DNA of 51,378 nt from positions 1-51,378 of the IMG/VR virus record IMGVR_UViG_3300011013_000017; one strand, given 5' to 3'. Position numbers and translations under genes: made by a program. Below the pieces are notes generated by a model, which was not told the origin of the DNA, searched no databases, and worked only from the letters and a program-made list of their open reading frames with translations. The stretch is from a virus. Below are positions 1 through 51,378 of this stretch, in pieces (the stretch's first letter is position 1; every line of letters begins with the position of its first letter).

Positions 1-665
1 ATATTGGTAACGCAATAAAGAAAAGTGAAAAATATATTAGCAACGCAATTGAAAAAAGCAAAAATATTATTGGTCCAACGGTTGATAAAAAATATATTGA
101 AAAAAATATTAATAGACGTAATAAGGGTTTAATAGATTATATTGGGGATGGAATAAAACATATTTGGAGTTCAATTGATTATATTGGGGATGGAATAAAA
201 CATATTTGGAGTTCAATTGAAAAAGGCAAAAATGTTATTGGAAAAATAATTCATGGCGATAAAATTATTAGAGAAACAAAAGAAATAGGCAAAAATATAT
301 ATAAAAAAACTTTTATATACCCTATAGAAATTTCAAAAATAATTGAAAAAAATGGAGAAATAACAGAAAAATTATTACACAATTTAGAAATGGCTAAGGC
401 TAATGCTAAGGAAATACTAAATCATAAAAATGAAATCGAAAAAAAGAAAATGGAAAAAACAGAACAATATTTGAAAGAATTGTCAACGAATACGGAAAAA
501 TTACAAAAATTTATAGCAGAAACAAATGCTATTATTCATAAAAATATTGTCAATAATTTGAGCACTATAAATAAAAGCATTAGCAATATTAATAATAATA
601 ATTCCGGCGGGGCTCATGTCGCAGACCCGGAATTTAACCACATGTTGACAAAAAGCATTGACTAA
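1..665 (+). CDS. C-terminal part of a repeat-containing phage protein (partial)
   Basis: The frame beginning at base 3 is open from the window edge to the TAA at 663-665, so the 5' end lies outside the window. An internal ATG at 390 exists but has no clear ribosome binding site, and the frame upstream reads as protein, so I take this as one long gene. The visible part is Lys/Ile/Asn-rich and looks helical. It carries a 14-residue unit (DYIGDGIKHIWSSI) repeated exactly twice and looser repeats of the type IxKSKNIIG. The C-terminus is an Asn/Gly-rich stretch. It sits 15 bases upstream of a putative tube-cap gene on the same strand, so a tail or baseplate role is plausible. I do not recognise the family. 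Confidence 0.6.
   Translation, partial: IGNAIKKSEKYISNAIEKSKNIIGPTVDKKYIEKNINRRNKGLIDYIGDGIKHIWSSIDYIGDGIKHIWSSIEKGKNVIGKIIHGDKIIRETKEIGKNIYKKTFIYPIEISKIIEKNGEITEKLLHNLEMAKANAKEILNHKNEIEKKKMEKTEQYLKELSTNTEKLQKFIAETNAIIHKNIVNNLSTINKSISNINNNNSGGAHVADPEFNHMLTKSID
135..218 (+). repeat. 42-bp perfect tandem duplication inside a coding region
   Basis: Two identical 42-base copies lie at 135-176 and 177-218, starting GATTATATTGGGGATGG. The unit is a multiple of three and adds 14 residues without shifting the frame. Perfect identity suggests a recent or slippage-prone duplication. Confidence 0.95.
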
Positions 666-680
666 AGGGGAGTTATAACA

Positions 681-1871
681 ATGGGATCTAAAATAGTCTT
701 ACCAGAAATTATAGGGTTGCCACCAGAAGATAATAATTTTAAAAATGATGGGGCTAAAACTCTCCCTATTATACAATTCGAACCCAGAATTCCAGACCAA
801 AGCGGAATGGCTTTTAGGTTAAAACCATATTTTAAGGTTTTTAGAGATGCCCATCCTGATCCTAATCAAAAACCACCCATCCCATCATATTTAGAAATTT
901 TGGGAAAATATGGATATACTTTTGATATTAGAAAAAATACTACTGGTTTAAAATGTGCATATATAGCGGATAGTTTTCCAACAGATAACTTTACCAACGA
1001 ATATTCAGAAAGTTTTTTAAATACACTAGCGAGAGGAACATCAAGAGTGGGAGCAGAATTATCTCAAACTTTTGGTGCGACAGAGGCGACTGAGTTATAT
1101 AAAAAGGTATCTGAAAAACTTAAGAATAATGAATACAAATTGTTAGAGTGGACAGGCGATGTAATGGATGTGGCTGGTACTGGTTTAGGAAAAATTATTG
1201 GGGGTTTATCGAGTTTGGCTGAAAAAGGCGGTCTTGGTTTTGTAAATACATTTTTTAGCGAAGCGAATAAATTATTGGCAGGTGGAAGATTAGATTTTCC
1301 AAAAATTTGGAGTGGTTGTAATTTTGAGCCTTCTTATTCGGTAACGATAAGATTGTTTAACCCAGACCCATCCGATATAGAGACCACTAAAAAATATATT
1401 ATAGGTCCAATTGCTTCTATTTTAATTTTGGCATTGCCGATAAAAAATAGGGGCTCAGAAACTTATCGTTGGCCTTTTTTTAATAGAATACACTCTCCAG
1501 GCATATTTGATTTAAGAGCAGGTGTGATTACAAATGTCACTGTTATCAAAGGCGGAGAGCAACATCAGATTGCATTTAACCAAAGGCTTGGAATGGTAGA
1601 TATCAGGGTGGACTTTTCAGATTTATATAATTCTATGATAACTACAGTGGACGAAGAATTAAATGAAGAAAGACCGACTTTAAAAAATTATTTAGAAGCA
1701 ATGGAAGGTAGTAAAGAATTTTATCTGGATAGATATTATACTGATATTATTGAAACAAACAGTTATCCTCAACCGATAGATACAAATAATGCAAATCCGA
1801 CGTCCCGTGTAGCAGATGAGACAAAAAATACATATGATAATTTAAAAGGAAGTCAACCAAATATACCGTAA
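681..1871 (+). CDS. Putative tail tube cap/initiator or baseplate protein
   Basis: 396 residues; start ATG at 681 preceded by AAAGGGGAG. The middle holds Gly/Ala-rich helical sequence (about residues 150-205). The C-terminal half has a compact beta-rich domain: SVTIRLFNPD, then GPIASILILALP, a HSPGIF turn, INVTVIKGG-like strands and a final VDIRVDFSDLYNSM strand. This pattern resembles T4 gp48/gp54-type tube cap proteins, where a conserved strand pair near the end builds on the tube fold; that is an inference from pattern, not an alignment. It is the last rightward gene and converges with the leftward baseplate operon. It could instead be another baseplate component. Confidence 0.5.
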   Translation: MGSKIVLPEIIGLPPEDNNFKNDGAKTLPIIQFEPRIPDQSGMAFRLKPYFKVFRDAHPDPNQKPPIPSYLEILGKYGYTFDIRKNTTGLKCAYIADSFPTDNFTNEYSESFLNTLARGTSRVGAELSQTFGATEATELYKKVSEKLKNNEYKLLEWTGDVMDVAGTGLGKIIGGLSSLAEKGGLGFVNTFFSEANKLLAGGRLDFPKIWSGCNFEPSYSVTIRLFNPDPSDIETTKKYIIGPIASILILALPIKNRGSETYRWPFFNRIHSPGIFDLRAGVITNVTVIKGGEQHQIAFNQRLGMVDIRVDFSDLYNSMITTVDEELNEERPTLKNYLEAMEGSKEFYLDRYYTDIIETNSYPQPIDTNNANPTSRVADETKNTYDNLKGSQPNIP

Positions 1872-1880
1872 TATTTTAAT

Positions 1881-2975
1881 TCAACAACCTAGCTCTTTTC
1901 TTAAATATAAAAGAATATATAATATAATAAATAATTTTATGGCAGTTTTTTTATTTTTATTCATGTTATTCCATTTTTTCAGCGTGAATATATTTATAGC
2001 TATTTTTTCAGTTTTTGCCATCACGCCAATTTTATCATTATTTAAATATTTTCCAATCTCTGTGAAAAATCTTCCGGTGCATACGACAGATAATTTTTTA
2101 ATTTTATTGATATAAATTGAAATGATATCCCTGACATGATCACAATTATTCTTGCTATAAAATTTTTTTAAAATCAAATCTCTATCAGCAAGTTTAATTT
2201 TCGATATTTTAGTTGCCATTTCAATATTTTCTGAGTTCTGTTCTTTATAAACACATATTTTTTCAAACGTTTTATCAATGAATACTCTTCCTTTAACACC
2301 TGCCGCTTCTCTTGATTCTAAAGATTTCCCTTCTTCATCTGTTTCTTTGGGGTTTTTCAAGGTGTTTCCTTTTTCATAATTTATATAATATGCATTCGCA
2401 AAACTTCTTACGCTTTGGGCAACACGATGTCTTGATTCTGTAATGAAAGGGATGATTTTATTGATATCTAATTTTTGAATGTCATTTTTATATTTTTTCA
2501 ATAAAGTATCGGCCAAAAACATTAATGCCATAGGAATTGTTTTTTCACGTCTAAATAAATGAGAACTTGATATCGAATTCAATGTATATTTAAATACATC
2601 ATCATTGCAATATTTCAAATGTTTATTGAACAAATTAATGTAAAATCTAAAAATATAAAAATACATTATTTTATTATATATTTTATTCCTCTTTTTCATA
2701 AAATATGACATTAAATAAATTAAAAGATTCGTAAATGGTTCATTCTGTAAGGCCCAAGTTTTGGCAACTGTATTTTTATATACCTCCCTTGTTTTCTTTC
2801 TTAAATCGGCTTCTGAAATATTTAAGATATGTAATAATTCTAATAATTTTACTTTTATATTTGGTTTAGAACATGGTTTTGTTAATTCATTGACCCAAAT
2901 TCCGACAGTCTTGTCAATAAAGGATATGAGTTTTCTTTCGTTAATGTTAACAATAAAATTATCCCAATTTTTCAA
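1881..2975 (-). CDS. Unknown phage protein at the end of the baseplate operon
   Basis: 364 residues, ATG start, TGA stop. Mostly Lys/Ile/Asn-rich and predicted helical, with Tyr/Phe-rich segments around residues 95-115 and a hydrophobic C-terminus (LFIILYILLYL) that could be a membrane or buried helix. The central segment SRHRVAQSVRSFANAYYINYE is the most protein-like conserved-looking stretch. It lies 23 bases downstream of the gp6-like gene, so it is probably cotranscribed with the baseplate genes and may be a baseplate or assembly factor. I do not recognise the family. Confidence 0.6.
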   Translation of the reverse strand: MKNWDNFIVNINERKLISFIDKTVGIWVNELTKPCSKPNIKVKLLELLHILNISEADLRKKTREVYKNTVAKTWALQNEPFTNLLIYLMSYFMKKRNKIYNKIMYFYIFRFYINLFNKHLKYCNDDVFKYTLNSISSSHLFRREKTIPMALMFLADTLLKKYKNDIQKLDINKIIPFITESRHRVAQSVRSFANAYYINYEKGNTLKNPKETDEEGKSLESREAAGVKGRVFIDKTFEKICVYKEQNSENIEMATKISKIKLADRDLILKKFYSKNNCDHVRDIISIYINKIKKLSVVCTGRFFTEIGKYLNNDKIGVMAKTEKIAINIFTLKKWNNMNKNKKTAIKLFIILYILLYLRKELGC

Positions 2976-2998
2976 AATCTAAACCTTTTTATGAGTCT

Positions 2999-5560
2999 TT
3001 ATTGTTTTAAATTAATTTTTATATTTTCTTTTATCGTATAAATATAAGTCGGTGTATATTTTAAAAGTTCTTCTTGGTCGAGTTCTTCTAATTTAAAGTC
3101 AAAAAATAAATTCACCTCTGGTTTCACAACTGAACAATGACTGACTCCATCCACATTTTGAACAATATCTGTAATCTGTGACCTGTAAATATTTGCATCA
3201 TTTCCAAATCGATCTTTCAATCCATCATAAATAGCGTCTTTGATAGATTCTTTCAATGCAATTGTTGTGCCAATATAGGAAGGATCTTTAACCACATCAA
3301 CTTCGATTTCAAAAGGAATTGATATATCAGGAACAATCCAACCTTCTTCAGTATAAAAATATATTTCTCCGTCTTCTAAATTATAGACACAATCGTCAAT
3401 AAGCGGCGTATAATAATCATAAGAACCAGACCCTAAATATGTCACGATATCATTTTGATGTTCTCCGTAATCTGTTAAAATATATCTTTCTCCGTCATTT
3501 ATAGGAGATGGGATTCCTTCTCTTAGTCCGTTTATTGAATCCAACTTATTTTTTTTATTTAAAAAAATATTTGTTAATTTTCCAGAAGTTTTTGTAAATT
3601 TTATATTAATGAAATCAGATATCATTCTATGTCCTGTTAAATCTAACGAAACAATTTTTTGGAGAATTAAAGATTCAAATAAAACTTTTTGCGAATCATC
3701 TAAATTATCCCATTTTTCTTTTAAAACACATGGAATATCATAAATAGTTACTGTGTCATTATTTTCCACAGTAACATTTGATTTCATTAAAAATTTTAAA
3801 TCCTTTTTTATCGTGGCATAAAAATCTTCTTTAAGCCATGTTATTTCATTACTTGATCCCGCATTTTCTTTAAATGTAAGTTCATGTTTCAATTCACCTT
3901 CTTTAAATTCACTTTTTGGGACTGAAATAATTATATCACCACTTCCATTTACCTGTGAAGTATATGCAGTTAAATCTCCTTCTATTTCAAGGTTTACTTC
4001 AAGATTACTAAATGTTCCTGATACAGAAGTGGTAATCGTATATTTTATATGATCATTTCCATCATCCTCAATACTCACGATTTGACAACTTACATTCTTA
4101 GTTATATCATCCTCAGAATTATTTTGTAATAATATTCGAGGCGCAAGCTCTATTTTTTTAATATAATAAAAATAAGTCGCAGATTTTCTTGTTTTATTGG
4201 CTTCAATGTCAAAAGGAGAAATATATTCAATATTATAACCATTTGAATCTTTTTCGTCTTCATTGGTAAGCGGTGTTTCCCTGGAAATTGTAAATATATT
4301 TTCTTGAACATTCATTTTTTGATACCAAATGGAATTCGTAGAAAATGGAATTGAACTATCTTCTGTATCTGAAGTGTTAAGAAATATTGGTGAATAGATT
4401 GATATTTCATTTCCTTGTGTATCTGCTCTTTTCAAAATAGGAATATAATCAGGAGATAATGGAAAATTAGGAATTATGGCATTTATATTTTTATAATCAT
4501 TTTCTGAAACCAATCTTGAAAGAGCCGTTAAATTAGTTATCGCATTGGTTCTAATTTCTTCCAATGTTTCAGAATCTGTTCCTCCAAACCCAGGTGCCGG
4601 ATTTGTCACAGAATATGACACTGGAATTTCTGTGCTTGTCAAATAAAGTTTCGGTCCTTTTAATAAAGAACCCGGAATAATATTTCCTTGAGAACCTTTT
4701 GTTTCATAAATTCCTATTTTAATAATATCACCATTTTTTGGGCGCTTTCCCATTAATGAATTTCCAAATAAGAATTTAATTCCATCTTCTCTGTCCACAG
4801 TCGTGTATGCCTTTTCTTCAGGCGGAATTAAATATAAACTATTATAATATTGCCATTGGGTTTCGGTTCCATCTTCGATAACACTAACATTGGTTGAAAA
4901 ATAATCTTTTTCAATATCTACAAAAAATTCTTTGAACATATATATATTTTCATCTTCATCCATTGTAAATGTTTCTTCTTTTATTGTAAATTGTTTTAAT
5001 GGAAGTAAAAATGAAAATATATCATTATTGTTATTATCTCTCCCAATATATACTGGAACCGAAAAAGGTCCAATAGTATTTGGAGCTACGATATTATCAA
5101 AATCAGTTAAAACCACTGTTACCTGTGGATCGTTTTGAGGATCCGTCACGACTGTCACCAGTGTATGATAATATGTCTGGAAAATAATATCATTTGCTTC
5201 AAACTGTGAATATTTTGGAAATTCAAATGTTTTTGTGCCTTGCTGAAAATTCGCTGTCATTTTAATTAATGCATCTACAGAAGCCGGAGACCCATACTTT
5301 TTATTATATCCTAATGAGGCTGCGCCTTCATAAATAGATTCTGGCAATTGGCATCTTGTTAAAAAATATTCTTTCCATAATGACGCACTATAAAATAATA
5401 AATTATTAGATAGAGTTGTCATTGTCTCTATCACGAAACTCAAAAATGAAGTTTTTGTTAAATCAACTTCTTTGAGATCGAGATAAGTCTGCATTTGACT
5501 TAAAATTAAATTTTTTATATCTTCCCTTGAAAGAGATATTGTATTTTCAACGTTGGCCAA
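2999..5560 (-). CDS. Baseplate wedge protein, gp6/gpJ-like
   Basis: 853 residues. The N-terminus (about 1-90) has the usual wedge start: helices with DLTKTSFLSFVIETMTTLSNN and a SLGY motif near residue 80. The region GFGGTDSETLEEIRTNAI followed by RLVSENDYKNI is the hallmark of the Baseplate_J/T4 gp6 family (about residues 320-355). The C-terminal part ends with a domain containing IYRSQITDIVQNVDGVSHC, also typical. In these phages the protein dimerises to form the iris-like ring around the tube. Length is above T4 gp6 (about 660), with an extra beta-rich insertion in the middle. Neighbours are a gp25-like wedge and the tail tube. Confidence 0.9.
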   Translation of the reverse strand: MANVENTISLSREDIKNLILSQMQTYLDLKEVDLTKTSFLSFVIETMTTLSNNLLFYSASLWKEYFLTRCQLPESIYEGAASLGYNKKYGSPASVDALIKMTANFQQGTKTFEFPKYSQFEANDIIFQTYYHTLVTVVTDPQNDPQVTVVLTDFDNIVAPNTIGPFSVPVYIGRDNNNNDIFSFLLPLKQFTIKEETFTMDEDENIYMFKEFFVDIEKDYFSTNVSVIEDGTETQWQYYNSLYLIPPEEKAYTTVDREDGIKFLFGNSLMGKRPKNGDIIKIGIYETKGSQGNIIPGSLLKGPKLYLTSTEIPVSYSVTNPAPGFGGTDSETLEEIRTNAITNLTALSRLVSENDYKNINAIIPNFPLSPDYIPILKRADTQGNEISIYSPIFLNTSDTEDSSIPFSTNSIWYQKMNVQENIFTISRETPLTNEDEKDSNGYNIEYISPFDIEANKTRKSATYFYYIKKIELAPRILLQNNSEDDITKNVSCQIVSIEDDGNDHIKYTITTSVSGTFSNLEVNLEIEGDLTAYTSQVNGSGDIIISVPKSEFKEGELKHELTFKENAGSSNEITWLKEDFYATIKKDLKFLMKSNVTVENNDTVTIYDIPCVLKEKWDNLDDSQKVLFESLILQKIVSLDLTGHRMISDFINIKFTKTSGKLTNIFLNKKNKLDSINGLREGIPSPINDGERYILTDYGEHQNDIVTYLGSGSYDYYTPLIDDCVYNLEDGEIYFYTEEGWIVPDISIPFEIEVDVVKDPSYIGTTIALKESIKDAIYDGLKDRFGNDANIYRSQITDIVQNVDGVSHCSVVKPEVNLFFDFKLEELDQEELLKYTPTYIYTIKENIKINLKQ

Positions 5561-5571
5561 TTTTTATTTCC

Positions 5572-6219
5572 TTATAAGAAAATTAATCCAGAATTATTAT
5601 CAAAAAATTCTTTTAATTTGTCACTTATATATTCTTTTTTTCTCATCATCAATGTAGAAAAAATAGCATCGTCAATAGATAATATTGATTTAATATAATC
5701 TATAAAAACATAATCATGAACTGTTTGGTTTTGGATATCATCTATTGAGAAAGATTGGAAAGGTCTGAGTCTTAATTTAAAAAATGTCACATCTGTATTT
5801 GCTGATTTTTCAATGCCGGTGACAACATATAATGGATATTTATCATGTTCTTCTGGCATAAGAAAATTCTGTTCAAATTTTACGATATCTCCAAAATAAG
5901 GTTGAATTCCATAAGAAGAAGGGATTGTTATTTCTCCTTCTCCTTCTTTAATCAAACCATCTTCACTTCCATTAAAAGATGTGTTTATTTCATTTGAAAA
6001 ATAAACCGGCAATAAAAGATATTTATTAAATCTTAATCCAGAATGATTTCCAATTCTTTCATAAAATCCATCGAGCAATTTTTCGTCTTCAATAATTGAT
6101 TCATCTTTATTTATATTGAAATATGTGACTAAAAACGCAATGGAATCTTTTGAATATATATCATAAACTAATCTATTATATTCTTCAATATAAAAATATA
6201 ATCGTTTATAATTTTGCAT
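5572..6219 (-). CDS. Putative baseplate protein between gp25-like and gp6-like genes
   Basis: 215 residues, ATG start. Aromatic-rich N-terminus (QNYKRLYFYIEEYNRL), then a probable beta domain containing ITIPSSYGIQPYFGDIVKF (about 95-115), followed by a strand-rich FFKLRLRPFQSF and a helical C-terminus. It lies between two baseplate wedge genes with only 11-15 bases on either side, so it is very likely another wedge or wedge-connecting component. It does not look like T4 gp53. No family recognised. Confidence 0.65.
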   Translation of the reverse strand: MQNYKRLYFYIEEYNRLVYDIYSKDSIAFLVTYFNINKDESIIEDEKLLDGFYERIGNHSGLRFNKYLLLPVYFSNEINTSFNGSEDGLIKEGEGEITIPSSYGIQPYFGDIVKFEQNFLMPEEHDKYPLYVVTGIEKSANTDVTFFKLRLRPFQSFSIDDIQNQTVHDYVFIDYIKSILSIDDAIFSTLMMRKKEYISDKLKEFFDNNSGLIFL

Positions 6220-6234
6220 TTTTAACCCTTTAAA

Positions 6235-6666
6235 TTATATGCCTCGGAAAAGATTCATATATTCTTCACTCAACACAAAAGTCATGCTTTTATAAGTGTC
6301 TTCAAATTTGACTTTTATGTCAACATTCAACCCTTTTCCACTTTGGGTTTTACTAAATTTTATATCAGAGACAGTTCCTCTATTATCAAAAAATTTTAAC
6401 ACATAAGTTAATTCACTTTTTAAATAATCTAATGTTTCTGCATCCATGGGCTCCCATATAAATTGATTTAGCCCGACACCCATTTCGGGGTCATGATCAA
6501 CAGTTCCCTTTGGAGTGAATAAAATATCAATCCATGAATTAATTACAACATCTATTCCCTCTATTTTTTTGAAGTCTCCATAAGATGAAATAAAAGGGAC
6601 ATAATCAACAATAGTATTTGGTTGAATTATGTCCCTTCGAGCAAACCTATTCAATATATTTGCCAT
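6235..6666 (-). CDS. Baseplate wedge protein, gp25-like
   Basis: 143 residues, the usual size for T4 gp25/P2 gpW-type proteins. The diagnostic core is visible: DILFTPKGTVDHDPEMGVGL then FIWEPMD (about residues 48-75), followed by the helix plus two C-terminal strands ending MTFVLSEEYM. In contractile tails this protein is part of the inner wedge that nucleates sheath assembly and contains a sheath-like strand exchange motif. Its ATG overlaps the stop of the preceding small ORF by one base (TAATG), so translation is probably coupled. Confidence 0.93.
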   Translation of the reverse strand: MANILNRFARRDIIQPNTIVDYVPFISSYGDFKKIEGIDVVINSWIDILFTPKGTVDHDPEMGVGLNQFIWEPMDAETLDYLKSELTYVLKFFDNRGTVSDIKFSKTQSGKGLNVDIKVKFEDTYKSMTFVLSEEYMNLFRGI

Positions 6667-6806
6667 TATTTAAAAAGTCCTTCAACTATATTTTCTAAAG
6701 CCGCATTATTTTGTTCATCAAGCTTTTGTTTCCATTTTAAAAGGTTATAAAATCGTTGGACAGGCATATTCATTATATCACTATAAGGTTGTTTTAATAT
6801 CTCCAT
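6666..6806 (-). CDS. Small tail-assembly chaperone ORF, probably expressed as a frameshift extension of the gp26-like gene
   Basis: The open frame runs from a TGA at 6888-6890 to the TAA at 6666-6668 and overlaps the end of the gp26-like gene. The only ATG is at 6806, which would give 46 residues with a poor ribosome binding site. Upstream of that ATG the frame still reads as a plausible helix (SAFKKNLEESIFYC) that continues into MNMPVQRFYNLLKWKQKLDEQ. Amphipathic helix, then MP..F..LL.WK, is typical of the second half of tail assembly chaperone pairs. The arrangement resembles G/GT-type programmed frameshifting; here the downstream frame is +1 (or -2) relative to the upstream gene. The functional start is therefore probably not the ATG. 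Confidence 0.65.
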   Translation of the reverse strand: MEILKQPYSDIMNMPVQRFYNLLKWKQKLDEQNNAALENIVEGLFK

Positions 6807-6855
6807 GCAATAAAAAATACTTTCCTCTAAATTTTTTTTAAAGGCGGAGATTACG

Positions 6856-7674
6856 CTAACCTGTCCATATTTCTCGAAAAAATTGTGTCACTAAATCAAT
6901 ATTAACAATTTCTGAATGTCCACATTTAGGACATTCAACACCCATCTTCAATTCCACACAATATTTTTCAAAATTTTCTTTGTATGCTTCCATGATAATT
7001 CTTCTATCTTTTGGAGGCAATGATGAAAATGCTTCGATAATGTCTGTGCGCTCAACATATTCCACTTTTTGGTTCGCACTTTCATCATTTCCAGTCGCAG
7101 CTATATTTTCTACAAATTTAGCAATAATCATAGAATCATTAAAAATATTTGTATTTTCATCTGTCATAGATGGCCCGAATTTTTTAGCAATTTCATATTC
7201 ATCTTTCAATGTGGGTTCTTTAATATAAGCTGTGACAGTATTTACAATTTCTAAGGGAACTTTTACAATTTTTTTTGTTAAGTCATCATCGCCAGGATAT
7301 AAATTCATATGGAATGTATCTGACGCTTTAATTTTTACATCATATTTATTATCACAATTTGAGCAAGTTACTGAATATGCTCGCATGTCTCCATATGAAA
7401 TATAATATAATCCATAAAGCAATGCGACTCTATCTGTCACAGTGACATTTTCAAGAAAATCATCGTAATTTTTAATTTTGTCAGGCGCAGAAACAATTGC
7501 ATTATAAATACATCTATTCAAATGATCCATAATTTTTGTAGAAGAAAAAATACTTCCTTTTAATTTCTCTTCATCTGCAACTGTTAATGATTTGAGGGTG
7601 AAAGATTCCTTAGATTGGGGGCAAATTACTTCATATTCAGGAAATTTTGGAACGCTTTGAAAACCTATAAACAT
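6856..7674 (-). CDS. Baseplate hub assembly protein/tail assembly chaperone, T4 gp26-like
   Basis: 272 residues, TAG stop. It has the T4_baseplate (gp26-like) layout: an N-terminal strand region with CPQSKESFTLKSLTVADEEKL, a helical core, and two CxxC knuckles. The first knuckle is CSNC (about 126-129, in VTCSNCDNKYDVKI) and the second is CPKC (in VECPKCGHSEIVNIDL near the C-terminus), so a bound zinc is likely. Members of this family act in hub/tail assembly rather than in the mature virion. The gene is followed by an overlapping out-of-frame ORF, see the frameshift finding. Confidence 0.8.
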   Translation of the reverse strand: MFIGFQSVPKFPEYEVICPQSKESFTLKSLTVADEEKLKGSIFSSTKIMDHLNRCIYNAIVSAPDKIKNYDDFLENVTVTDRVALLYGLYYISYGDMRAYSVTCSNCDNKYDVKIKASDTFHMNLYPGDDDLTKKIVKVPLEIVNTVTAYIKEPTLKDEYEIAKKFGPSMTDENTNIFNDSMIIAKFVENIAATGNDESANQKVEYVERTDIIEAFSSLPPKDRRIIMEAYKENFEKYCVELKMGVECPKCGHSEIVNIDLVTQFFREIWTG

Positions 7675-7774
7675 GTTGAATTCCTTTATTGTTTAAAAAT
7701 TCTTGGTTCGTGGTTAAAATTAAATAACTGAAACTTTTTCAGTACTTCAATTTTTAAAATTTTAAGTAAATAGA

Positions 7775-7800
7775 CTGCCCAGCAAATTTATGCCGGGCAG
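7775..7800 (-). terminator. Hairpin terminator between the 407-aa gene and the gp26-like gene
   Basis: CTGCCC pairs with GGGCAG and AGCA with TGC around a six-base AATTTA loop, with one mismatch. On the minus strand it is followed by TCTATTTACTT, a weak U-tract. It lies 54 bases past the stop of the 407-residue gene. The surrounding 179-base gap (7675-7853) otherwise holds only a small ACTGAAA/TTTCAGT hairpin at 7727-7743 and no gene. Confidence 0.7.
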
Positions 7801-7853
7801 CCTATTTGGTTTATATATTATTTTTCTATTTAAATTTAAAGTGTTACTGTAAA

Positions 7854-9077
7854 TTATAATTTAGCCATAGATTTATTAAGAGAAGCGATTTGCTTATCTA
7901 TTTTCTTTTTACACTTATCCGGTTTTTTGGCTTTAGAACAAGCATTTTTAGTCTTTTTAAGAGCAGCAATCTCAGCTTTATATGCATTTTTCTTTGCGTC
8001 GGTAATGCACAGAGTTTTTTCCTTGCCTTCTTTGGTCTTACACTGCTTGGCAAATTTGCTAAAATTCCTTGCATATATCTTTGTTGCCGCATAAATCACA
8101 ACAGCTGCAATTGCAGCAGCGCCAAGAATCATGCTCCCCTCTTTAAAATATTCACTATTTTTAAGCATATCAAAAGCTTCTGCTTTATTATTTAAAACCC
8201 ATTTAATGTCTTTGATGAAATTGTGATATATTTTAACAGTATCATCAACAATCTGCCCCGGATGTTTAATCAAATCCCACACCGATGCAAAAAATGATTT
8301 TAGCAAAGCAATAAGAGCATCGAGTTTAGCTTCAAGTGTTTTAATTGTAGATTCCCAAAACCCAGCTTCGTGTTGATCTCCGATTCCGACAGCATGTTCA
8401 AATTTTTTAACCCCTGCCGCTATGTCGGCCTTGAGAACAGCGGATCCATCTTGTATCTCTTTATAAAATTCAGTTGCAAAACTTTTAATTGCGTCTGGAA
8501 TCTTAGATGTCATAATAGTTTTAATTTCAGAACCATAATGAGACACGGCGTCTGAAATGCTTTTTAACACATCATTAATTTCTTTATGTATAGCGTTCAT
8601 ATCAAAGTCTTCTAACAAAATATTTTCTCTAGTATATGCAATGCTTTCATTTAAAACCCGTGTATATGATAAAGATTCAATCTTCTTTATCTCATTTAAT
8701 TTTGAGATTTTGTCATAATCGTAATCAAAAGTCAATCCTAATAATTCATTCGCAATATTTTCTCCAAAATTCTTGGCAATAAAATTATAATTTGAACCAA
8801 ACAATTTTGTTAAACCTGCGCCAATAAAAGATTCTGCAATACATTTATTATCAGGATTTCTTGCATCAATCGCAAAAGATTGAGCAATTTTTTGATCTTT
8901 CCCTTCCATAAGAAGAGACATGATTTCAGCCGCATTCGCTTTCTCAAGAATAAAATCGATCATTTTATTCTTATCGCTTTCATTGATATTTTTATTTTCT
9001 AAAATGCTATCTCTCAATGCTATTCTTGCGGATGCAATAAATAGCGCAGTATTTTTTACATTATTTGCATAATTCAT
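7854..9077 (-). CDS. Membrane protein with Cys/Lys-rich tail; predicted prohead-protease substrate
   Basis: 407 residues. The N-terminal half is helical and ends with ILLE at about 153-156, an LxE site. The middle is amphipathic helical. A membrane segment (MILGAAAIAAVVIYAATKIYAR) lies at about 320-340, followed by a basic tail with four cysteines (CKTKEGKEKTLC and CSKAKKPDKC) and the pattern AEIAALKKTKNA. The same membrane-plus-tail module occurs in the proteins at 33294-33959 and 34010-34663. No enzymatic motif is visible. By analogy with T4 internal head proteins it may be packaged in the head and delivered to the host membrane; this is inference. It forms a monocistronic unit bounded by a terminator. 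Confidence 0.75.
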   Translation of the reverse strand: MNYANNVKNTALFIASARIALRDSILENKNINESDKNKMIDFILEKANAAEIMSLLMEGKDQKIAQSFAIDARNPDNKCIAESFIGAGLTKLFGSNYNFIAKNFGENIANELLGLTFDYDYDKISKLNEIKKIESLSYTRVLNESIAYTRENILLEDFDMNAIHKEINDVLKSISDAVSHYGSEIKTIMTSKIPDAIKSFATEFYKEIQDGSAVLKADIAAGVKKFEHAVGIGDQHEAGFWESTIKTLEAKLDALIALLKSFFASVWDLIKHPGQIVDDTVKIYHNFIKDIKWVLNNKAEAFDMLKNSEYFKEGSMILGAAAIAAVVIYAATKIYARNFSKFAKQCKTKEGKEKTLCITDAKKNAYKAEIAALKKTKNACSKAKKPDKCKKKIDKQIASLNKSMAKL

Positions 9078-9136
9078 TTATATGTTCCTCCTATTAAAAT
9101 TTATAAAAAAATAATGTTATATTCAAACAAATTATA

Positions 9137-9853
9137 TTAATCAAAAGAATCTTCATACATAGTTTCAGGAAAAATCTTATACCATTTCATACCTTCCTTA
9201 ATTACAGTATCGCGGAAATAATCTGCTTTCTTTTCACAAAGTTCATATACCCATTTTTCTTCAATGATTCTATTTACATTAAATTCAATCTCAGGCTCAA
9301 TTTTATCAATAGTTTCTATAGAAGAAGGATAAAGATCTTGAGGATCTTTTAAAGGATAAACTCCATCCCATGCTTCTGCTGTCTCGACATTATCAAGTTC
9401 TGGTGTCATTGTCCAATATAACATAGTAGCAGAATAATCGGAAAGCTTAAATGGTAACCCAGAAACTCCGACTCTATTATCTCTGATCATTTTTACCCAA
9501 TGGTGTATAATTTTTCGGACAGGCGTTCCTTGCATTTCTAAAAATTTTAAAGTTACAGAAGTCCCATATTCTACGCTTCCGGGAGTTGCCCATTTAATTC
9601 CTCCAAGCCCGGTATATTCAACTTTATTTACCGTCCCACCTGCCGGGGTGACGCCAGTGCATAGAGATGACAATATTCTATGGGGGTCACGTATGTCCTG
9701 TTGTATGTATAAATATTTTTTTAAGCCCTCTGGAAATATTGTAAACCATATAAAAAACGTCCCAGAAGTGTACGGATCAGCAGAAACAACCTTAGTTCCA
9801 CCAAAATGTCTGGTAGTGAGCTGGTCTCTAATAACATTGAATTTATTAGCCAT
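9137..9853 (-). CDS. Tail tube protein, gp19-like
   Basis: 238 residues. The motif series SLCTGVTPAGGTVNKVEYTGLGG, then YGTSVTLKFLEMQGTPVRKIIHHWVKMIRDNRVG, matches the tube fold of myoviruses: two sheets and an alpha-loop that together form the hexameric ring. A YWTMTPE strand follows. It is followed in the genome by baseplate assembly genes and preceded by the sheath, as in T4. Base composition is richer in G+C than the neighbours, consistent with high expression. Confidence 0.9.
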   Translation of the reverse strand: MANKFNVIRDQLTTRHFGGTKVVSADPYTSGTFFIWFTIFPEGLKKYLYIQQDIRDPHRILSSLCTGVTPAGGTVNKVEYTGLGGIKWATPGSVEYGTSVTLKFLEMQGTPVRKIIHHWVKMIRDNRVGVSGLPFKLSDYSATMLYWTMTPELDNVETAEAWDGVYPLKDPQDLYPSSIETIDKIEPEIEFNVNRIIEEKWVYELCEKKADYFRDTVIKEGMKWYKIFPETMYEDSFD

Positions 9854-9855
9854 TT

Positions 9856-10377
9856 TTAAATCCCCTTATTAAGTAAAGTTTTTATCTTTTGTTTAATATT
9901 TCTAATATTTAAATTTTTTGTAAAATTTAAAGCCCTATCGTCTATATAAACCAACGCTGGTAATTTTTCTGATGTGATATAATCATAAGGTATATCATAT
10001 TTTTTAAGCCATATTTTCATATCATTTATTAATTCTTCACTCGTTGGATTTTGATTCCCGTTTTCAGATGCCCTTGATGTAAAAATAACAATTTCGAACC
10101 CATCATTTTTTAAATCTTTTATCAATTCAATCGCAACAGGAATTGGTCCATTTATCAATTTTCCATCATTCCAGCCATCGTAATCATATATGACACCATC
10201 AAAATCTATCATTATTCTATTTTTGATGTCATCAACATTTGATGGCGAATTATATTCCTGATCAATTAATATTTTTCTTTTTGGCTTTTTTATTTTTTGT
10301 ACCGTGTCAATTCCAAAAAAAGATTCATTTTTCAAAATTTCTTCTATTTTGGAATTTATTTTTTCAGATAAATCCAT
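9856..10377 (-). CDS. HAD-superfamily phosphatase-like protein
   Basis: 173 residues. HAD motif I is IMIDFDGVIYD (nucleophile Asp58, acid Asp60). Motif II is VIFTSRA (Thr100/Ser101). A Lys lies in TSEKLPA (about 138), and motif III is VYIDDRAL (Asp146/Asp147). All catalytic positions are present, so an active phosphatase, nucleotidase-like or polynucleotide-phosphatase-like enzyme is expected. An N-terminal extension of about 50 residues is helical and basic. It sits three bases upstream of the tube gene and downstream of the sheath terminator, an unusual place for an enzyme. The substrate cannot be inferred. Confidence 0.82.
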   Translation of the reverse strand: MDLSEKINSKIEEILKNESFFGIDTVQKIKKPKRKILIDQEYNSPSNVDDIKNRIMIDFDGVIYDYDGWNDGKLINGPIPVAIELIKDLKNDGFEIVIFTSRASENGNQNPTSEELINDMKIWLKKYDIPYDYITSEKLPALVYIDDRALNFTKNLNIRNIKQKIKTLLNKGI

Positions 10378-10390
10378 ATAAATTCCTTCA

Positions 10391-10428
10391 TGAAAAGGGG
10401 AGAAAGAATATTCTTTCTCCCCTTTTCA
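10391..10428 (-). terminator. Strong terminator after the tail sheath gene
   Basis: A 38-base perfect inverted repeat: TGAAAAGGGGAGAAAGAAT pairs with its exact complement. It begins 11 bases past the sheath stop codon. The stem carries its own A/U-rich flanks, so it could work in both directions. Confidence 0.9.
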
Positions 10429-10438
10429 AAACATAGGA

Positions 10439-12448
10439 TTATTCCACAAAGAATGTGAGGTTAATTTGTTCCACGGCACGCATCGGTTTCAATGTTACAT
10501 TGATATGAAATTTCTTGGTCTTGATTTCATATTCAGACGCCCCAACATCTACTCCGAAGGAATATAAACCTCTATCTTCTTGAATTGTTCTTAGAAAATC
10601 TTTGATTTCTAAGGAAACCTGCGACCAAGTTTCTTCATCATTAGATTTAAAAATATATCCTCTGGCATACCGTTTTAACGCCTCACTGACCCACAACACC
10701 AATCTTGAAATATTTAAATCCTGCATCGGGCCGGGGCGAAGTTGTGAAGTTAAATTTCCCCAAGGCATAAAACCTTCTCTAAAGTGAACGATTGGATTCA
10801 GTTGTTTCAAATATAAATCCGAAATATCAACACGATTGGGTTCATACCGTAATTCTTTAATTGTTGCTATTGTAAAGTCAACCCCCGCAACGGCATTCCA
10901 AATTTCATTTAAAGAATCATTTTGAGGAATCAGAGAGCTCATATGATAAACCGGAGAAATCCATAATGTTCTATTCGTAAATGGATCATCAATCTTAGAA
11001 TAGCCCTCGAAAATACAAACATGATAATCATTCCACTTATGATTATTCGCCCGATTAGTTTTAGCAGTTTCTGCGGAATAATTATCGCCATTATCGGTAA
11101 TTAATATACAATTTTCCCTTGCTTTTGCAAGATTGACCATCTCGTTTTTAACATCATCTGAATACCCCGGATCATAAATTTCAGTAAAATAAATAAATTC
11201 TGTATTTTTAACAGAATCAACATAAGGGGTTCCAGTATTATGAAAATCATTAGGATCAAAAAGCAAGCCGCTAAATGCATTCTTCAATACTAAATCTGCT
11301 TCGGTTATTTGGAAAACTCCGCCACTGACTAAACTGCCTTCAGAACCTTTCTTAAGGTTTACATAACTCCCAGAAAGATCCGAAAAGGCCCATGATAAAT
11401 TATAAGGAGTCTTATGAATTTCATAAGTAATTTCGTCTGAGAGAAAATCAAAGGTGACAGGATCCGTAGGATTATCAAAATTTTTAACACCTGCGGTCCC
11501 CAAAGTGTCATCCGTATAAATTTTAATTTGGGTGTCATTACTTCCGGATTCCGTACTAGTATTCAGATATCCATAAACAGAATTGCCTTTCCCGTCCATT
11601 AAAATGATAGAATAACCACCGGTAGTCCATTCAGAGAAATCTTGCCTATCATCCGTCAAAATATAAGTTCCTGAATCTAAAGAAACAGTGCCTATATTTC
11701 TATCATAAGATCTAATAATAAGATCATAAGCAGGGGACATATCCCCATCACTTTCTCCTTGGGTAGGATTCAGTGTCATATAAGCTCTTATAATATCAGA
11801 ATAATTTTCTAAAACGTCCACAATATAAAGGGAATTTCCATTCATATCTTTTGCATCGGGTTTAAATGAAATTTCAAAACTTTCTACAATTTGGTCTCTT
11901 GCCTGACCAGAAAATCCTTCAATTCTTTCATGAATATCCAAAATAAATACATCCCTGGAAACCGGATTCGAAGATTGTGTAATCTGGAAAGAATATTTAT
12001 TGTAATATTCTCCACGGCCTTTTGCGGCAATAACACAAAGAGGATATTCAGAACCATTTAATTCAAGTTCTTGTTTTAATTGCTTTTTGTTTGTCGCATT
12101 GTCATATTTAAAACTCAATTCTTTAGTGCTATCATCATATACAAGAATTGCCAAAGCATATTGAGCATCTTCCGACAAACAACGCATTGCATAAAACGCA
12201 CCCGATTGTTCAAGAAAATTATATCCAATATATTTTCCAAGAGAATAAGGAAGAGGATATTCTGAAGAATTCGGCTCTCCAAATTCTTTAATAAACTCCT
12301 CCTGTGAAGTAAAATACTTCAAAACATTATCTTCCCCTTTGGGGGCAAACAAACATGTCATACCAATACTGGAAGGCACAGTCTGAACATATGATGTTAA
12401 TTGTTTAATGGCGACATTTACGCCTGGCCCTGCGAAACTTTTACTCAT
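10439..12448 (-). CDS. Contractile tail sheath protein, gp18-like
   Basis: 669 residues, close to T4 gp18 (659). The N-terminus SFAGPGVNVAIKQ is a typical sheath arm start, followed by a GMTCLFAPKGEDN strand. The C-terminal third has the conserved sheath pattern: LNPIVHFREGFMPWGNLTSQ, then LNISRLVLWVSEALKRYARGYIF, and the terminal strand FHINVTLKPMRAVEQINLTFFVE that links sheath subunits. The gene is relatively rich in G+C for the window, consistent with very high expression. Upstream lies a 75-base tandem repeat carrying the recurrent leader motif. Confidence 0.95.
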   Translation of the reverse strand: MSKSFAGPGVNVAIKQLTSYVQTVPSSIGMTCLFAPKGEDNVLKYFTSQEEFIKEFGEPNSSEYPLPYSLGKYIGYNFLEQSGAFYAMRCLSEDAQYALAILVYDDSTKELSFKYDNATNKKQLKQELELNGSEYPLCVIAAKGRGEYYNKYSFQITQSSNPVSRDVFILDIHERIEGFSGQARDQIVESFEISFKPDAKDMNGNSLYIVDVLENYSDIIRAYMTLNPTQGESDGDMSPAYDLIIRSYDRNIGTVSLDSGTYILTDDRQDFSEWTTGGYSIILMDGKGNSVYGYLNTSTESGSNDTQIKIYTDDTLGTAGVKNFDNPTDPVTFDFLSDEITYEIHKTPYNLSWAFSDLSGSYVNLKKGSEGSLVSGGVFQITEADLVLKNAFSGLLFDPNDFHNTGTPYVDSVKNTEFIYFTEIYDPGYSDDVKNEMVNLAKARENCILITDNGDNYSAETAKTNRANNHKWNDYHVCIFEGYSKIDDPFTNRTLWISPVYHMSSLIPQNDSLNEIWNAVAGVDFTIATIKELRYEPNRVDISDLYLKQLNPIVHFREGFMPWGNLTSQLRPGPMQDLNISRLVLWVSEALKRYARGYIFKSNDEETWSQVSLEIKDFLRTIQEDRGLYSFGVDVGASEYEIKTKKFHINVTLKPMRAVEQINLTFFVE

Positions 12449-12452
12449 TTTT

Positions 12453-12629
12453 ATTTCTCCTCAAATTTGGTATTTCTTTTATTATTTGTTAAAAAATTAT
12501 CGTTAAAAATTTTAAATTCCTTAACTCATTTCTCCTCAAATTTGGTATTTCTTTTATTATTTGTTAAAAAATTATCGTTAAAGATCTTAAATTCCTTAAC
12601 TCATTTCTTTTATTATTTGTTAAAAAAAT
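12453..12629. repeat. 75-bp tandem repeat in the leader of the sheath gene
   Basis: Copy 1 is 12453-12527 and copy 2 is 12528-12602, differing at two positions. A truncated third copy starts at 12603 and runs into the stop codon of the next gene. Each copy contains, on the coding strand, a GAGGAGAAAT-type ribosome binding sequence and the recurrent TTTAACAAATAATAAAAG motif. Only the copy next to the start codon can serve translation of the sheath; the other copies may multiply a promoter or RNA element. Confidence 0.92.
12477..12498 (-). promoter_or_regulatory. Recurrent leader motif upstream of the sheath gene
   Basis: Coding-strand AATTTTTTAACAAATAATAAAA, 29 bases before the sheath ATG. 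A second copy is at 12552-12573 and a third at about 12607-12628, because of the tandem repeat. The same motif precedes several other leftward genes. Function (promoter, processing site or translation enhancer) is inferred only from recurrence and position. Confidence 0.5.
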
Positions 12630-13150
12630 AAATACCAGATAAAAGTTATGCTTCTTGTGCTATCTTTTGGAGTGTCTGGAAATGTTATCCGAGCATAAAG
12701 ATAAAACTGTGAACCGTTACTAACATATAATCCAGCTTCGTTTATTATTCCATCCGGGTCATTTGCTTCATTTTGTTCTAATCTTAGGCTCACCGATTTA
12801 ATTAAATTTCTATTATTATTTGCACTGTCTGGATTTGTAGAAATATCTGAAGGACTAAATGCTTTCTTTTTTCCGCCATCTGGATATGAACTGTGGATTA
12901 TAATCGGATCTGCAAGATCTACATCCTCATTTGTAGGAGATACAACAGAACCTCCGCTTGTTCCTCCTTTTCCAACTCCAAAATGAGTAACTGCCATATG
13001 ACCTGTGGAATCAAAAACCATGTCTGCTATTTTTTCTCTTCCCTCATAAACCACTAAATTATTTATTTCATGAATTTTTTTGCCATTTGAAAAGATCTCT
13101 ACGTAATTTTTGCGTTCTTTTTCATTCATAGATTTTTTAAGCATAAACAT
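12620..13150 (-). CDS. Putative virion structural protein
   Basis: 176 residues; start ATG at 13150 with AGGAGG about 14 bases upstream (an ATG six bases further in is an alternative). The sequence is a single beta-rich domain: VYEGREKIADMVFDST, then HFGVGKGGT, SPTNEDVDLADPI, INEAGLYVSNGSQFYLYARITF and a closing SITFIWYLFF strand. This order resembles small tail fibre/collar proteins of phages in which an FGVG.G..T..D..L..PI motif is followed by a strand-rich end. It lies upstream of the sheath gene, so a neck or tail accessory role is plausible. Confidence 0.6.
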   Translation of the reverse strand: MFMLKKSMNEKERKNYVEIFSNGKKIHEINNLVVYEGREKIADMVFDSTGHMAVTHFGVGKGGTSGGSVVSPTNEDVDLADPIIIHSSYPDGGKKKAFSPSDISTNPDSANNNRNLIKSVSLRLEQNEANDPDGIINEAGLYVSNGSQFYLYARITFPDTPKDSTRSITFIWYLFF

Positions 13151-13226
13151 AATATTTATGCCGTCCTCCTATTTGGGTTATTTAGGGTTTAAAAATAAAT
13201 GATTCAGAATTTTCAATTTATAAAAT

Positions 13227-13412
13227 TTATTTTTCATTTGATTTCGAAAAGGGATTTTCATTATCTTTTTGAGTTGTTTTTATTATAATTTCACTTGACT
13301 TGTTTTCATTTGGAATCCCTCTTTTCATTGAAGATGCAAAATTAGAAGAATCCATTATTTTAATTATTGTATGAGAATGCGACCTCTTGCCTGGCCTAAT
13401 ATCAGAGTTCAT
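13227..13412 (-). CDS. Small polar hypothetical protein
   Basis: 61 residues, rich in Ser, Lys, Asn and Glu, with RPGKRSHSHTIIKIMDSS near the start and no hydrophobic core, so probably disordered. A strong ribosome binding site (AAAGGAGAATTT-ATG) and the recurrent leader motif immediately upstream support it as a real gene. Function unknown. Confidence 0.6.
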   Translation of the reverse strand: MNSDIRPGKRSHSHTIIKIMDSSNFASSMKRGIPNENKSSEIIIKTTQKDNENPFSKSNEK

Positions 13413-13425
13413 AAATTCTCCTTTC

Positions 13426-13445
13426 TTTTATATTTGTTAAAATTA
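13426..13445 (-). promoter_or_regulatory. Recurrent leader motif
   Basis: Coding-strand TAATTTTAACAAATATAAAA, directly followed by GAAAGGAG and the start of the 61-residue gene. Matches the motif upstream of the sheath gene in nearly every position. Confidence 0.5.
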
Positions 13446-13470
13446 TATTTTCGCAATATTATGAATAATC

Positions 13471-13986
13471 TTAAATTGCAATTATCAAAGCCACAATCAA
13501 ACCAAAAATAATTCCGGTTTGAGATATTTTATTTATTCTTTCATCCATTTGATGATCATATCTTTCTTGCCTATATGCATTTTCTGAATTAGCCCACAAC
13601 TCCCTATAATATTTTATTTTTTGTACATCAAGCATTATATATTCTTTTAATGCATTATTTTTATTTATCTCGACGTTAATTAATTTTGCCTGTTCTTTAG
13701 CAATATTTTTATAAGTTTTTGTTAATATTAATAATTGAGCAATTTTATTATATTCTTTTGGAGTCATTGCTACATATTTGGCTTCATTTATATCACACAA
13801 TTTATAATTTTCATCTAAGAAAAATGTTTTTAATTTAGATGGCTTTTGAATATTATCTAAATTCAATACATATGGTTTTTCTTTTTTAAAAGAAATACCA
13901 TCATTTATTACAAATGGTTTAAATTCTTTGGGGGCACATCCAAATAAAAATAAAATAACAGAAAAAAATACAATAAACTTTTTCAT
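13471..13986 (-). CDS. Lipoprotein with C-terminal membrane anchor, candidate unimolecular spanin
   Basis: I prefer the ATG at 13986, which has AAGGA ten bases upstream, over the one at 14004. The protein then starts MKKFIVFFSVILFLFGCAPK: a type II signal peptide with lipobox Cys17. The middle is a helical, Lys-rich region likely to cross the periplasm, and the last about 16 residues (GIIFGLIVALIIAI) form a membrane segment. A lipoylated N-terminus plus a C-terminal inner-membrane anchor is the defining topology of u-spanins, which fuse inner and outer membranes at lysis. The lysozyme and candidate holin lie about 3-4 kb upstream in the same transcription direction. It could also be another phage lipoprotein. 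Confidence 0.65.
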   Translation of the reverse strand: MKKFIVFFSVILFLFGCAPKEFKPFVINDGISFKKEKPYVLNLDNIQKPSKLKTFFLDENYKLCDINEAKYVAMTPKEYNKIAQLLILTKTYKNIAKEQAKLINVEINKNNALKEYIMLDVQKIKYYRELWANSENAYRQERYDHQMDERINKISQTGIIFGLIVALIIAI

Positions 13987-14012
13987 GATAATATTCCTTT
14001 TCATTTCCCTTT

Positions 14013-15935
14013 TTAATATTCTTTAAGAAATATTTCAACAACATCGAATGCCGCAGTATTAAAATCAAATGTAAGATTTGAATTTACATCTAAAGTTTCT
14101 GGAAATCCAGATCTTTGAACATGTCTCACAGTAATTTTGTCAGCATCGCTTATCCCAAGTTGTTCTCCATAATTTTGTAAATCCATATCAGATGATGTAT
14201 AAGTTTCATTTACTATAGTTGGTTGAATTCCATCAGGAAGACCTGGCCATCGTTCATCATAAAGACTTTTATAATCTATTATAGTTACGTCTTCACTTGT
14301 CCATCCAGCCCCTTTGTCATATAAGCCTGGGCAATCATAATGCTCCCCCCCTTGTATATCCCATAACACATTTCCCGCAGGGTATTCCATGCGGCATCTC
14401 TCTTGTCCAGCATGCAATAAATCCACAATATAAGCTTTTATGCTAAATTTATTAACGAAACTGCTATCATGATCTTCCTTGTTGAAAAAATGGCTATCGA
14501 ATAATCTTTCATTCAAAGATATATATGATTTTAAAATCGCCTGAGTATGATATGGCTTAAAAAAATTAATTATATTATAAAAATCATCTCCAAATATATC
14601 GAAATCTTTACTAATATAATTTAAAAGATTTGGTAAATAATTAAAAAAGTCTGAATTAATGTCTGTTAAAAATGTATCGAATAAATCATTAATATTTCTT
14701 AATAATTTAAAAACATTTTCTTTTAATTTTTTTTCATCTTGATTGCCTAAAACATTATCTAAAGCAGTTTTAAGATCTGAAAATTTATTTTCCAAACAAT
14801 GATCAAAAGAATCTTCATTAAGCATTTCATAAATATGTTGGCCATTTACCCAAACATATTTATCTTCAAATTCATTAATATCACTTTTTGTTGGATTTTG
14901 TTTATCTAATCTATTTTTAAAATCTATAAATATAGTGTAAAAATCATTTGGGCTTGCATTTGGATCTGTTTGATATTTTGGATAATATGATAAAATACGA
15001 TGTGGATTTTGCACATTAAAATGAACGTTAAAATATTTTTCTAGAATATAAATATAACTTAAATATAATTCCAAGACAGAAACATTAGAATCATAAGTTA
15101 TTACATCAGAGCTGAAATTATATTTTCGATCATTCTCAAAAGAAGTAGGATCATTATCATTATAATGATCTATTTCTAGTCTAATTTCTAAATCTAAAAT
15201 TAAAAAATATGCTTTTAAATTTGAAACTGAAAATGCTGAATTTACACCAATATATTTTGTTTTAACTGGGAGTGATATCTTATTGTTTTCCAAAAGATTT
15301 ATTATATTATCTTTTGTTACGAGCCATTGAGGGTCATTATTTACAATTGCGTTAAAATTAAAAGAAATCGTGTCCGTCGAATCAAAAGCATTATAACCAA
15401 CTAAAATTAAATCACTTCCAGTATAATCCAACCAAAATTCATATATTTTTATATCGAAATGTAGAAAATTAAATATCTGTTTTAATGCGCCAGGAGTTCC
15501 TTTAATTTTATATAATTCAACCAAATCTTTATAAAGATTTATTAAATCTTCTCTTGTGGCAAAAATTGATAAAAAACCAAACCCCATTGATTTTAATTTT
15601 TCAATTATATCTTCATATCTAAATGCATTTACGTCTGCAATTGAATTTTTTCTGTTCTCTAAAATAACTTTATTTGAAGCATACCAATCTACAAAGAAAT
15701 TTTTTAATCTTTTATAATCATCTGTATTTTTTGAAATTCTATCTATTGTTTTCATAAAAAACAATAGAGATTTACTTCTTTGATCAACAATAATGGGCCG
15801 TAAAAAACTTTCTATATCATAATCTGGCAAATTTATACTTGAATTGGGGTTTTCTAACGCATTGGTTCCGCCAATAGGATGATCACCAAGAAGTTTAAAA
15901 ATATTTTCAAAATCTTTAAAAGGTTGAAAACCCAT
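14013..15935 (-). CDS. Baseplate wedge protein, P2 gpI / T4 gp7-like
   Basis: 640 residues. About residues 60-180 hold the recognisable part: a long helical lead-in, then LYKDLVELYKIKGTPGALKQIFNFLHFDIKIYEFWLDYTG. A 'Y.iKGTpgaL...f..l...i.i.E.W' signature is typical of the tail protein I family, whose T4 counterpart is gp7. The remainder is strand-rich and Asp/Asn-rich, with a C-terminal beta region ending FDVVEIFLKEY. It forms an operon with the 224-residue gene upstream (11 bases apart). The wedge role follows from the motif; detailed assignment is inference. Confidence 0.65.
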   Translation of the reverse strand: MGFQPFKDFENIFKLLGDHPIGGTNALENPNSSINLPDYDIESFLRPIIVDQRSKSLLFFMKTIDRISKNTDDYKRLKNFFVDWYASNKVILENRKNSIADVNAFRYEDIIEKLKSMGFGFLSIFATREDLINLYKDLVELYKIKGTPGALKQIFNFLHFDIKIYEFWLDYTGSDLILVGYNAFDSTDTISFNFNAIVNNDPQWLVTKDNIINLLENNKISLPVKTKYIGVNSAFSVSNLKAYFLILDLEIRLEIDHYNDNDPTSFENDRKYNFSSDVITYDSNVSVLELYLSYIYILEKYFNVHFNVQNPHRILSYYPKYQTDPNASPNDFYTIFIDFKNRLDKQNPTKSDINEFEDKYVWVNGQHIYEMLNEDSFDHCLENKFSDLKTALDNVLGNQDEKKLKENVFKLLRNINDLFDTFLTDINSDFFNYLPNLLNYISKDFDIFGDDFYNIINFFKPYHTQAILKSYISLNERLFDSHFFNKEDHDSSFVNKFSIKAYIVDLLHAGQERCRMEYPAGNVLWDIQGGEHYDCPGLYDKGAGWTSEDVTIIDYKSLYDERWPGLPDGIQPTIVNETYTSSDMDLQNYGEQLGISDADKITVRHVQRSGFPETLDVNSNLTFDFNTAAFDVVEIFLKEY

Positions 15936-15946
15936 TTAAAATTCCT

Positions 15947-16621
15947 TTATAGCCTATGTGTCATAATAAAATTTTCAAAAATAACATTGATTAAATAAGT
16001 CTCATAAAAATATTCGAGAATTTCTCTAGGCGTATTTCCATTGTCTTTTGTGAATATAATTAAATTATCATATAAAGATTTATCATTATTTATCTTATAA
16101 TCTAAATATATGTAAATCAAGACAAATAATTTATTATTTATTTCAGGAGGAGGAGATATCAATTCTGTATTATCTTTTTCATAATCTTTAAATGAAGATT
16201 GGTCTTGGTGATAATTTAAAATGATATCTCTATCAAATGTTATCCCATCCAATGTCGTATTTGCAGGATCCAATCTGTATTCTAATAATTTATCCAAAAT
16301 TAAAATGTCATCTGATTCTATATTAAAAAGATTCATTCCAGAAGTGTTATTTGGAACCAAATCAAGATAAATCGTATCTGAAAATATCTTGCCTCTTGTT
16401 AAAAGGGTTTTATCCCATTGTGTTAAAACATCGTTTGGCTGATATAAATAATCATATGTGGTGGAATCATATGATTCATTAAAAAGGAGGGAAATCAATG
16501 ATGTTTTATAATTTTCATTCCAATTTAATTCCGGGGAATATCTAATAAAATCTCTATTTAAAAAATTATTTTTAAATGTCTTATTAATCCAATATAAAAA
16601 ATCAGGAACTATATAATGCAT
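15947..16621 (-). CDS. Unknown protein paired with the gpI-like wedge gene
   Basis: 224 residues. Aromatic- and Asn-rich, with helices near the ends (YIVPDFLYWINKTFKNNFL; FYETYLINVIFENFIMTHRL) and acidic loops between. No domain recognised. The ribosome binding site is AGGGG seven bases before the ATG, with the recurrent leader motif just upstream. Position directly before a wedge gene suggests a baseplate component, perhaps a wedge partner. Confidence 0.6.
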   Translation of the reverse strand: MHYIVPDFLYWINKTFKNNFLNRDFIRYSPELNWNENYKTSLISLLFNESYDSTTYDYLYQPNDVLTQWDKTLLTRGKIFSDTIYLDLVPNNTSGMNLFNIESDDILILDKLLEYRLDPANTTLDGITFDRDIILNYHQDQSSFKDYEKDNTELISPPPEINNKLFVLIYIYLDYKINNDKSLYDNLIIFTKDNGNTPREILEYFYETYLINVIFENFIMTHRL

Positions 16622-16633
16622 AAATAAACCCCT

Positions 16634-16652
16634 TTTTTATTTTGTTAAAATT
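16634..16652 (-). promoter_or_regulatory. Recurrent leader motif
   Basis: Coding-strand AATTTTAACAAAATAAAAA, 13 bases before the ATG of the 224-residue gene, overlapping its AAGGGG ribosome binding site region. Confidence 0.45.
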
Positions 16653-16710
16653 ATTGAAATGCTTTATTTTATAGATAAATAAGAGAGGGGAAGATAACAG
16701 CTTGATAAAA

Positions 16711-16758
16711 TAAAACAGACTTCTCTTATTTATATATCGATAAGAGAAGTCCGTTTTA
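16711..16758 (-). terminator. Terminator after the candidate holin gene
   Basis: GACTTCTCTTA pairs with TAAGAGAAGTC (11 bp), extended past one mismatch by six A-T/G-C pairs. Both sides carry T-rich flanks, so it probably works bidirectionally. It lies about 26 bases past the stop of the 148-residue membrane protein and separates the lysis genes from the wedge operon. The rest of the 162-base gap holds only the leader motif. Confidence 0.9.
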
Positions 16759-16783
16759 TTTTTTATTTTATTTAGGGGTTTAA

Positions 16784-17230
16784 TTAAATAAAAACATTGA
16801 CATTTCTTTTCTTCAAAACATTTATCAAAGCATTGTCTTGCCCACCACTTTCATATGCCAATAATAATTGATATAATTCATCTTTGTTCATGCCCATTTT
16901 TCTTCCAAGTTCAATAAGCTTTTCAATTTCAGTCGTATCTTTGGCTCTGGAGATTTTAAATCCTTCCCTAATTGCCGCAATAGTAGAAATAACCGCAGTG
17001 TTTACGGTTCCCCAAACTTGGCCCGAAATATATCCTTTTATTAAAAGATATGTGGAAACGATTAATATTGAAAAAATAATCCAAACCTTAACTGAAATTA
17101 AAGTTTCCAATACTTTTTTACTGACGCTAATAATATAATCTTTATTAAAAGTATTTTTCTTTACCGGCACGGGTGTCGATGTCTTTTTCTTAGCCGGTCT
17201 TCCTCTTTTTTTTGTTGTTTTTTTTGCCAT
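16784..17230 (-). CDS. Membrane protein with basic AT-hook-like N-terminus, candidate holin
   Basis: 148 residues. Residues 1-30 are strongly basic and include KKRGRPAKKK, an AT-hook-like core. One clear membrane segment (VWIIFSILIVSTYLLIKGYI, about 49-68) is followed by a second weaker hydrophobic helix (WGTVNTAVISTIAAI) and then a charged helical tail with GRKMGMNKDELYQLLLAYESGGQ. It lies 28 bases downstream of the lysozyme gene, which suggests a holin or other lysis-linked role. The basic tail would then face the cytoplasm. Not a recognised holin family. Confidence 0.5.
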   Translation of the reverse strand: MAKKTTKKRGRPAKKKTSTPVPVKKNTFNKDYIISVSKKVLETLISVKVWIIFSILIVSTYLLIKGYISGQVWGTVNTAVISTIAAIREGFKISRAKDTTEIEKLIELGRKMGMNKDELYQLLLAYESGGQDNALINVLKKRNVNVFI

Positions 17231-17258
17231 TTTTTTAATCCTTCAATATATCGATACA

Positions 17259-17690
17259 TTAATATAACATTTTATTATATCTCATCATTTTAGATAATTC
17301 CAATGCTCGATGCCCAACTTGATCTGCCCATCGAGAATCAAGCATTTCATCTGCCGCTTTCCCATAATTTTCTTCTTTCAAAGCTCTTAACATATTTTTA
17401 AATTTCAACAATTTAGTTAACCCTAAATTAAATAACATATCGCATATGACCATTTTTCTGATTACTGATAAGTGATCCAAATCCAATTTTAAAAAATCTT
17501 CCTCGACTCTTTTAAAATCATATTCAAATATGTATTCCCAAATATAATCTGGCAAATATGAACCAAGAAGAAATGCGTGACCATATCCTCCAGTTAAGAC
17601 ACCAACCGTATCTTTATAAATTCTATCTCTATATCCTTCATGTCTTTTAATCATATCTTGACATAATTTTCGATTTTCTTCATAACTCAT
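17259..17690 (-). CDS. Endolysin, T4-type lysozyme (GH24 muramidase)
   Basis: 143 residues. The catalytic triad spacing matches T4 lysozyme exactly: Glu18 in RHEGYRDRIYKD, Asp27 and Thr33 in GVLTGGYGH (E-8-D-5-T). The rest follows the GH24 helical domain, with a C-terminal WADQVGHRALELSKMMR in place of the usual W...P.RA..... segment. It cleaves the MurNAc-GlcNAc bond of peptidoglycan. No signal peptide, so a holin is needed. It sits between a PLA2-like protein and a candidate holin. Confidence 0.93.
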   Translation of the reverse strand: MSYEENRKLCQDMIKRHEGYRDRIYKDTVGVLTGGYGHAFLLGSYLPDYIWEYIFEYDFKRVEEDFLKLDLDHLSVIRKMVICDMLFNLGLTKLLKFKNMLRALKEENYGKAADEMLDSRWADQVGHRALELSKMMRYNKMLY

Positions 17691-17705
17691 TTTTATTATC
17701 CTTTC

Positions 17706-18137
17706 TTATTCTTTTTCAGAGATATCTTTTTCGAGATCTTTCATATCTTTTTCTTTGAACCAATTATAAAAGAACCATCCAAATAATCTCACAGCTTTGA
17801 AAAATCTATTTGCTATTATTGAATATTCCTCATGTTTTAATGGAAGATGCTCAAAGGTCTCATTGACACAATTTATCATTTCTGAATAAAATAAAACGTC
17901 GGCTTCTAATCTGTCTCTTCTTTTTTCAGCTAAATATCTAAACGGAGACATCCAAAATCTCCAACTCGTAATTGAAGGGCCTTTGCCTCTATAATATCTG
18001 AAATCATGTTTTTTACAAAATTCTTCAAAAATATAATCTGGCGGCTTAACTAAAAATTTTTTATTTCCACAACCATTTGTAATTGCAGATTTTTGTTCAT
18101 CTGTCAAATCATCATATTTTATTCTTTCATCTTCCAT
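17706..18137 (-). CDS. Phospholipase A2-like His-Asp motif protein
   Basis: 143 residues. The segment NGCGNKKFLVKPPDYIFEEFCKKHDFRYYRGKG (about 21-53) has the order expected of a PLA2-type active site: a Gly-rich loop with Cys23, then CxxHD (Cys41, His44, Asp45) followed by aromatic residues. A second acidic helix (RRDRLEADVLFY) follows, where such proteins carry another catalytic or structural Asp. C-terminal half is aromatic and membrane-surface-like (FFKAVRLFGWFFYNWF). It lies 15 bases upstream of the lysozyme. A lipase role at lysis or entry is inference; no disulphide partner set like that of secreted PLA2 is visible. Confidence 0.55.
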   Translation of the reverse strand: MEDERIKYDDLTDEQKSAITNGCGNKKFLVKPPDYIFEEFCKKHDFRYYRGKGPSITSWRFWMSPFRYLAEKRRDRLEADVLFYSEMINCVNETFEHLPLKHEEYSIIANRFFKAVRLFGWFFYNWFKEKDMKDLEKDISEKE

Positions 18138-18154
18138 AATTATATCAACTCCTT

Positions 18155-18622
18155 TTAAGAATTAGAATAATCATTATAAACCAGTCTTAATTCTAAATTC
18201 CCAGTTGATACAGTTCCGTTGTTTTCATAATATAAATATAAATTATTTGTTTTTGGGTCATCTAAATTCTCAATAAAATAAGTTGAAAAACTATAATCAG
18301 AAACAAATTTATTTATATCGGTATAATTGAGAACTTCATGTAATGTATTGTGATACAATCCATTTTTATCAAAAATCTTAACTGTGTATTTATCTGAATT
18401 GCAAATCACAACAAGACCAATTAATTTAATCAAATCAGTTGTGTCTTCCATCTCCTCAATTTCTACCGTATATGATTTCATACGTTGCTCACGACTAGGG
18501 GCAAGCAAAGGAATCTCAATCAAACCTGAATTGTTTCCAGAATCCACTGAATTTGTATTTCTATAATCTATAATGATTATATTTGGAATAACATTAATAA
18601 CTTTTTGTCGTATGAGTTCCAT
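18155..18622 (-). CDS. Unknown beta-rich protein at the end of the fibre cluster
   Basis: 155 residues, ATG start. Strand-rich, with VINVIPNIIIIDYRN at the start, MKSYTVEIEEMEDTTDLIKLIGLVVI in the middle and a closing NLELRLVYNDYSNS strand. No catalytic motif. Its position after fibre-chaperone-like genes and its composition suggest a small structural (jelly-roll or fibre-associated) protein. Confidence 0.55.
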   Translation of the reverse strand: MELIRQKVINVIPNIIIIDYRNTNSVDSGNNSGLIEIPLLAPSREQRMKSYTVEIEEMEDTTDLIKLIGLVVICNSDKYTVKIFDKNGLYHNTLHEVLNYTDINKFVSDYSFSTYFIENLDDPKTNNLYLYYENNGTVSTGNLELRLVYNDYSNS

Positions 18623-18652
18623 TTATCATTTCCTTTAATTTTTTAAAATTAA

Positions 18653-19477
18653 TTAAAGATATGTTGCGGGCCAAGAAGCCTTATCTTCAATTCTTGTTTT
18701 TATATCCATAAATGTTTCAATAGTTTGAGCGGCTGTAATTTCATCCCAAAAACTTTTTGCAGTATTATATGTTCCAAGAAAAAAATCAGTTAACGCATTT
18801 GAAATTTCTTCAAATTCAGCATTTGTTAAATTTAAAAACCCATCCAGTGTCTGAAAAATATCACCATCATTTCTTTTTCCCGCTGCATAACGAGCGGCTT
18901 CTGAATTAAATTTATTCATTGCATCCTCTCGCGTATCAATAGGATGGTCATTCCAAACAATGCCGCAAGATTGAATCATTTTTTTAGTTTCTTCACAATG
19001 AACATACATATTATATCTTATTTCTTCTAAATTTTTTGGGACAATATTAAAATTCATTTTAATTACTTCATTTTCTGAATCAAAAACATAGTCAACTGAA
19101 TTTATGATATGAAAAAATTCATCAATATCAGTTCCACTGCCATCAAGAGGATACCAACCCAAAGCTTTTAATTCAGCATCCGTTAATGAATCCAAATTAT
19201 CATATTCCTCTTGTGTTTTGGGATCCACCCATGTTTCAGGCAAAGCTTTTGGTTTAATTAAAATAGTTTGTGTTTCACTATCATAATATCCATATGATGC
19301 GCGCCCTACTCCAACGCTATAATCATCTGAGCCCATCAAAGGAGCATCCGACACACTGTGTTTCATAGCTTCCATTTTTTTTGTATTTTTTTTAACAGAT
19401 TTTCTGCTTTTTTTAGTTTTCTTTGTTTTTTCAGTTTCTTTAATCTTCGCTGTTTTTGAGGATTTTTTAGATACCAT
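18653..19477 (-). CDS. Tail fibre assembly/chaperone-like protein with basic N-terminal extension
   Basis: 274 residues. Residues 1-35 are almost only Lys/Thr/Ser (KKTKKSRKSVKKNTKK). The body has the pattern of fibre-chaperone-like (DUF4376-type) proteins: ALPETWVDPKTQEEYDNLDSLTDAELKALGWYPL, then a helical half with a loop EDAMNKFNSEAARYAAG and a terminal helix. It is a paralogue of the proteins at 20459-21094 and 28592-29269, which lack the basic extension. Assignment as chaperone is by pattern and neighbourhood. Confidence 0.6.
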   Translation of the reverse strand: MVSKKSSKTAKIKETEKTKKTKKSRKSVKKNTKKMEAMKHSVSDAPLMGSDDYSVGVGRASYGYYDSETQTILIKPKALPETWVDPKTQEEYDNLDSLTDAELKALGWYPLDGSGTDIDEFFHIINSVDYVFDSENEVIKMNFNIVPKNLEEIRYNMYVHCEETKKMIQSCGIVWNDHPIDTREDAMNKFNSEAARYAAGKRNDGDIFQTLDGFLNLTNAEFEEISNALTDFFLGTYNTAKSFWDEITAAQTIETFMDIKTRIEDKASWPATYL

Positions 19478-19504
19478 AATTCAATACCCCTTTGCTATTT
19501 TTGA

Positions 19505-19526
19505 TATTTTTAATTTGTTAAAATTT
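19505..19526 (-). promoter_or_regulatory. Recurrent leader motif
   Basis: Coding-strand AAAATTTTAACAAATTAAAAAT, 28 bases before the 274-residue gene and overlapping the stop codon of the gene before it. Confidence 0.45.
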
Positions 19527-20432
19527 TCTTTTAAGTCTTAATGTCTTAAAAAAGATAACATTATATTTCTTTTGTATCTCATTCTTTGCCCATTCAATAT
19601 CCATAATGGATACGATATCTACAAAGCCAAAAAGATATATAATATATTCATCATTTAAAATATGTTGTGGAATATAAAAAATATCATTGGATGTTTTTTT
19701 AAAATCGGATTTTTTAAATAAAAATAAATCTTTCCATTTTGCTGTTTTTGAAATTGGATATTTTATTTTCCAATTTTTATCAAGCGATTCATTTTTTATG
19801 ACAAAATATTCAGATGTTCTTTTATTGATGATAAAATAAATATCTTGTTCTTCTTCTTTAATAATATTCCTTTCATTTGCCATATGTGTTTCTATATTTT
19901 TTTGAATATCATTACCAAATTCTTTATATTTCTCAGTTCCCCAAAAGACATCGAATCTTGGTTCATTTATTTTAATAAATTCAAATAAACAATATTCTGG
20001 AGTATATCCTTTATAATTTTGAAATTTTAAAAAATATTCCGGAGTAAATAATAATTTTATATTATCTGTATATATTGATCTTTCGTATGCTCCATTCAAT
20101 TGAGAGGCAGTCATATTATATTTTTTCAATTCCACTTTTTCATTCATAAATTTATGACATGGAGAAGAATTGAATAAACATTTATCCATTGTGCATGGAA
20201 CTATTTTCTTTGTATTCAAGAAAACAGGAACATAACACCTGTCAATCTCTTTAAGATTTTGTTCAATATTAAATTTTAAAAATTCCTCCTTGCTTTCAAA
20301 ACCTAAATTTAACAAATCCCCTTTTAATACAAAATCATCAGATGGAGACGCTTGGCCTTTTATTCTAGTTATATTATTATATTTATTGATTAAATGTCTG
20401 CCTTTTATCAAAGTTTCGATATTCGTCATCAT
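19518..20432 (-). CDS. Unknown protein with EPRFDVFWG motif, paralogue of 27951-28589
   Basis: I choose the ATG at 20432, which has AAGGA five bases upstream; the frame also allows a TTG at 20450. About 304 residues. The N-terminal part contains VPCTMDKCLFNSSPCHKF, a Cys cluster that could bind metal. Later it has INEPRFDVFWGTEKYKEFGNDIQKNIE, nearly repeated in the 27951-28589 protein (KEPRFDVYWGMDRIKKF). Both copies lie directly downstream of a DUF4376-type gene, so the pair moves as a module. Function unknown; an accessory to fibre assembly or attachment is a guess. Confidence 0.6.
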   Translation of the reverse strand: MMTNIETLIKGRHLINKYNNITRIKGQASPSDDFVLKGDLLNLGFESKEEFLKFNIEQNLKEIDRCYVPVFLNTKKIVPCTMDKCLFNSSPCHKFMNEKVELKKYNMTASQLNGAYERSIYTDNIKLLFTPEYFLKFQNYKGYTPEYCLFEFIKINEPRFDVFWGTEKYKEFGNDIQKNIETHMANERNIIKEEEQDIYFIINKRTSEYFVIKNESLDKNWKIKYPISKTAKWKDLFLFKKSDFKKTSNDIFYIPQHILNDEYIIYLFGFVDIVSIMDIEWAKNEIQKKYNVIFFKTLRLKRKF

Positions 20433-20458
20433 AAATATCCTTTTTTCCAAATTTTAAA

Positions 20459-21094
20459 TTAAATCCAATTATTTTTATCTTCAATTTCAATAATAATATG
20501 TTTTAATTCGTCAATCGTTTCTGATTTCTTAATTTCATTCCAAAAATCTGAATAAACTCTATAAATATGTTGAAAATAATTTCTTATATTCTCCCATAAT
20601 TCAATTATTTCATCGCTTGATAAATACATAGGGATAGAATTAATTATTAATAGATTGTTTTCCCCATTTTTTATATTATTTTTTATTGCAATATATTCCA
20701 TATTTAATTTGGTAAGAAAATCAGAATCTAAAAGTACGACAATATTCTTTTTCCCCCATTTATAACCCAAATTTTGAATTGTTTTTAATGTCTCATCAAG
20801 TTTATCGAAAATATTTTCTTTTATATCTGATATTGATTTTTCTTTTCTTATATAATCTCTTGTCACAATATCTTTTTCTGAATCATAATACCAATCTGTT
20901 TTTTCTAATATTTCAAAATATGAATTATACTCTATGGGTTCATCTATGACTTCTTTCCAGCCAAGTTTAAATATTTTTTTAAGAGGGAGGTTATCAAATC
21001 CAGAATATGTTTTTCCTGTCTCTGGCTCTGTCCAGACTTTTGGAGCCATCTGAGGGTTTTCCATTATCACACCATTTTTAACATAAGCTATCAT
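20459..21094 (-). CDS. Tail fibre assembly/chaperone-like protein
   Basis: 211 residues. N-terminal domain MAPKVWTEPETGKTYSGFDNLPLKKIFKLGWKEV follows the 'W..P.tgk...gf..L....L..lGW' pattern of fibre-chaperone-like proteins. The C-terminal half is helical and ends FWNEIKKSETIDELKHIIIEIEDKNNWI, closely resembling the end of the 274-residue paralogue (FWDEITAAQTIETFMDIKTRIEDKASWPATYL). It lies directly downstream of a fibre-tip-like gene. Confidence 0.6.
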   Translation of the reverse strand: MIAYVKNGVIMENPQMAPKVWTEPETGKTYSGFDNLPLKKIFKLGWKEVIDEPIEYNSYFEILEKTDWYYDSEKDIVTRDYIRKEKSISDIKENIFDKLDETLKTIQNLGYKWGKKNIVVLLDSDFLTKLNMEYIAIKNNIKNGENNLLIINSIPMYLSSDEIIELWENIRNYFQHIYRVYSDFWNEIKKSETIDELKHIIIEIEDKNNWI

Positions 21095-21120
21095 TTCTCA
21101 TCACCTTTCTGATAATAAAA

Positions 21121-21804
21121 TTAATTATTATTCTGATTATTCATATAATTCAAACCAATCAAAGTTCCTTCCCATGTATTTCCGCCATCAATTGTCATAA
21201 AAGAAACAATATCAGTTCCATTAATAGATAAACTCGGGGGATTGCCATTCACCCAATTTATTTGATTATCCCATGCAATCCCATGAGATCCTCCATTTAT
21301 AATATAAAAAATAACCTCATATGGAATTCCATTTAAATAATTTGATGTGGCAGGTTTTATATGCATATCATGATTAACAATGATTTTATAGTGGGAATAT
21401 TTTGTGGGATCAAAAAGATAAGTTTCTGTGTTTATATCAGATATTCCATAATCTTTTAATCTGTTATTTTGTAATTGCCAATCATTATTTATGAATAAAA
21501 ATATAGAATAAATATCTGATAGAATTAATATATGACCTTCATCCGGGGCGATTTCATCCCATGAATATCCATTATATTCATAAATATAATTTTTTCTCCA
21601 TTTTACATCATCCAATTCACCATCGTCAGTGGAAATATATCTATCGCCTTCAATTAATTCAGGAGAACCAGAATTTGGGTTATAGAAATTCTTAACCTGA
21701 ATGAAAGATTTTTGAGTAATATTATCAATTCTGTTTTGCGTGTATAATAAATCAAACCCAATATCAAATAAATGTGATCTCGGCACTTTTCTATTTAAAT
21801 TCAT
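21121..21804 (-). CDS. Fibre/tip structural protein with DUF2793-like segment
   Basis: 227 residues. Residues about 50-110 contain EGDRYISTDDG, then IYEYNGYSWDEIAPDEGHILILSD and FLFINNDWQ: the pattern of the DUF2793 phage fibre segment (GDRY...Y....W....P..G). The C-terminal 90 residues form a second beta domain with GIAWDNQINWVNGNPPSLSINGTDIVSF. The same C-terminal pattern occurs in the 123-residue neighbour (ITWDPNIFFPQGSPPSLS), so both probably share a trimeric tip domain. Confidence 0.65.
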   Translation of the reverse strand: MNLNRKVPRSHLFDIGFDLLYTQNRIDNITQKSFIQVKNFYNPNSGSPELIEGDRYISTDDGELDDVKWRKNYIYEYNGYSWDEIAPDEGHILILSDIYSIFLFINNDWQLQNNRLKDYGISDINTETYLFDPTKYSHYKIIVNHDMHIKPATSNYLNGIPYEVIFYIINGGSHGIAWDNQINWVNGNPPSLSINGTDIVSFMTIDGGNTWEGTLIGLNYMNNQNNN

Positions 21805-21836
21805 AGAAATTTCCTATAGATTTTTTAATGAATTGT

Positions 21837-22208
21837 TTAAGTCCTAGATATATCTAATCCAACAACATAACATTCAACATGCGCCCCATCTTCACAATAA
21901 AAAAATAATCTATCTGTCTTTCCGCCGGTAGATAATGAAGGAGGGCTACCTTGAGGAAAAAAAATATTTGGGTCCCATGTTATCGCGTAATCCCCACCCC
22001 CAGTCAATTCAATAGTGACTCTTCCAATATTTCCGGCAGAAGGCAATTCTCCAATAATGACTTCTATATTCGATTCTATTGTATATTTTAATCCAACTTT
22101 AGATGTTAAATTCAATACAATTGAATCTACAACACCTAAATTGGAAAATAAATAATCAGGAACTACATCTCCAGTTATTTTTCTGCCAAAAGGAATTAAT
22201 CTGTTCAT
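21837..22208 (-). CDS. Small fibre tip-like protein
   Basis: 123 residues. N-terminus NRLIPFGRK resembles ERLIPWNPEE of the 64-residue protein at 32768-32962, suggesting a common attachment tag. The remainder is one beta domain (IGRVTIELTGGGDYAITWDPN, then GSPPSLSTGGKTDRLFFYCEDGAHVECYVVGLD) shared with the C-terminus of the next gene downstream. Immediately follows the radical SAM gene, with two bases between. Confidence 0.6.
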   Translation of the reverse strand: MNRLIPFGRKITGDVVPDYLFSNLGVVDSIVLNLTSKVGLKYTIESNIEVIIGELPSAGNIGRVTIELTGGGDYAITWDPNIFFPQGSPPSLSTGGKTDRLFFYCEDGAHVECYVVGLDISRT

Positions 22209-22210
22209 AA

Positions 22211-23530
22211 TTATGCTCTCTTGTTTTTATATTTGTTAAATGTTGTTTTTTGTAATCTTTTATATAATCCAGGATATTCATTCATATTTGAATTTAATTT
22301 TTCTATACTTTCCAGCCCATCCGCTTCTGAATAAGGTAATATACAATTTTTATTTTTATAAATTGAATAATTAAATTCTCTGCAACTCCTAAATAATTTA
22401 GGTTTCCCAATTTTATTGGTCATATTTAAAAATAAATCTGATAGTTTTTCATTTTTAACATTCCCAAAACTAATGGGGAGAAAATCACATGGCATTAATT
22501 CTCCAGTTTCAGATATATAAGAAATTTGAATTCCTGCTCCGCACCCCATATTATCTTTACTTTCATGGCATGAATAAAAAGATATCTTTGGCATAAATAA
22601 TCTTCTGTTTGCCTTCTTCTGAATTTCTATTAATCTTTCTCTGTCTTCATTATTATATAAAATATCATCTAAATTATTTTTTGAATAATATAAAGAACCC
22701 ATAGGAATAGGCTCTAAAATTTTGATTTCATCTGCGCCATAATTTCTTAGAAATTTAAATAACGGGAATAATTTTTTCTCATCTATATATTCTTTTCCAA
22801 TAACAAGTTGGGCATTTACATATAAACCTGCTTGGTTTGAAGAATAAATGGCCATTAAAGATCTATTGAAATCTTTTTTATTTTTAATAGAATTGCTTCC
22901 AGGAGTGAATAAATCCATTCCGACTTCGACTGAAAACAAACCTGCATCTTTTAATGCAGACGCCATATTCACATCGAGTTTATGCCCAGAAGTCCTTAAA
23001 TTTATTGTAATATCATCATTAATATATTCAATTAATTCCAATAAATCTTTTCTTAAAAGAGGTTCCCCGCCCGTAATGCTAATAATAGACACACCTATTT
23101 CATTTAATTCATCAAAAATTTTTTTCCATTCATCTGTTGTTAATTCTTCTCCACTTGATCTTTCTCTGGCAGAACAAAAATCACATTTATTTACACATTT
23201 TCTTGTAAGACAAACGCTCATCATCGTAGGAGCTTTTCTAATTCCATGAATCTGTTGTAAAAACATTTTATCTTTATCTTGAACAGATTCAATCATTTTA
23301 ATCATCGATTCCGATGGAATTGGAGGAAACCATGGATTCGTTAAATATTTATCTTCATGTTTTCTGATAGTTTCGTCTCTAATCAAATAAAATAATAATC
23401 TTATATAATTTCTAAATGTAAAAGATTTGTCATTCTTTTTATATAATTTATAAATTCTTTTCAAAAAAGAAAGAAATTTAATGTCAACTGACATTCTCAT
23501 GAACATTAAAATATTATTTGGAGTAAACAT
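22211..23530 (-). CDS. Radical SAM protein with SPASM-like C-terminus
   Basis: 439 residues. The [4Fe-4S] motif CX3CX2C is at Cys112-Cys116-Cys119 (KCVNKCDFCSA). The SAM-binding GGEP motif lies at about 154-157. C-terminal cysteines in NMGCGAGIQISYISETGELMPCDFLPISFGNV fit an auxiliary-cluster (SPASM/twitch) region of PqqE/peptide-maturase-like enzymes. About 95 residues precede the barrel and look helical. It would generate a 5'-deoxyadenosyl radical to modify an unknown substrate. It lies 16 bases downstream of the KAS III homologue and is followed by fibre genes. Confidence 0.88.
   Translation of the reverse strand: MFTPNNILMFMRMSVDIKFLSFLKRIYKLYKKNDKSFTFRNYIRLLFYLIRDETIRKHEDKYLTNPWFPPIPSESMIKMIESVQDKDKMFLQQIHGIRKAPTMMSVCLTRKCVNKCDFCSARERSSGEELTTDEWKKIFDELNEIGVSIISITGGEPLLRKDLLELIEYINDDITINLRTSGHKLDVNMASALKDAGLFSVEVGMDLFTPGSNSIKNKKDFNRSLMAIYSSNQAGLYVNAQLVIGKEYIDEKKLFPLFKFLRNYGADEIKILEPIPMGSLYYSKNNLDDILYNNEDRERLIEIQKKANRRLFMPKISFYSCHESKDNMGCGAGIQISYISETGELMPCDFLPISFGNVKNEKLSDLFLNMTNKIGKPKLFRSCREFNYSIYKNKNCILPYSEADGLESIEKLNSNMNEYPGLYKRLQKTTFNKYKNKRA
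22224..22242 (-). promoter_or_regulatory. Leader-like motif inside the end of the radical SAM gene
   Basis: Coding-strand CATTTAACAAATATAAAAA, 16 bases before the 123-residue gene. Here it overlaps codons of the radical SAM gene, so it may be coincidental. Confidence 0.3.
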
Positions 23531-23546
23531 TCATTATTTTCCTATT

Positions 23547-24554
23547 TTACCATAAAACACTCATACATGAAATTGTAAAACCAGAACCCATTGATAATAT
23601 TCCAATATGATTATTATCTAAAGTAAGTCCCTTATCTGCAAGATATAGAGAGATTGGCCATGAAGCAGGACCTACATTTCCCAGCAATGGATAAGTGAAA
23701 TATAATTTATAATATGGAATCCCGGTCACATTTGATAAAACGTTTGAATGTGTATCCGAAACCTGATGAGGAATAAATAAATCAACATCATCAACTGACC
23801 AATTGGGAATGACTTTTTGAGAATATTCTTTCATTTCTTTAAGAACACCAACTCCTTCTTTAATCATATCTCTTGCTTTAACTCTTAATTCGCTCCTGTC
23901 TAAATCTCCAACGCATAATTTCCATGCATGGGAATCTGTTAAAAATGCTGAGCCATTTATAATATGGCCTGTTCTTGAATTTTCTGCATCTGTTAAAAGC
24001 ATCGAAACAGAACCAGAACCCAATGTCAAAGCGGCCAATGACAATTCAAGTTTATCCATATTTGCATCTTCTTTACATAATTTATCGGCAGTTTTTAATA
24101 AAATATCTCTTGAAGATTCTCCGGCTACAATCAATCCATATTTTATGGAATTGGTTTTTATCATATTTTCAATTACATTTACAGCAACTGTAAATCCCAT
24201 ACAAGCATTTGAAATATCAAATGACATACATTTATGATTCAATCCTAAATTATCATGCAAAACAATTGCCAAAGCCGGTTCTCCAAAATCCAATGAAACA
24301 GAACAATTAATAATGCATCCAATTTCATTTTTATCAACACCGGATTCTTCAATGCATTTTTTTGCAGACAACGTAGCTATATCAGATATTGATTTTCCAG
24401 GCTCCCATACTCTTCTTTCTTTAACTCCAGTTAAAGTTTCTAAAAACCCTTCTTCAAAACCAAATTTTTTAATAAATCCAGCCTCCAATTCTTTTGAAGT
24501 TAAAACTTCAGGGGCTTCAACATAAGAAATGTGTTCAATAGCAACTTTTTTCAT
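23547..24554 (-). CDS. Beta-ketoacyl-ACP synthase III (FabH/OleA-like) homologue
   Basis: 335 residues, the usual length. The thiolase-fold catalytic triad is intact: Cys118 in DISNACMGF, His263 in FIPHQVSDTH and Asn293 in LGNVGPASWP. Other family markers are SGVDKNEIGCIINCSV, IVAGESSRD and the closing GILSMGSGFTISCMSVLW. FabH enzymes condense acyl-CoA with malonyl-ACP; OleA-like members condense two acyl chains. Which reaction applies here cannot be told. A fatty-acid or polyketide-type enzyme is unexpected among tail fibre genes. Coupled with radical SAM and PanC-like genes in one direction. Confidence 0.92.
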   Translation of the reverse strand: MKKVAIEHISYVEAPEVLTSKELEAGFIKKFGFEEGFLETLTGVKERRVWEPGKSISDIATLSAKKCIEESGVDKNEIGCIINCSVSLDFGEPALAIVLHDNLGLNHKCMSFDISNACMGFTVAVNVIENMIKTNSIKYGLIVAGESSRDILLKTADKLCKEDANMDKLELSLAALTLGSGSVSMLLTDAENSRTGHIINGSAFLTDSHAWKLCVGDLDRSELRVKARDMIKEGVGVLKEMKEYSQKVIPNWSVDDVDLFIPHQVSDTHSNVLSNVTGIPYYKLYFTYPLLGNVGPASWPISLYLADKGLTLDNNHIGILSMGSGFTISCMSVLW

Positions 24555-24570
24555 ATTGTAATATCCTTTC

Positions 24571-24999
24571 TTATTTTATATTATTGTCATAACATCTTTC
24601 TTTATAATTATTATCATCTTTTTCTCTGATGACTTTTGATTCAAAATCTTTTAAAATTTGATATGTGTATTTATCGCTGACTGTATATGGAACTCCAACC
24701 GCCCAATCTCCTTCTTCCCATTCTAAAATAGAATCTGGCATTGCGGCAACCACTTCTTTTCTTAATTTATCATATGCCAAACCTTCTCCAGATAATGGAA
24801 AAGAGGCATAACATGGCATTGGGGCTAATGCAATATGTTCACGAACTTCAGGGTCTTCATAATATTTTATAGTGACTGCAATATCATAATGCGGAAATTT
24901 TTCAGGCAAATATTTAAATAATGGAGATTCAAAAAATCTTTTATCTTCAAATAAACTTTCAAAAAAAGCGAGTGACCACTCGCTATTGCGTATCTGCAC
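24571..24999 (-). CDS. Unknown protein without a convincing start codon
   Basis: The frame is open from the in-frame TGA that ends the preceding gene (25000-25002). Only a GTG directly after that stop is available, with no ribosome binding site, and a classical terminator hairpin is encoded within the first 12 codons. After that the frame reads as convincing protein: EKFPHYDIAVTIKYYEDPEVREHIALAPMPCYASFPLSGEGLAYDKLR. The next in-frame ATG is at that MPCY. It may be a decayed or translationally recoded extension of the 25000-25428 gene, or a separate gene with a rare start. Lies upstream of KAS III. Family not recognised. Confidence 0.45.
   Translation of the reverse strand: MQIRNSEWSLAFFESLFEDKRFFESPLFKYLPEKFPHYDIAVTIKYYEDPEVREHIALAPMPCYASFPLSGEGLAYDKLRKEVVAAMPDSILEWEEGDWAVGVPYTVSDKYTYQILKDFESKVIREKDDNNYKERCYDNNIK
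24961..24984 (-). terminator. Intrinsic terminator inside the metabolic island
   Basis: On the minus strand AGCGAGT-GGTC-ACTCGCT is followed by TTTTTT, a compact GC-rich stem with tetraloop and U-tract. It begins 16 bases after the TGA of the 25000-25428 gene and would end the radical SAM/PanC-like transcript. The KAS III and second radical SAM genes beyond it would then need read-through or their own promoter. Confidence 0.88.
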
Positions 25000-25428
25000 T
25001 CATTCGGTTGCCAATTGTTTAAACGGCTCTTTCATCATTTTTGCTTTTATTGGCCCTCCTTTATATTTCGATTCAAAAACGAATGGAATATATAAAGGAT
25101 TTGTCCACCACGATTGAAATATTATATCAATCCCATCTTTCATTCTTAATTTAACTTTATCTTCAATCGAAACATTAAAATTTGTAACGATATTTCTTTG
25201 GCCAGTATTCACAATGATATCATATTTTTTATATTTTTTATTTCTTAAAACATTTAAAATTATTTCTGCTTGTCTCCAACTTTCATCAATATCTTTTCTC
25301 AATGGGTTATCTTCCATATACCAATCATAACCTCTAAAAGAAATATATTCTTCTCTATTTTTTTTAATCAAATTATTTAAATGAACATAAGAATATGGAT
25401 TGAATTTGGATGTGGCTATAATTTTCAA
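25000..25428 (-). CDS. Unknown protein of the metabolic island
   Basis: 142 residues from a TTG start preceded by GGAG with eight-base spacing; the TTG overlaps the TGA of the PanC-like gene, so translation is coupled. Mixed alpha/beta: KIIATSKFNPYSYVHLNNLIKK at the start, then WRQAEIILNVLRNKKYKKYDIIVNTGQRNIV and a beta-rich IDIIFQSWWTNPLYIPFVFES. No known motif. Coupling to the PanC-like gene suggests a joint function. Confidence 0.6.
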   Translation of the reverse strand: MKIIATSKFNPYSYVHLNNLIKKNREEYISFRGYDWYMEDNPLRKDIDESWRQAEIILNVLRNKKYKKYDIIVNTGQRNIVTNFNVSIEDKVKLRMKDGIDIIFQSWWTNPLYIPFVFESKYKGGPIKAKMMKEPFKQLATE

Positions 25429-26294
25429 TATATTATTTCTCCGTTTATAATGAAAATGAAATTAAATGCTGCAAATGAAGAAAAAACAAATACGCAATAA
25501 TCAGATATTTCATCTATTTTTTCTAATGTTTTTAAATCAATCAATGAGAAATGATAATCTGGCAACATATTTGCATTCGCAACTTTATAAAATTCACTAA
25601 ATTTTGTTTCACCCTGTTTTAATAAATCATAAACTTTTTTTCTTATAAATGTATAAAATGCAGGGCCAGATCTATTTAATACATTTCCATCTTCATCTTT
25701 ATAAAATACCCAATGACAATCATCAATTAATGATTCAAAAGTTCTTTTTGGATAATTTTTATATTTATTTGAAAAACATTTATTATGCAATAAAGTTTGT
25801 AATACCATTTTGGGTCCGACAATATCTGTTAAATTTGTTTTTCTTTTAACATCGTTCATGGTTGCATGAATAAATAACGTCTCTATTGCTATTCTCGAAG
25901 ATAAGTTTAATCTTCTGCATTCATCCCTAATGATTGGATAATCTTCTTTTATTTTTTTATTCAATTTAAATAAATAATTTTCATCCGGCAATTTATTGAT
26001 GATAAAATAATCTATATCCGGATTTCTATTTCCAGACATTTTAACATCCATATAAGTCGGACGACCGGGATATTCAGTGTCATAAACAACAAAAGAAATA
26101 TATTCAAATAATTCATTATATTCAACAATAACAACATCAGATATTTTTCTCATTTCTTTTATAATATTTCTATGTGCTTTTTGTAATGGGCCTTGAACAC
26201 ATAATCTAAAAATTTTTTTATCTGTATTTTTTAAATCATCATATAAAATTTTTAAATCATTTTTATTTTCAATAATTTTACAGAGAGATTCCAT
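25425..26294 (-). CDS. Divergent pantothenate synthetase (PanC)-like protein
   Basis: 289 residues, near the PanC length. It matches PanC along its whole length by pattern: an N-terminal CKIIENKNDLKILYDDLK lead, then the nucleotide-binding turn VQGPLQKAHRNII and SDVVIVEYN where PanC has MG.LH.GH...I and DVVVVSI.VN. Next come GPKMVLQTL, YKDEDGNVLNRSGPAFYTF (PanC: RE.DGLA.SSRN.YL) and the C-terminal LPDYHFSLIDLKTLEKIDEI. Key residues are altered: the first His of HxGH is Gln38 and Gly is Ala40, His41 stays. So the fold is probably kept while the substrate or activity changed. The start overlaps the end of the radical SAM gene by 17 bases. Confidence 0.7.
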   Translation of the reverse strand: MESLCKIIENKNDLKILYDDLKNTDKKIFRLCVQGPLQKAHRNIIKEMRKISDVVIVEYNELFEYISFVVYDTEYPGRPTYMDVKMSGNRNPDIDYFIINKLPDENYLFKLNKKIKEDYPIIRDECRRLNLSSRIAIETLFIHATMNDVKRKTNLTDIVGPKMVLQTLLHNKCFSNKYKNYPKRTFESLIDDCHWVFYKDEDGNVLNRSGPAFYTFIRKKVYDLLKQGETKFSEFYKVANANMLPDYHFSLIDLKTLEKIDEISDYCVFVFSSFAAFNFIFIINGEIIY

Positions 26295-27222
26295 CTTTAG
26301 CCTTTCTATATTCCATCTTTTTCATATGTTCAGCAACTAAATATTGAAGTTCACAATATTTATTTTTAGAATTTGCATAAGGGCATCCGCCTTTGCATAA
26401 ATCATAATGTTTGCAAGAATAACATTTATCAGGCAATTTATATTCACATTTGATTTTTTCTTGAAAATCATCATCAAAAATATGTGCAACTGCTTTTTCC
26501 ATCATACACCGTCTGATATTTCCCTTCAAATCTATAAAAAAATAATCCTTCCCATAACCACAATAATTATCAGTTTTATATTTCATTCTGTGCATAAGAT
26601 TGAATGGATAATTATATTCACTATATCTGAAATCAGAATTTTCTAATCTCGTATAAACTCTATCTGCACATTCAACCATTTCTTTAATATCAGTATATTT
26701 ACATTCGGGCTCGAATAAATGGCACAATCTCAATGGGAATTTATATTCAATAACTTTATCTACAATTTCATCCATTCTTCTCATATTATATTCTGTCATT
26801 ATCACATTATATAAAAATATATTTTTTCTTTGAACTTTCAAACCTATTTGCATAATATCTTCAATAGGATCTTCATTTAAACTCAACATACATAAACCAC
26901 CGAGTTTATTATATTCTTTAACAATATCCAAATTTGCAGTCTGACAAAGATCGGTCACAAGTAATGTTTGAACACCTTTAAAAACAGATTTAATTTTTTC
27001 TGTGACATATAAAACTTTTTCTGTGCCAAAAGGATCACCGCCAGTTAAAGTAAATTTAACTCTTTTAAAATTCCCTTCGTCATAAACTTTTTTCATTCTT
27101 TCAATAATAAAATCTGCCATTTCTTCTGTAATAACTTCATCATTTCTTTCATCAGATAAACAATACCAACAATCTTTCGTACATTTATTAGTGATTTTAA
27201 TTCTGACTTTCAGACTCGCCAC
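26278..27222 (-). CDS. Radical SAM/SPASM protein (maturase-like)
   Basis: 314 residues from a GTG start with AAAGGAG seven bases upstream. The cluster motif CX3CX2C is at Cys14-Cys18-Cys21 (NKCTKDCWYC), and GGDP at 61-64 takes the place of GGEP. The C-terminus has a full SPASM-like cysteine set: Cys221, 239, 259, 267, 270, 276, 280 and 290, with CYSC.....CKGGCPY. Enzymes of this type (anaerobic sulfatase-maturating and RiPP-maturing enzymes) modify peptides or proteins, and a few act on small molecules. It is the first gene of the metabolic island. Substrate unknown. Confidence 0.9.
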   Translation of the reverse strand: MASLKVRIKITNKCTKDCWYCLSDERNDEVITEEMADFIIERMKKVYDEGNFKRVKFTLTGGDPFGTEKVLYVTEKIKSVFKGVQTLLVTDLCQTANLDIVKEYNKLGGLCMLSLNEDPIEDIMQIGLKVQRKNIFLYNVIMTEYNMRRMDEIVDKVIEYKFPLRLCHLFEPECKYTDIKEMVECADRVYTRLENSDFRYSEYNYPFNLMHRMKYKTDNYCGYGKDYFFIDLKGNIRRCMMEKAVAHIFDDDFQEKIKCEYKLPDKCYSCKHYDLCKGGCPYANSKNKYCELQYLVAEHMKKMEYRKAKDGISL

Positions 27223-27270
27223 AATAATCTCCTTTCAATAATTTCTGTACGTTAAAATAATATTGATTTT

Positions 27271-27284
27271 TATAAATATTTATA
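27271..27284 (-). promoter_or_regulatory. T4-late-type TATAAATA element before the metabolic island
   Basis: The 14-base palindrome TATAAATATTTATA contains TATAAATA, the T4 late promoter core, on both strands, 55 bases before the radical SAM start. The 97-base gap (27223-27319) holds nothing else except a CGAAAAGAGCGAAAA direct repeat. Assignment is by match to the known T4 consensus only. Confidence 0.4.
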
Positions 27285-27319
27285 CGAAAAGAGCGAAAAC
27301 TTCAAGAATTTTTTTATTT

Positions 27320-27958
27320 TTACAATAAAAAAAGAGTGGATGCGGCTTTATTTACTCCTTTAGTAATGGATATTTCAACCCATGCCTGACCAATATCATT
27401 ATGAGCATTATCATTTATGGGATAATTTTTATCAGAAGTTGTCCAATAATATCCATATGATAAATACCATTCTAAATTAGCCACATCATCTGGTGTGAAA
27501 GGTTCTCCGGGGCTTTTTTCTGTGAATGTAGATGTATAGATAAGATAATTTGAATCACTTGCAAAATGTTGTTGAGTAAAATTCTGTCTTGGGTTGCCTA
27601 AACGAATTCCTAAATTAAAATAATTACCATCACCACTTGGCGTGACTGATGCCCCTGTTGATTGATTAATTCCACTTGAAACTTGAGCATATGATTTAAT
27701 ATAATTTACCGTATCGAATGGCCCAATCACAACAGGAGTTAAGGCAACTGAAATTTCAACCGACGTATCAGTCACTGCCCAAGAAGAATGTCCTCCATTT
27801 ACTGTATAGTTTTGTGTATCAGGAACTGCTTCATTTAAAACTGTCTTCCAAAAAGGTTCTTCCGGATAATGAAAAAATCCTCTATCAGGATTCGTCAAAT
27901 AAGGATCTGGGACGCTTCCAGGACCAATAGGTCTAAGGACTTGGATAATTTCAGCCAT
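27320..27958 (-). CDS. Putative fibre-associated structural protein
   Basis: 212 residues. The N-terminus VLRPIGPGSVPDPYLTNPDRGFFHYPEEPFW is Pro-rich and extended. The rest is a strand-rich domain with VEISVALTPVVIGPFDTVNYIKSYAQVSSG, YFNLGIRLGNPRQNF and WYLSYGYYW. Resembles fibre or carbohydrate-binding beta-sandwich proteins without clear family. It is the last gene of the fibre operon and starts inside the end of the preceding gene (8-base overlap). Confidence 0.55.
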   Translation of the reverse strand: MAEIIQVLRPIGPGSVPDPYLTNPDRGFFHYPEEPFWKTVLNEAVPDTQNYTVNGGHSSWAVTDTSVEISVALTPVVIGPFDTVNYIKSYAQVSSGINQSTGASVTPSGDGNYFNLGIRLGNPRQNFTQQHFASDSNYLIYTSTFTEKSPGEPFTPDDVANLEWYLSYGYYWTTSDKNYPINDNAHNDIGQAWVEISITKGVNKAASTLFLL

Positions 27959-28589
27959 TCATTAAATCCTCTCTCACGTTGTTTGCGAACAAAACAAATT
28001 TTTTTATTCTATCCATCCCCCAATAAACATCAAATCTAGGTTCTTTAATTTTAAGAACAGAACCTAAACAACGTGGGGGCATATCTGTTGATGGGGAAAC
28101 AAAATGACAACCTATACAAAATAAAGGATGGGGAATTAAAAGATCTTCTGTAACTCCATTAACTGCTTCGGCATATTGTTTATATTCAGCCACCATTTGG
28201 GATTTATCATGAGGCAAAACATAAAGAATTCCCCATTCTCTATTATAACAAGCTACATTTTGATCATTAAAAACACAAGGAACAATATTTCTCTTTGTGC
28301 ATCCATCTCCATTATAACAAAAATCTTCGGGATGAGGGGTTGTTGAATAAATATCTCTGACGGGTCTTATTCGGAAACAATTGTCATATTCCAATAAATT
28401 CATTGCTTCATTGAAAAATTGAAATTGTTGATATATTAAAAATCCTCCTCTTTTTGCCAATTCAAAAAGCATATCTTCCATATATGAAGATTTTTCAGGA
28501 TTATTATTTATTTTTCCACTATATTTATTTACAATATTCCGACAGTCAATTAATTTTTGAATGTTTTCATCGTTTAATTCTATGCTCAT
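27951..28589 (-). CDS. Unknown protein with EPRFDVYWG motif and Cys pairs
   Basis: I prefer the ATG at 28589, two bases after the stop of the preceding gene, over a TTG at 28604. About 212 residues. Cys-rich: CYNGDGCTKRNIVPC, then CIGCHF and CLGS, consistent with a metal site. The motif KEPRFDVYWGMDRIKKF near the C-terminus is shared with the 19518-20432 protein. Both sit after a DUF4376-type gene. Function unknown. Confidence 0.6.
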   Translation of the reverse strand: MSIELNDENIQKLIDCRNIVNKYSGKINNNPEKSSYMEDMLFELAKRGGFLIYQQFQFFNEAMNLLEYDNCFRIRPVRDIYSTTPHPEDFCYNGDGCTKRNIVPCVFNDQNVACYNREWGILYVLPHDKSQMVAEYKQYAEAVNGVTEDLLIPHPLFCIGCHFVSPSTDMPPRCLGSVLKIKEPRFDVYWGMDRIKKFVLFANNVREDLMNG

Positions 28590-28591
28590 TT

Positions 28592-29269
28592 TTAAACATT
28601 CCAAGGATTTAGATTTATAGTGTTATTTTCTATTTGTTCTCTTAATGTTTTTGTATCGCCTGTGTTAAGCATATCCGTAGCAATTTGAGATTCTAAATTA
28701 TATGAATCTTGAATTTTTCTGAAAACAAATTCCGCCATTGCAATTAAATCATTATTTGGCAAGGGCAAAGAAATAATAGAATTATTATCTAAATTGATAA
28801 ATTTCCATGTATCCGTGTCTTTTCTTATTCCATTCGATGCCGCAACATAAGATGAATTCAATGCATTTATGCTATCTTTATCTGTTAATATTTTTAAATT
28901 CATATTCATATATGAATATTCAACTCCGCTTGAAATATGTTTCATTCTATTTTCTTCTAAAATTTTAAAATTCAATGTCAAAGCTTTTGAAAATTCGTGC
29001 TCAACTTTAACATAATCTCTTTTGAGAATATTATTCTCTAATCTCCATGAAGAAAAAACAACAGATTCAAAATTTGGATCATAAGATGGATTTAAAGAAT
29101 CTTCATCAACAATGTACCAATCATATTTGTTTAATTCATTTAAACCACTTTTCAAAAGCTTATTAAATCCAGTTATTGTTTTCCCATCTGGAGTTTTCCA
29201 AATTGTCGGCAATTCTTCAACAATGTCCCCAACAATTTCTCCGTTTGTGAAATTTGCATAATGTGTCAT
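28592..29269 (-). CDS. Tail fibre assembly/chaperone-like protein
   Basis: 225 residues. N-terminus ANFTNGEIVGDIVEELPTIWKTPDGKTITGFNKLLKSGLNELNKYDWYIV follows the fibre-chaperone-like pattern seen in 20459-21094 and 18653-19477. A middle strand pair (NNILKRDYVKVEHEF) and a helical C-terminal half follow. Lies in the operon behind the large fibre gene, where such chaperones are normally found. Confidence 0.6.
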   Translation of the reverse strand: MTHYANFTNGEIVGDIVEELPTIWKTPDGKTITGFNKLLKSGLNELNKYDWYIVDEDSLNPSYDPNFESVVFSSWRLENNILKRDYVKVEHEFSKALTLNFKILEENRMKHISSGVEYSYMNMNLKILTDKDSINALNSSYVAASNGIRKDTDTWKFINLDNNSIISLPLPNNDLIAMAEFVFRKIQDSYNLESQIATDMLNTGDTKTLREQIENNTINLNPWNV

Positions 29270-29291
29270 ATATTATCCATCCATATCGTTT

Positions 29292-29834
29292 TTAAGAATT
29301 AAACATGCTTTTGATATTTCTCCAATCAATATATTCAGTCAATGGGCAATTTTCTTTAAAATCCCAAGAAGTCATCAATCTTTCATCTTCAGTTGTGACG
29401 TTTAATAAAATATTTTTTATTGAATCATAATAATCCAAACAAATATCAATCCAATCCAAAACTTTTTGACATTCGGCAATAATATCAGTTCTTGATAAAT
29501 TCAAAGCTTTGGTTGCATATCCAGTTATGGTTGCTTGAATTCCTTCATCATAATATTGATAAATATAATTTTTAAGATCATAATTCAAACAATTCAATGT
29601 TATATTTTTCCAATATTCAAAATTTCCTATGGAATTATTTGATCTATCTTCATAAACACTATACGTATATAAAGTTTGAGTATATTCAACAGGGACTGGA
29701 TCCGCATTTGGATCATCTGTATTATTTTCCATAAATGTTTGAGTATCTGTAAAAGTTTTACAATTATATGGCATAAGAATTTTATTATATATTTTTTTAA
29801 TCTTTGGTTTTATTGCAGAAGTTGCTCTCATCAT
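29292..29834 (-). CDS. Unknown protein between fibre and chaperone-like genes
   Basis: 180 residues. Starts MMRATSAIKPKIKKIYNKIL, then an acidic linker, followed by helices rich in Tyr/Asn/Asp (LNCLNYDLKNYIYQYYDEG; ILNVTTEDERLMTSWDF). Lies 14 bases after the large fibre gene and before a chaperone-like gene. Possibly part of the fibre-chaperone set; family not recognised. Confidence 0.5.
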   Translation of the reverse strand: MMRATSAIKPKIKKIYNKILMPYNCKTFTDTQTFMENNTDDPNADPVPVEYTQTLYTYSVYEDRSNNSIGNFEYWKNITLNCLNYDLKNYIYQYYDEGIQATITGYATKALNLSRTDIIAECQKVLDWIDICLDYYDSIKNILLNVTTEDERLMTSWDFKENCPLTEYIDWRNIKSMFNS

Positions 29835-29848
29835 TATTTCCTTATTTT

Positions 29849-32752
29849 TTAATCATTATATGCGGCTAATCTAACAATATATGCAGAAGATGATGAAGGC
29901 CACATACTTTGGTCTTTCAACCCACTTTCATGAAATTTAAACATATTTGACAATCCTCTTAATGTGGTATACCAATAAGATTGAGAAGCAGAAGAAGAAT
30001 TATTGCCATTAACTGCATAATAACTGGTCTTCAAATATGTTAAATCATCTGCACCATTATCAACTTCAGAGACTGCAAAAATATTATAAATGCTAGTGCA
30101 TCTAATATTTTTAATATAATGCCACCCTTGAGCAACACTTGGATCATTTTCAATCCAAAAATAATTTGTGGGGGGGCTTCCACTGGTTGCGTATGTAAAA
30201 TATCTATGATTCAAACAGATGCATAAATTTTTATAGTATGCTGAATTATGATAATGCAATTTTTCCAATGTCCCATCCGGAACCAACCATTTATTTCCAA
30301 ACAATGCTTCAAATCCAAACATGCATGCAAGTTTATTTCCATTTGGCGTGTTTACTAATCCTTTTCCAATTCCCAATTTCATAAATTCTTTGCATCCAGT
30401 TTTATCAGTCCCATTGCTTTCATCATATGGATAAACTTCAAATGCATTCCAAGTTTTATCAGCCGTTAAAGATAAAATTTGAAGCATTTGCCATATAGCA
30501 AAATGCATTCCAAAAAAGTTTTTTCCTGTGGATTTAGCTCTACTTCTAAGTTGAGGCGTATTAAAACTTGTCATTGGAGTCGCATTTGTTCGGCTAAACA
30601 GAGATGTATTATCTGTTGACGCTCTCACAGCAGAAACATAAACTTTATCATGTATTACATTATGAGCTTCATCACCAAAAGCAATTTGCCTTTGAGCATC
30701 AATTCCATTATAATTAAATGGATATTGAGAAATTAATATAATATGCCAATTATTTGCTGTTTCTGTGGTTGCCAAAACATAAAATTTTGGAACCTCTATC
30801 ATAAATTCACCGTCCAAACCTTCCGTATTTGAACCCATTTCCCATTCATCTCCGCTTTCAAAAATATCTGCATCCAAAAGTAAATTTCCATCAGTAACAG
30901 CTTCTACTCTGGCAATTTCATCTTTTGTAATATTATAAACCCAATCCCCAACCCTTGCTATATTATTTGTGGCAAAAGGAGTTGTTGAATCAACTAAATG
31001 AGATGATTCGGTCCCGTCACAGACCCCTGTATGTATTGGAGCTTCTCTTCTTGCAAAATTATCATTTCTTAAATAATAATTTACAGAATTTTCAAAATCA
31101 ATTTTATTATATAAATCATCCATTTCAGAGCTATCGATAATTTTATCGAATGCATATACCAAAGCTATTTCACCAATAAATTGATTTGAAGATAAATCAG
31201 AAGCTTTGATTCCTAAAATATTTGATCCCGTTGCTGATGCCAAAGCTGTTGTTTGATTATAAATATTAGATTTATTTAAATAAATATTAAAATCTGGTGC
31301 AGAATTATCATATGTGATTATTAAATTATATGGTGTATTTGTTGTTATTGAAGTCAAAGGAAACCAACTTGAGCCATCATAAAAATCAACTGTTCCGGTT
31401 CCCGTATGATTTAAAGCAATCATTATTCGATAAGGATTATTTAAATCCAATAAAACTTGTTCAATTGAATCATCATATGCTTTAAACCAAAAGGATAAAG
31501 TATAAACCGAGGGTTGATTTAATTCATATTTTAAATAACTCGGAGAACTTTGGCCAATAATCGCTTTATTATCAAAATCATTATCTGAATCATAAGTTAC
31601 ACTCGTTGGAATCATTCCATATTCACATCCAGATTCATCAAAAATATATGTATCGTCACTTTTTCTTTTCCCAAATGTTATCTTTGATCGAACATTTTTA
31701 TAACTCATTATACACCCTTTTATTTTATCATGAACAGGGTAATTCGTATAATCATTTTCGATTAAATTCGAATTTGTTAAAGTGATGGGTGTTAAAATAT
31801 CATTGACATAATCCCATTTGATTCCATATATTTCTCCAACATCTGAAGTCGTAAACGAAGTCGGTGAAGAATAAGACGATAATCCAATATTTTCTCCTTT
31901 ATATTGAACTCTCCAATAATATTGTGTATTTGATTGCAAAACTCCTCTTGGCAAATAAATAATTTCTTTGTTATAAATATTATCCAAATCTTCCCAGACA
32001 ATATTATTAAATAAAGAATCTGTGGCTATTTGCCAATTTGTAGATTCATGATTGTCGGTTTGACCAACAGCATTAAAAGGACTTGCCTGAAGATATGCAG
32101 ATTCTCCAATTCCAGTTGCCCCATCTACTGGATGCATATTTGTCGGAGTTTCTATATAAATATCAGATGTCGTAAATGAAGTCGGTTCTGAAAAATCAGA
32201 ATATGTGGTTTCTTCATCCTGATATCTAAATCTCCAATAATATTGAGTCGTTGTATTTAAACTATTGACTGCATATGATTGAACCGTTCCGACGTGTTCA
32301 TCAAAAACAATATTTGTAAAATCTATATCCGTCGCAACTTGTATATGCATATTTATCTGTTCTTTACCATATAAAGAATAATATTTTGAACCGGCCAAAA
32401 CAACAGGCATCGAAACCGCCGTGGACCCATCTGGCGGAGATAAATTAACTGGCCTTTCAATAGGATCAACAGATATTTGGCCAACAGGGACAAATTCAAA
32501 TTCATTATTTATTTGATTATAAGTCACGACATCTTGATGGCCAGGGGTCGAATCTGAAATAGGAATGTCTTTTAAAAAATATGCATTTGAAGGAATATAC
32601 CAATACTCTAAATCATTCCAAGGAGTTGTTCCGTCTCCTCTTTTTATTTTTTTAGTATCAGTTTCAATGCCTAATTCAGAATCTGCTAATATTGGATTTG
32701 CCGTTGACCATTGATCAGATGTCCCTCTTTTCATTTGAAAAACAACAGACAT
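29849..32752 (-). CDS. Large tail fibre protein with FN3, LamG-like and C-terminal receptor domain
   Basis: 967 residues. The N-terminus (QMKRGTSDQWSTANPILADSELGIETDTKKIKRGDGTTPW) is the classical fibre head. Residues about 98-200 and 203-305 form two FN3-like repeats, each ending YYWR.(R/Q)Y....YS..(T)SFTTSD. A LamG-like domain follows (YTLSFWFKAYDDS ... GEIALVYAFDKII). The C-terminal 350 residues form a mixed domain ending GLSNMFKFHESGLKDQSMWPSSSSAYIVRLAAYND, which resembles formylglycine-generating-enzyme/lectin-like receptor-binding ends. It is followed by two or three chaperone-like genes. Confidence 0.85.
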   Translation of the reverse strand: MSVVFQMKRGTSDQWSTANPILADSELGIETDTKKIKRGDGTTPWNDLEYWYIPSNAYFLKDIPISDSTPGHQDVVTYNQINNEFEFVPVGQISVDPIERPVNLSPPDGSTAVSMPVVLAGSKYYSLYGKEQINMHIQVATDIDFTNIVFDEHVGTVQSYAVNSLNTTTQYYWRFRYQDEETTYSDFSEPTSFTTSDIYIETPTNMHPVDGATGIGESAYLQASPFNAVGQTDNHESTNWQIATDSLFNNIVWEDLDNIYNKEIIYLPRGVLQSNTQYYWRVQYKGENIGLSSYSSPTSFTTSDVGEIYGIKWDYVNDILTPITLTNSNLIENDYTNYPVHDKIKGCIMSYKNVRSKITFGKRKSDDTYIFDESGCEYGMIPTSVTYDSDNDFDNKAIIGQSSPSYLKYELNQPSVYTLSFWFKAYDDSIEQVLLDLNNPYRIMIALNHTGTGTVDFYDGSSWFPLTSITTNTPYNLIITYDNSAPDFNIYLNKSNIYNQTTALASATGSNILGIKASDLSSNQFIGEIALVYAFDKIIDSSEMDDLYNKIDFENSVNYYLRNDNFARREAPIHTGVCDGTESSHLVDSTTPFATNNIARVGDWVYNITKDEIARVEAVTDGNLLLDADIFESGDEWEMGSNTEGLDGEFMIEVPKFYVLATTETANNWHIILISQYPFNYNGIDAQRQIAFGDEAHNVIHDKVYVSAVRASTDNTSLFSRTNATPMTSFNTPQLRSRAKSTGKNFFGMHFAIWQMLQILSLTADKTWNAFEVYPYDESNGTDKTGCKEFMKLGIGKGLVNTPNGNKLACMFGFEALFGNKWLVPDGTLEKLHYHNSAYYKNLCICLNHRYFTYATSGSPPTNYFWIENDPSVAQGWHYIKNIRCTSIYNIFAVSEVDNGADDLTYLKTSYYAVNGNNSSSASQSYWYTTLRGLSNMFKFHESGLKDQSMWPSSSSAYIVRLAAYND

Positions 32753-32767
32753 TTATTTATCTCCTTA

Positions 32768-32962
32768 TTAAAGTTGACTATTTAAATAAAATACCGGGGT
32801 TGAATATGGGTATCCAGCATCGATATTGAAGGTATGAGGCGAATCTGGAAAACCCCCATCATATGAATCGGGATAATCATTTACAATATCAAAAGAAGTT
32901 CCCCCGCCTTCTCCACTCGAAGAAGTCTTTTCTTCTGGATTCCAAGGAATTAATCTTTCCAT
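32768..32962 (-). CDS. Short Gly/Ser-rich protein with fibre-type N-terminal tag
   Basis: 64 residues; a clear ribosome binding site (AAAAAGGAAT) precedes ATG. N-terminus ERLIPWNPEEK resembles NRLIPFGRK of the 21837-22208 protein. The rest is Gly/Ser/Asp/Tyr-rich and ends PYSTPVFYLNSQL, without a fold of its own. It may be an adaptor or the remnant of a longer fibre whose tip is now encoded elsewhere. Confidence 0.5.
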   Translation of the reverse strand: MERLIPWNPEEKTSSSGEGGGTSFDIVNDYPDSYDGGFPDSPHTFNIDAGYPYSTPVFYLNSQL

Positions 32963-33293
32963 TTTTATTCCTTTTTATATCAAATTAAATTAAATTAAAA
33001 TATTTTTCTTAACAATTAATAATAAATTTATTTTGAGGGATTTTATAGATATTAAGAGCTAAATGAGTAATATTTGAAAATAGATATTTGCCTTTTTATT
33101 TTTCTTCTCTTTATTAAGGATTTCTATAAATTTTTCAGAATTGATATACGAAAATGTTGTTGGTATTATTTTGCCATTTTTAATCAAAATAGGATTGGAT
33201 GAAATTAAATGTTTTATTTCATCCAATCCTATTTTAATCTCACATTTATTATTATAATCTTAATAATAAAAATATATTTTATTATTTATACAT
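32963..33293. other. 331-base gap before the membrane protein pair
   Basis: Contains a perfect 20-bp hairpin at 33186-33235 and otherwise AT-rich DNA. A minus-strand frame at 33059-33259 is open for 67 codons but has no ATG/GTG start and no ribosome binding site, so I do not call it a gene. The AATTAAATTAAATTAAAAT run at 32983-33001 is simple-sequence DNA. Confidence 0.6.
33186..33235 (-). terminator. Long perfect hairpin after the 221-aa membrane protein gene
   Basis: AAAATAGGATTGGATGAAAT pairs perfectly with its complement across a 10-base loop. It lies 59 bases past the stop of the 33294-33959 gene. The U-tract is moderate. Confidence 0.8.
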
Positions 33294-33959
33294 TTACAGT
33301 TCTTTTTTCAATTTTTTAATTTTTTCATCGATGCCCTTTTTGAATTTAGCTGGTTCATCAGTTTTGTTTGCTAATTTTTTTGTTGTTTCTAATTGTTTAA
33401 TCTGGGATTTTATTGCTGCCGTTTTTGCTCGTTTTAGACATTCTTCTTTTTTAGCCCCAGATAATTTCTCACAGTCTTCGATAGATTTTTTAAATATCGC
33501 CCTATATATTTTACGCGCTCCTAAGAAAATTAAGAATAAAAGAGCAATTGCAGAAATGGCTTCTCCCGTACGAAGAATAGATTTTAAATGATCGTATAAT
33601 ACAACATTATCATTCGGATTAAAATGGTGTATAATCTTATATTCTATATTGCCAAGGAAGTTTTTAATATTATCAATAAATGATTTATGATATCCAAGTT
33701 TCTCAAGCGTTGTATTTATTGAATGTCTCGTTGGGGCATCCAATGGGCCAAATTTAAATTTGTCTATCATATAATCAAGACCTTGTTTAAATGTTGCTTC
33801 TTTACCATTCCACACAACCGGAGATTCATCAAGAATATCAAAATATTCTAATAATTCATTCAGATCATAATAGTTACCGTTATGTCGATTAATTTCAGGT
33901 TTTGAAATTAATCCTTTTTGTTCATAAATCATCTGTAATTTGTCTGCTAATGTTGTCAT
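33294..33959 (-). CDS. Membrane protein with N-terminal targeting-like tag and Cys/Lys tail
   Basis: 221 residues. Starts MTTLADKLQMIYEQKG, shared with the truncated start of the next gene upstream and with 49754-50500 (MTTLADKLYELY). LxE sites (LLE at 36-38, LDE at 43-45) follow. A membrane helix (AISAIALLFLIFLGARKIY) lies at about 136-154. The tail carries EDCEKLSGAKKEECLKRAKTAAIKSQIKQLE, TKKLANKTDEPAKFKKGIDEKIKKL. Closest relative in the window is 34010-34663. A head-packaged, ejected membrane protein is a plausible role but not proven. Confidence 0.75.
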   Translation of the reverse strand: MTTLADKLQMIYEQKGLISKPEINRHNGNYYDLNELLEYFDILDESPVVWNGKEATFKQGLDYMIDKFKFGPLDAPTRHSINTTLEKLGYHKSFIDNIKNFLGNIEYKIIHHFNPNDNVVLYDHLKSILRTGEAISAIALLFLIFLGARKIYRAIFKKSIEDCEKLSGAKKEECLKRAKTAAIKSQIKQLETTKKLANKTDEPAKFKKGIDEKIKKLKKEL

Positions 33960-34009
33960 TTTTTAATCCTTTATGTCTTTGTTTATAAATTTATGTTTTT
34001 GCCATATAA

Positions 34010-34663
34010 TTATTTATATTTTTGAAGAATTTTTTCTAATTTTCGAAGTTTTTTTTCTAATTTTTTAATTTTTTTATCAATAATTTTTTTGTATTTATTT
34101 GGATCATCAGTTTTATCTGCTAATTTTTTTGTATTTTCTAATTCTTTAATTTGAGCCATGATTGCTCTTCTTTTCGCCTCCTCTTCGCATTGTTGTCTTT
34201 TATTCCGAGGCAATTTACGACATTCTTCAGAATATTTTTTAAAATAGAGTCTATATAGCTTTCTTGCTGAAATAAAAGTTATATATAACGCCAAGCCTGC
34301 GGAAACAGCTACTCCTGCTAAGAATATTGTTGATAAAACATGTGCTAAATTAGCATTATTATTTGGATTAAACGTTCTTTCAAATTTTACAAACAAACGC
34401 CCAAGAAATCGTCTAAAGTCTGCCGCAAATGGTTTGTCAATTCCGAAAAACTTCATTTTATCCCAAAAATAGGGATCATTCAAATTATGCTCCAATGTAT
34501 CCATAGTGTACTTAATATCTGCTGTGGTGGTTCCTGGTGTAAACATAGCCTGAACTGCTGTGGGGAATTCCTTAAACGTAAAAGCAATATCTTTAAACAA
34601 ACTGAACAAGATATTTTCTTCTAAATAATATTCTTCGGATAGAAAATCTTCATCTTCTAACAT
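34010..34663 (-). CDS. Membrane protein with Cys/Lys tail, N-terminus cut off by an in-frame TAA
   Basis: As read here it starts at an internal ATG without a ribosome binding site. The frame actually continues upstream to an ATG at 34747 with GAGG nine bases ahead, encoding MTTLADKLQMIYE, then TAA at 34706-34708, then KGLISK and onward. In the paralogue the same codon is CAA (Gln14). LxE sites (LSE, LEE) lie just after the internal start. Membrane helix at about 110-135 (GVAVSAGLALYITFISARKLY), followed by SEECRKLPRNKRQQCEEEAKRRAIMAQIKELE and a Lys-rich coiled tail. It may be made by reinitiation, by suppression, or be decaying. Confidence 0.65.
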   Translation of the reverse strand: MLEDEDFLSEEYYLEENILFSLFKDIAFTFKEFPTAVQAMFTPGTTTADIKYTMDTLEHNLNDPYFWDKMKFFGIDKPFAADFRRFLGRLFVKFERTFNPNNNANLAHVLSTIFLAGVAVSAGLALYITFISARKLYRLYFKKYSEECRKLPRNKRQQCEEEAKRRAIMAQIKELENTKKLADKTDDPNKYKKIIDKKIKKLEKKLRKLEKILQKYK

Positions 34664-34784
34664 AAAATCTTCATCTTTAGACTCAACTTTAGAAATTAAT
34701 CCTTTTTATTCATAAATCATCTGCAATTTATCTGCCAATGTTGTCATTTTTTAATCCTCTATTATATTTTAAAATAAAAATTTA

Positions 34785-34804
34785 TCATATATTTGTTAAT
34801 TTTT
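34785..34804 (-). promoter_or_regulatory. Recurrent leader motif
   Basis: Coding-strand AAAAATTAACAAATATATGA, 38 bases before the upstream ATG at 34747, a weaker match in its last bases. Supports 34747 as the original start. Confidence 0.4.
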
Positions 34805-34809
34805 AAATA

Positions 34810-35796
34810 TTATTTATTTTTTAACTCATCTTTTGTGACATTTTCATCAATAAGAACCCAAGCGTCCATCATATAATTATTTACATAATTAAAAGATATA
34901 TAACCATATCCATTTTCCCCCCAGAAAGTCCCCCATGAGTTTTTGAATTTAACTAATTGTTTTTCTTTATTATATCCAACAGCGGCAACTGCATGGCCCC
35001 CATAAACCTGATTTGGATTTGCAGGATCTTTAACAATTCCATCAGAACCTGTTGTAAATATTTCTCTAAAACAAAGAATGCCAATAACACAAGGGCCATG
35101 ATCATGAAGAGCAACCAATAATTCATCTAAATTATTTATTCTATAATATGATTTTCCTTTTCCCCATCTTGCAATCATTGCCGCCCAAGGTTTGGGAAAT
35201 CCTTTTTCTCTATCATTATAAGGCCATGCTTTTTCAGGGGGAATTCCCAATTTACAAATTTGTTTCAATGCAAATCTGATTGAAGTTCCTTCCTGGTCAG
35301 GCCAAGGGTCAATTTCTTTTGCTTTATAATAAGCCCATTGTTCTGATAAATCATAATAAGGTTTTCTTCTTCTATATTTTTTGCCTTCTTTAATTTCTTG
35401 AATATATTCTTTTTGTTCTTGCCACTCTTTGACCGCAGTCACTGCCATCCCAACACATGTCCCAGCCTGACCTTGATCTTTAACGGGAGACATTTCAGAT
35501 GTATAATCAACAATATCAGGAAGATCAGCCCTTAAATTACCAACTGTTTTGAATAGAAAATCTCTTTCATCTTCAGGGTCTTTTACATATCCGGTTTTAA
35601 ATTTACTAATTAAAATTTCATCATCTGCATTTTCTACCATAGATTTATCTTCTAATATTCTATACGGTATTGATTTTAAATTCAAAAAATTTATAAAATC
35701 TTTTGAATTTTTTTCATCCATTTCAATTACCATCGGAGCCCGATATGTATTATTTCTAAAATTAAACGTAACATATGAAGATACTTTAATTTTCAT
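34810..35796 (-). CDS. Papain-like (C1 family) cysteine protease with short N-terminal module
   Basis: 328 residues. The active site is complete: oxyanion Gln108 and nucleophile Cys114 (KDQGQAGTCVGMA, six apart as in papain), His268 in VYGGHAVAAVGYN and Asn286 in FKNSWGTFWGENGYGY. No signal peptide. Residues 1-48 (VTFNFRNNTYRAPMVIEMDEKNSKDFINFLNLKSIPYRIL) form a small module that also occurs twice at the start of the propeller protein at 37876-39990, hinting at a shared virion attachment site. It may cut a host surface protein, process fibres, or act inside the host; none is shown by the sequence. Confidence 0.88.
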   Translation of the reverse strand: MKIKVSSYVTFNFRNNTYRAPMVIEMDEKNSKDFINFLNLKSIPYRILEDKSMVENADDEILISKFKTGYVKDPEDERDFLFKTVGNLRADLPDIVDYTSEMSPVKDQGQAGTCVGMAVTAVKEWQEQKEYIQEIKEGKKYRRRKPYYDLSEQWAYYKAKEIDPWPDQEGTSIRFALKQICKLGIPPEKAWPYNDREKGFPKPWAAMIARWGKGKSYYRINNLDELLVALHDHGPCVIGILCFREIFTTGSDGIVKDPANPNQVYGGHAVAAVGYNKEKQLVKFKNSWGTFWGENGYGYISFNYVNNYMMDAWVLIDENVTKDELKNK

Positions 35797-36331
35797 CTTT
35801 GTTTTCCCTCGTAATTTCTTTTATTAAGTTTTTAATATCTGAGCTGATAATAGATTTTATTTCATTCTGTTGTCTCAATCTTTCCTGTTCATCCATTCTC
35901 AATCTTGTTTCTAATTCTTTCATATTTTCTTCGATATCATCAAAACTTTTCACACAACTTTTTTGTCTTTCATTATTCTGTGATAAATATTTTTCAAAAT
36001 CAATTTTTAATTTATCTAAACTCGTTTTATATTTATCCATATCAGATTTCATTCTTTCAAGACAAATCCCTTGATTTTTTAATAAATTAAAATTATTTAA
36101 AAGCGTAGTGTTTATTTCATTTATTTTATCTTCTATCTTATTTATATTTTCTCCTATTTTTTTATTTTTTTCTTCTAATCTTCTATTGTTTTCTTCTAAA
36201 TCACTTATATCTCTACTATTTTTCATATCTATAATTGCTCTTCTAATCATTCTATGAAAAACAAATCCAATAATTCCAGTAACTAATGTATATAAGGATA
36301 AAAAAATAGAAATTAAACGATATGTTGTCAT
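35786..36331 (-). CDS. Membrane-anchored coiled-coil protein
   Basis: 181 residues. One N-terminal membrane helix (LISIFLSLYTLVTGIIGFVFH, about 6-26), then almost continuous heptad-type coiled coil (LEENNRRLEEKNKKIGENINKIEDKINEI) with two isolated cysteines, and a charged end. The stop overlaps the start of the protease gene by 11 bases, so the two are cotranslated. The topology would suit an inner-membrane spanin-like or tethering protein; no family recognised. Confidence 0.6.
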   Translation of the reverse strand: MTTYRLISIFLSLYTLVTGIIGFVFHRMIRRAIIDMKNSRDISDLEENNRRLEEKNKKIGENINKIEDKINEINTTLLNNFNLLKNQGICLERMKSDMDKYKTSLDKLKIDFEKYLSQNNERQKSCVKSFDDIEENMKELETRLRMDEQERLRQQNEIKSIISSDIKNLIKEITRENKDEN

Positions 36332-36372
36332 TTTAGAATCCCAAGAATATTTTTTCTGCGAATTTTATAAGT

Positions 36373-36834
36373 TTAAATATATAATGGGGGGTAAAATACC
36401 CCAATCATAAAAGTGTCTTCTGCAAATTCAGCATAATGAATTTTATGTTTATTTATTTTTAAAATTTTTCCAGGTGTTAATTCATATTTTTCATATCTAT
36501 TTTCTATATCATCTTTTATATAGAAATCAACTTTCCCCTTATATACAAAAATAAGATTATTTACGGGATGAGAATCTTCTTTGCTTATTGTTCCTTCTGC
36601 GGCATATGAATCATAAACAGTCACGCCATCCATAAAATTTTTAAACAAAATAACTTTATAAAAATAATGACCTTTTTCAACCGGAATATTTTTAAATTTT
36701 TTATTTCCGACCGGAAAATTTTCTTTCGCTAAATAAACAGCATTCAACAGGGATCTCAAATCTTCTTTAAAATCAATGTTAGAATTAACTTGATTTACTG
36801 GCTTTCCATTGAAATCCTTATGCTCTAAATTCAT
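36373..36834 (-). CDS. Cupin-fold protein
   Basis: 153 residues. Cupin pattern: EGTISKEDSHPVNNLIFVYKGKVDFYI (motif 1 region), then YELTPGKILKINKHKIHYAEFAEDTFMIGVF (motif 2 region). His residues in SHP and KHKIHYAE are the likely metal or ligand positions, but the set is not a full canonical 3-His/1-Glu, so it may be non-enzymatic, or a sugar-nucleotide-type isomerase-like fold. The start ATG follows a 171-base AT-rich gap that holds an 8-bp hairpin (36891-36910) and no gene. Confidence 0.7.
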   Translation of the reverse strand: MNLEHKDFNGKPVNQVNSNIDFKEDLRSLLNAVYLAKENFPVGNKKFKNIPVEKGHYFYKVILFKNFMDGVTVYDSYAAEGTISKEDSHPVNNLIFVYKGKVDFYIKDDIENRYEKYELTPGKILKINKHKIHYAEFAEDTFMIGVFYPPLYI

Positions 36835-37005
36835 GCTTGAAACTCCTTAAAAGACATTTGTTTTAAAAATTTATCAAATATAAATGGCGCATTCATTAGA
36901 TTTAATGAATAATGTGGTGATTTTTATATGCAATTAATATTTTGTTTCACAATCATTTTGAGTGTACATCATAATTTTATACCATTTAAATTAATCAGCA
37001 AACTA

Positions 37006-37842
37006 TCACATTAATTCAGTTGCCCCCCATTGTAATAAATTATCAATTTGGCCATTATAATTGACTTTGATCCAATCAGCAGAGCGAGGAATATTTGAAA
37101 TTTGAACACTATCAATAGAAGCATAAATAAACTGATTGGTTTGATTTCTGCCCCCAATCCAAAGATTTCCAGCACCAGAACAAGGTTGTTTATCAGTAGT
37201 TGGAGTATCTGTATTTACTAAATTTCCATTGAGATAAATATATTTATTGGTTCCATCCCAAACAGAAGCAACGTGATACCATTCATCTGCAACTATGGTA
37301 TTGGTTTTTAAATCATCCCAATCTCCATTTCCAGTCGTAAAAGAAAAACAATTATCATCCGATACCCATAGGCCTAATGTTGTATTATAATATTCTTTAT
37401 ATTTATCAACTATTCCCACCCAGCCTTGATCAATATCATTTGATTCACCTTGAGCAAGACTATTTAAATTAATTATTGAAGATACTGTAAATGGCGTAGT
37501 TTCTGGAAAATCTGGACTATTCCCAGATGTTCCTATAAAATCTGTATTATCCGATTGATTTGAATCATAATAAATATAAAAATTAGTTGGTTCCGAAGAA
37601 CTTAGAATTAAATCAGATTTTGAAACCCAAATTAAACCTTTTTTATTAACTGGATCCCATTCCTCAACTTCGCCATAGACTTGAGATACGCCGTCAGATT
37701 TAGTTATGGCAATTTTTAAAGAATTTGAGCCAATCTCATCGAAAATATCTGAAACGTCTGAATTGGTTTGCCCAACTGATGTTCCCAAAACTACTGGGAT
37801 TGGAAAATGGCTTAAATCCGAATCAATAAGGGAATTATCCAC
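37006..37842 (-). CDS. DUF2341 plus LamG-like domain, in frame behind a TAG stop
   Basis: The domain itself begins upstream of the available GTG (37842): codons from 37875 encode LSGWTYRKKFTVDNSLIDSDLSHFPIPVVL, the usual start of DUF2341. No start codon or ribosome binding site lies between the TAG at 37876-37878 and that sequence. DUF2341 runs to about IYYDSNQSDN, followed by a LamG-like jelly-roll (TVSSIINLNSL ... WYHVASVWDGTNKYIYLNG ... SIDSVQISNIPRS). This would be the C-terminal carbohydrate-binding part of the propeller protein if the TAG is read through. I infer either read-through or a recent nonsense mutation. Confidence 0.7.
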   Translation of the reverse strand: MDNSLIDSDLSHFPIPVVLGTSVGQTNSDVSDIFDEIGSNSLKIAITKSDGVSQVYGEVEEWDPVNKKGLIWVSKSDLILSSSEPTNFYIYYDSNQSDNTDFIGTSGNSPDFPETTPFTVSSIINLNSLAQGESNDIDQGWVGIVDKYKEYYNTTLGLWVSDDNCFSFTTGNGDWDDLKTNTIVADEWYHVASVWDGTNKYIYLNGNLVNTDTPTTDKQPCSGAGNLWIGGRNQTNQFIYASIDSVQISNIPRSADWIKVNYNGQIDNLLQWGATELM

Positions 37843-37875
37843 GGTAAATTTTTTTCTGTATGTCCATCCAGAAAG

Positions 37876-39990
37876 CTATGTTTGTTTTAAAGGCTGTCTA
37901 ATCTTCTTAAAATCAGAACTGACTCCAAAATTATTTGATGTTTGTTTCCAATTTAATGTCATATCTACATAATTTATATTATATATTTTCCCTTGATTAT
38001 CTAATAAAATTAATTCATTATTATCTGGAAAAACATTTATACCTTGAATGTAATTTTCTGCATTGTAAGTTCCGAGCACATTTCCATTGGAATCCAATTT
38101 ATATACAGATCCATTTTCATCTCCGGCAAAAATATAATCAAATGCAGCGATTGAAGTTAAGCTATATCCTCCTTGCGCAATATTAGGAAAATCGGTTTCA
38201 TTTCCTGTTGAATCAAATTTTGAAATATCTGACCCTTTCAATACATAAACATTCCTATTCACATCCCAATCAATTTTCCCATAATTCATTGAACCATCAT
38301 TATATGTCCAAACTCCATTCCCATTTTTATCTATTTTATAAATTGTTTCTCCATCTCCATTATTTGCCGTTACCAAATAAATATTTCCATCAGAATCGAC
38401 CGATAAATTTAAAATATTTGTATTTATAGGATAATTTGAATCATTATATGTCCAATTATAATTTTCTGTGGATATATTTAAACTATATAATGTATTTTCT
38501 TGTGATAAAATTAAATTTCCAAAAATATCAACTGCCATATGATCGAAAGGTATGCCTTTATTTATAATTTTCTGAAGCGATAAATCAGATGGATCATAAA
38601 CATGAATATTTACGTCTTCCAAAACATAGACTGTTCCATTTGTATCGGAAACTATTTCTTTAATTGTTCCTATTCCAGGCTGATAATATTTAACAGGACA
38701 CCCATTTTCATACATTTTATATAAACTGTCCCCATATTCTCCGCTGGTATCTATGTCGGTTGCAAAATAAAAAGGCACACTGTCTAAATTTTGATCATCA
38801 TCATATTCAGGATAATTTTTATAACAATCAGAATAAAATGTAGTTAAAGAATTTAATGTGAATGGGTCATTGGAAAAAAATGAAAGCATTGGAATTTTAT
38901 AATCTGTTTCATATATCCCAGTTGTTTTAATCACATTCGATGGGATATTAAATCCCATATTTATAAATGAATCAGGAGGATACCCATGATTTGGATTTCC
39001 ATTTTCATCTGAATCGAAAATAAAATAATTTATGACATTAGAATTATTTGAAATATCAAATGAAAAAGCTCTTGGATAATCAAAAGAAGTATTGAGGTTG
39101 TATGGAATATGGCCAGAATTGATAAGATTCAATGGTATTGTTATAGCATATATCCCATCTGATTCGATAGCGTCCATATTCATATTAGTTTGAGAATATT
39201 TTGAAAAATCTCCAATATTTTCAACAAAATTAATATCTTGATCTCTGACATAACCACTTGGGTCTGTAAAATAAATATCAAGATGTCCTATCATGCAAGT
39301 CGGATTGCCATTTCTGGAAAGCTTAAAAGATAACGGTATGGTATCATATCCTGTATATTTTGAATTACCTATCAATGGATTATAATCACTTCCAGGAGAA
39401 TTTTGATAAAGAGAAATAGAATCAATATTTTCTCCAATTATATTTACACCGCATGGATAATAATTATTCGCCCAACTTTTCGGAGTCAATTGTAAAAATC
39501 CATCTCCATTGGGACTGTATCTCCCTGTCATTGAATCATATGAACCCTCAACCACATTCCATCTGGCCTCTATGCCCCCACAATCATTCACGGGATCATA
39601 TGTTGAAATCGTTCTGACTTCATCATATTCAGATAAAACATAATCAATTCCCATTGTGTCCAAAAAGAGTTTAAACTCTTTATATTTATCTTCTTCATCT
39701 ATTAAAATATGAGTCGGAGTTCTATAAGTAATATTCTCAAATGAAAAAATAACTCCTTTATTCAAAATTGAAAATCTATAAACATGGACATTTTTTTGAC
39801 ATGTATCTGGGAGAGGGGGAGGAGTTGTGCTTGGATTGATTTCATAATCTATATTTTCCATTTCCAATCTATCTATAAATTCTATGAGTTCATTATCATC
39901 TATTGTCAATATGATTGGAGTTCTGTATTCAATTGATTTCCAATTAAAAACAATGCCTTTATTTAAAATTTTAACTCTTGTTGTGGACAT
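37876..39990 (-). CDS. Fibre-like protein with two small N-terminal modules and a beta-propeller
   Basis: 704 residues to the TAG. Residues about 1-55 (VKILNKGIVFNWKSIEYRTPIILTIDDNELIEFIDRLEMENIDYEI) and 68-118 (FSILNKGVIFSFENITYRTPTHILIDE) are two copies of a module also found at the start of the papain-like protease. After a Asn/Gly/Pro-rich beta region, residues from about 440 form an NHL/PQQ-type propeller with repeats such as NLSVDSDGNIYLV, IDWDVNRNVYVL, GSVYKLDSNGNVLG and ELILLDNQGKIYNI. The frame continues past the TAG into a DUF2341/LamG domain. Probably a receptor-binding or enzymatic fibre component. Confidence 0.75.
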   Translation of the reverse strand: MSTTRVKILNKGIVFNWKSIEYRTPIILTIDDNELIEFIDRLEMENIDYEINPSTTPPPLPDTCQKNVHVYRFSILNKGVIFSFENITYRTPTHILIDEEDKYKEFKLFLDTMGIDYVLSEYDEVRTISTYDPVNDCGGIEARWNVVEGSYDSMTGRYSPNGDGFLQLTPKSWANNYYPCGVNIIGENIDSISLYQNSPGSDYNPLIGNSKYTGYDTIPLSFKLSRNGNPTCMIGHLDIYFTDPSGYVRDQDINFVENIGDFSKYSQTNMNMDAIESDGIYAITIPLNLINSGHIPYNLNTSFDYPRAFSFDISNNSNVINYFIFDSDENGNPNHGYPPDSFINMGFNIPSNVIKTTGIYETDYKIPMLSFFSNDPFTLNSLTTFYSDCYKNYPEYDDDQNLDSVPFYFATDIDTSGEYGDSLYKMYENGCPVKYYQPGIGTIKEIVSDTNGTVYVLEDVNIHVYDPSDLSLQKIINKGIPFDHMAVDIFGNLILSQENTLYSLNISTENYNWTYNDSNYPINTNILNLSVDSDGNIYLVTANNGDGETIYKIDKNGNGVWTYNDGSMNYGKIDWDVNRNVYVLKGSDISKFDSTGNETDFPNIAQGGYSLTSIAAFDYIFAGDENGSVYKLDSNGNVLGTYNAENYIQGINVFPDNNELILLDNQGKIYNINYVDMTLNWKQTSNNFGVSSDFKKIRQPLKQT

Positions 39991-40032
39991 AATATATTTA
40001 TCCTCATAGAAAAAATGGTTTTTATGGGAAAT

Positions 40033-40308
40033 TTATTTATAATATAAATCATAAAGTTTATTGCCAGGCAATGATTTTGAATTTTCGTTTAAAACGTTTC
40101 CCATTATATAATTCAATTTATCAAAATTTTCTGTTAATTGATATAATGCATCACAGAAAACAACATCTTCAGGATCTGGATCTGCTTTATTCTCTAAAAT
40201 TTCTATCAAATTCGACATAGATTCTCTCAGATTTCTTAAATTTTTGCTATTAAATTCACTGGCAAATGCCCTAATAGAATGGTTGAGATTTTTTTTGTTA
40301 TAGACCAT
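40033..40308 (-). CDS. Small protein with fibre-type N-terminus
   Basis: 91 residues. The first 30 residues (NLNHSIRAFASEFNSKNLRNL) resemble the start of the Kelch fibre (AEYSVHPFASYSSDNVNKL), so it may share the docking tag. The remainder is helical and acidic. Lies between the propeller gene and a 51-residue gene; function unknown. Confidence 0.55.
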   Translation of the reverse strand: MVYNKKNLNHSIRAFASEFNSKNLRNLRESMSNLIEILENKADPDPEDVVFCDALYQLTENFDKLNYIMGNVLNENSKSLPGNKLYDLYYK

Positions 40309-40352
40309 TTGTTTTCCCCAATTTTTATAGTGAATATTTTTTATATAAAAAT

Positions 40353-40508
40353 TTATTTTTTATCATTATTTTTATCTTTTTTAAGAGAATCTATTTCCTC
40401 TTTTAAATTTGTTATAATAGAGTTAAGATATTCTATATAAACAGAATATTTCCCTATGATTTTCAAATAATATTCTTCGTCAAATTTTATCTCATTTGGC
40501 GTTTCCAT
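40353..40508 (-). CDS. Small helical protein
   Basis: 51 residues, ATG at 40508 with AAGGAG twelve bases upstream, TAA stop. Sequence begins METPNEIKFDEEYYLKIIGKYS and continues as a Lys/Glu-rich helix (NLKEEIDSLKKDKNNDKK). It fits the gap between two fibre-related genes and is followed by normal spacing. Function unknown. Confidence 0.55.
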   Translation of the reverse strand: METPNEIKFDEEYYLKIIGKYSVYIEYLNSIITNLKEEIDSLKKDKNNDKK

Positions 40509-40596
40509 GATTTAAGTGTTCTCCTTATTAATTTATAAACAAATGTGAATTATCAAATGGAAAATATATGAAATTTATTTTATTTAAATATTTTTA

Positions 40597-43500
40597 TTAT
40601 GCTTTTAATAGGCTCCAGTTGATTCTTGACACAACCCACCCAGATGAGTCACCACCAGCGACAGGTTGAGCTACAACTGTAATTTTAATAAAAATATCTC
40701 CACCATTAACATCTTCTGTAACTGGTTGTGTGGATTCATATGGTGGCCATGCTTCATATTGTGCCTGAGAACTTCCGGAACGAATTTCCCCAACTTCAAT
40801 AACTTCAACATTTAATAACCATGTTACATGATAATCACTGCCGCTGCCATTATGATACGCTGAAGTAACAACAGCACGCGCAGTAAGAACTTCTCTCTGT
40901 GGTGTCATCCAACCACCACCCTTATGATATCCAGTTCTAATAATACAAGACGAACCCGACGATAAATTAAGTCCGTGTCCGTAAGTCCACTGACACCCTG
41001 AAGTTCCATTAACAACAATAATAGGGTTGCTTATATGACTTCGATCAACTGTATCTCCAATTATTGAACCATCAATTGTCCCTCCAATTTTTGCTCCATC
41101 AATTAATGAATTATTTGAGCTAAGTGCCCAATTACTAATTTTGTAAGATTCCAAACCGTTAACGTTTGATGTATCTGATGAAGTATTAACACTTGTTAAA
41201 TCTGCAAGTTTTTGCCAATCAGAAATATTATAACTCTCACTTTGTGATTTAGCTCTAATGCATTTCCAAATTGAATTATTTCTTTCCCATAAATCCCCAA
41301 CATCATAAGGCGGAGTAGGTGTTGATTTAAATATCCTTTTGGATTCTGCTAAACCCAAATTATCTCTTGCCGCTGATTTATCTGATAAACTTGCTAAATT
41401 GTCATCTGTATAAAATTTATACGCAATTGCATCGCCATCATTTGAAGGAGTTTGATTTAAATTTATTAATTTTTGGCCATTCATATCTACAGCTTCTTCG
41501 GGCGGTTTTAAATGAGCCATATCTAAAGGAAGATATTGGCCATTTGTATTCACATACAAATCGATTTTATTATTAGAATTTTTCTTTAATAATATTTTCC
41601 CATCAGCAGAACTTTCATTAACTGGAATTTCATCTACAATTTCTATATATTTTGGCGTAAAATGTCTCTTTGTATTTATATTTTCAGGATCATAATCATA
41701 AAAATCTACAATTTCATGATCTATGACCTTGAAAACAGAAAGCAATAAATATTTATTAATATCAATTTGAGAATTATTAAAAATATACCTTTCAGATGGT
41801 TTAAAAATTTGAATTTTTGCTCTTGGGTAATCAATCGAATGCACCCATTCATAAAAAAGTGTCAAATAATAATAACCATCTTCATTCAAAGGATCTGTGC
41901 CTTGACTATAGAAACTTTCGGCATCTTGAAGATCTATTAAAACATTATTTTCTATTTGAATTACAGCATTATCTACAATCCCGATTCCTTGTTTTATTTT
42001 TTTAACATTTTTATCTGAAAAAAAAGAATAAAAATCACTTTTTAATTGTTGCCCATTATCTTCTCCGAGCCCTATAAAATTTATATTTCCAATTGAGAAC
42101 CCTATAGCGTTTTTTCTATCTAATTCAGGATAACTGCCAAGATATTCCCACATATCACCAAGTATATCATAAGAATAAATATCAGAAGATATAGGATCGC
42201 CAGAACAAACATATGCTGTTTCGCCATCTGATATTGAGATTGCTGTTTTTATTGAAGTTCCAGGGAAATCTCTTCTTTGTCCCCATGTTTGAGAATTTAT
42301 GTTATATGAATAGAGATCATTGTAACCACTTCCTTGTGATTCTCCTAAACCCATATAAAAAAGGTGTAGATAATTTGATGAAAAACTAATTGCTTTTGAT
42401 CTCGGGTTGCCAGGGAAATCTGGCAACTGTGTCCATGAATTTATGCTCGGATCATATTCATAAAAATCATTATAATATGTATTGGAAGAGCCAACGCCGC
42501 CACAAATATAAGCTTTATTATCAATTGTAGAACATACAGCAAAACTTCTTGGATTTCCAGGAAAATTCGTTACAAAAGTCCAAGAATTTGTATTTTGATC
42601 GTATTTATAAAAATCACCATAATAAGTTGAACGATTTGATCCTAAACCTACATACGCTTCCCCATTTATAACAAAAGCAATTGACCCTGTTCTTGGATTT
42701 CCAGGAAAGTCTGCAATTCTTTCCCATTTTCCAAGAGAAAAATTATATGTATAAAAATCACTATAATAAGTTGATCCATCCGATCCCAATCCAACATAAA
42801 CTTTATCTCCTATTTTAAAACTCACAGCATTATTTCTAGGGGGTGGAGTAAACTCAAATGATGGCTGAACTGAAATCCCTTGAAATGAATAAAAATCATT
42901 ATATTCATGTGAAGAATAACCTCCACCTCCAAAATATACATCAGTGCCATTGCTACAGACAAAAGCTTCCACTCTTTTTGGAATATTCAGTGCTTTTGAA
43001 TATCCCCAACTATCTAAATTAGGGTCATAAAAATAAAAATCCCCATAAGTTAAAATTTCATTGGTATTTGGATCTTTATTAAAACCAGTTCCAACATAAG
43101 CGTAATTTCCGTAATTAAATGCGATTCCTTGTGCTCTTGAAGCCGTAGGAAAATCTGCTATCTGTGTCCATGTATCTGTGAATGGATCATAAGAATAAAA
43201 ATTTTGCATATAATTTAAATTTAAATCAGTCCCGCCGCCAACATATCCTTTTTGGCCGATTGCAAAAGAAGTCGGATAAGAAAGCATCGAGTCTGGCACA
43301 TTTGATTTTTGTGTCCATGTATCTGTGGATGGATCATAAGAATAGAAATTACGGCTAAAAGAATCCCCAACATAACCCTTTCCATTTATAGCAAAATAAA
43401 ATCTTGGCGTTATTGGACAATCACTTTTTGGAGACCAAGTATCTGTAGATGGATTATAAGAATAAAAATTAGAAGTTGAAGAATTTGAACTAACATAGGC

Positions 43501-43863
43501 TTTATTATTTATAACAAAAACTATTTCATTGGTTAACTCAAGCCCAGTTAAATCAGATAATCTTTCCCAACTGTCTGTATTTTTATCATAACAATAAAAA
43601 TCTTCAGAATAATTGGAACTTCCAACTGCCCTTCCCCCACCTACATAGACTTTTTCATTTATAATAAACGCAATGAGATTTTGTCTTCCATTGCCAGGAT
43701 AATCCTTTTTTCTGCCATGGGTTGTAATTCTTAAAGAATCATTATTTCCCAATAAACATGCCCTATCTCCAGATAATATTTTCGTTAATTTATTTACATT
43801 ATCTGAAGAATAAGAGGCGAATGGATGAACTGAATATTCTGCGTTTTTAATATAATTTGGCAT
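40597..43863 (-). CDS. Kelch-propeller tail fibre
   Basis: 1088 residues. Starts with a docking-type N-terminus (YSVHPFASYSSDNVNKLTKILSG). Residues about 55-620 contain 12 Kelch repeats of the form NPR..a..f.i..k.YVGlG......Y..DFY.YdP.t..W....dFPG, enough for two six-bladed propellers. After them comes a segment homologous to 43904-45925 (GIVDNAVIQIENNVLI ... YYYLTLFYEWV), then a DLWERNNSIWKCI turn and a unique C-terminal beta domain (GCQWTYGHGLNLSSG ... VSRINWSLLKA). So it looks like the neighbouring fibre type with a Kelch block inserted near its N-terminus. Kelch propellers often bind sugars. Confidence 0.85.
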   Translation of the reverse strand: MPNYIKNAEYSVHPFASYSSDNVNKLTKILSGDRACLLGNNDSLRITTHGRKKDYPGNGRQNLIAFIINEKVYVGGGRAVGSSNYSEDFYCYDKNTDSWERLSDLTGLELTNEIVFVINNKAYVSSNSSTSNFYSYNPSTDTWSPKSDCPITPRFYFAINGKGYVGDSFSRNFYSYDPSTDTWTQKSNVPDSMLSYPTSFAIGQKGYVGGGTDLNLNYMQNFYSYDPFTDTWTQIADFPTASRAQGIAFNYGNYAYVGTGFNKDPNTNEILTYGDFYFYDPNLDSWGYSKALNIPKRVEAFVCSNGTDVYFGGGGYSSHEYNDFYSFQGISVQPSFEFTPPPRNNAVSFKIGDKVYVGLGSDGSTYYSDFYTYNFSLGKWERIADFPGNPRTGSIAFVINGEAYVGLGSNRSTYYGDFYKYDQNTNSWTFVTNFPGNPRSFAVCSTIDNKAYICGGVGSSNTYYNDFYEYDPSINSWTQLPDFPGNPRSKAISFSSNYLHLFYMGLGESQGSGYNDLYSYNINSQTWGQRRDFPGTSIKTAISISDGETAYVCSGDPISSDIYSYDILGDMWEYLGSYPELDRKNAIGFSIGNINFIGLGEDNGQQLKSDFYSFFSDKNVKKIKQGIGIVDNAVIQIENNVLIDLQDAESFYSQGTDPLNEDGYYYLTLFYEWVHSIDYPRAKIQIFKPSERYIFNNSQIDINKYLLLSVFKVIDHEIVDFYDYDPENINTKRHFTPKYIEIVDEIPVNESSADGKILLKKNSNNKIDLYVNTNGQYLPLDMAHLKPPEEAVDMNGQKLINLNQTPSNDGDAIAYKFYTDDNLASLSDKSAARDNLGLAESKRIFKSTPTPPYDVGDLWERNNSIWKCIRAKSQSESYNISDWQKLADLTSVNTSSDTSNVNGLESYKISNWALSSNNSLIDGAKIGGTIDGSIIGDTVDRSHISNPIIVVNGTSGCQWTYGHGLNLSSGSSCIIRTGYHKGGGWMTPQREVLTARAVVTSAYHNGSGSDYHVTWLLNVEVIEVGEIRSGSSQAQYEAWPPYESTQPVTEDVNGGDIFIKITVVAQPVAGGDSSGWVVSRINWSLLKA

Positions 43864-43903
43864 TGCTGTTGACGCTCCTTTTTTTAAGAATCTGCTAAAA
43901 TTT

Positions 43904-45925
43904 TTAAGATTTTGCTAAAAGTTGAAAATTAAGCCCAAACGCTCTAGATTTTTCTTCACCATTTGCAATATGTAGACTAAGAATATTTGTTCCATTATCA
44001 TAATAAATTGATAAAATTTCTATATTAGAATCATGGTAGCGGTCTGTACCATCCGGACGTTTTATATCATATACTCCCGCTGTTATTCGATAAATAAATG
44101 TTGGAAAATTATGTATTTTTATTATAATTCTCCAGGTTCCTCCTATTTTTTTCCCTTCATTAGTTCTAACTTCTCCGGTATATAAATAAAAATTTGACGA
44201 ACCATCAAAAAAACCAGACGTGTTGTCTACTTTTGTTTTAACCATATAAATTGGAGTTTCAAATGATAAAATATTCGTTGCATTTGAATCTGGTGTACTT
44301 CCGTCTTCCCATACCCAATCTACGTTATCAAATCGCACAAGTTCAGGGGTTTCAAGCTCTATACCAAGATTATTCCTAGCAGTTTCCGCATTCTCAACAT
44401 CTGATAAATTGTTACTTATTTGTAAAAAAGTGGTCTTCCTGTTGTTAGGTATATTATTTTCAAAATAATCCCTTGTCACCGCACTTTTGCCAGTTTGGGG
44501 ATCTGCTAAAGATCTAATTTCCTTCCCATTCATATTTAAATTTGAACCAGGAACACCTATTTTGTCTAATTTTAAAAATTTTTCAAAAAATGGAGTTGAT
44601 GTGTCATTATAACCTGGAATATAAATGATAAATCTATTTGTATGCGAATCACTAACGTTCTCCCCTCCCTTAACAAACATGACCGAATATGGCTCTGGGG
44701 TTACAAATTCCCATTGAGAAATGGATGAATTATATGTTGCAATATTATGACTATGACCTGCCCACGATCCAGTTGAAGCTGGCGAAGGTCCTACAAGATA
44801 TCGATCCCCATCAGAAGGCGTCAGAGGAGCACTATTTAAATCAAAATCAATAATTTCCTGTAACCATATATTATTTTCAACTATTTTTCTAAGAACCCAT
44901 GATCTATATACGGAATCGTTATTATCTGATGGTTCACCCAAATTTTTAATAACTTTTCCATTGAAATCATAATCTGATTCCGGCCCTGGGATTGAATTTA
45001 AATTTTTGGCATTTATCACTGTCCATGTCGCATCTCCAGATTCTTTATTAACACAGACAAAAACTTCTTTTGTGTTTTCATTCAGCCATAATGTCAATAA
45101 AGGATAAATATTATCGGAATGGTTTGGATCTCTATTTTCTATTATGGTCGTCTCAATTGATTTCCAAAGTGCATTTCCTTGACTATTGTCAAAACATACA
45201 TAAATATTTTGTCCTTGAGGTTGAACCCAAAACGTTCCGACTTCAAATTGATCATCATTTGTTGTTGGGGGATTATCTTCCACATGAACATTTGATAATG
45301 CATGCCATCTATTTACTAATCCGACATATAAACCCACAATATTATTATCGGGATCATCTACGATTATCAATCTGCCATTATATTTTGTTTGATCATATTG
45401 GGGGAGTTGATCAAAATATTCAATAAAAATTTTATTATATCTTCTCCCCACTTTAGGATTTTCTGTTGAATCCGGATCTATATCATAAGCATCAGTAATA
45501 TTTCCCCCAGAAACCTTTAAAACTTTTAAAATTAAAAAATGTACTGGTTCATACACAGATGAATGAATTATACAAAGTTTTGCCAGTTTTTGAGGATAAG
45601 CCAAAACATGTTCATAATAAATTGTAAGATAATATGTTCCGCCATGTGGAAATGGATATGATGTGCCATCAAATGAATATTGAGGATCTGATAAATTGGT
45701 TAATGTCAGAGGGTTTTCTAATTTAATTAAAACATTATCAATAATACATCTTCCAGGCTCTATAGTCGCATTGCCTGAATTATATTCTGTTTTTAAACTT
45801 TCTGGGCCTCCAAGAATGCAAGCCTCGCCTAAAGAAACAATTTCTTTTGTTCGATTTGTGATAGTTGAACTTCTTTCCTCATATGCCAATATTGAATAAT
45901 CAACTTGATTGGTTGTTAAGATCAT
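43904..45925 (-). CDS. Tail fibre protein with DUF2793-like segment
   Basis: 673 residues. N-terminal docking part (VDYSILAYEERSSTITNRTKEIVSLGEACILGG), then the segment shared with the Kelch fibre (IIDNVLIKLENPLTL ... GGTYYLTIYYEHV). Middle modules include VGTFWVQPQGQNIYVCFDNS and a repeat like it, MNGKEIRSLADPQTG-type fibre turns, and a DUF2793-like DGDRYLVGPSPASTGSWAGHSHNIATYN. C-terminal part is a beta domain (GGTWRIIIKIHNFPTF ... FGLNFQLLAKS). Fibre with receptor-binding tip. Confidence 0.82.
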   Translation of the reverse strand: MILTTNQVDYSILAYEERSSTITNRTKEIVSLGEACILGGPESLKTEYNSGNATIEPGRCIIDNVLIKLENPLTLTNLSDPQYSFDGTSYPFPHGGTYYLTIYYEHVLAYPQKLAKLCIIHSSVYEPVHFLILKVLKVSGGNITDAYDIDPDSTENPKVGRRYNKIFIEYFDQLPQYDQTKYNGRLIIVDDPDNNIVGLYVGLVNRWHALSNVHVEDNPPTTNDDQFEVGTFWVQPQGQNIYVCFDNSQGNALWKSIETTIIENRDPNHSDNIYPLLTLWLNENTKEVFVCVNKESGDATWTVINAKNLNSIPGPESDYDFNGKVIKNLGEPSDNNDSVYRSWVLRKIVENNIWLQEIIDFDLNSAPLTPSDGDRYLVGPSPASTGSWAGHSHNIATYNSSISQWEFVTPEPYSVMFVKGGENVSDSHTNRFIIYIPGYNDTSTPFFEKFLKLDKIGVPGSNLNMNGKEIRSLADPQTGKSAVTRDYFENNIPNNRKTTFLQISNNLSDVENAETARNNLGIELETPELVRFDNVDWVWEDGSTPDSNATNILSFETPIYMVKTKVDNTSGFFDGSSNFYLYTGEVRTNEGKKIGGTWRIIIKIHNFPTFIYRITAGVYDIKRPDGTDRYHDSNIEILSIYYDNGTNILSLHIANGEEKSRAFGLNFQLLAKS

Positions 45926-45928
45926 TTT

Positions 45929-46432
45929 TTAATTTCCTTTTAAAAAATCTTTTATGGTTTGGATATAATTTTTAAAATCATAAATTTCCAAAACTTTCCA
46001 ACCATCAGCTTTCAAAAGATTTAAATTTCTTTCAAAAAAATTTCTCGATGCATTATGAAAAATTGCTTTGGGAAAATTGATAATTATTTTCTTATATTTA
46101 TCTGCAAAGTCTGCTGTGTATTCATAAACTAAAAGATGTGTTTTTTGTTTTACAATATTTACATTTTTTTCAATATTGGGCAAAATAGTTTTAATCTTAT
46201 TTAAAATTTCATCTTCAATATTTTTAGCAATAGATTTTGTTTCTTTTGTTTCTGTTTCCGTATCTGTTTTTTCTTTTTTATAATTTTTTCTTGAAACTCC
46301 TAATTTGGCATCTGGATATTTTTCTTTATATTCATCTATTGTCATATCATGTTCTTTTTTTAAATGAGTTGGTGTAATCATTTTAAAATGCTTGCCACAA
46401 ACTTGACATGTCACGAATTCTTCCATTTTCAA
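45929..46432 (-). CDS. MucR/Ros-type zinc-finger protein with nuclease-like C-terminus
   Basis: 167 residues. Residues 8-40 have CxxC...HLKKxH ([34 protein letters not shown]), the zinc-finger pattern seen in many phage homing-endonuclease-associated proteins. A variable linker follows. The C-terminus [30 protein letters not shown] has the look of a Vsr/PD-(D/E)XK-type fold (R..F...N...L...GWKVL.I). The recurrent leader motif is just upstream. Could be a mobile free-standing endonuclease or a DNA-binding regulator; not decidable here. Confidence 0.55.
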
Positions 46433-46450
46433 TTCCTTTCATTTCGTTGA

Positions 46451-46470
46451 TTTTATTATTTGTTAAATTT
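46451..46470 (-). promoter_or_regulatory. Recurrent leader motif
   Basis: Coding-strand AAATTTAACAAATAATAAAA, 19 bases before the zinc-finger gene, matching the sheath-leader copies. Confidence 0.5.
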
Positions 46471-46496
46471 TTTCATAATATTCTCCATAGATAGAG

Positions 46497-46543
46497 AAAA
46501 AGTGCTAACAAGAACCTTTTAAAAGATTCCTGTTAGCACTTTT
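46497..46543 (-). terminator. Terminator between capsid and zinc-finger genes (first hairpin)
   Basis: AAAAGTGCTAACA pairs with TGTTAGCACTTTT (13 bp) around an 18-20 base partly self-paired loop. T-runs flank both sides, so it is probably bidirectional. Confidence 0.85.
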
Positions 46544-46613
46544 ATTTTTATCAGTATTTTTTTAAGTGGTCAAGACCAAAAAAACAAATTTTTCTAACAG
46601 ACCTACAGATTTT

Positions 46614-46638
46614 AAGGGAGTCTAAAATAGACTCCCTT
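46614..46638 (-). terminator. Hairpin directly after the major capsid gene
   Basis: AAGGGAGTCTA pairs with TAGACTCCCTT across an AAA loop, 15 bases after the capsid stop. The better U-tract is on the plus strand, so on the minus strand it may serve as an RNA 3'-end stabiliser more than as the main terminator. The 220-base gap (46433-46652) holds two hairpins and the leader motif but no gene. Confidence 0.75.
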
Positions 46639-46652
46639 TTTATTTAAATCTA

Positions 46653-48101
46653 TTAAGTAATATTCAGAACAGACACACCATTAGCCCGAGCAAACGAAGT
46701 TGCATAACGGGATAGAATAGTGATACTCGGAATTGCCCCAAGGGGATAAGGAGACAGAATAGCGGGAACGTAAGGCGCATAGAAATAAACAGCTTTGACT
46801 GCTTCTACGGGCTTATAAATAATCGGCATCTGACCCTGCGGAACAACAGAAGAAACCAAAACTTTCCATTTTCCACTGGCAACAGTCGCAGACCGATAAC
46901 CAAGATCGCCGCCCATTTCTGCACTTCCATTATAAGAGAAGGTATTAAGATCCTCAAGTATAGCCGCATCCAGAGGATTGGCAAGGATCGTATTTCCTTC
47001 CCCAATATTGATATCATTATAGATCTGAGCCCCAAGGGTATTCAGAACTGTAATGATATTTTCATGCCAATACTTTGTGCCCCAAACATAAGTTGACGGG
47101 GGAGTCTTGGAGAAAGCGTCCTGATGAGTTGTCGGGTTAAGGGTAGAGTTGCCGATAATTAGATTATTAATAATTTCCCTGTCCGTATCAAGGGCAATCT
47201 GTTGAGCAATGATATTTACAATTTCTGCCTGAACAGAAACATCGAACAAGGCCTTCATATCCTGTTCCATCTGAATTGACCATTGCGCTGAGATCTCCCG
47301 ATCCTTGGCATAGAGCCGGATTTTATCATTGGTAAAAACGGCTTTCGGATTAATTTTATTTTCTTCCAAAGAACAAGTAACTTCATAGCGAATCTTAATA
47401 ACGTGGCCATCCGTAGAAGAAATATCTACGGTGCCATTAAGATAATCCACCTTACCAGAAATAACATCAGTCGTAGTCGGATCCAACGTTACACTCGCGC
47501 TAAAATGACCTTCAACTGCCGGTCGAATAGCAACATCAACATAATTTGCACCATCTGCACTTACGCCTGTGATAACAAAATCCCTTTCCAGATGGGACTG
47601 ATCAGAAGTTAAACCAATCGTGCCGAGAACATCAAAAGCAGTCGAGGGAACATCCATAGTAGCAGAAACAGGAGTTCCAATGCTCGGACCGCCAGAAATG
47701 TCAGTATTAACAGCCGGAGCAGCATACTGAGTCGCCGAACCATTCTTCTGGAATTTAATCCGAAGGAAAGGCTTAATAACTTCGGGAGCGTCAATGGGCT
47801 CAACAGTTACAGCTTCCCTCGCAACCAGACTGGGATAAAATACCCTAAGAACGGGGAGAGAAAGAGTTTCATACGGATTAATCTGATACATAGAATTTTC
47901 TAATAAATTAATACGGGTGTTTTCTGCCAAAAGCTTAAAAGCATCTGCATCTTCCTGGCTTAAACCCTCAGACAACCCTTCTACATAAATATTAAAACCT
48001 TCATCATTTGCGAGCAAGGGACGAAGATTCCCCGGCCGACTCGGGTCAATACCACTTAACTTTTTGGTGGTCATATATGCTTCTTGAAGTAAATGTTTCA
48101 T
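46653..48101 (-). CDS. Major capsid protein, gp23-like
   Basis: 482 residues with AGGAGG before the ATG. The HK97-type capsid pattern of T4 gp23 is visible: FYPSLVAREAVTVEPIDAPEVI near residue 90, EQDMKALFDVSVQAEIVNIIAQQI..D.D.EII..L helix, and the C-terminal VYFYAPYVPAILSPYPLGAIPSITILSRYATSFARANG. The first about 60-68 residues form a helical delta region containing LLAE (57-60) and NLLE (65-68), candidate prohead-protease sites at the position where T4 gp23 is cut. Distinctly higher G+C than its neighbours. Next to the protease gene cluster. Confidence 0.93.
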   Translation of the reverse strand: MKHLLQEAYMTTKKLSGIDPSRPGNLRPLLANDEGFNIYVEGLSEGLSQEDADAFKLLAENTRINLLENSMYQINPYETLSLPVLRVFYPSLVAREAVTVEPIDAPEVIKPFLRIKFQKNGSATQYAAPAVNTDISGGPSIGTPVSATMDVPSTAFDVLGTIGLTSDQSHLERDFVITGVSADGANYVDVAIRPAVEGHFSASVTLDPTTTDVISGKVDYLNGTVDISSTDGHVIKIRYEVTCSLEENKINPKAVFTNDKIRLYAKDREISAQWSIQMEQDMKALFDVSVQAEIVNIIAQQIALDTDREIINNLIIGNSTLNPTTHQDAFSKTPPSTYVWGTKYWHENIITVLNTLGAQIYNDINIGEGNTILANPLDAAILEDLNTFSYNGSAEMGGDLGYRSATVASGKWKVLVSSVVPQGQMPIIYKPVEAVKAVYFYAPYVPAILSPYPLGAIPSITILSRYATSFARANGVSVLNIT

Positions 48102-48161
48102 TTTTTAATTCCTCCTAAATTGATTATTTTTATTAATTAAATATATGTTTAAGAAACAATC

Positions 48162-48563
48162 TCAAACAATTTTAAACTGTGTTTTTAATTCATTTATCTC
48201 ATGATTTAATTTTTGTATTGAAAGATCATTTAAAACTTTTAAAGTTATTTTAATATCGTTTCTTTGTTCTTTTGTTAATTTTTTTTCAGATAAAATTTTT
48301 TCGATTAAATCTATAAGTTCTTTTTCCTTTTTTCTCTTTTCATATTTCTTAACCAATGAATCAAATGTTTTTTTATTTTCTTTTATTGCATCTTTGATTT
48401 CATTTAATTTTTCTATAAAAGAATTTTTAAACTCAACTATTTTCTTATTTCTTTTTATTATATAAGGTTCGAGAATATCGATAACCTTATTTGCAAAAAC
48501 TAATTTTTCTTCTTTTAAATCTTCATCTGTTTTTATTTCTCTAATCTTGTTTATTCTTATCAT
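48162..48563 (-). CDS. Charged coiled-coil protein, candidate scaffold/core protein
   Basis: 133 residues, almost entirely Lys/Glu/Ile/Leu helix (IRINKIREIKTDEDLKEEKLVF ... LNHEINELKTQFKIV). It lies directly before the capsid gene in transcription order, where T4 has the gp22 scaffold. Overlaps the next upstream gene by 23 bases, indicating coupled translation. Scaffold or core function is inferred from position and composition alone. Confidence 0.6.
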   Translation of the reverse strand: MIRINKIREIKTDEDLKEEKLVFANKVIDILEPYIIKRNKKIVEFKNSFIEKLNEIKDAIKENKKTFDSLVKKYEKRKKEKELIDLIEKILSEKKLTKEQRNDIKITLKVLNDLSIQKLNHEINELKTQFKIV

Positions 48564-48819
48564 TATTGAGATTCCCTATCTTTGTAAATAATTCAGATTT
48601 CTTTATAAAAATTTCGTTTTCTATTTTTTTGATTTTATCATTTAACTTTTGTTTATATTCTTCTGTTTTATTTAACTTAGAAGACAATATTTTAATTTCT
48701 TTTTTTATTTCATTTATTTCTTTTTCAACTTCATCTTTATTCAATAATTGATTTGATTTAAAATTTAATAAATAAATCGCTGTTTCTATAATTTCATCAA
48801 CTCTTTCATCAAAATTCAT
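48541..48819 (-). CDS. Small charged coiled-coil protein
   Basis: 92 residues, highly helical with heptad-like Leu/Ile/Lys/Glu spacing (EKEINEIKKEIKILSSKLNKTEEYKQKLNDKIKKIENEIF). Forms a coupled pair with 48162-48563 between protease and capsid genes. Candidate prohead core component by position. Confidence 0.6.
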   Translation of the reverse strand: MNFDERVDEIIETAIYLLNFKSNQLLNKDEVEKEINEIKKEIKILSSKLNKTEEYKQKLNDKIKKIENEIFIKKSELFTKIGNLNNDKNKQD

Positions 48820-48895
48820 AAAATAATTCCCATTATATTTATTTTTTGTTATGAATTTATAATATCACTATATACTTATGTTTTACTTAAATAAA

Positions 48896-48931
48896 AAAAT
48901 CCAGGATTTTATATTAAAAATCCTGGATTTT
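48896..48931 (-). terminator. Terminator after the head membrane-protein pair
   Basis: AAAATCCAGGATTTT pairs with AAAATCCTGGATTTT (15 bp, 6-base loop), followed on the minus strand by a long T-rich tract. It lies about 24 bases past the 255-residue gene. It would split the protease/membrane-protein unit from the scaffold/capsid unit. Confidence 0.9.
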
Positions 48932-48954
48932 TGAATAAATATTTATTTGAACAA

Positions 48955-49722
48955 TTATTTAGCTTCTTTTGTAGCTTTTCTCGCCGCTGCAAATAAAGAG
49001 CCCCAATATGATATTAGAAGTGCAATAAACATAACCAACCCTAAACCACCAACTGCTGCCCCGGTTCCACCCTCGCCATAAAGCGAACCAGCAAGAAAAG
49101 TGGCAGATAAAACCATGCCTTTAAACAACAAATCAAGAATTTTATAACTATTAATCGGTCTTGATTTAGAAACAAGTTTACTAAGTTTTTTTTCCATTTC
49201 GGCGTATACTTTACTCACTGGTATATTTCTTTTTTTTACTTTTAAATAAACATAAAATGCTAACAAAAGAGATAATGGGAGTATGGTAATAGAAGGAAAA
49301 GGTTCATATTTAAATATCATTTTTTGTATATTCAAAAGAATGCTAAGATAAGTTTTTTCCCCATTCTTAGGATCAATTTTCCGCGCTACCATTATGGATT
49401 TTTTCTTGAGTTCTTTATTGCTCGGTATTTTATTCTCATATTTTTTTACGATTGATTCAATTCTTTTTAAATCGGATTTATCTTTGGGCATAAGCCGATT
49501 AATAATCGCTTTAAATTGTTGAGGAGTTTTAATTTGTTCAATATGGAAAGCGTTTTTGATACTATCCATCCAATCTTCATTTAATAAAAATACATCAGAT
49601 TTAATTAAATCTAATGCCTCAGAAATGACCCAATCCAGATTTATGTTTGAATTATTTAAATTAATTTCTTCTAAACCTCGGAGTTTATATAATTTATATA
49701 ATTTTTCTGATAGGTATGTCAT
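48955..49722 (-). CDS. Membrane protein with targeting-like N-terminus, predicted prohead-protease substrate
   Basis: 255 residues. Starts MTYLSEKLYKLYKLRGLEE and continues SNINLDWVISEALDLIKSDVFLLNE, with an LxE site LNE at 47-49, then WMDSIKNAFHIEQIKTP. Closely parallels 49754-50500 over the first 120 residues. Membrane segments follow at about 140-160 (ITILPLSLLLAFYVYL) and two Gly/Ala-rich ones near the C-terminus (GMVLSATFLAGSLYGEGG; GGLGLVMFIALLISYWG). Placed right after the prohead protease. Probably packaged in the head; function unknown. Confidence 0.72.
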   Translation of the reverse strand: MTYLSEKLYKLYKLRGLEEINLNNSNINLDWVISEALDLIKSDVFLLNEDWMDSIKNAFHIEQIKTPQQFKAIINRLMPKDKSDLKRIESIVKKYENKIPSNKELKKKSIMVARKIDPKNGEKTYLSILLNIQKMIFKYEPFPSITILPLSLLLAFYVYLKVKKRNIPVSKVYAEMEKKLSKLVSKSRPINSYKILDLLFKGMVLSATFLAGSLYGEGGTGAAVGGLGLVMFIALLISYWGSLFAAARKATKEAK

Positions 49723-49753
49723 TTTTTATCCGTTATTCTTTAAGAAATATAAT

Positions 49754-50500
49754 TTATTTTGAAGAAATGGCTTCTTTAAAAACACCAGCCCAAAACATTA
49801 ACGCCGCAATTATTAATAAAACTATCGTCGGAATAATAAGCCCAAGTGCTCCAAAACCAAAAGTAAAAATAAAAATTGTCCAAAAAATATAAAATACTGC
49901 ATTATGAAGTGCTATAGCTGTCCCCATTAATCCCGATTGAGCTCCAAATTTTATGTTAACTTCTTTTTTGACCCTAGAAAAAATTTTATTATAAATTTCA
50001 GAAGGGGGTACCCCCTTTTTACGAGCAATAATATAAACTAAAAAAGCTAGAATAATGGCAAGAGGGCTGCCGAGTGCGCCAAGAACAGTGGTTCCAATCC
50101 AGCCCACAATTCTGGAAAATGTAGATTTATAAAGACGTTCATCAAAATTATTATCCATTTTTTGTAACATCTCAAGGGTTTTTTTCCGAAGTTGGTCCTT
50201 TGTAGGAAGTCGGTTTCCATAAGTATTAACTAATTTTTTCATTCTTTCTAAATCTTTTTCATCCTTAATTTTAAATCCACTCACAACTTTCTTAACCTGA
50301 TTTGGATTTTTAATATTTCCAATATGAAAAGCACCTTTAAAGGTATCAATAAATCCTTCGTCTAATAAAGAAATATCATTATCAAAAAAATCCAATGCCT
50401 CAGAGACAATTGCATCTATATTAATATTTGAATTATTTTCAAAACCCGGAGAATTTTGAAATCCATACAATTCATATAATTTATCAGCTAGTGTCGTCAT
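49754..50500 (-). CDS. Membrane protein with MTTLADKL tag, predicted prohead-protease substrate
   Basis: 248 residues. The N-terminus MTTLADKLYELY is shared with 33294-33959 and the cut-off start at 34747. LDE at 46-48 is followed by GFIDTFKGAFHIGNIKNP, matching the paralogue (DWMDSIKNAFHIEQIKTP). Three or four membrane segments: about 130-157 (TTVLGALGSPLAIILAFLVYII) and two long ones near the end (FYIFWTIFIFTFGFGALGLIIPTIVLLIIAALMFWAG). Four head/host-recognition-locus proteins share this layout. Inferred ejected or head membrane protein. Confidence 0.72.
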   Translation of the reverse strand: MTTLADKLYELYGFQNSPGFENNSNINIDAIVSEALDFFDNDISLLDEGFIDTFKGAFHIGNIKNPNQVKKVVSGFKIKDEKDLERMKKLVNTYGNRLPTKDQLRKKTLEMLQKMDNNFDERLYKSTFSRIVGWIGTTVLGALGSPLAIILAFLVYIIARKKGVPPSEIYNKIFSRVKKEVNIKFGAQSGLMGTAIALHNAVFYIFWTIFIFTFGFGALGLIIPTIVLLIIAALMFWAGVFKEAISSK

Positions 50501-50514
50501 AATTTATCTCCTTT

Positions 50515-51222
50515 TTAAAACTGCTTTGAAATTTTAATTATTTTATGTTCTATTAATTTATCAAAATAATCAGCCAAAAAGCATTTGCCTCCGGCACAAA
50601 TAATATCGCCATGATCTTGAATTTGTTCCGACTCTAAAATCAAGGAAGAGTTTTTTGCCTTTTTATATTCTTTGTTTTCAAATCTAACACTTCCAAGATC
50701 AACAACTGCCCCAGAATGTGATGGTCTTGAGACACTATCGAAGCAAATAATTGTCAATGGAGGCATGACTTCATAATATCCATTTCTATTTCCCAATTCG
50801 CCCAAACCTCTCATGGAAAATCCAATTCCGGTTTTATCTAACAATAATCCATACAATTGTTTCCCATTCCATGTATTTAAAGTTTCCATTTCTGCCATCA
50901 ATTTATGGCCAGAAAACTCAAAATTTGTAATTAAATGAGATGCTCGTTTTAATAAAACAGTTGTTTGTCTCACAATATCAAAATTTTTATCTCCAGTTTT
51001 CAAAGGATGATCTAACTCATTATAAAGACATCTGTTATTTAATAAAGGTTCTAATTGTTTAACCCCTCCTTCTAAAACCGGTCTTGGATATTTTCTTTTA
51101 TTTTGATTTACCACGTCCACAGTTTGAACACAGGCTCTAAAAACGGCTTTGTCTCTTTTTGGATAATTTTTAACCATCTTTGGTTCTTGATAAACAGCCG
51201 ATTCATTTATGAAATACGACAT
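50515..51222 (-). CDS. Prohead core protease, gp21-like
   Basis: 235 residues. Matches the T4 gp21/S80-type prohead protease pattern: VNQNKRKYPRPVL, NELDHPLKTGD, VLLKRASHLIT, FSGHKLMAEMETLNTWNGKQL, then GIGFSMRGLGELG (probable Ser nucleophile in FSMRG) and FDSVSRPSHSGA. Likely catalytic His lies in ELDHP or ASHLI; the herpes-protease-like fold uses a Ser and His pair. In T4 this enzyme cuts scaffold, capsid and internal proteins after LxE or IxE during head maturation. First gene of the head unit in this window. Confidence 0.92.
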   Translation of the reverse strand: MSYFINESAVYQEPKMVKNYPKRDKAVFRACVQTVDVVNQNKRKYPRPVLEGGVKQLEPLLNNRCLYNELDHPLKTGDKNFDIVRQTTVLLKRASHLITNFEFSGHKLMAEMETLNTWNGKQLYGLLLDKTGIGFSMRGLGELGNRNGYYEVMPPLTIICFDSVSRPSHSGAVVDLGSVRFENKEYKKAKNSSLILESEQIQDHGDIICAGGKCFLADYFDKLIEHKIIKISKQF

Positions 51223-51261
51223 GATATATAATCCTTATTATACGGTTATATAATTTTTATT

Positions 51262-51301
51262 AAAAGAAGTTTTCATGAAAAGTATTTAAAAAACTTCTTT
51301 T
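51262..51301 (-). terminator. Hairpin in the leader of the prohead protease gene
   Basis: AAAAGAAGTTTT pairs with AAAACTTCTTTT around a 16-base loop. It could end the transcript of the gene lying upstream beyond the window, or act as a leader element, because a leader motif copy lies at its far side (51297-51320). The 156 bases from 51223 to the window end hold no gene. Confidence 0.6.
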
Positions 51302-51320
51302 ATATTTTGTTAATTTTTTA
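51297..51320 (-). promoter_or_regulatory. Recurrent leader motif far upstream of the protease gene
   Basis: Coding-strand TAAAAAATTAACAAAATATAAAAG, 75 bases before the ATG; unlike the other copies it is separated from the gene by a hairpin. Confidence 0.4.
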
Positions 51321-51378
51321 TCTGTGATTTTAAATTTAATAAATAAGCCAATATAATCGAAATAATTTATACTAAAAT

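Follow-up and report, generated by a model that had tools for sequence, protein, structure and literature searches.

Six tightly packed genes, all on the minus strand, form an operon-like island inside the fibre locus of a phage contig. We tentatively propose, with confidence somewhat short of even, that this island is a swappable cassette whose products build a non-protein group and attach it to a fibre or fibre-tip protein, altering the chemistry of the surface that contacts the host. The contig comes from IMG/VR, where it is listed as a virus record (G000; 51,378 bases); it is a genome fragment and is referred to here at its full length as the window. The island occupies positions 22211-27222 and, in transcription order from A to F, encodes a radical SAM/SPASM protein (A), a PanC-like protein (B), two orphans (C and D), an OleA-type ketosynthase (E) and another radical SAM protein (F; Table 1). 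Genes of the radical SAM and PanC-like kinds are found again at matching fibre loci in related phages.

The best named matches of the window's major capsid protein are in phiR1-37 and the AR9/PBS1 group, and a clear tail sheath gene is present. Searches with the capsid protein recovered first 11 and later 23 related contigs, at 59-67% identity. Taken together, these matches indicate that the window is a fragment of an AR9/phiR1-37-like jumbo contractile-tailed phage.

The sequence-only reading had described six collinear leftward genes, tightly spaced or overlapping, with fibre genes on both flanks, and both statements hold. All six ORFs were recovered in place, with successive gaps of -17, -4, 0, +16 and +16 bp, and a further +2 bp separates F from the fibre-tip gene. 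The flanks contain two tip genes, paralogous pairs of fibre-accessory genes, one on each side of the island, and a protein with an Mtd N-terminal domain. The tip protein encoded directly after F is akin to a fibre-tip gene of relative G002 (L019:10628-11008) and to a collagen-like fibre of relative G010 (L030:9642-11936); it and the second fibre protein have a fibre-tip domain in common with the collagen-like fibres of relatives. All six genes except D have a purine-rich Shine-Dalgarno-like stretch ahead of their start; D begins immediately at the stop of C and has, within its first codons, a perfect hairpin with six T residues behind it (24984-24967). A promoter scan was uninformative. The GC3 of the six genes (0.14-0.20) is that of their neighbours (0.15-0.20). 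Contamination or chimerism was rejected, since base composition, in both GC and GC3, fits the phage and phage fibre genes lie on both flanks. Moreover, the overlapping genes, the single strand and the uniform GC3 suggest that the six genes have been retained together over a long time.

Table 1 Genes of the island, in transcription order, and other features of the window
Feature	Position	Strand	Remarks
Gene A, radical SAM/SPASM	26278-27222	(-)	314 aa; GTG start after AAAGGAGA
Gene B, diverged PanC-like (pantoate-beta-alanine ligase)	25425-26294	(-)	289 aa
Gene C, orphan	25000-25428	(-)	142 aa; TTG start; 4 bp overlap with B
Gene D, orphan	24571-24999	(-)	142 aa; GTG start directly after stop of C
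Gene E, OleA-type ketosynthase III (thiolase superfamily)	23547-24554	(-)	335 aa
Gene F, radical SAM	22211-23530	(-)	439 aa; PF04055, 2.5e-21
Fibre-tip protein	21837-22208	(-)	123 aa; start 2 bp after F
Second fibre protein	21121-21804	(-)	227 aa; akin to the fibre-tip protein
Left-hand fibre-accessory genes	18653-21094 (20459-21094, 19518-20450, 18653-19477)	(-)	paralogous to the right-hand pair; pair formed by 20459-21094 and 19518-20450
Fibre-locus protein directly upstream of A	27320-27958	(-)	212 aa; 97 bp gap; no family match
Right-hand fibre-accessory pair	27951-29269 (27951-28604, 28592-29269)	(-)	paralogous to the left-hand pair
Mtd N-terminal domain protein	29849-32752		
Tail sheath protein	10439-12448		
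Major capsid protein	46653-48101		matches Gp23 (PF07068, 2.7e-29)

Profile, motif and model evidence bore out the gene identities assigned from the letters, namely two radical SAM proteins, a PanC-like protein, a KAS III and two proteins without a convincing match. Both radical SAM proteins have the CX3CX2C cluster motif (CTKDCWYC in A, CVNKCDFC in F). The motif for two auxiliary clusters (CX9-15GX4C, CX2CX5CX3C and a final C) is whole in A, with seven cysteines in the form CX12GX4C ... CX2CX5CX3C ... C. A scores 27.9 against the SPASM profile TIGR04085 (cut-off 27), and its SPASM part resembles the anaerobic sulfatase-maturating enzyme (1.7e-4). F has an N-terminal extension of about 100 aa and only the first half of the SPASM motif. 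Its resemblance is to MoaA/AhbD/PqqE, with weak similarity also to tetraether lipid synthase (47 bits) and HpnH (37 bits). The six genes leave no room for a free ORF that could encode a precursor peptide, and a search of the window for a Cys-repeat pattern or Cys-repeat protein found none.

E is a KAS III of the thiolase fold that scores 298 bits against NCBIfam PRK09258, above the cut-off of 285. Its best solved relatives (about 1e-52) are PDB 3row and 3fk5, deposited as 3-oxoacyl-[ACP] synthase III, which we take to be OleA of Xanthomonas campestris, an enzyme of olefin biosynthesis. E aligns with OleA from end to end at 32-35% identity. The triad Cys118, His263 and Asn293 of E is invariant in the alignment with OleA, and Glu92, 26 residues before the cysteine, is invariant in OleA and OleA-like sequences; the OleA counterparts of Glu92, Cys118, His263 and Asn293 are Glu117, Cys143, His285 and Asn315, with Glu117 as the base. 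In the tree, E, a long branch, separates together with OleA from FabH-type sequences with support of 100/99. By residues and tree placement, E belongs to the OleA branch and not to FabH, and a FabH-type boost of fatty acid synthesis was rejected as its role. OleB, OleC and OleD partners were not recognised by Pfam or NCBIfam among the scanned neighbours of E. A bacterial operon was considered as a source of the island and rejected: homologues of the other island genes adjoin the OleA homologues neither at 80 loci nor in 399 genomes, the latter search covering Pseudomonadota alone with loci of only about 1.5 kb per side. Among other viruses, an OleA-type gene was found only in two near-identical contigs of one unrelated phage, where no radical SAM gene was seen, by eye, among its predicted neighbours.

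B by itself has no Pfam match. Its phage family of three members reaches PanC by profile search (1.2e-6), and its paralogue in G002 matches PF02569 (2.4e-10). In addition, the best 50 listed PDB matches (Foldseek) of the predicted model of B, which is of low confidence (pLDDT 55), are all PanC. The HxGH motif in B reads GPLQKAH, with the first histidine replaced by Gln and the second kept; its relatives in loci L019 and L020 keep both. The GxKD lysine, Lys162, is invariant across the phage family and is presumably the ATP or adenylate-site lysine of PanC. B contains no NPxQ that could serve as the pantoate-binding Asn-x-x-Gln, and the L020 paralogue also lacks the pantoate-site Gln. The change of His to Gln and the loss of the pantoate site make it likely that B acts on another carboxylate or has lost this activity. 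The family assignment implies neither PanC activity nor pantoate as the substrate, and B may be inactive in the PanC sense. For C and D, searches of Pfam, NCBIfam, PHROGs and the PDB gave no convincing match and phmmer found no relative among phage proteins; the model of D predicted from its single sequence reached a pLDDT of only 49 and was unusable.

Reading substrates, order of steps, attachment and chemistry from the enzyme families, we infer the following scheme. E would join two host acyl-CoA units, or transfer one, to give a beta-keto-acyl piece. F, A or both would then take a hydrogen atom off the acyl piece or off a fibre residue and so form a bond beyond ordinary chemistry; A, with its two-cluster SPASM domain, is of a type that usually acts on peptides. 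B would activate a carboxylate as an adenylate and join it to an amine, and C and D might be accessory or carrier proteins. The likeliest acceptor would be the fibre-tip protein, whose gene directly follows F. The 2 bp gap into the tip gene, the fibre-accessory pairs on the flanks, a base composition of long residence, intact catalytic residues in E and intact cluster motifs in both radical SAM proteins all favour decoration of the fibre. Against it, the window has no obvious modification site and no Cys-repeat protein, the exact set occurs in one contig only, with E in no relative and B confidently in one other, B has lost one catalytic histidine, the contig covers only part of the genome, and enzymes could lie in a variable locus merely because it tolerates cargo.

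Conserved co-occurrence of the whole set in phages, which the sequence-only reading had named as a check, is not supported. The exact set has no second instance in the 23 relatives, IMG/VR or INPHARED, and single-protein scans of IMG/VR with B and with E gave no matches. The OleA-type gene occurs in 0 of the 23 relatives and PanC-like genes confidently only in G002 (two copies), with a weak match in G412, absences that are weak evidence because the records are fragments. On these counts the six-gene set is not conserved; the kind of island, by contrast, is. Radical SAM genes are present in 20 of 24 records of the clade and cluster beside fibre genes in three, and in relatives the corresponding position behind the fibre anchor gene is taken by other enzyme islands. 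In G010, seven radical SAM genes and an NAD epimerase stand behind a 764-aa collagen-like fibre akin to the window's tip proteins. Near its collagen-like fibres and glycosyltransferases, G002 carries a transglutaminase-like and PanC-like pair twice, one of the two transglutaminase-like assignments depending on a 23% alignment. Three radical SAM genes follow the same fibre anchor in G417. In G419, two radical SAM blocks lie between the anchor and a papain-like protease, and the island includes two NodU-type carbamoyltransferases. This protease is a homologue of the window's 34810-35796. We found no described phage pathway with the window's gene set in the openly accessible literature, as the first reading had supposed.

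The main rival to fibre decoration, which we consider unlikely, is that the cassette makes a free acyl or amide compound, lipid- or antibiotic-like, directed at the host or at competitors, with the fibre locus as a mere cargo site. The relatives of OleA and PanC do work on free metabolites, and the resemblances of F, the absence from the window of any precursor peptide or substrate with Cys repeats and the uniqueness of the set to this contig agree with such a product. However, no acyl carrier protein, transporter or thioesterase was recognised in the cassette, A has the complete SPASM motif, which is frequent among enzymes that modify peptides, and the other islands of the clade adjoin fibre genes, in two cases genes for relatives of the tip protein of the window. 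It is less probable still that six genes with separate roles were gathered by chance in a variable locus. Overlaps, common strand and uniform GC3 point to long joint retention, and chance cargo does not predict that radical SAM and PanC-like genes should turn up again at the matching place, although fibre loci are recombination hot spots and no other genome was found with the same set. Higher pantothenate and CoA levels from the PanC-like protein and increased fatty acid synthesis from the ketosynthase during infection, as the family names PanC and KAS III would have it, are very improbable: E carries the glutamate of OleA and clusters with it rather than with FabH, B lacks the expected pantoate-binding residues and one HIGH histidine, and neither the fibre locus nor the presence of two radical SAM genes would be explained. 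Least probable of all is that the cassette builds an acyl or amino group for phage DNA bases, since it lies among structural genes and the window genes scanned include no base-hydroxylating, kinase or transferase gene of such pathways, although some phage thymine hypermodification pathways involve radical SAM enzymes. The authors of the paper on Campylobacter phage IBB_35 guessed that phage radical SAM proteins take part in DNA methylation (PMC3322345). The first reading had offered DNA, a fibre protein or a host-directed small molecule as carriers of a modified acyl or amino group. The DNA branch is without positive evidence, because no DNA-modification gene was found among the window genes scanned; the fibre branch gains indirect support from the concentration of radical SAM/SPASM genes at the fibre loci of both related and unrelated phages.

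Evidence from other phages bears on fibre decoration as a general idea. The radical SAM genes of G417 and G419 adjoin proteins with (CTC[NDQ]CNY)n repeats, and the G417 maturases are most like PapB and the SCIFF and CXXX-repeat peptide maturases. When 2.9 million viral contigs were scanned for two repeats in succession, 39 loci were recovered, which do not count independent cases because some are near-identical copies. By the ORF method, 38 of the 39 encode the repeat protein, and at 35 the fetched stretch includes radical SAM-like genes. A motif test for radical SAM found 126 genes in 389 kb at the repeat loci versus 0 in 392 kb around the capsid genes of relatives, a control from a different genome region in which some loci overlap each other. 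PF04055 was confirmed in all seven radical SAM-like genes sampled from the repeat loci, and all three repeat proteins tested end in Peptidase_S74, a fibre chaperone domain. One radical SAM protein from a repeat locus has homologues (28-30%) in 15 Campylobacter phage records; in the cultured phage CP220 this homologue is CPT_0184, at a distance of four genes from CPT_0180 (CBJ93989.1), a protein with six heptads of the repeat. The 2010 paper called radical SAM genes highly unusual, with 11 in CP220 and 12 in CPt10, and reported the 21-bp repeat (PMC2853527). Both it and the 2012 paper described the radical SAM genes, and the two proposed metabolic benefit, enzyme activation and DNA methylation as roles (PMC2853527, PMC3322345). 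We found no paper linking radical SAM genes to the repeat in the openly accessible literature.

These data support, as a general idea, an action of phage radical SAM enzymes on virion proteins; they do not prove it for the window, whose sequence has no such repeat. The occurrence of radical SAM enzymes at the same kind of place in related and unrelated phages suggests that phages chemically modify the parts that touch the host. A wider proposal, which we hold as doubtful, is that phages remodel their own fibres by radical SAM chemistry: the window's cassette would put a ketoacyl or amide group on the fibre tip, and a wider class, spread over many unrelated phages, would cross-link the (CTCNCNY)n repeats in fibre proteins of the S74 type, as an undescribed type of virion maturation. 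If the fibre reading is true for this class, a type of virion maturation without earlier description would be at hand, host recognition would extend past the twenty amino acids through non-protein groups on host-touching surfaces, phage radical SAM enzymes would gain a function testable in cultured phages, and fibre loci would be a place to seek new radical SAM reactions.

Compared with known systems, A and F have the cluster motif in common with the radical SAM/SPASM peptide maturases PapB, SCIFF maturase, anSME and AhbD/PqqE, and A also has their complete SPASM cysteine set; however, every equivalog score lies far under the family cut-off and, unlike in RiPP maturation systems, no precursor peptide adjoins. 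B has the fold, length, one HIGH histidine and adenylate-site lysine of PanC but lacks its SSRN motif, first histidine and pantoate Asn/Gln site. Unlike E, the bacterial OleA genes that we fetched were not seen beside radical SAM and PanC-like genes. CP220, CPt10 and IBB_35 likewise combine many radical SAM genes with a contractile tail and have an interchangeable module of five, but the accessible portions of the two papers mention no OleA- or PanC-like partner (PMC2853527, PMC3322345), and CP220, in contrast to the window, has a Cys-heptad-repeat protein. Phage fibre and virion glycosylation loci likewise place enzymes that may decorate fibres beside fibre genes; clear glycosyltransferases are present at the fibre locus of G002, and genes of G419 resemble them by eye. 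Unlike such loci, the window's cassette has no glycosyltransferase, and its enzyme families point instead to carbon-carbon and amide chemistry.

Radical SAM-like genes, recognized by a motif test, were present in 35 of the 39 viral loci having the (CTC[NDQ]CNY)n repeat, some of them near-identical copies, within the fetched stretch of each locus. Many of these repeat proteins end C-terminally in an S74 fibre-chaperone domain or in the SDxRLK start of S74.

Cys-heptad-repeat proteins and radical SAM genes in viral loci
Feature	Location	Source	Detail
Radical SAM genes adjoining (CTC[NDQ]CNY)n repeat proteins	L172:2716-7697	G417, related phage
Radical SAM genes adjoining (CTC[NDQ]CNY)n repeat proteins	L169:4026-10471	G419, related jumbo phage
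Radical SAM genes adjoining (CTC[NDQ]CNY)n repeat proteins	L190-L228	Viral-contig scan	Radical SAM-like genes in 35 of these 39 loci
CPT_0180	L229:5143-6747	CP220, FN667788.1	Six CTC[DN]CNY heptads
CPT_0184	L229:8953-10122	CP220, FN667788.1	Homologue of Cys-repeat-linked radical SAM gene

The radical SAM blocks of G419 include two NodU-type carbamoyltransferases (L168:10377-11921 and L168:16056-17513; PF16861, about 1e-54). A transglutaminase-like and PanC-like gene pair is present twice in the related record G002 (L019:11010-12444 and L020:2342-3777), each near a collagen-like GYSG-repeat fibre, and a KAS III-like gene occurs as single cargo in an unrelated phage (L188:9959-10957 and L189:9959-10957).

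In the window, the product of 34810-35796 is a cysteine protease of the papain-like type (PF00112, 1e-16), and G419 carries a 49%-identical homologue in the equivalent position. Window 29849-32752 encodes a 967-aa fibre with an N-terminal Mtd domain, possibly a target of the diversity-generating-retroelement type. A perfect hairpin followed by T6 lies at 24967-24984, within the first codons of ORF D; it could act as a terminator separating D from the other orphan, ORF C, or else the true start codon of D may be located further downstream.

In Campylobacter phage CP220, the repeat and radical SAM genes were each reported separately in 2010, and no link between them is drawn in the consulted portion of that report (PMC2853527). 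In this cultured phage, CPT_0184 lies four genes away from CPT_0180.
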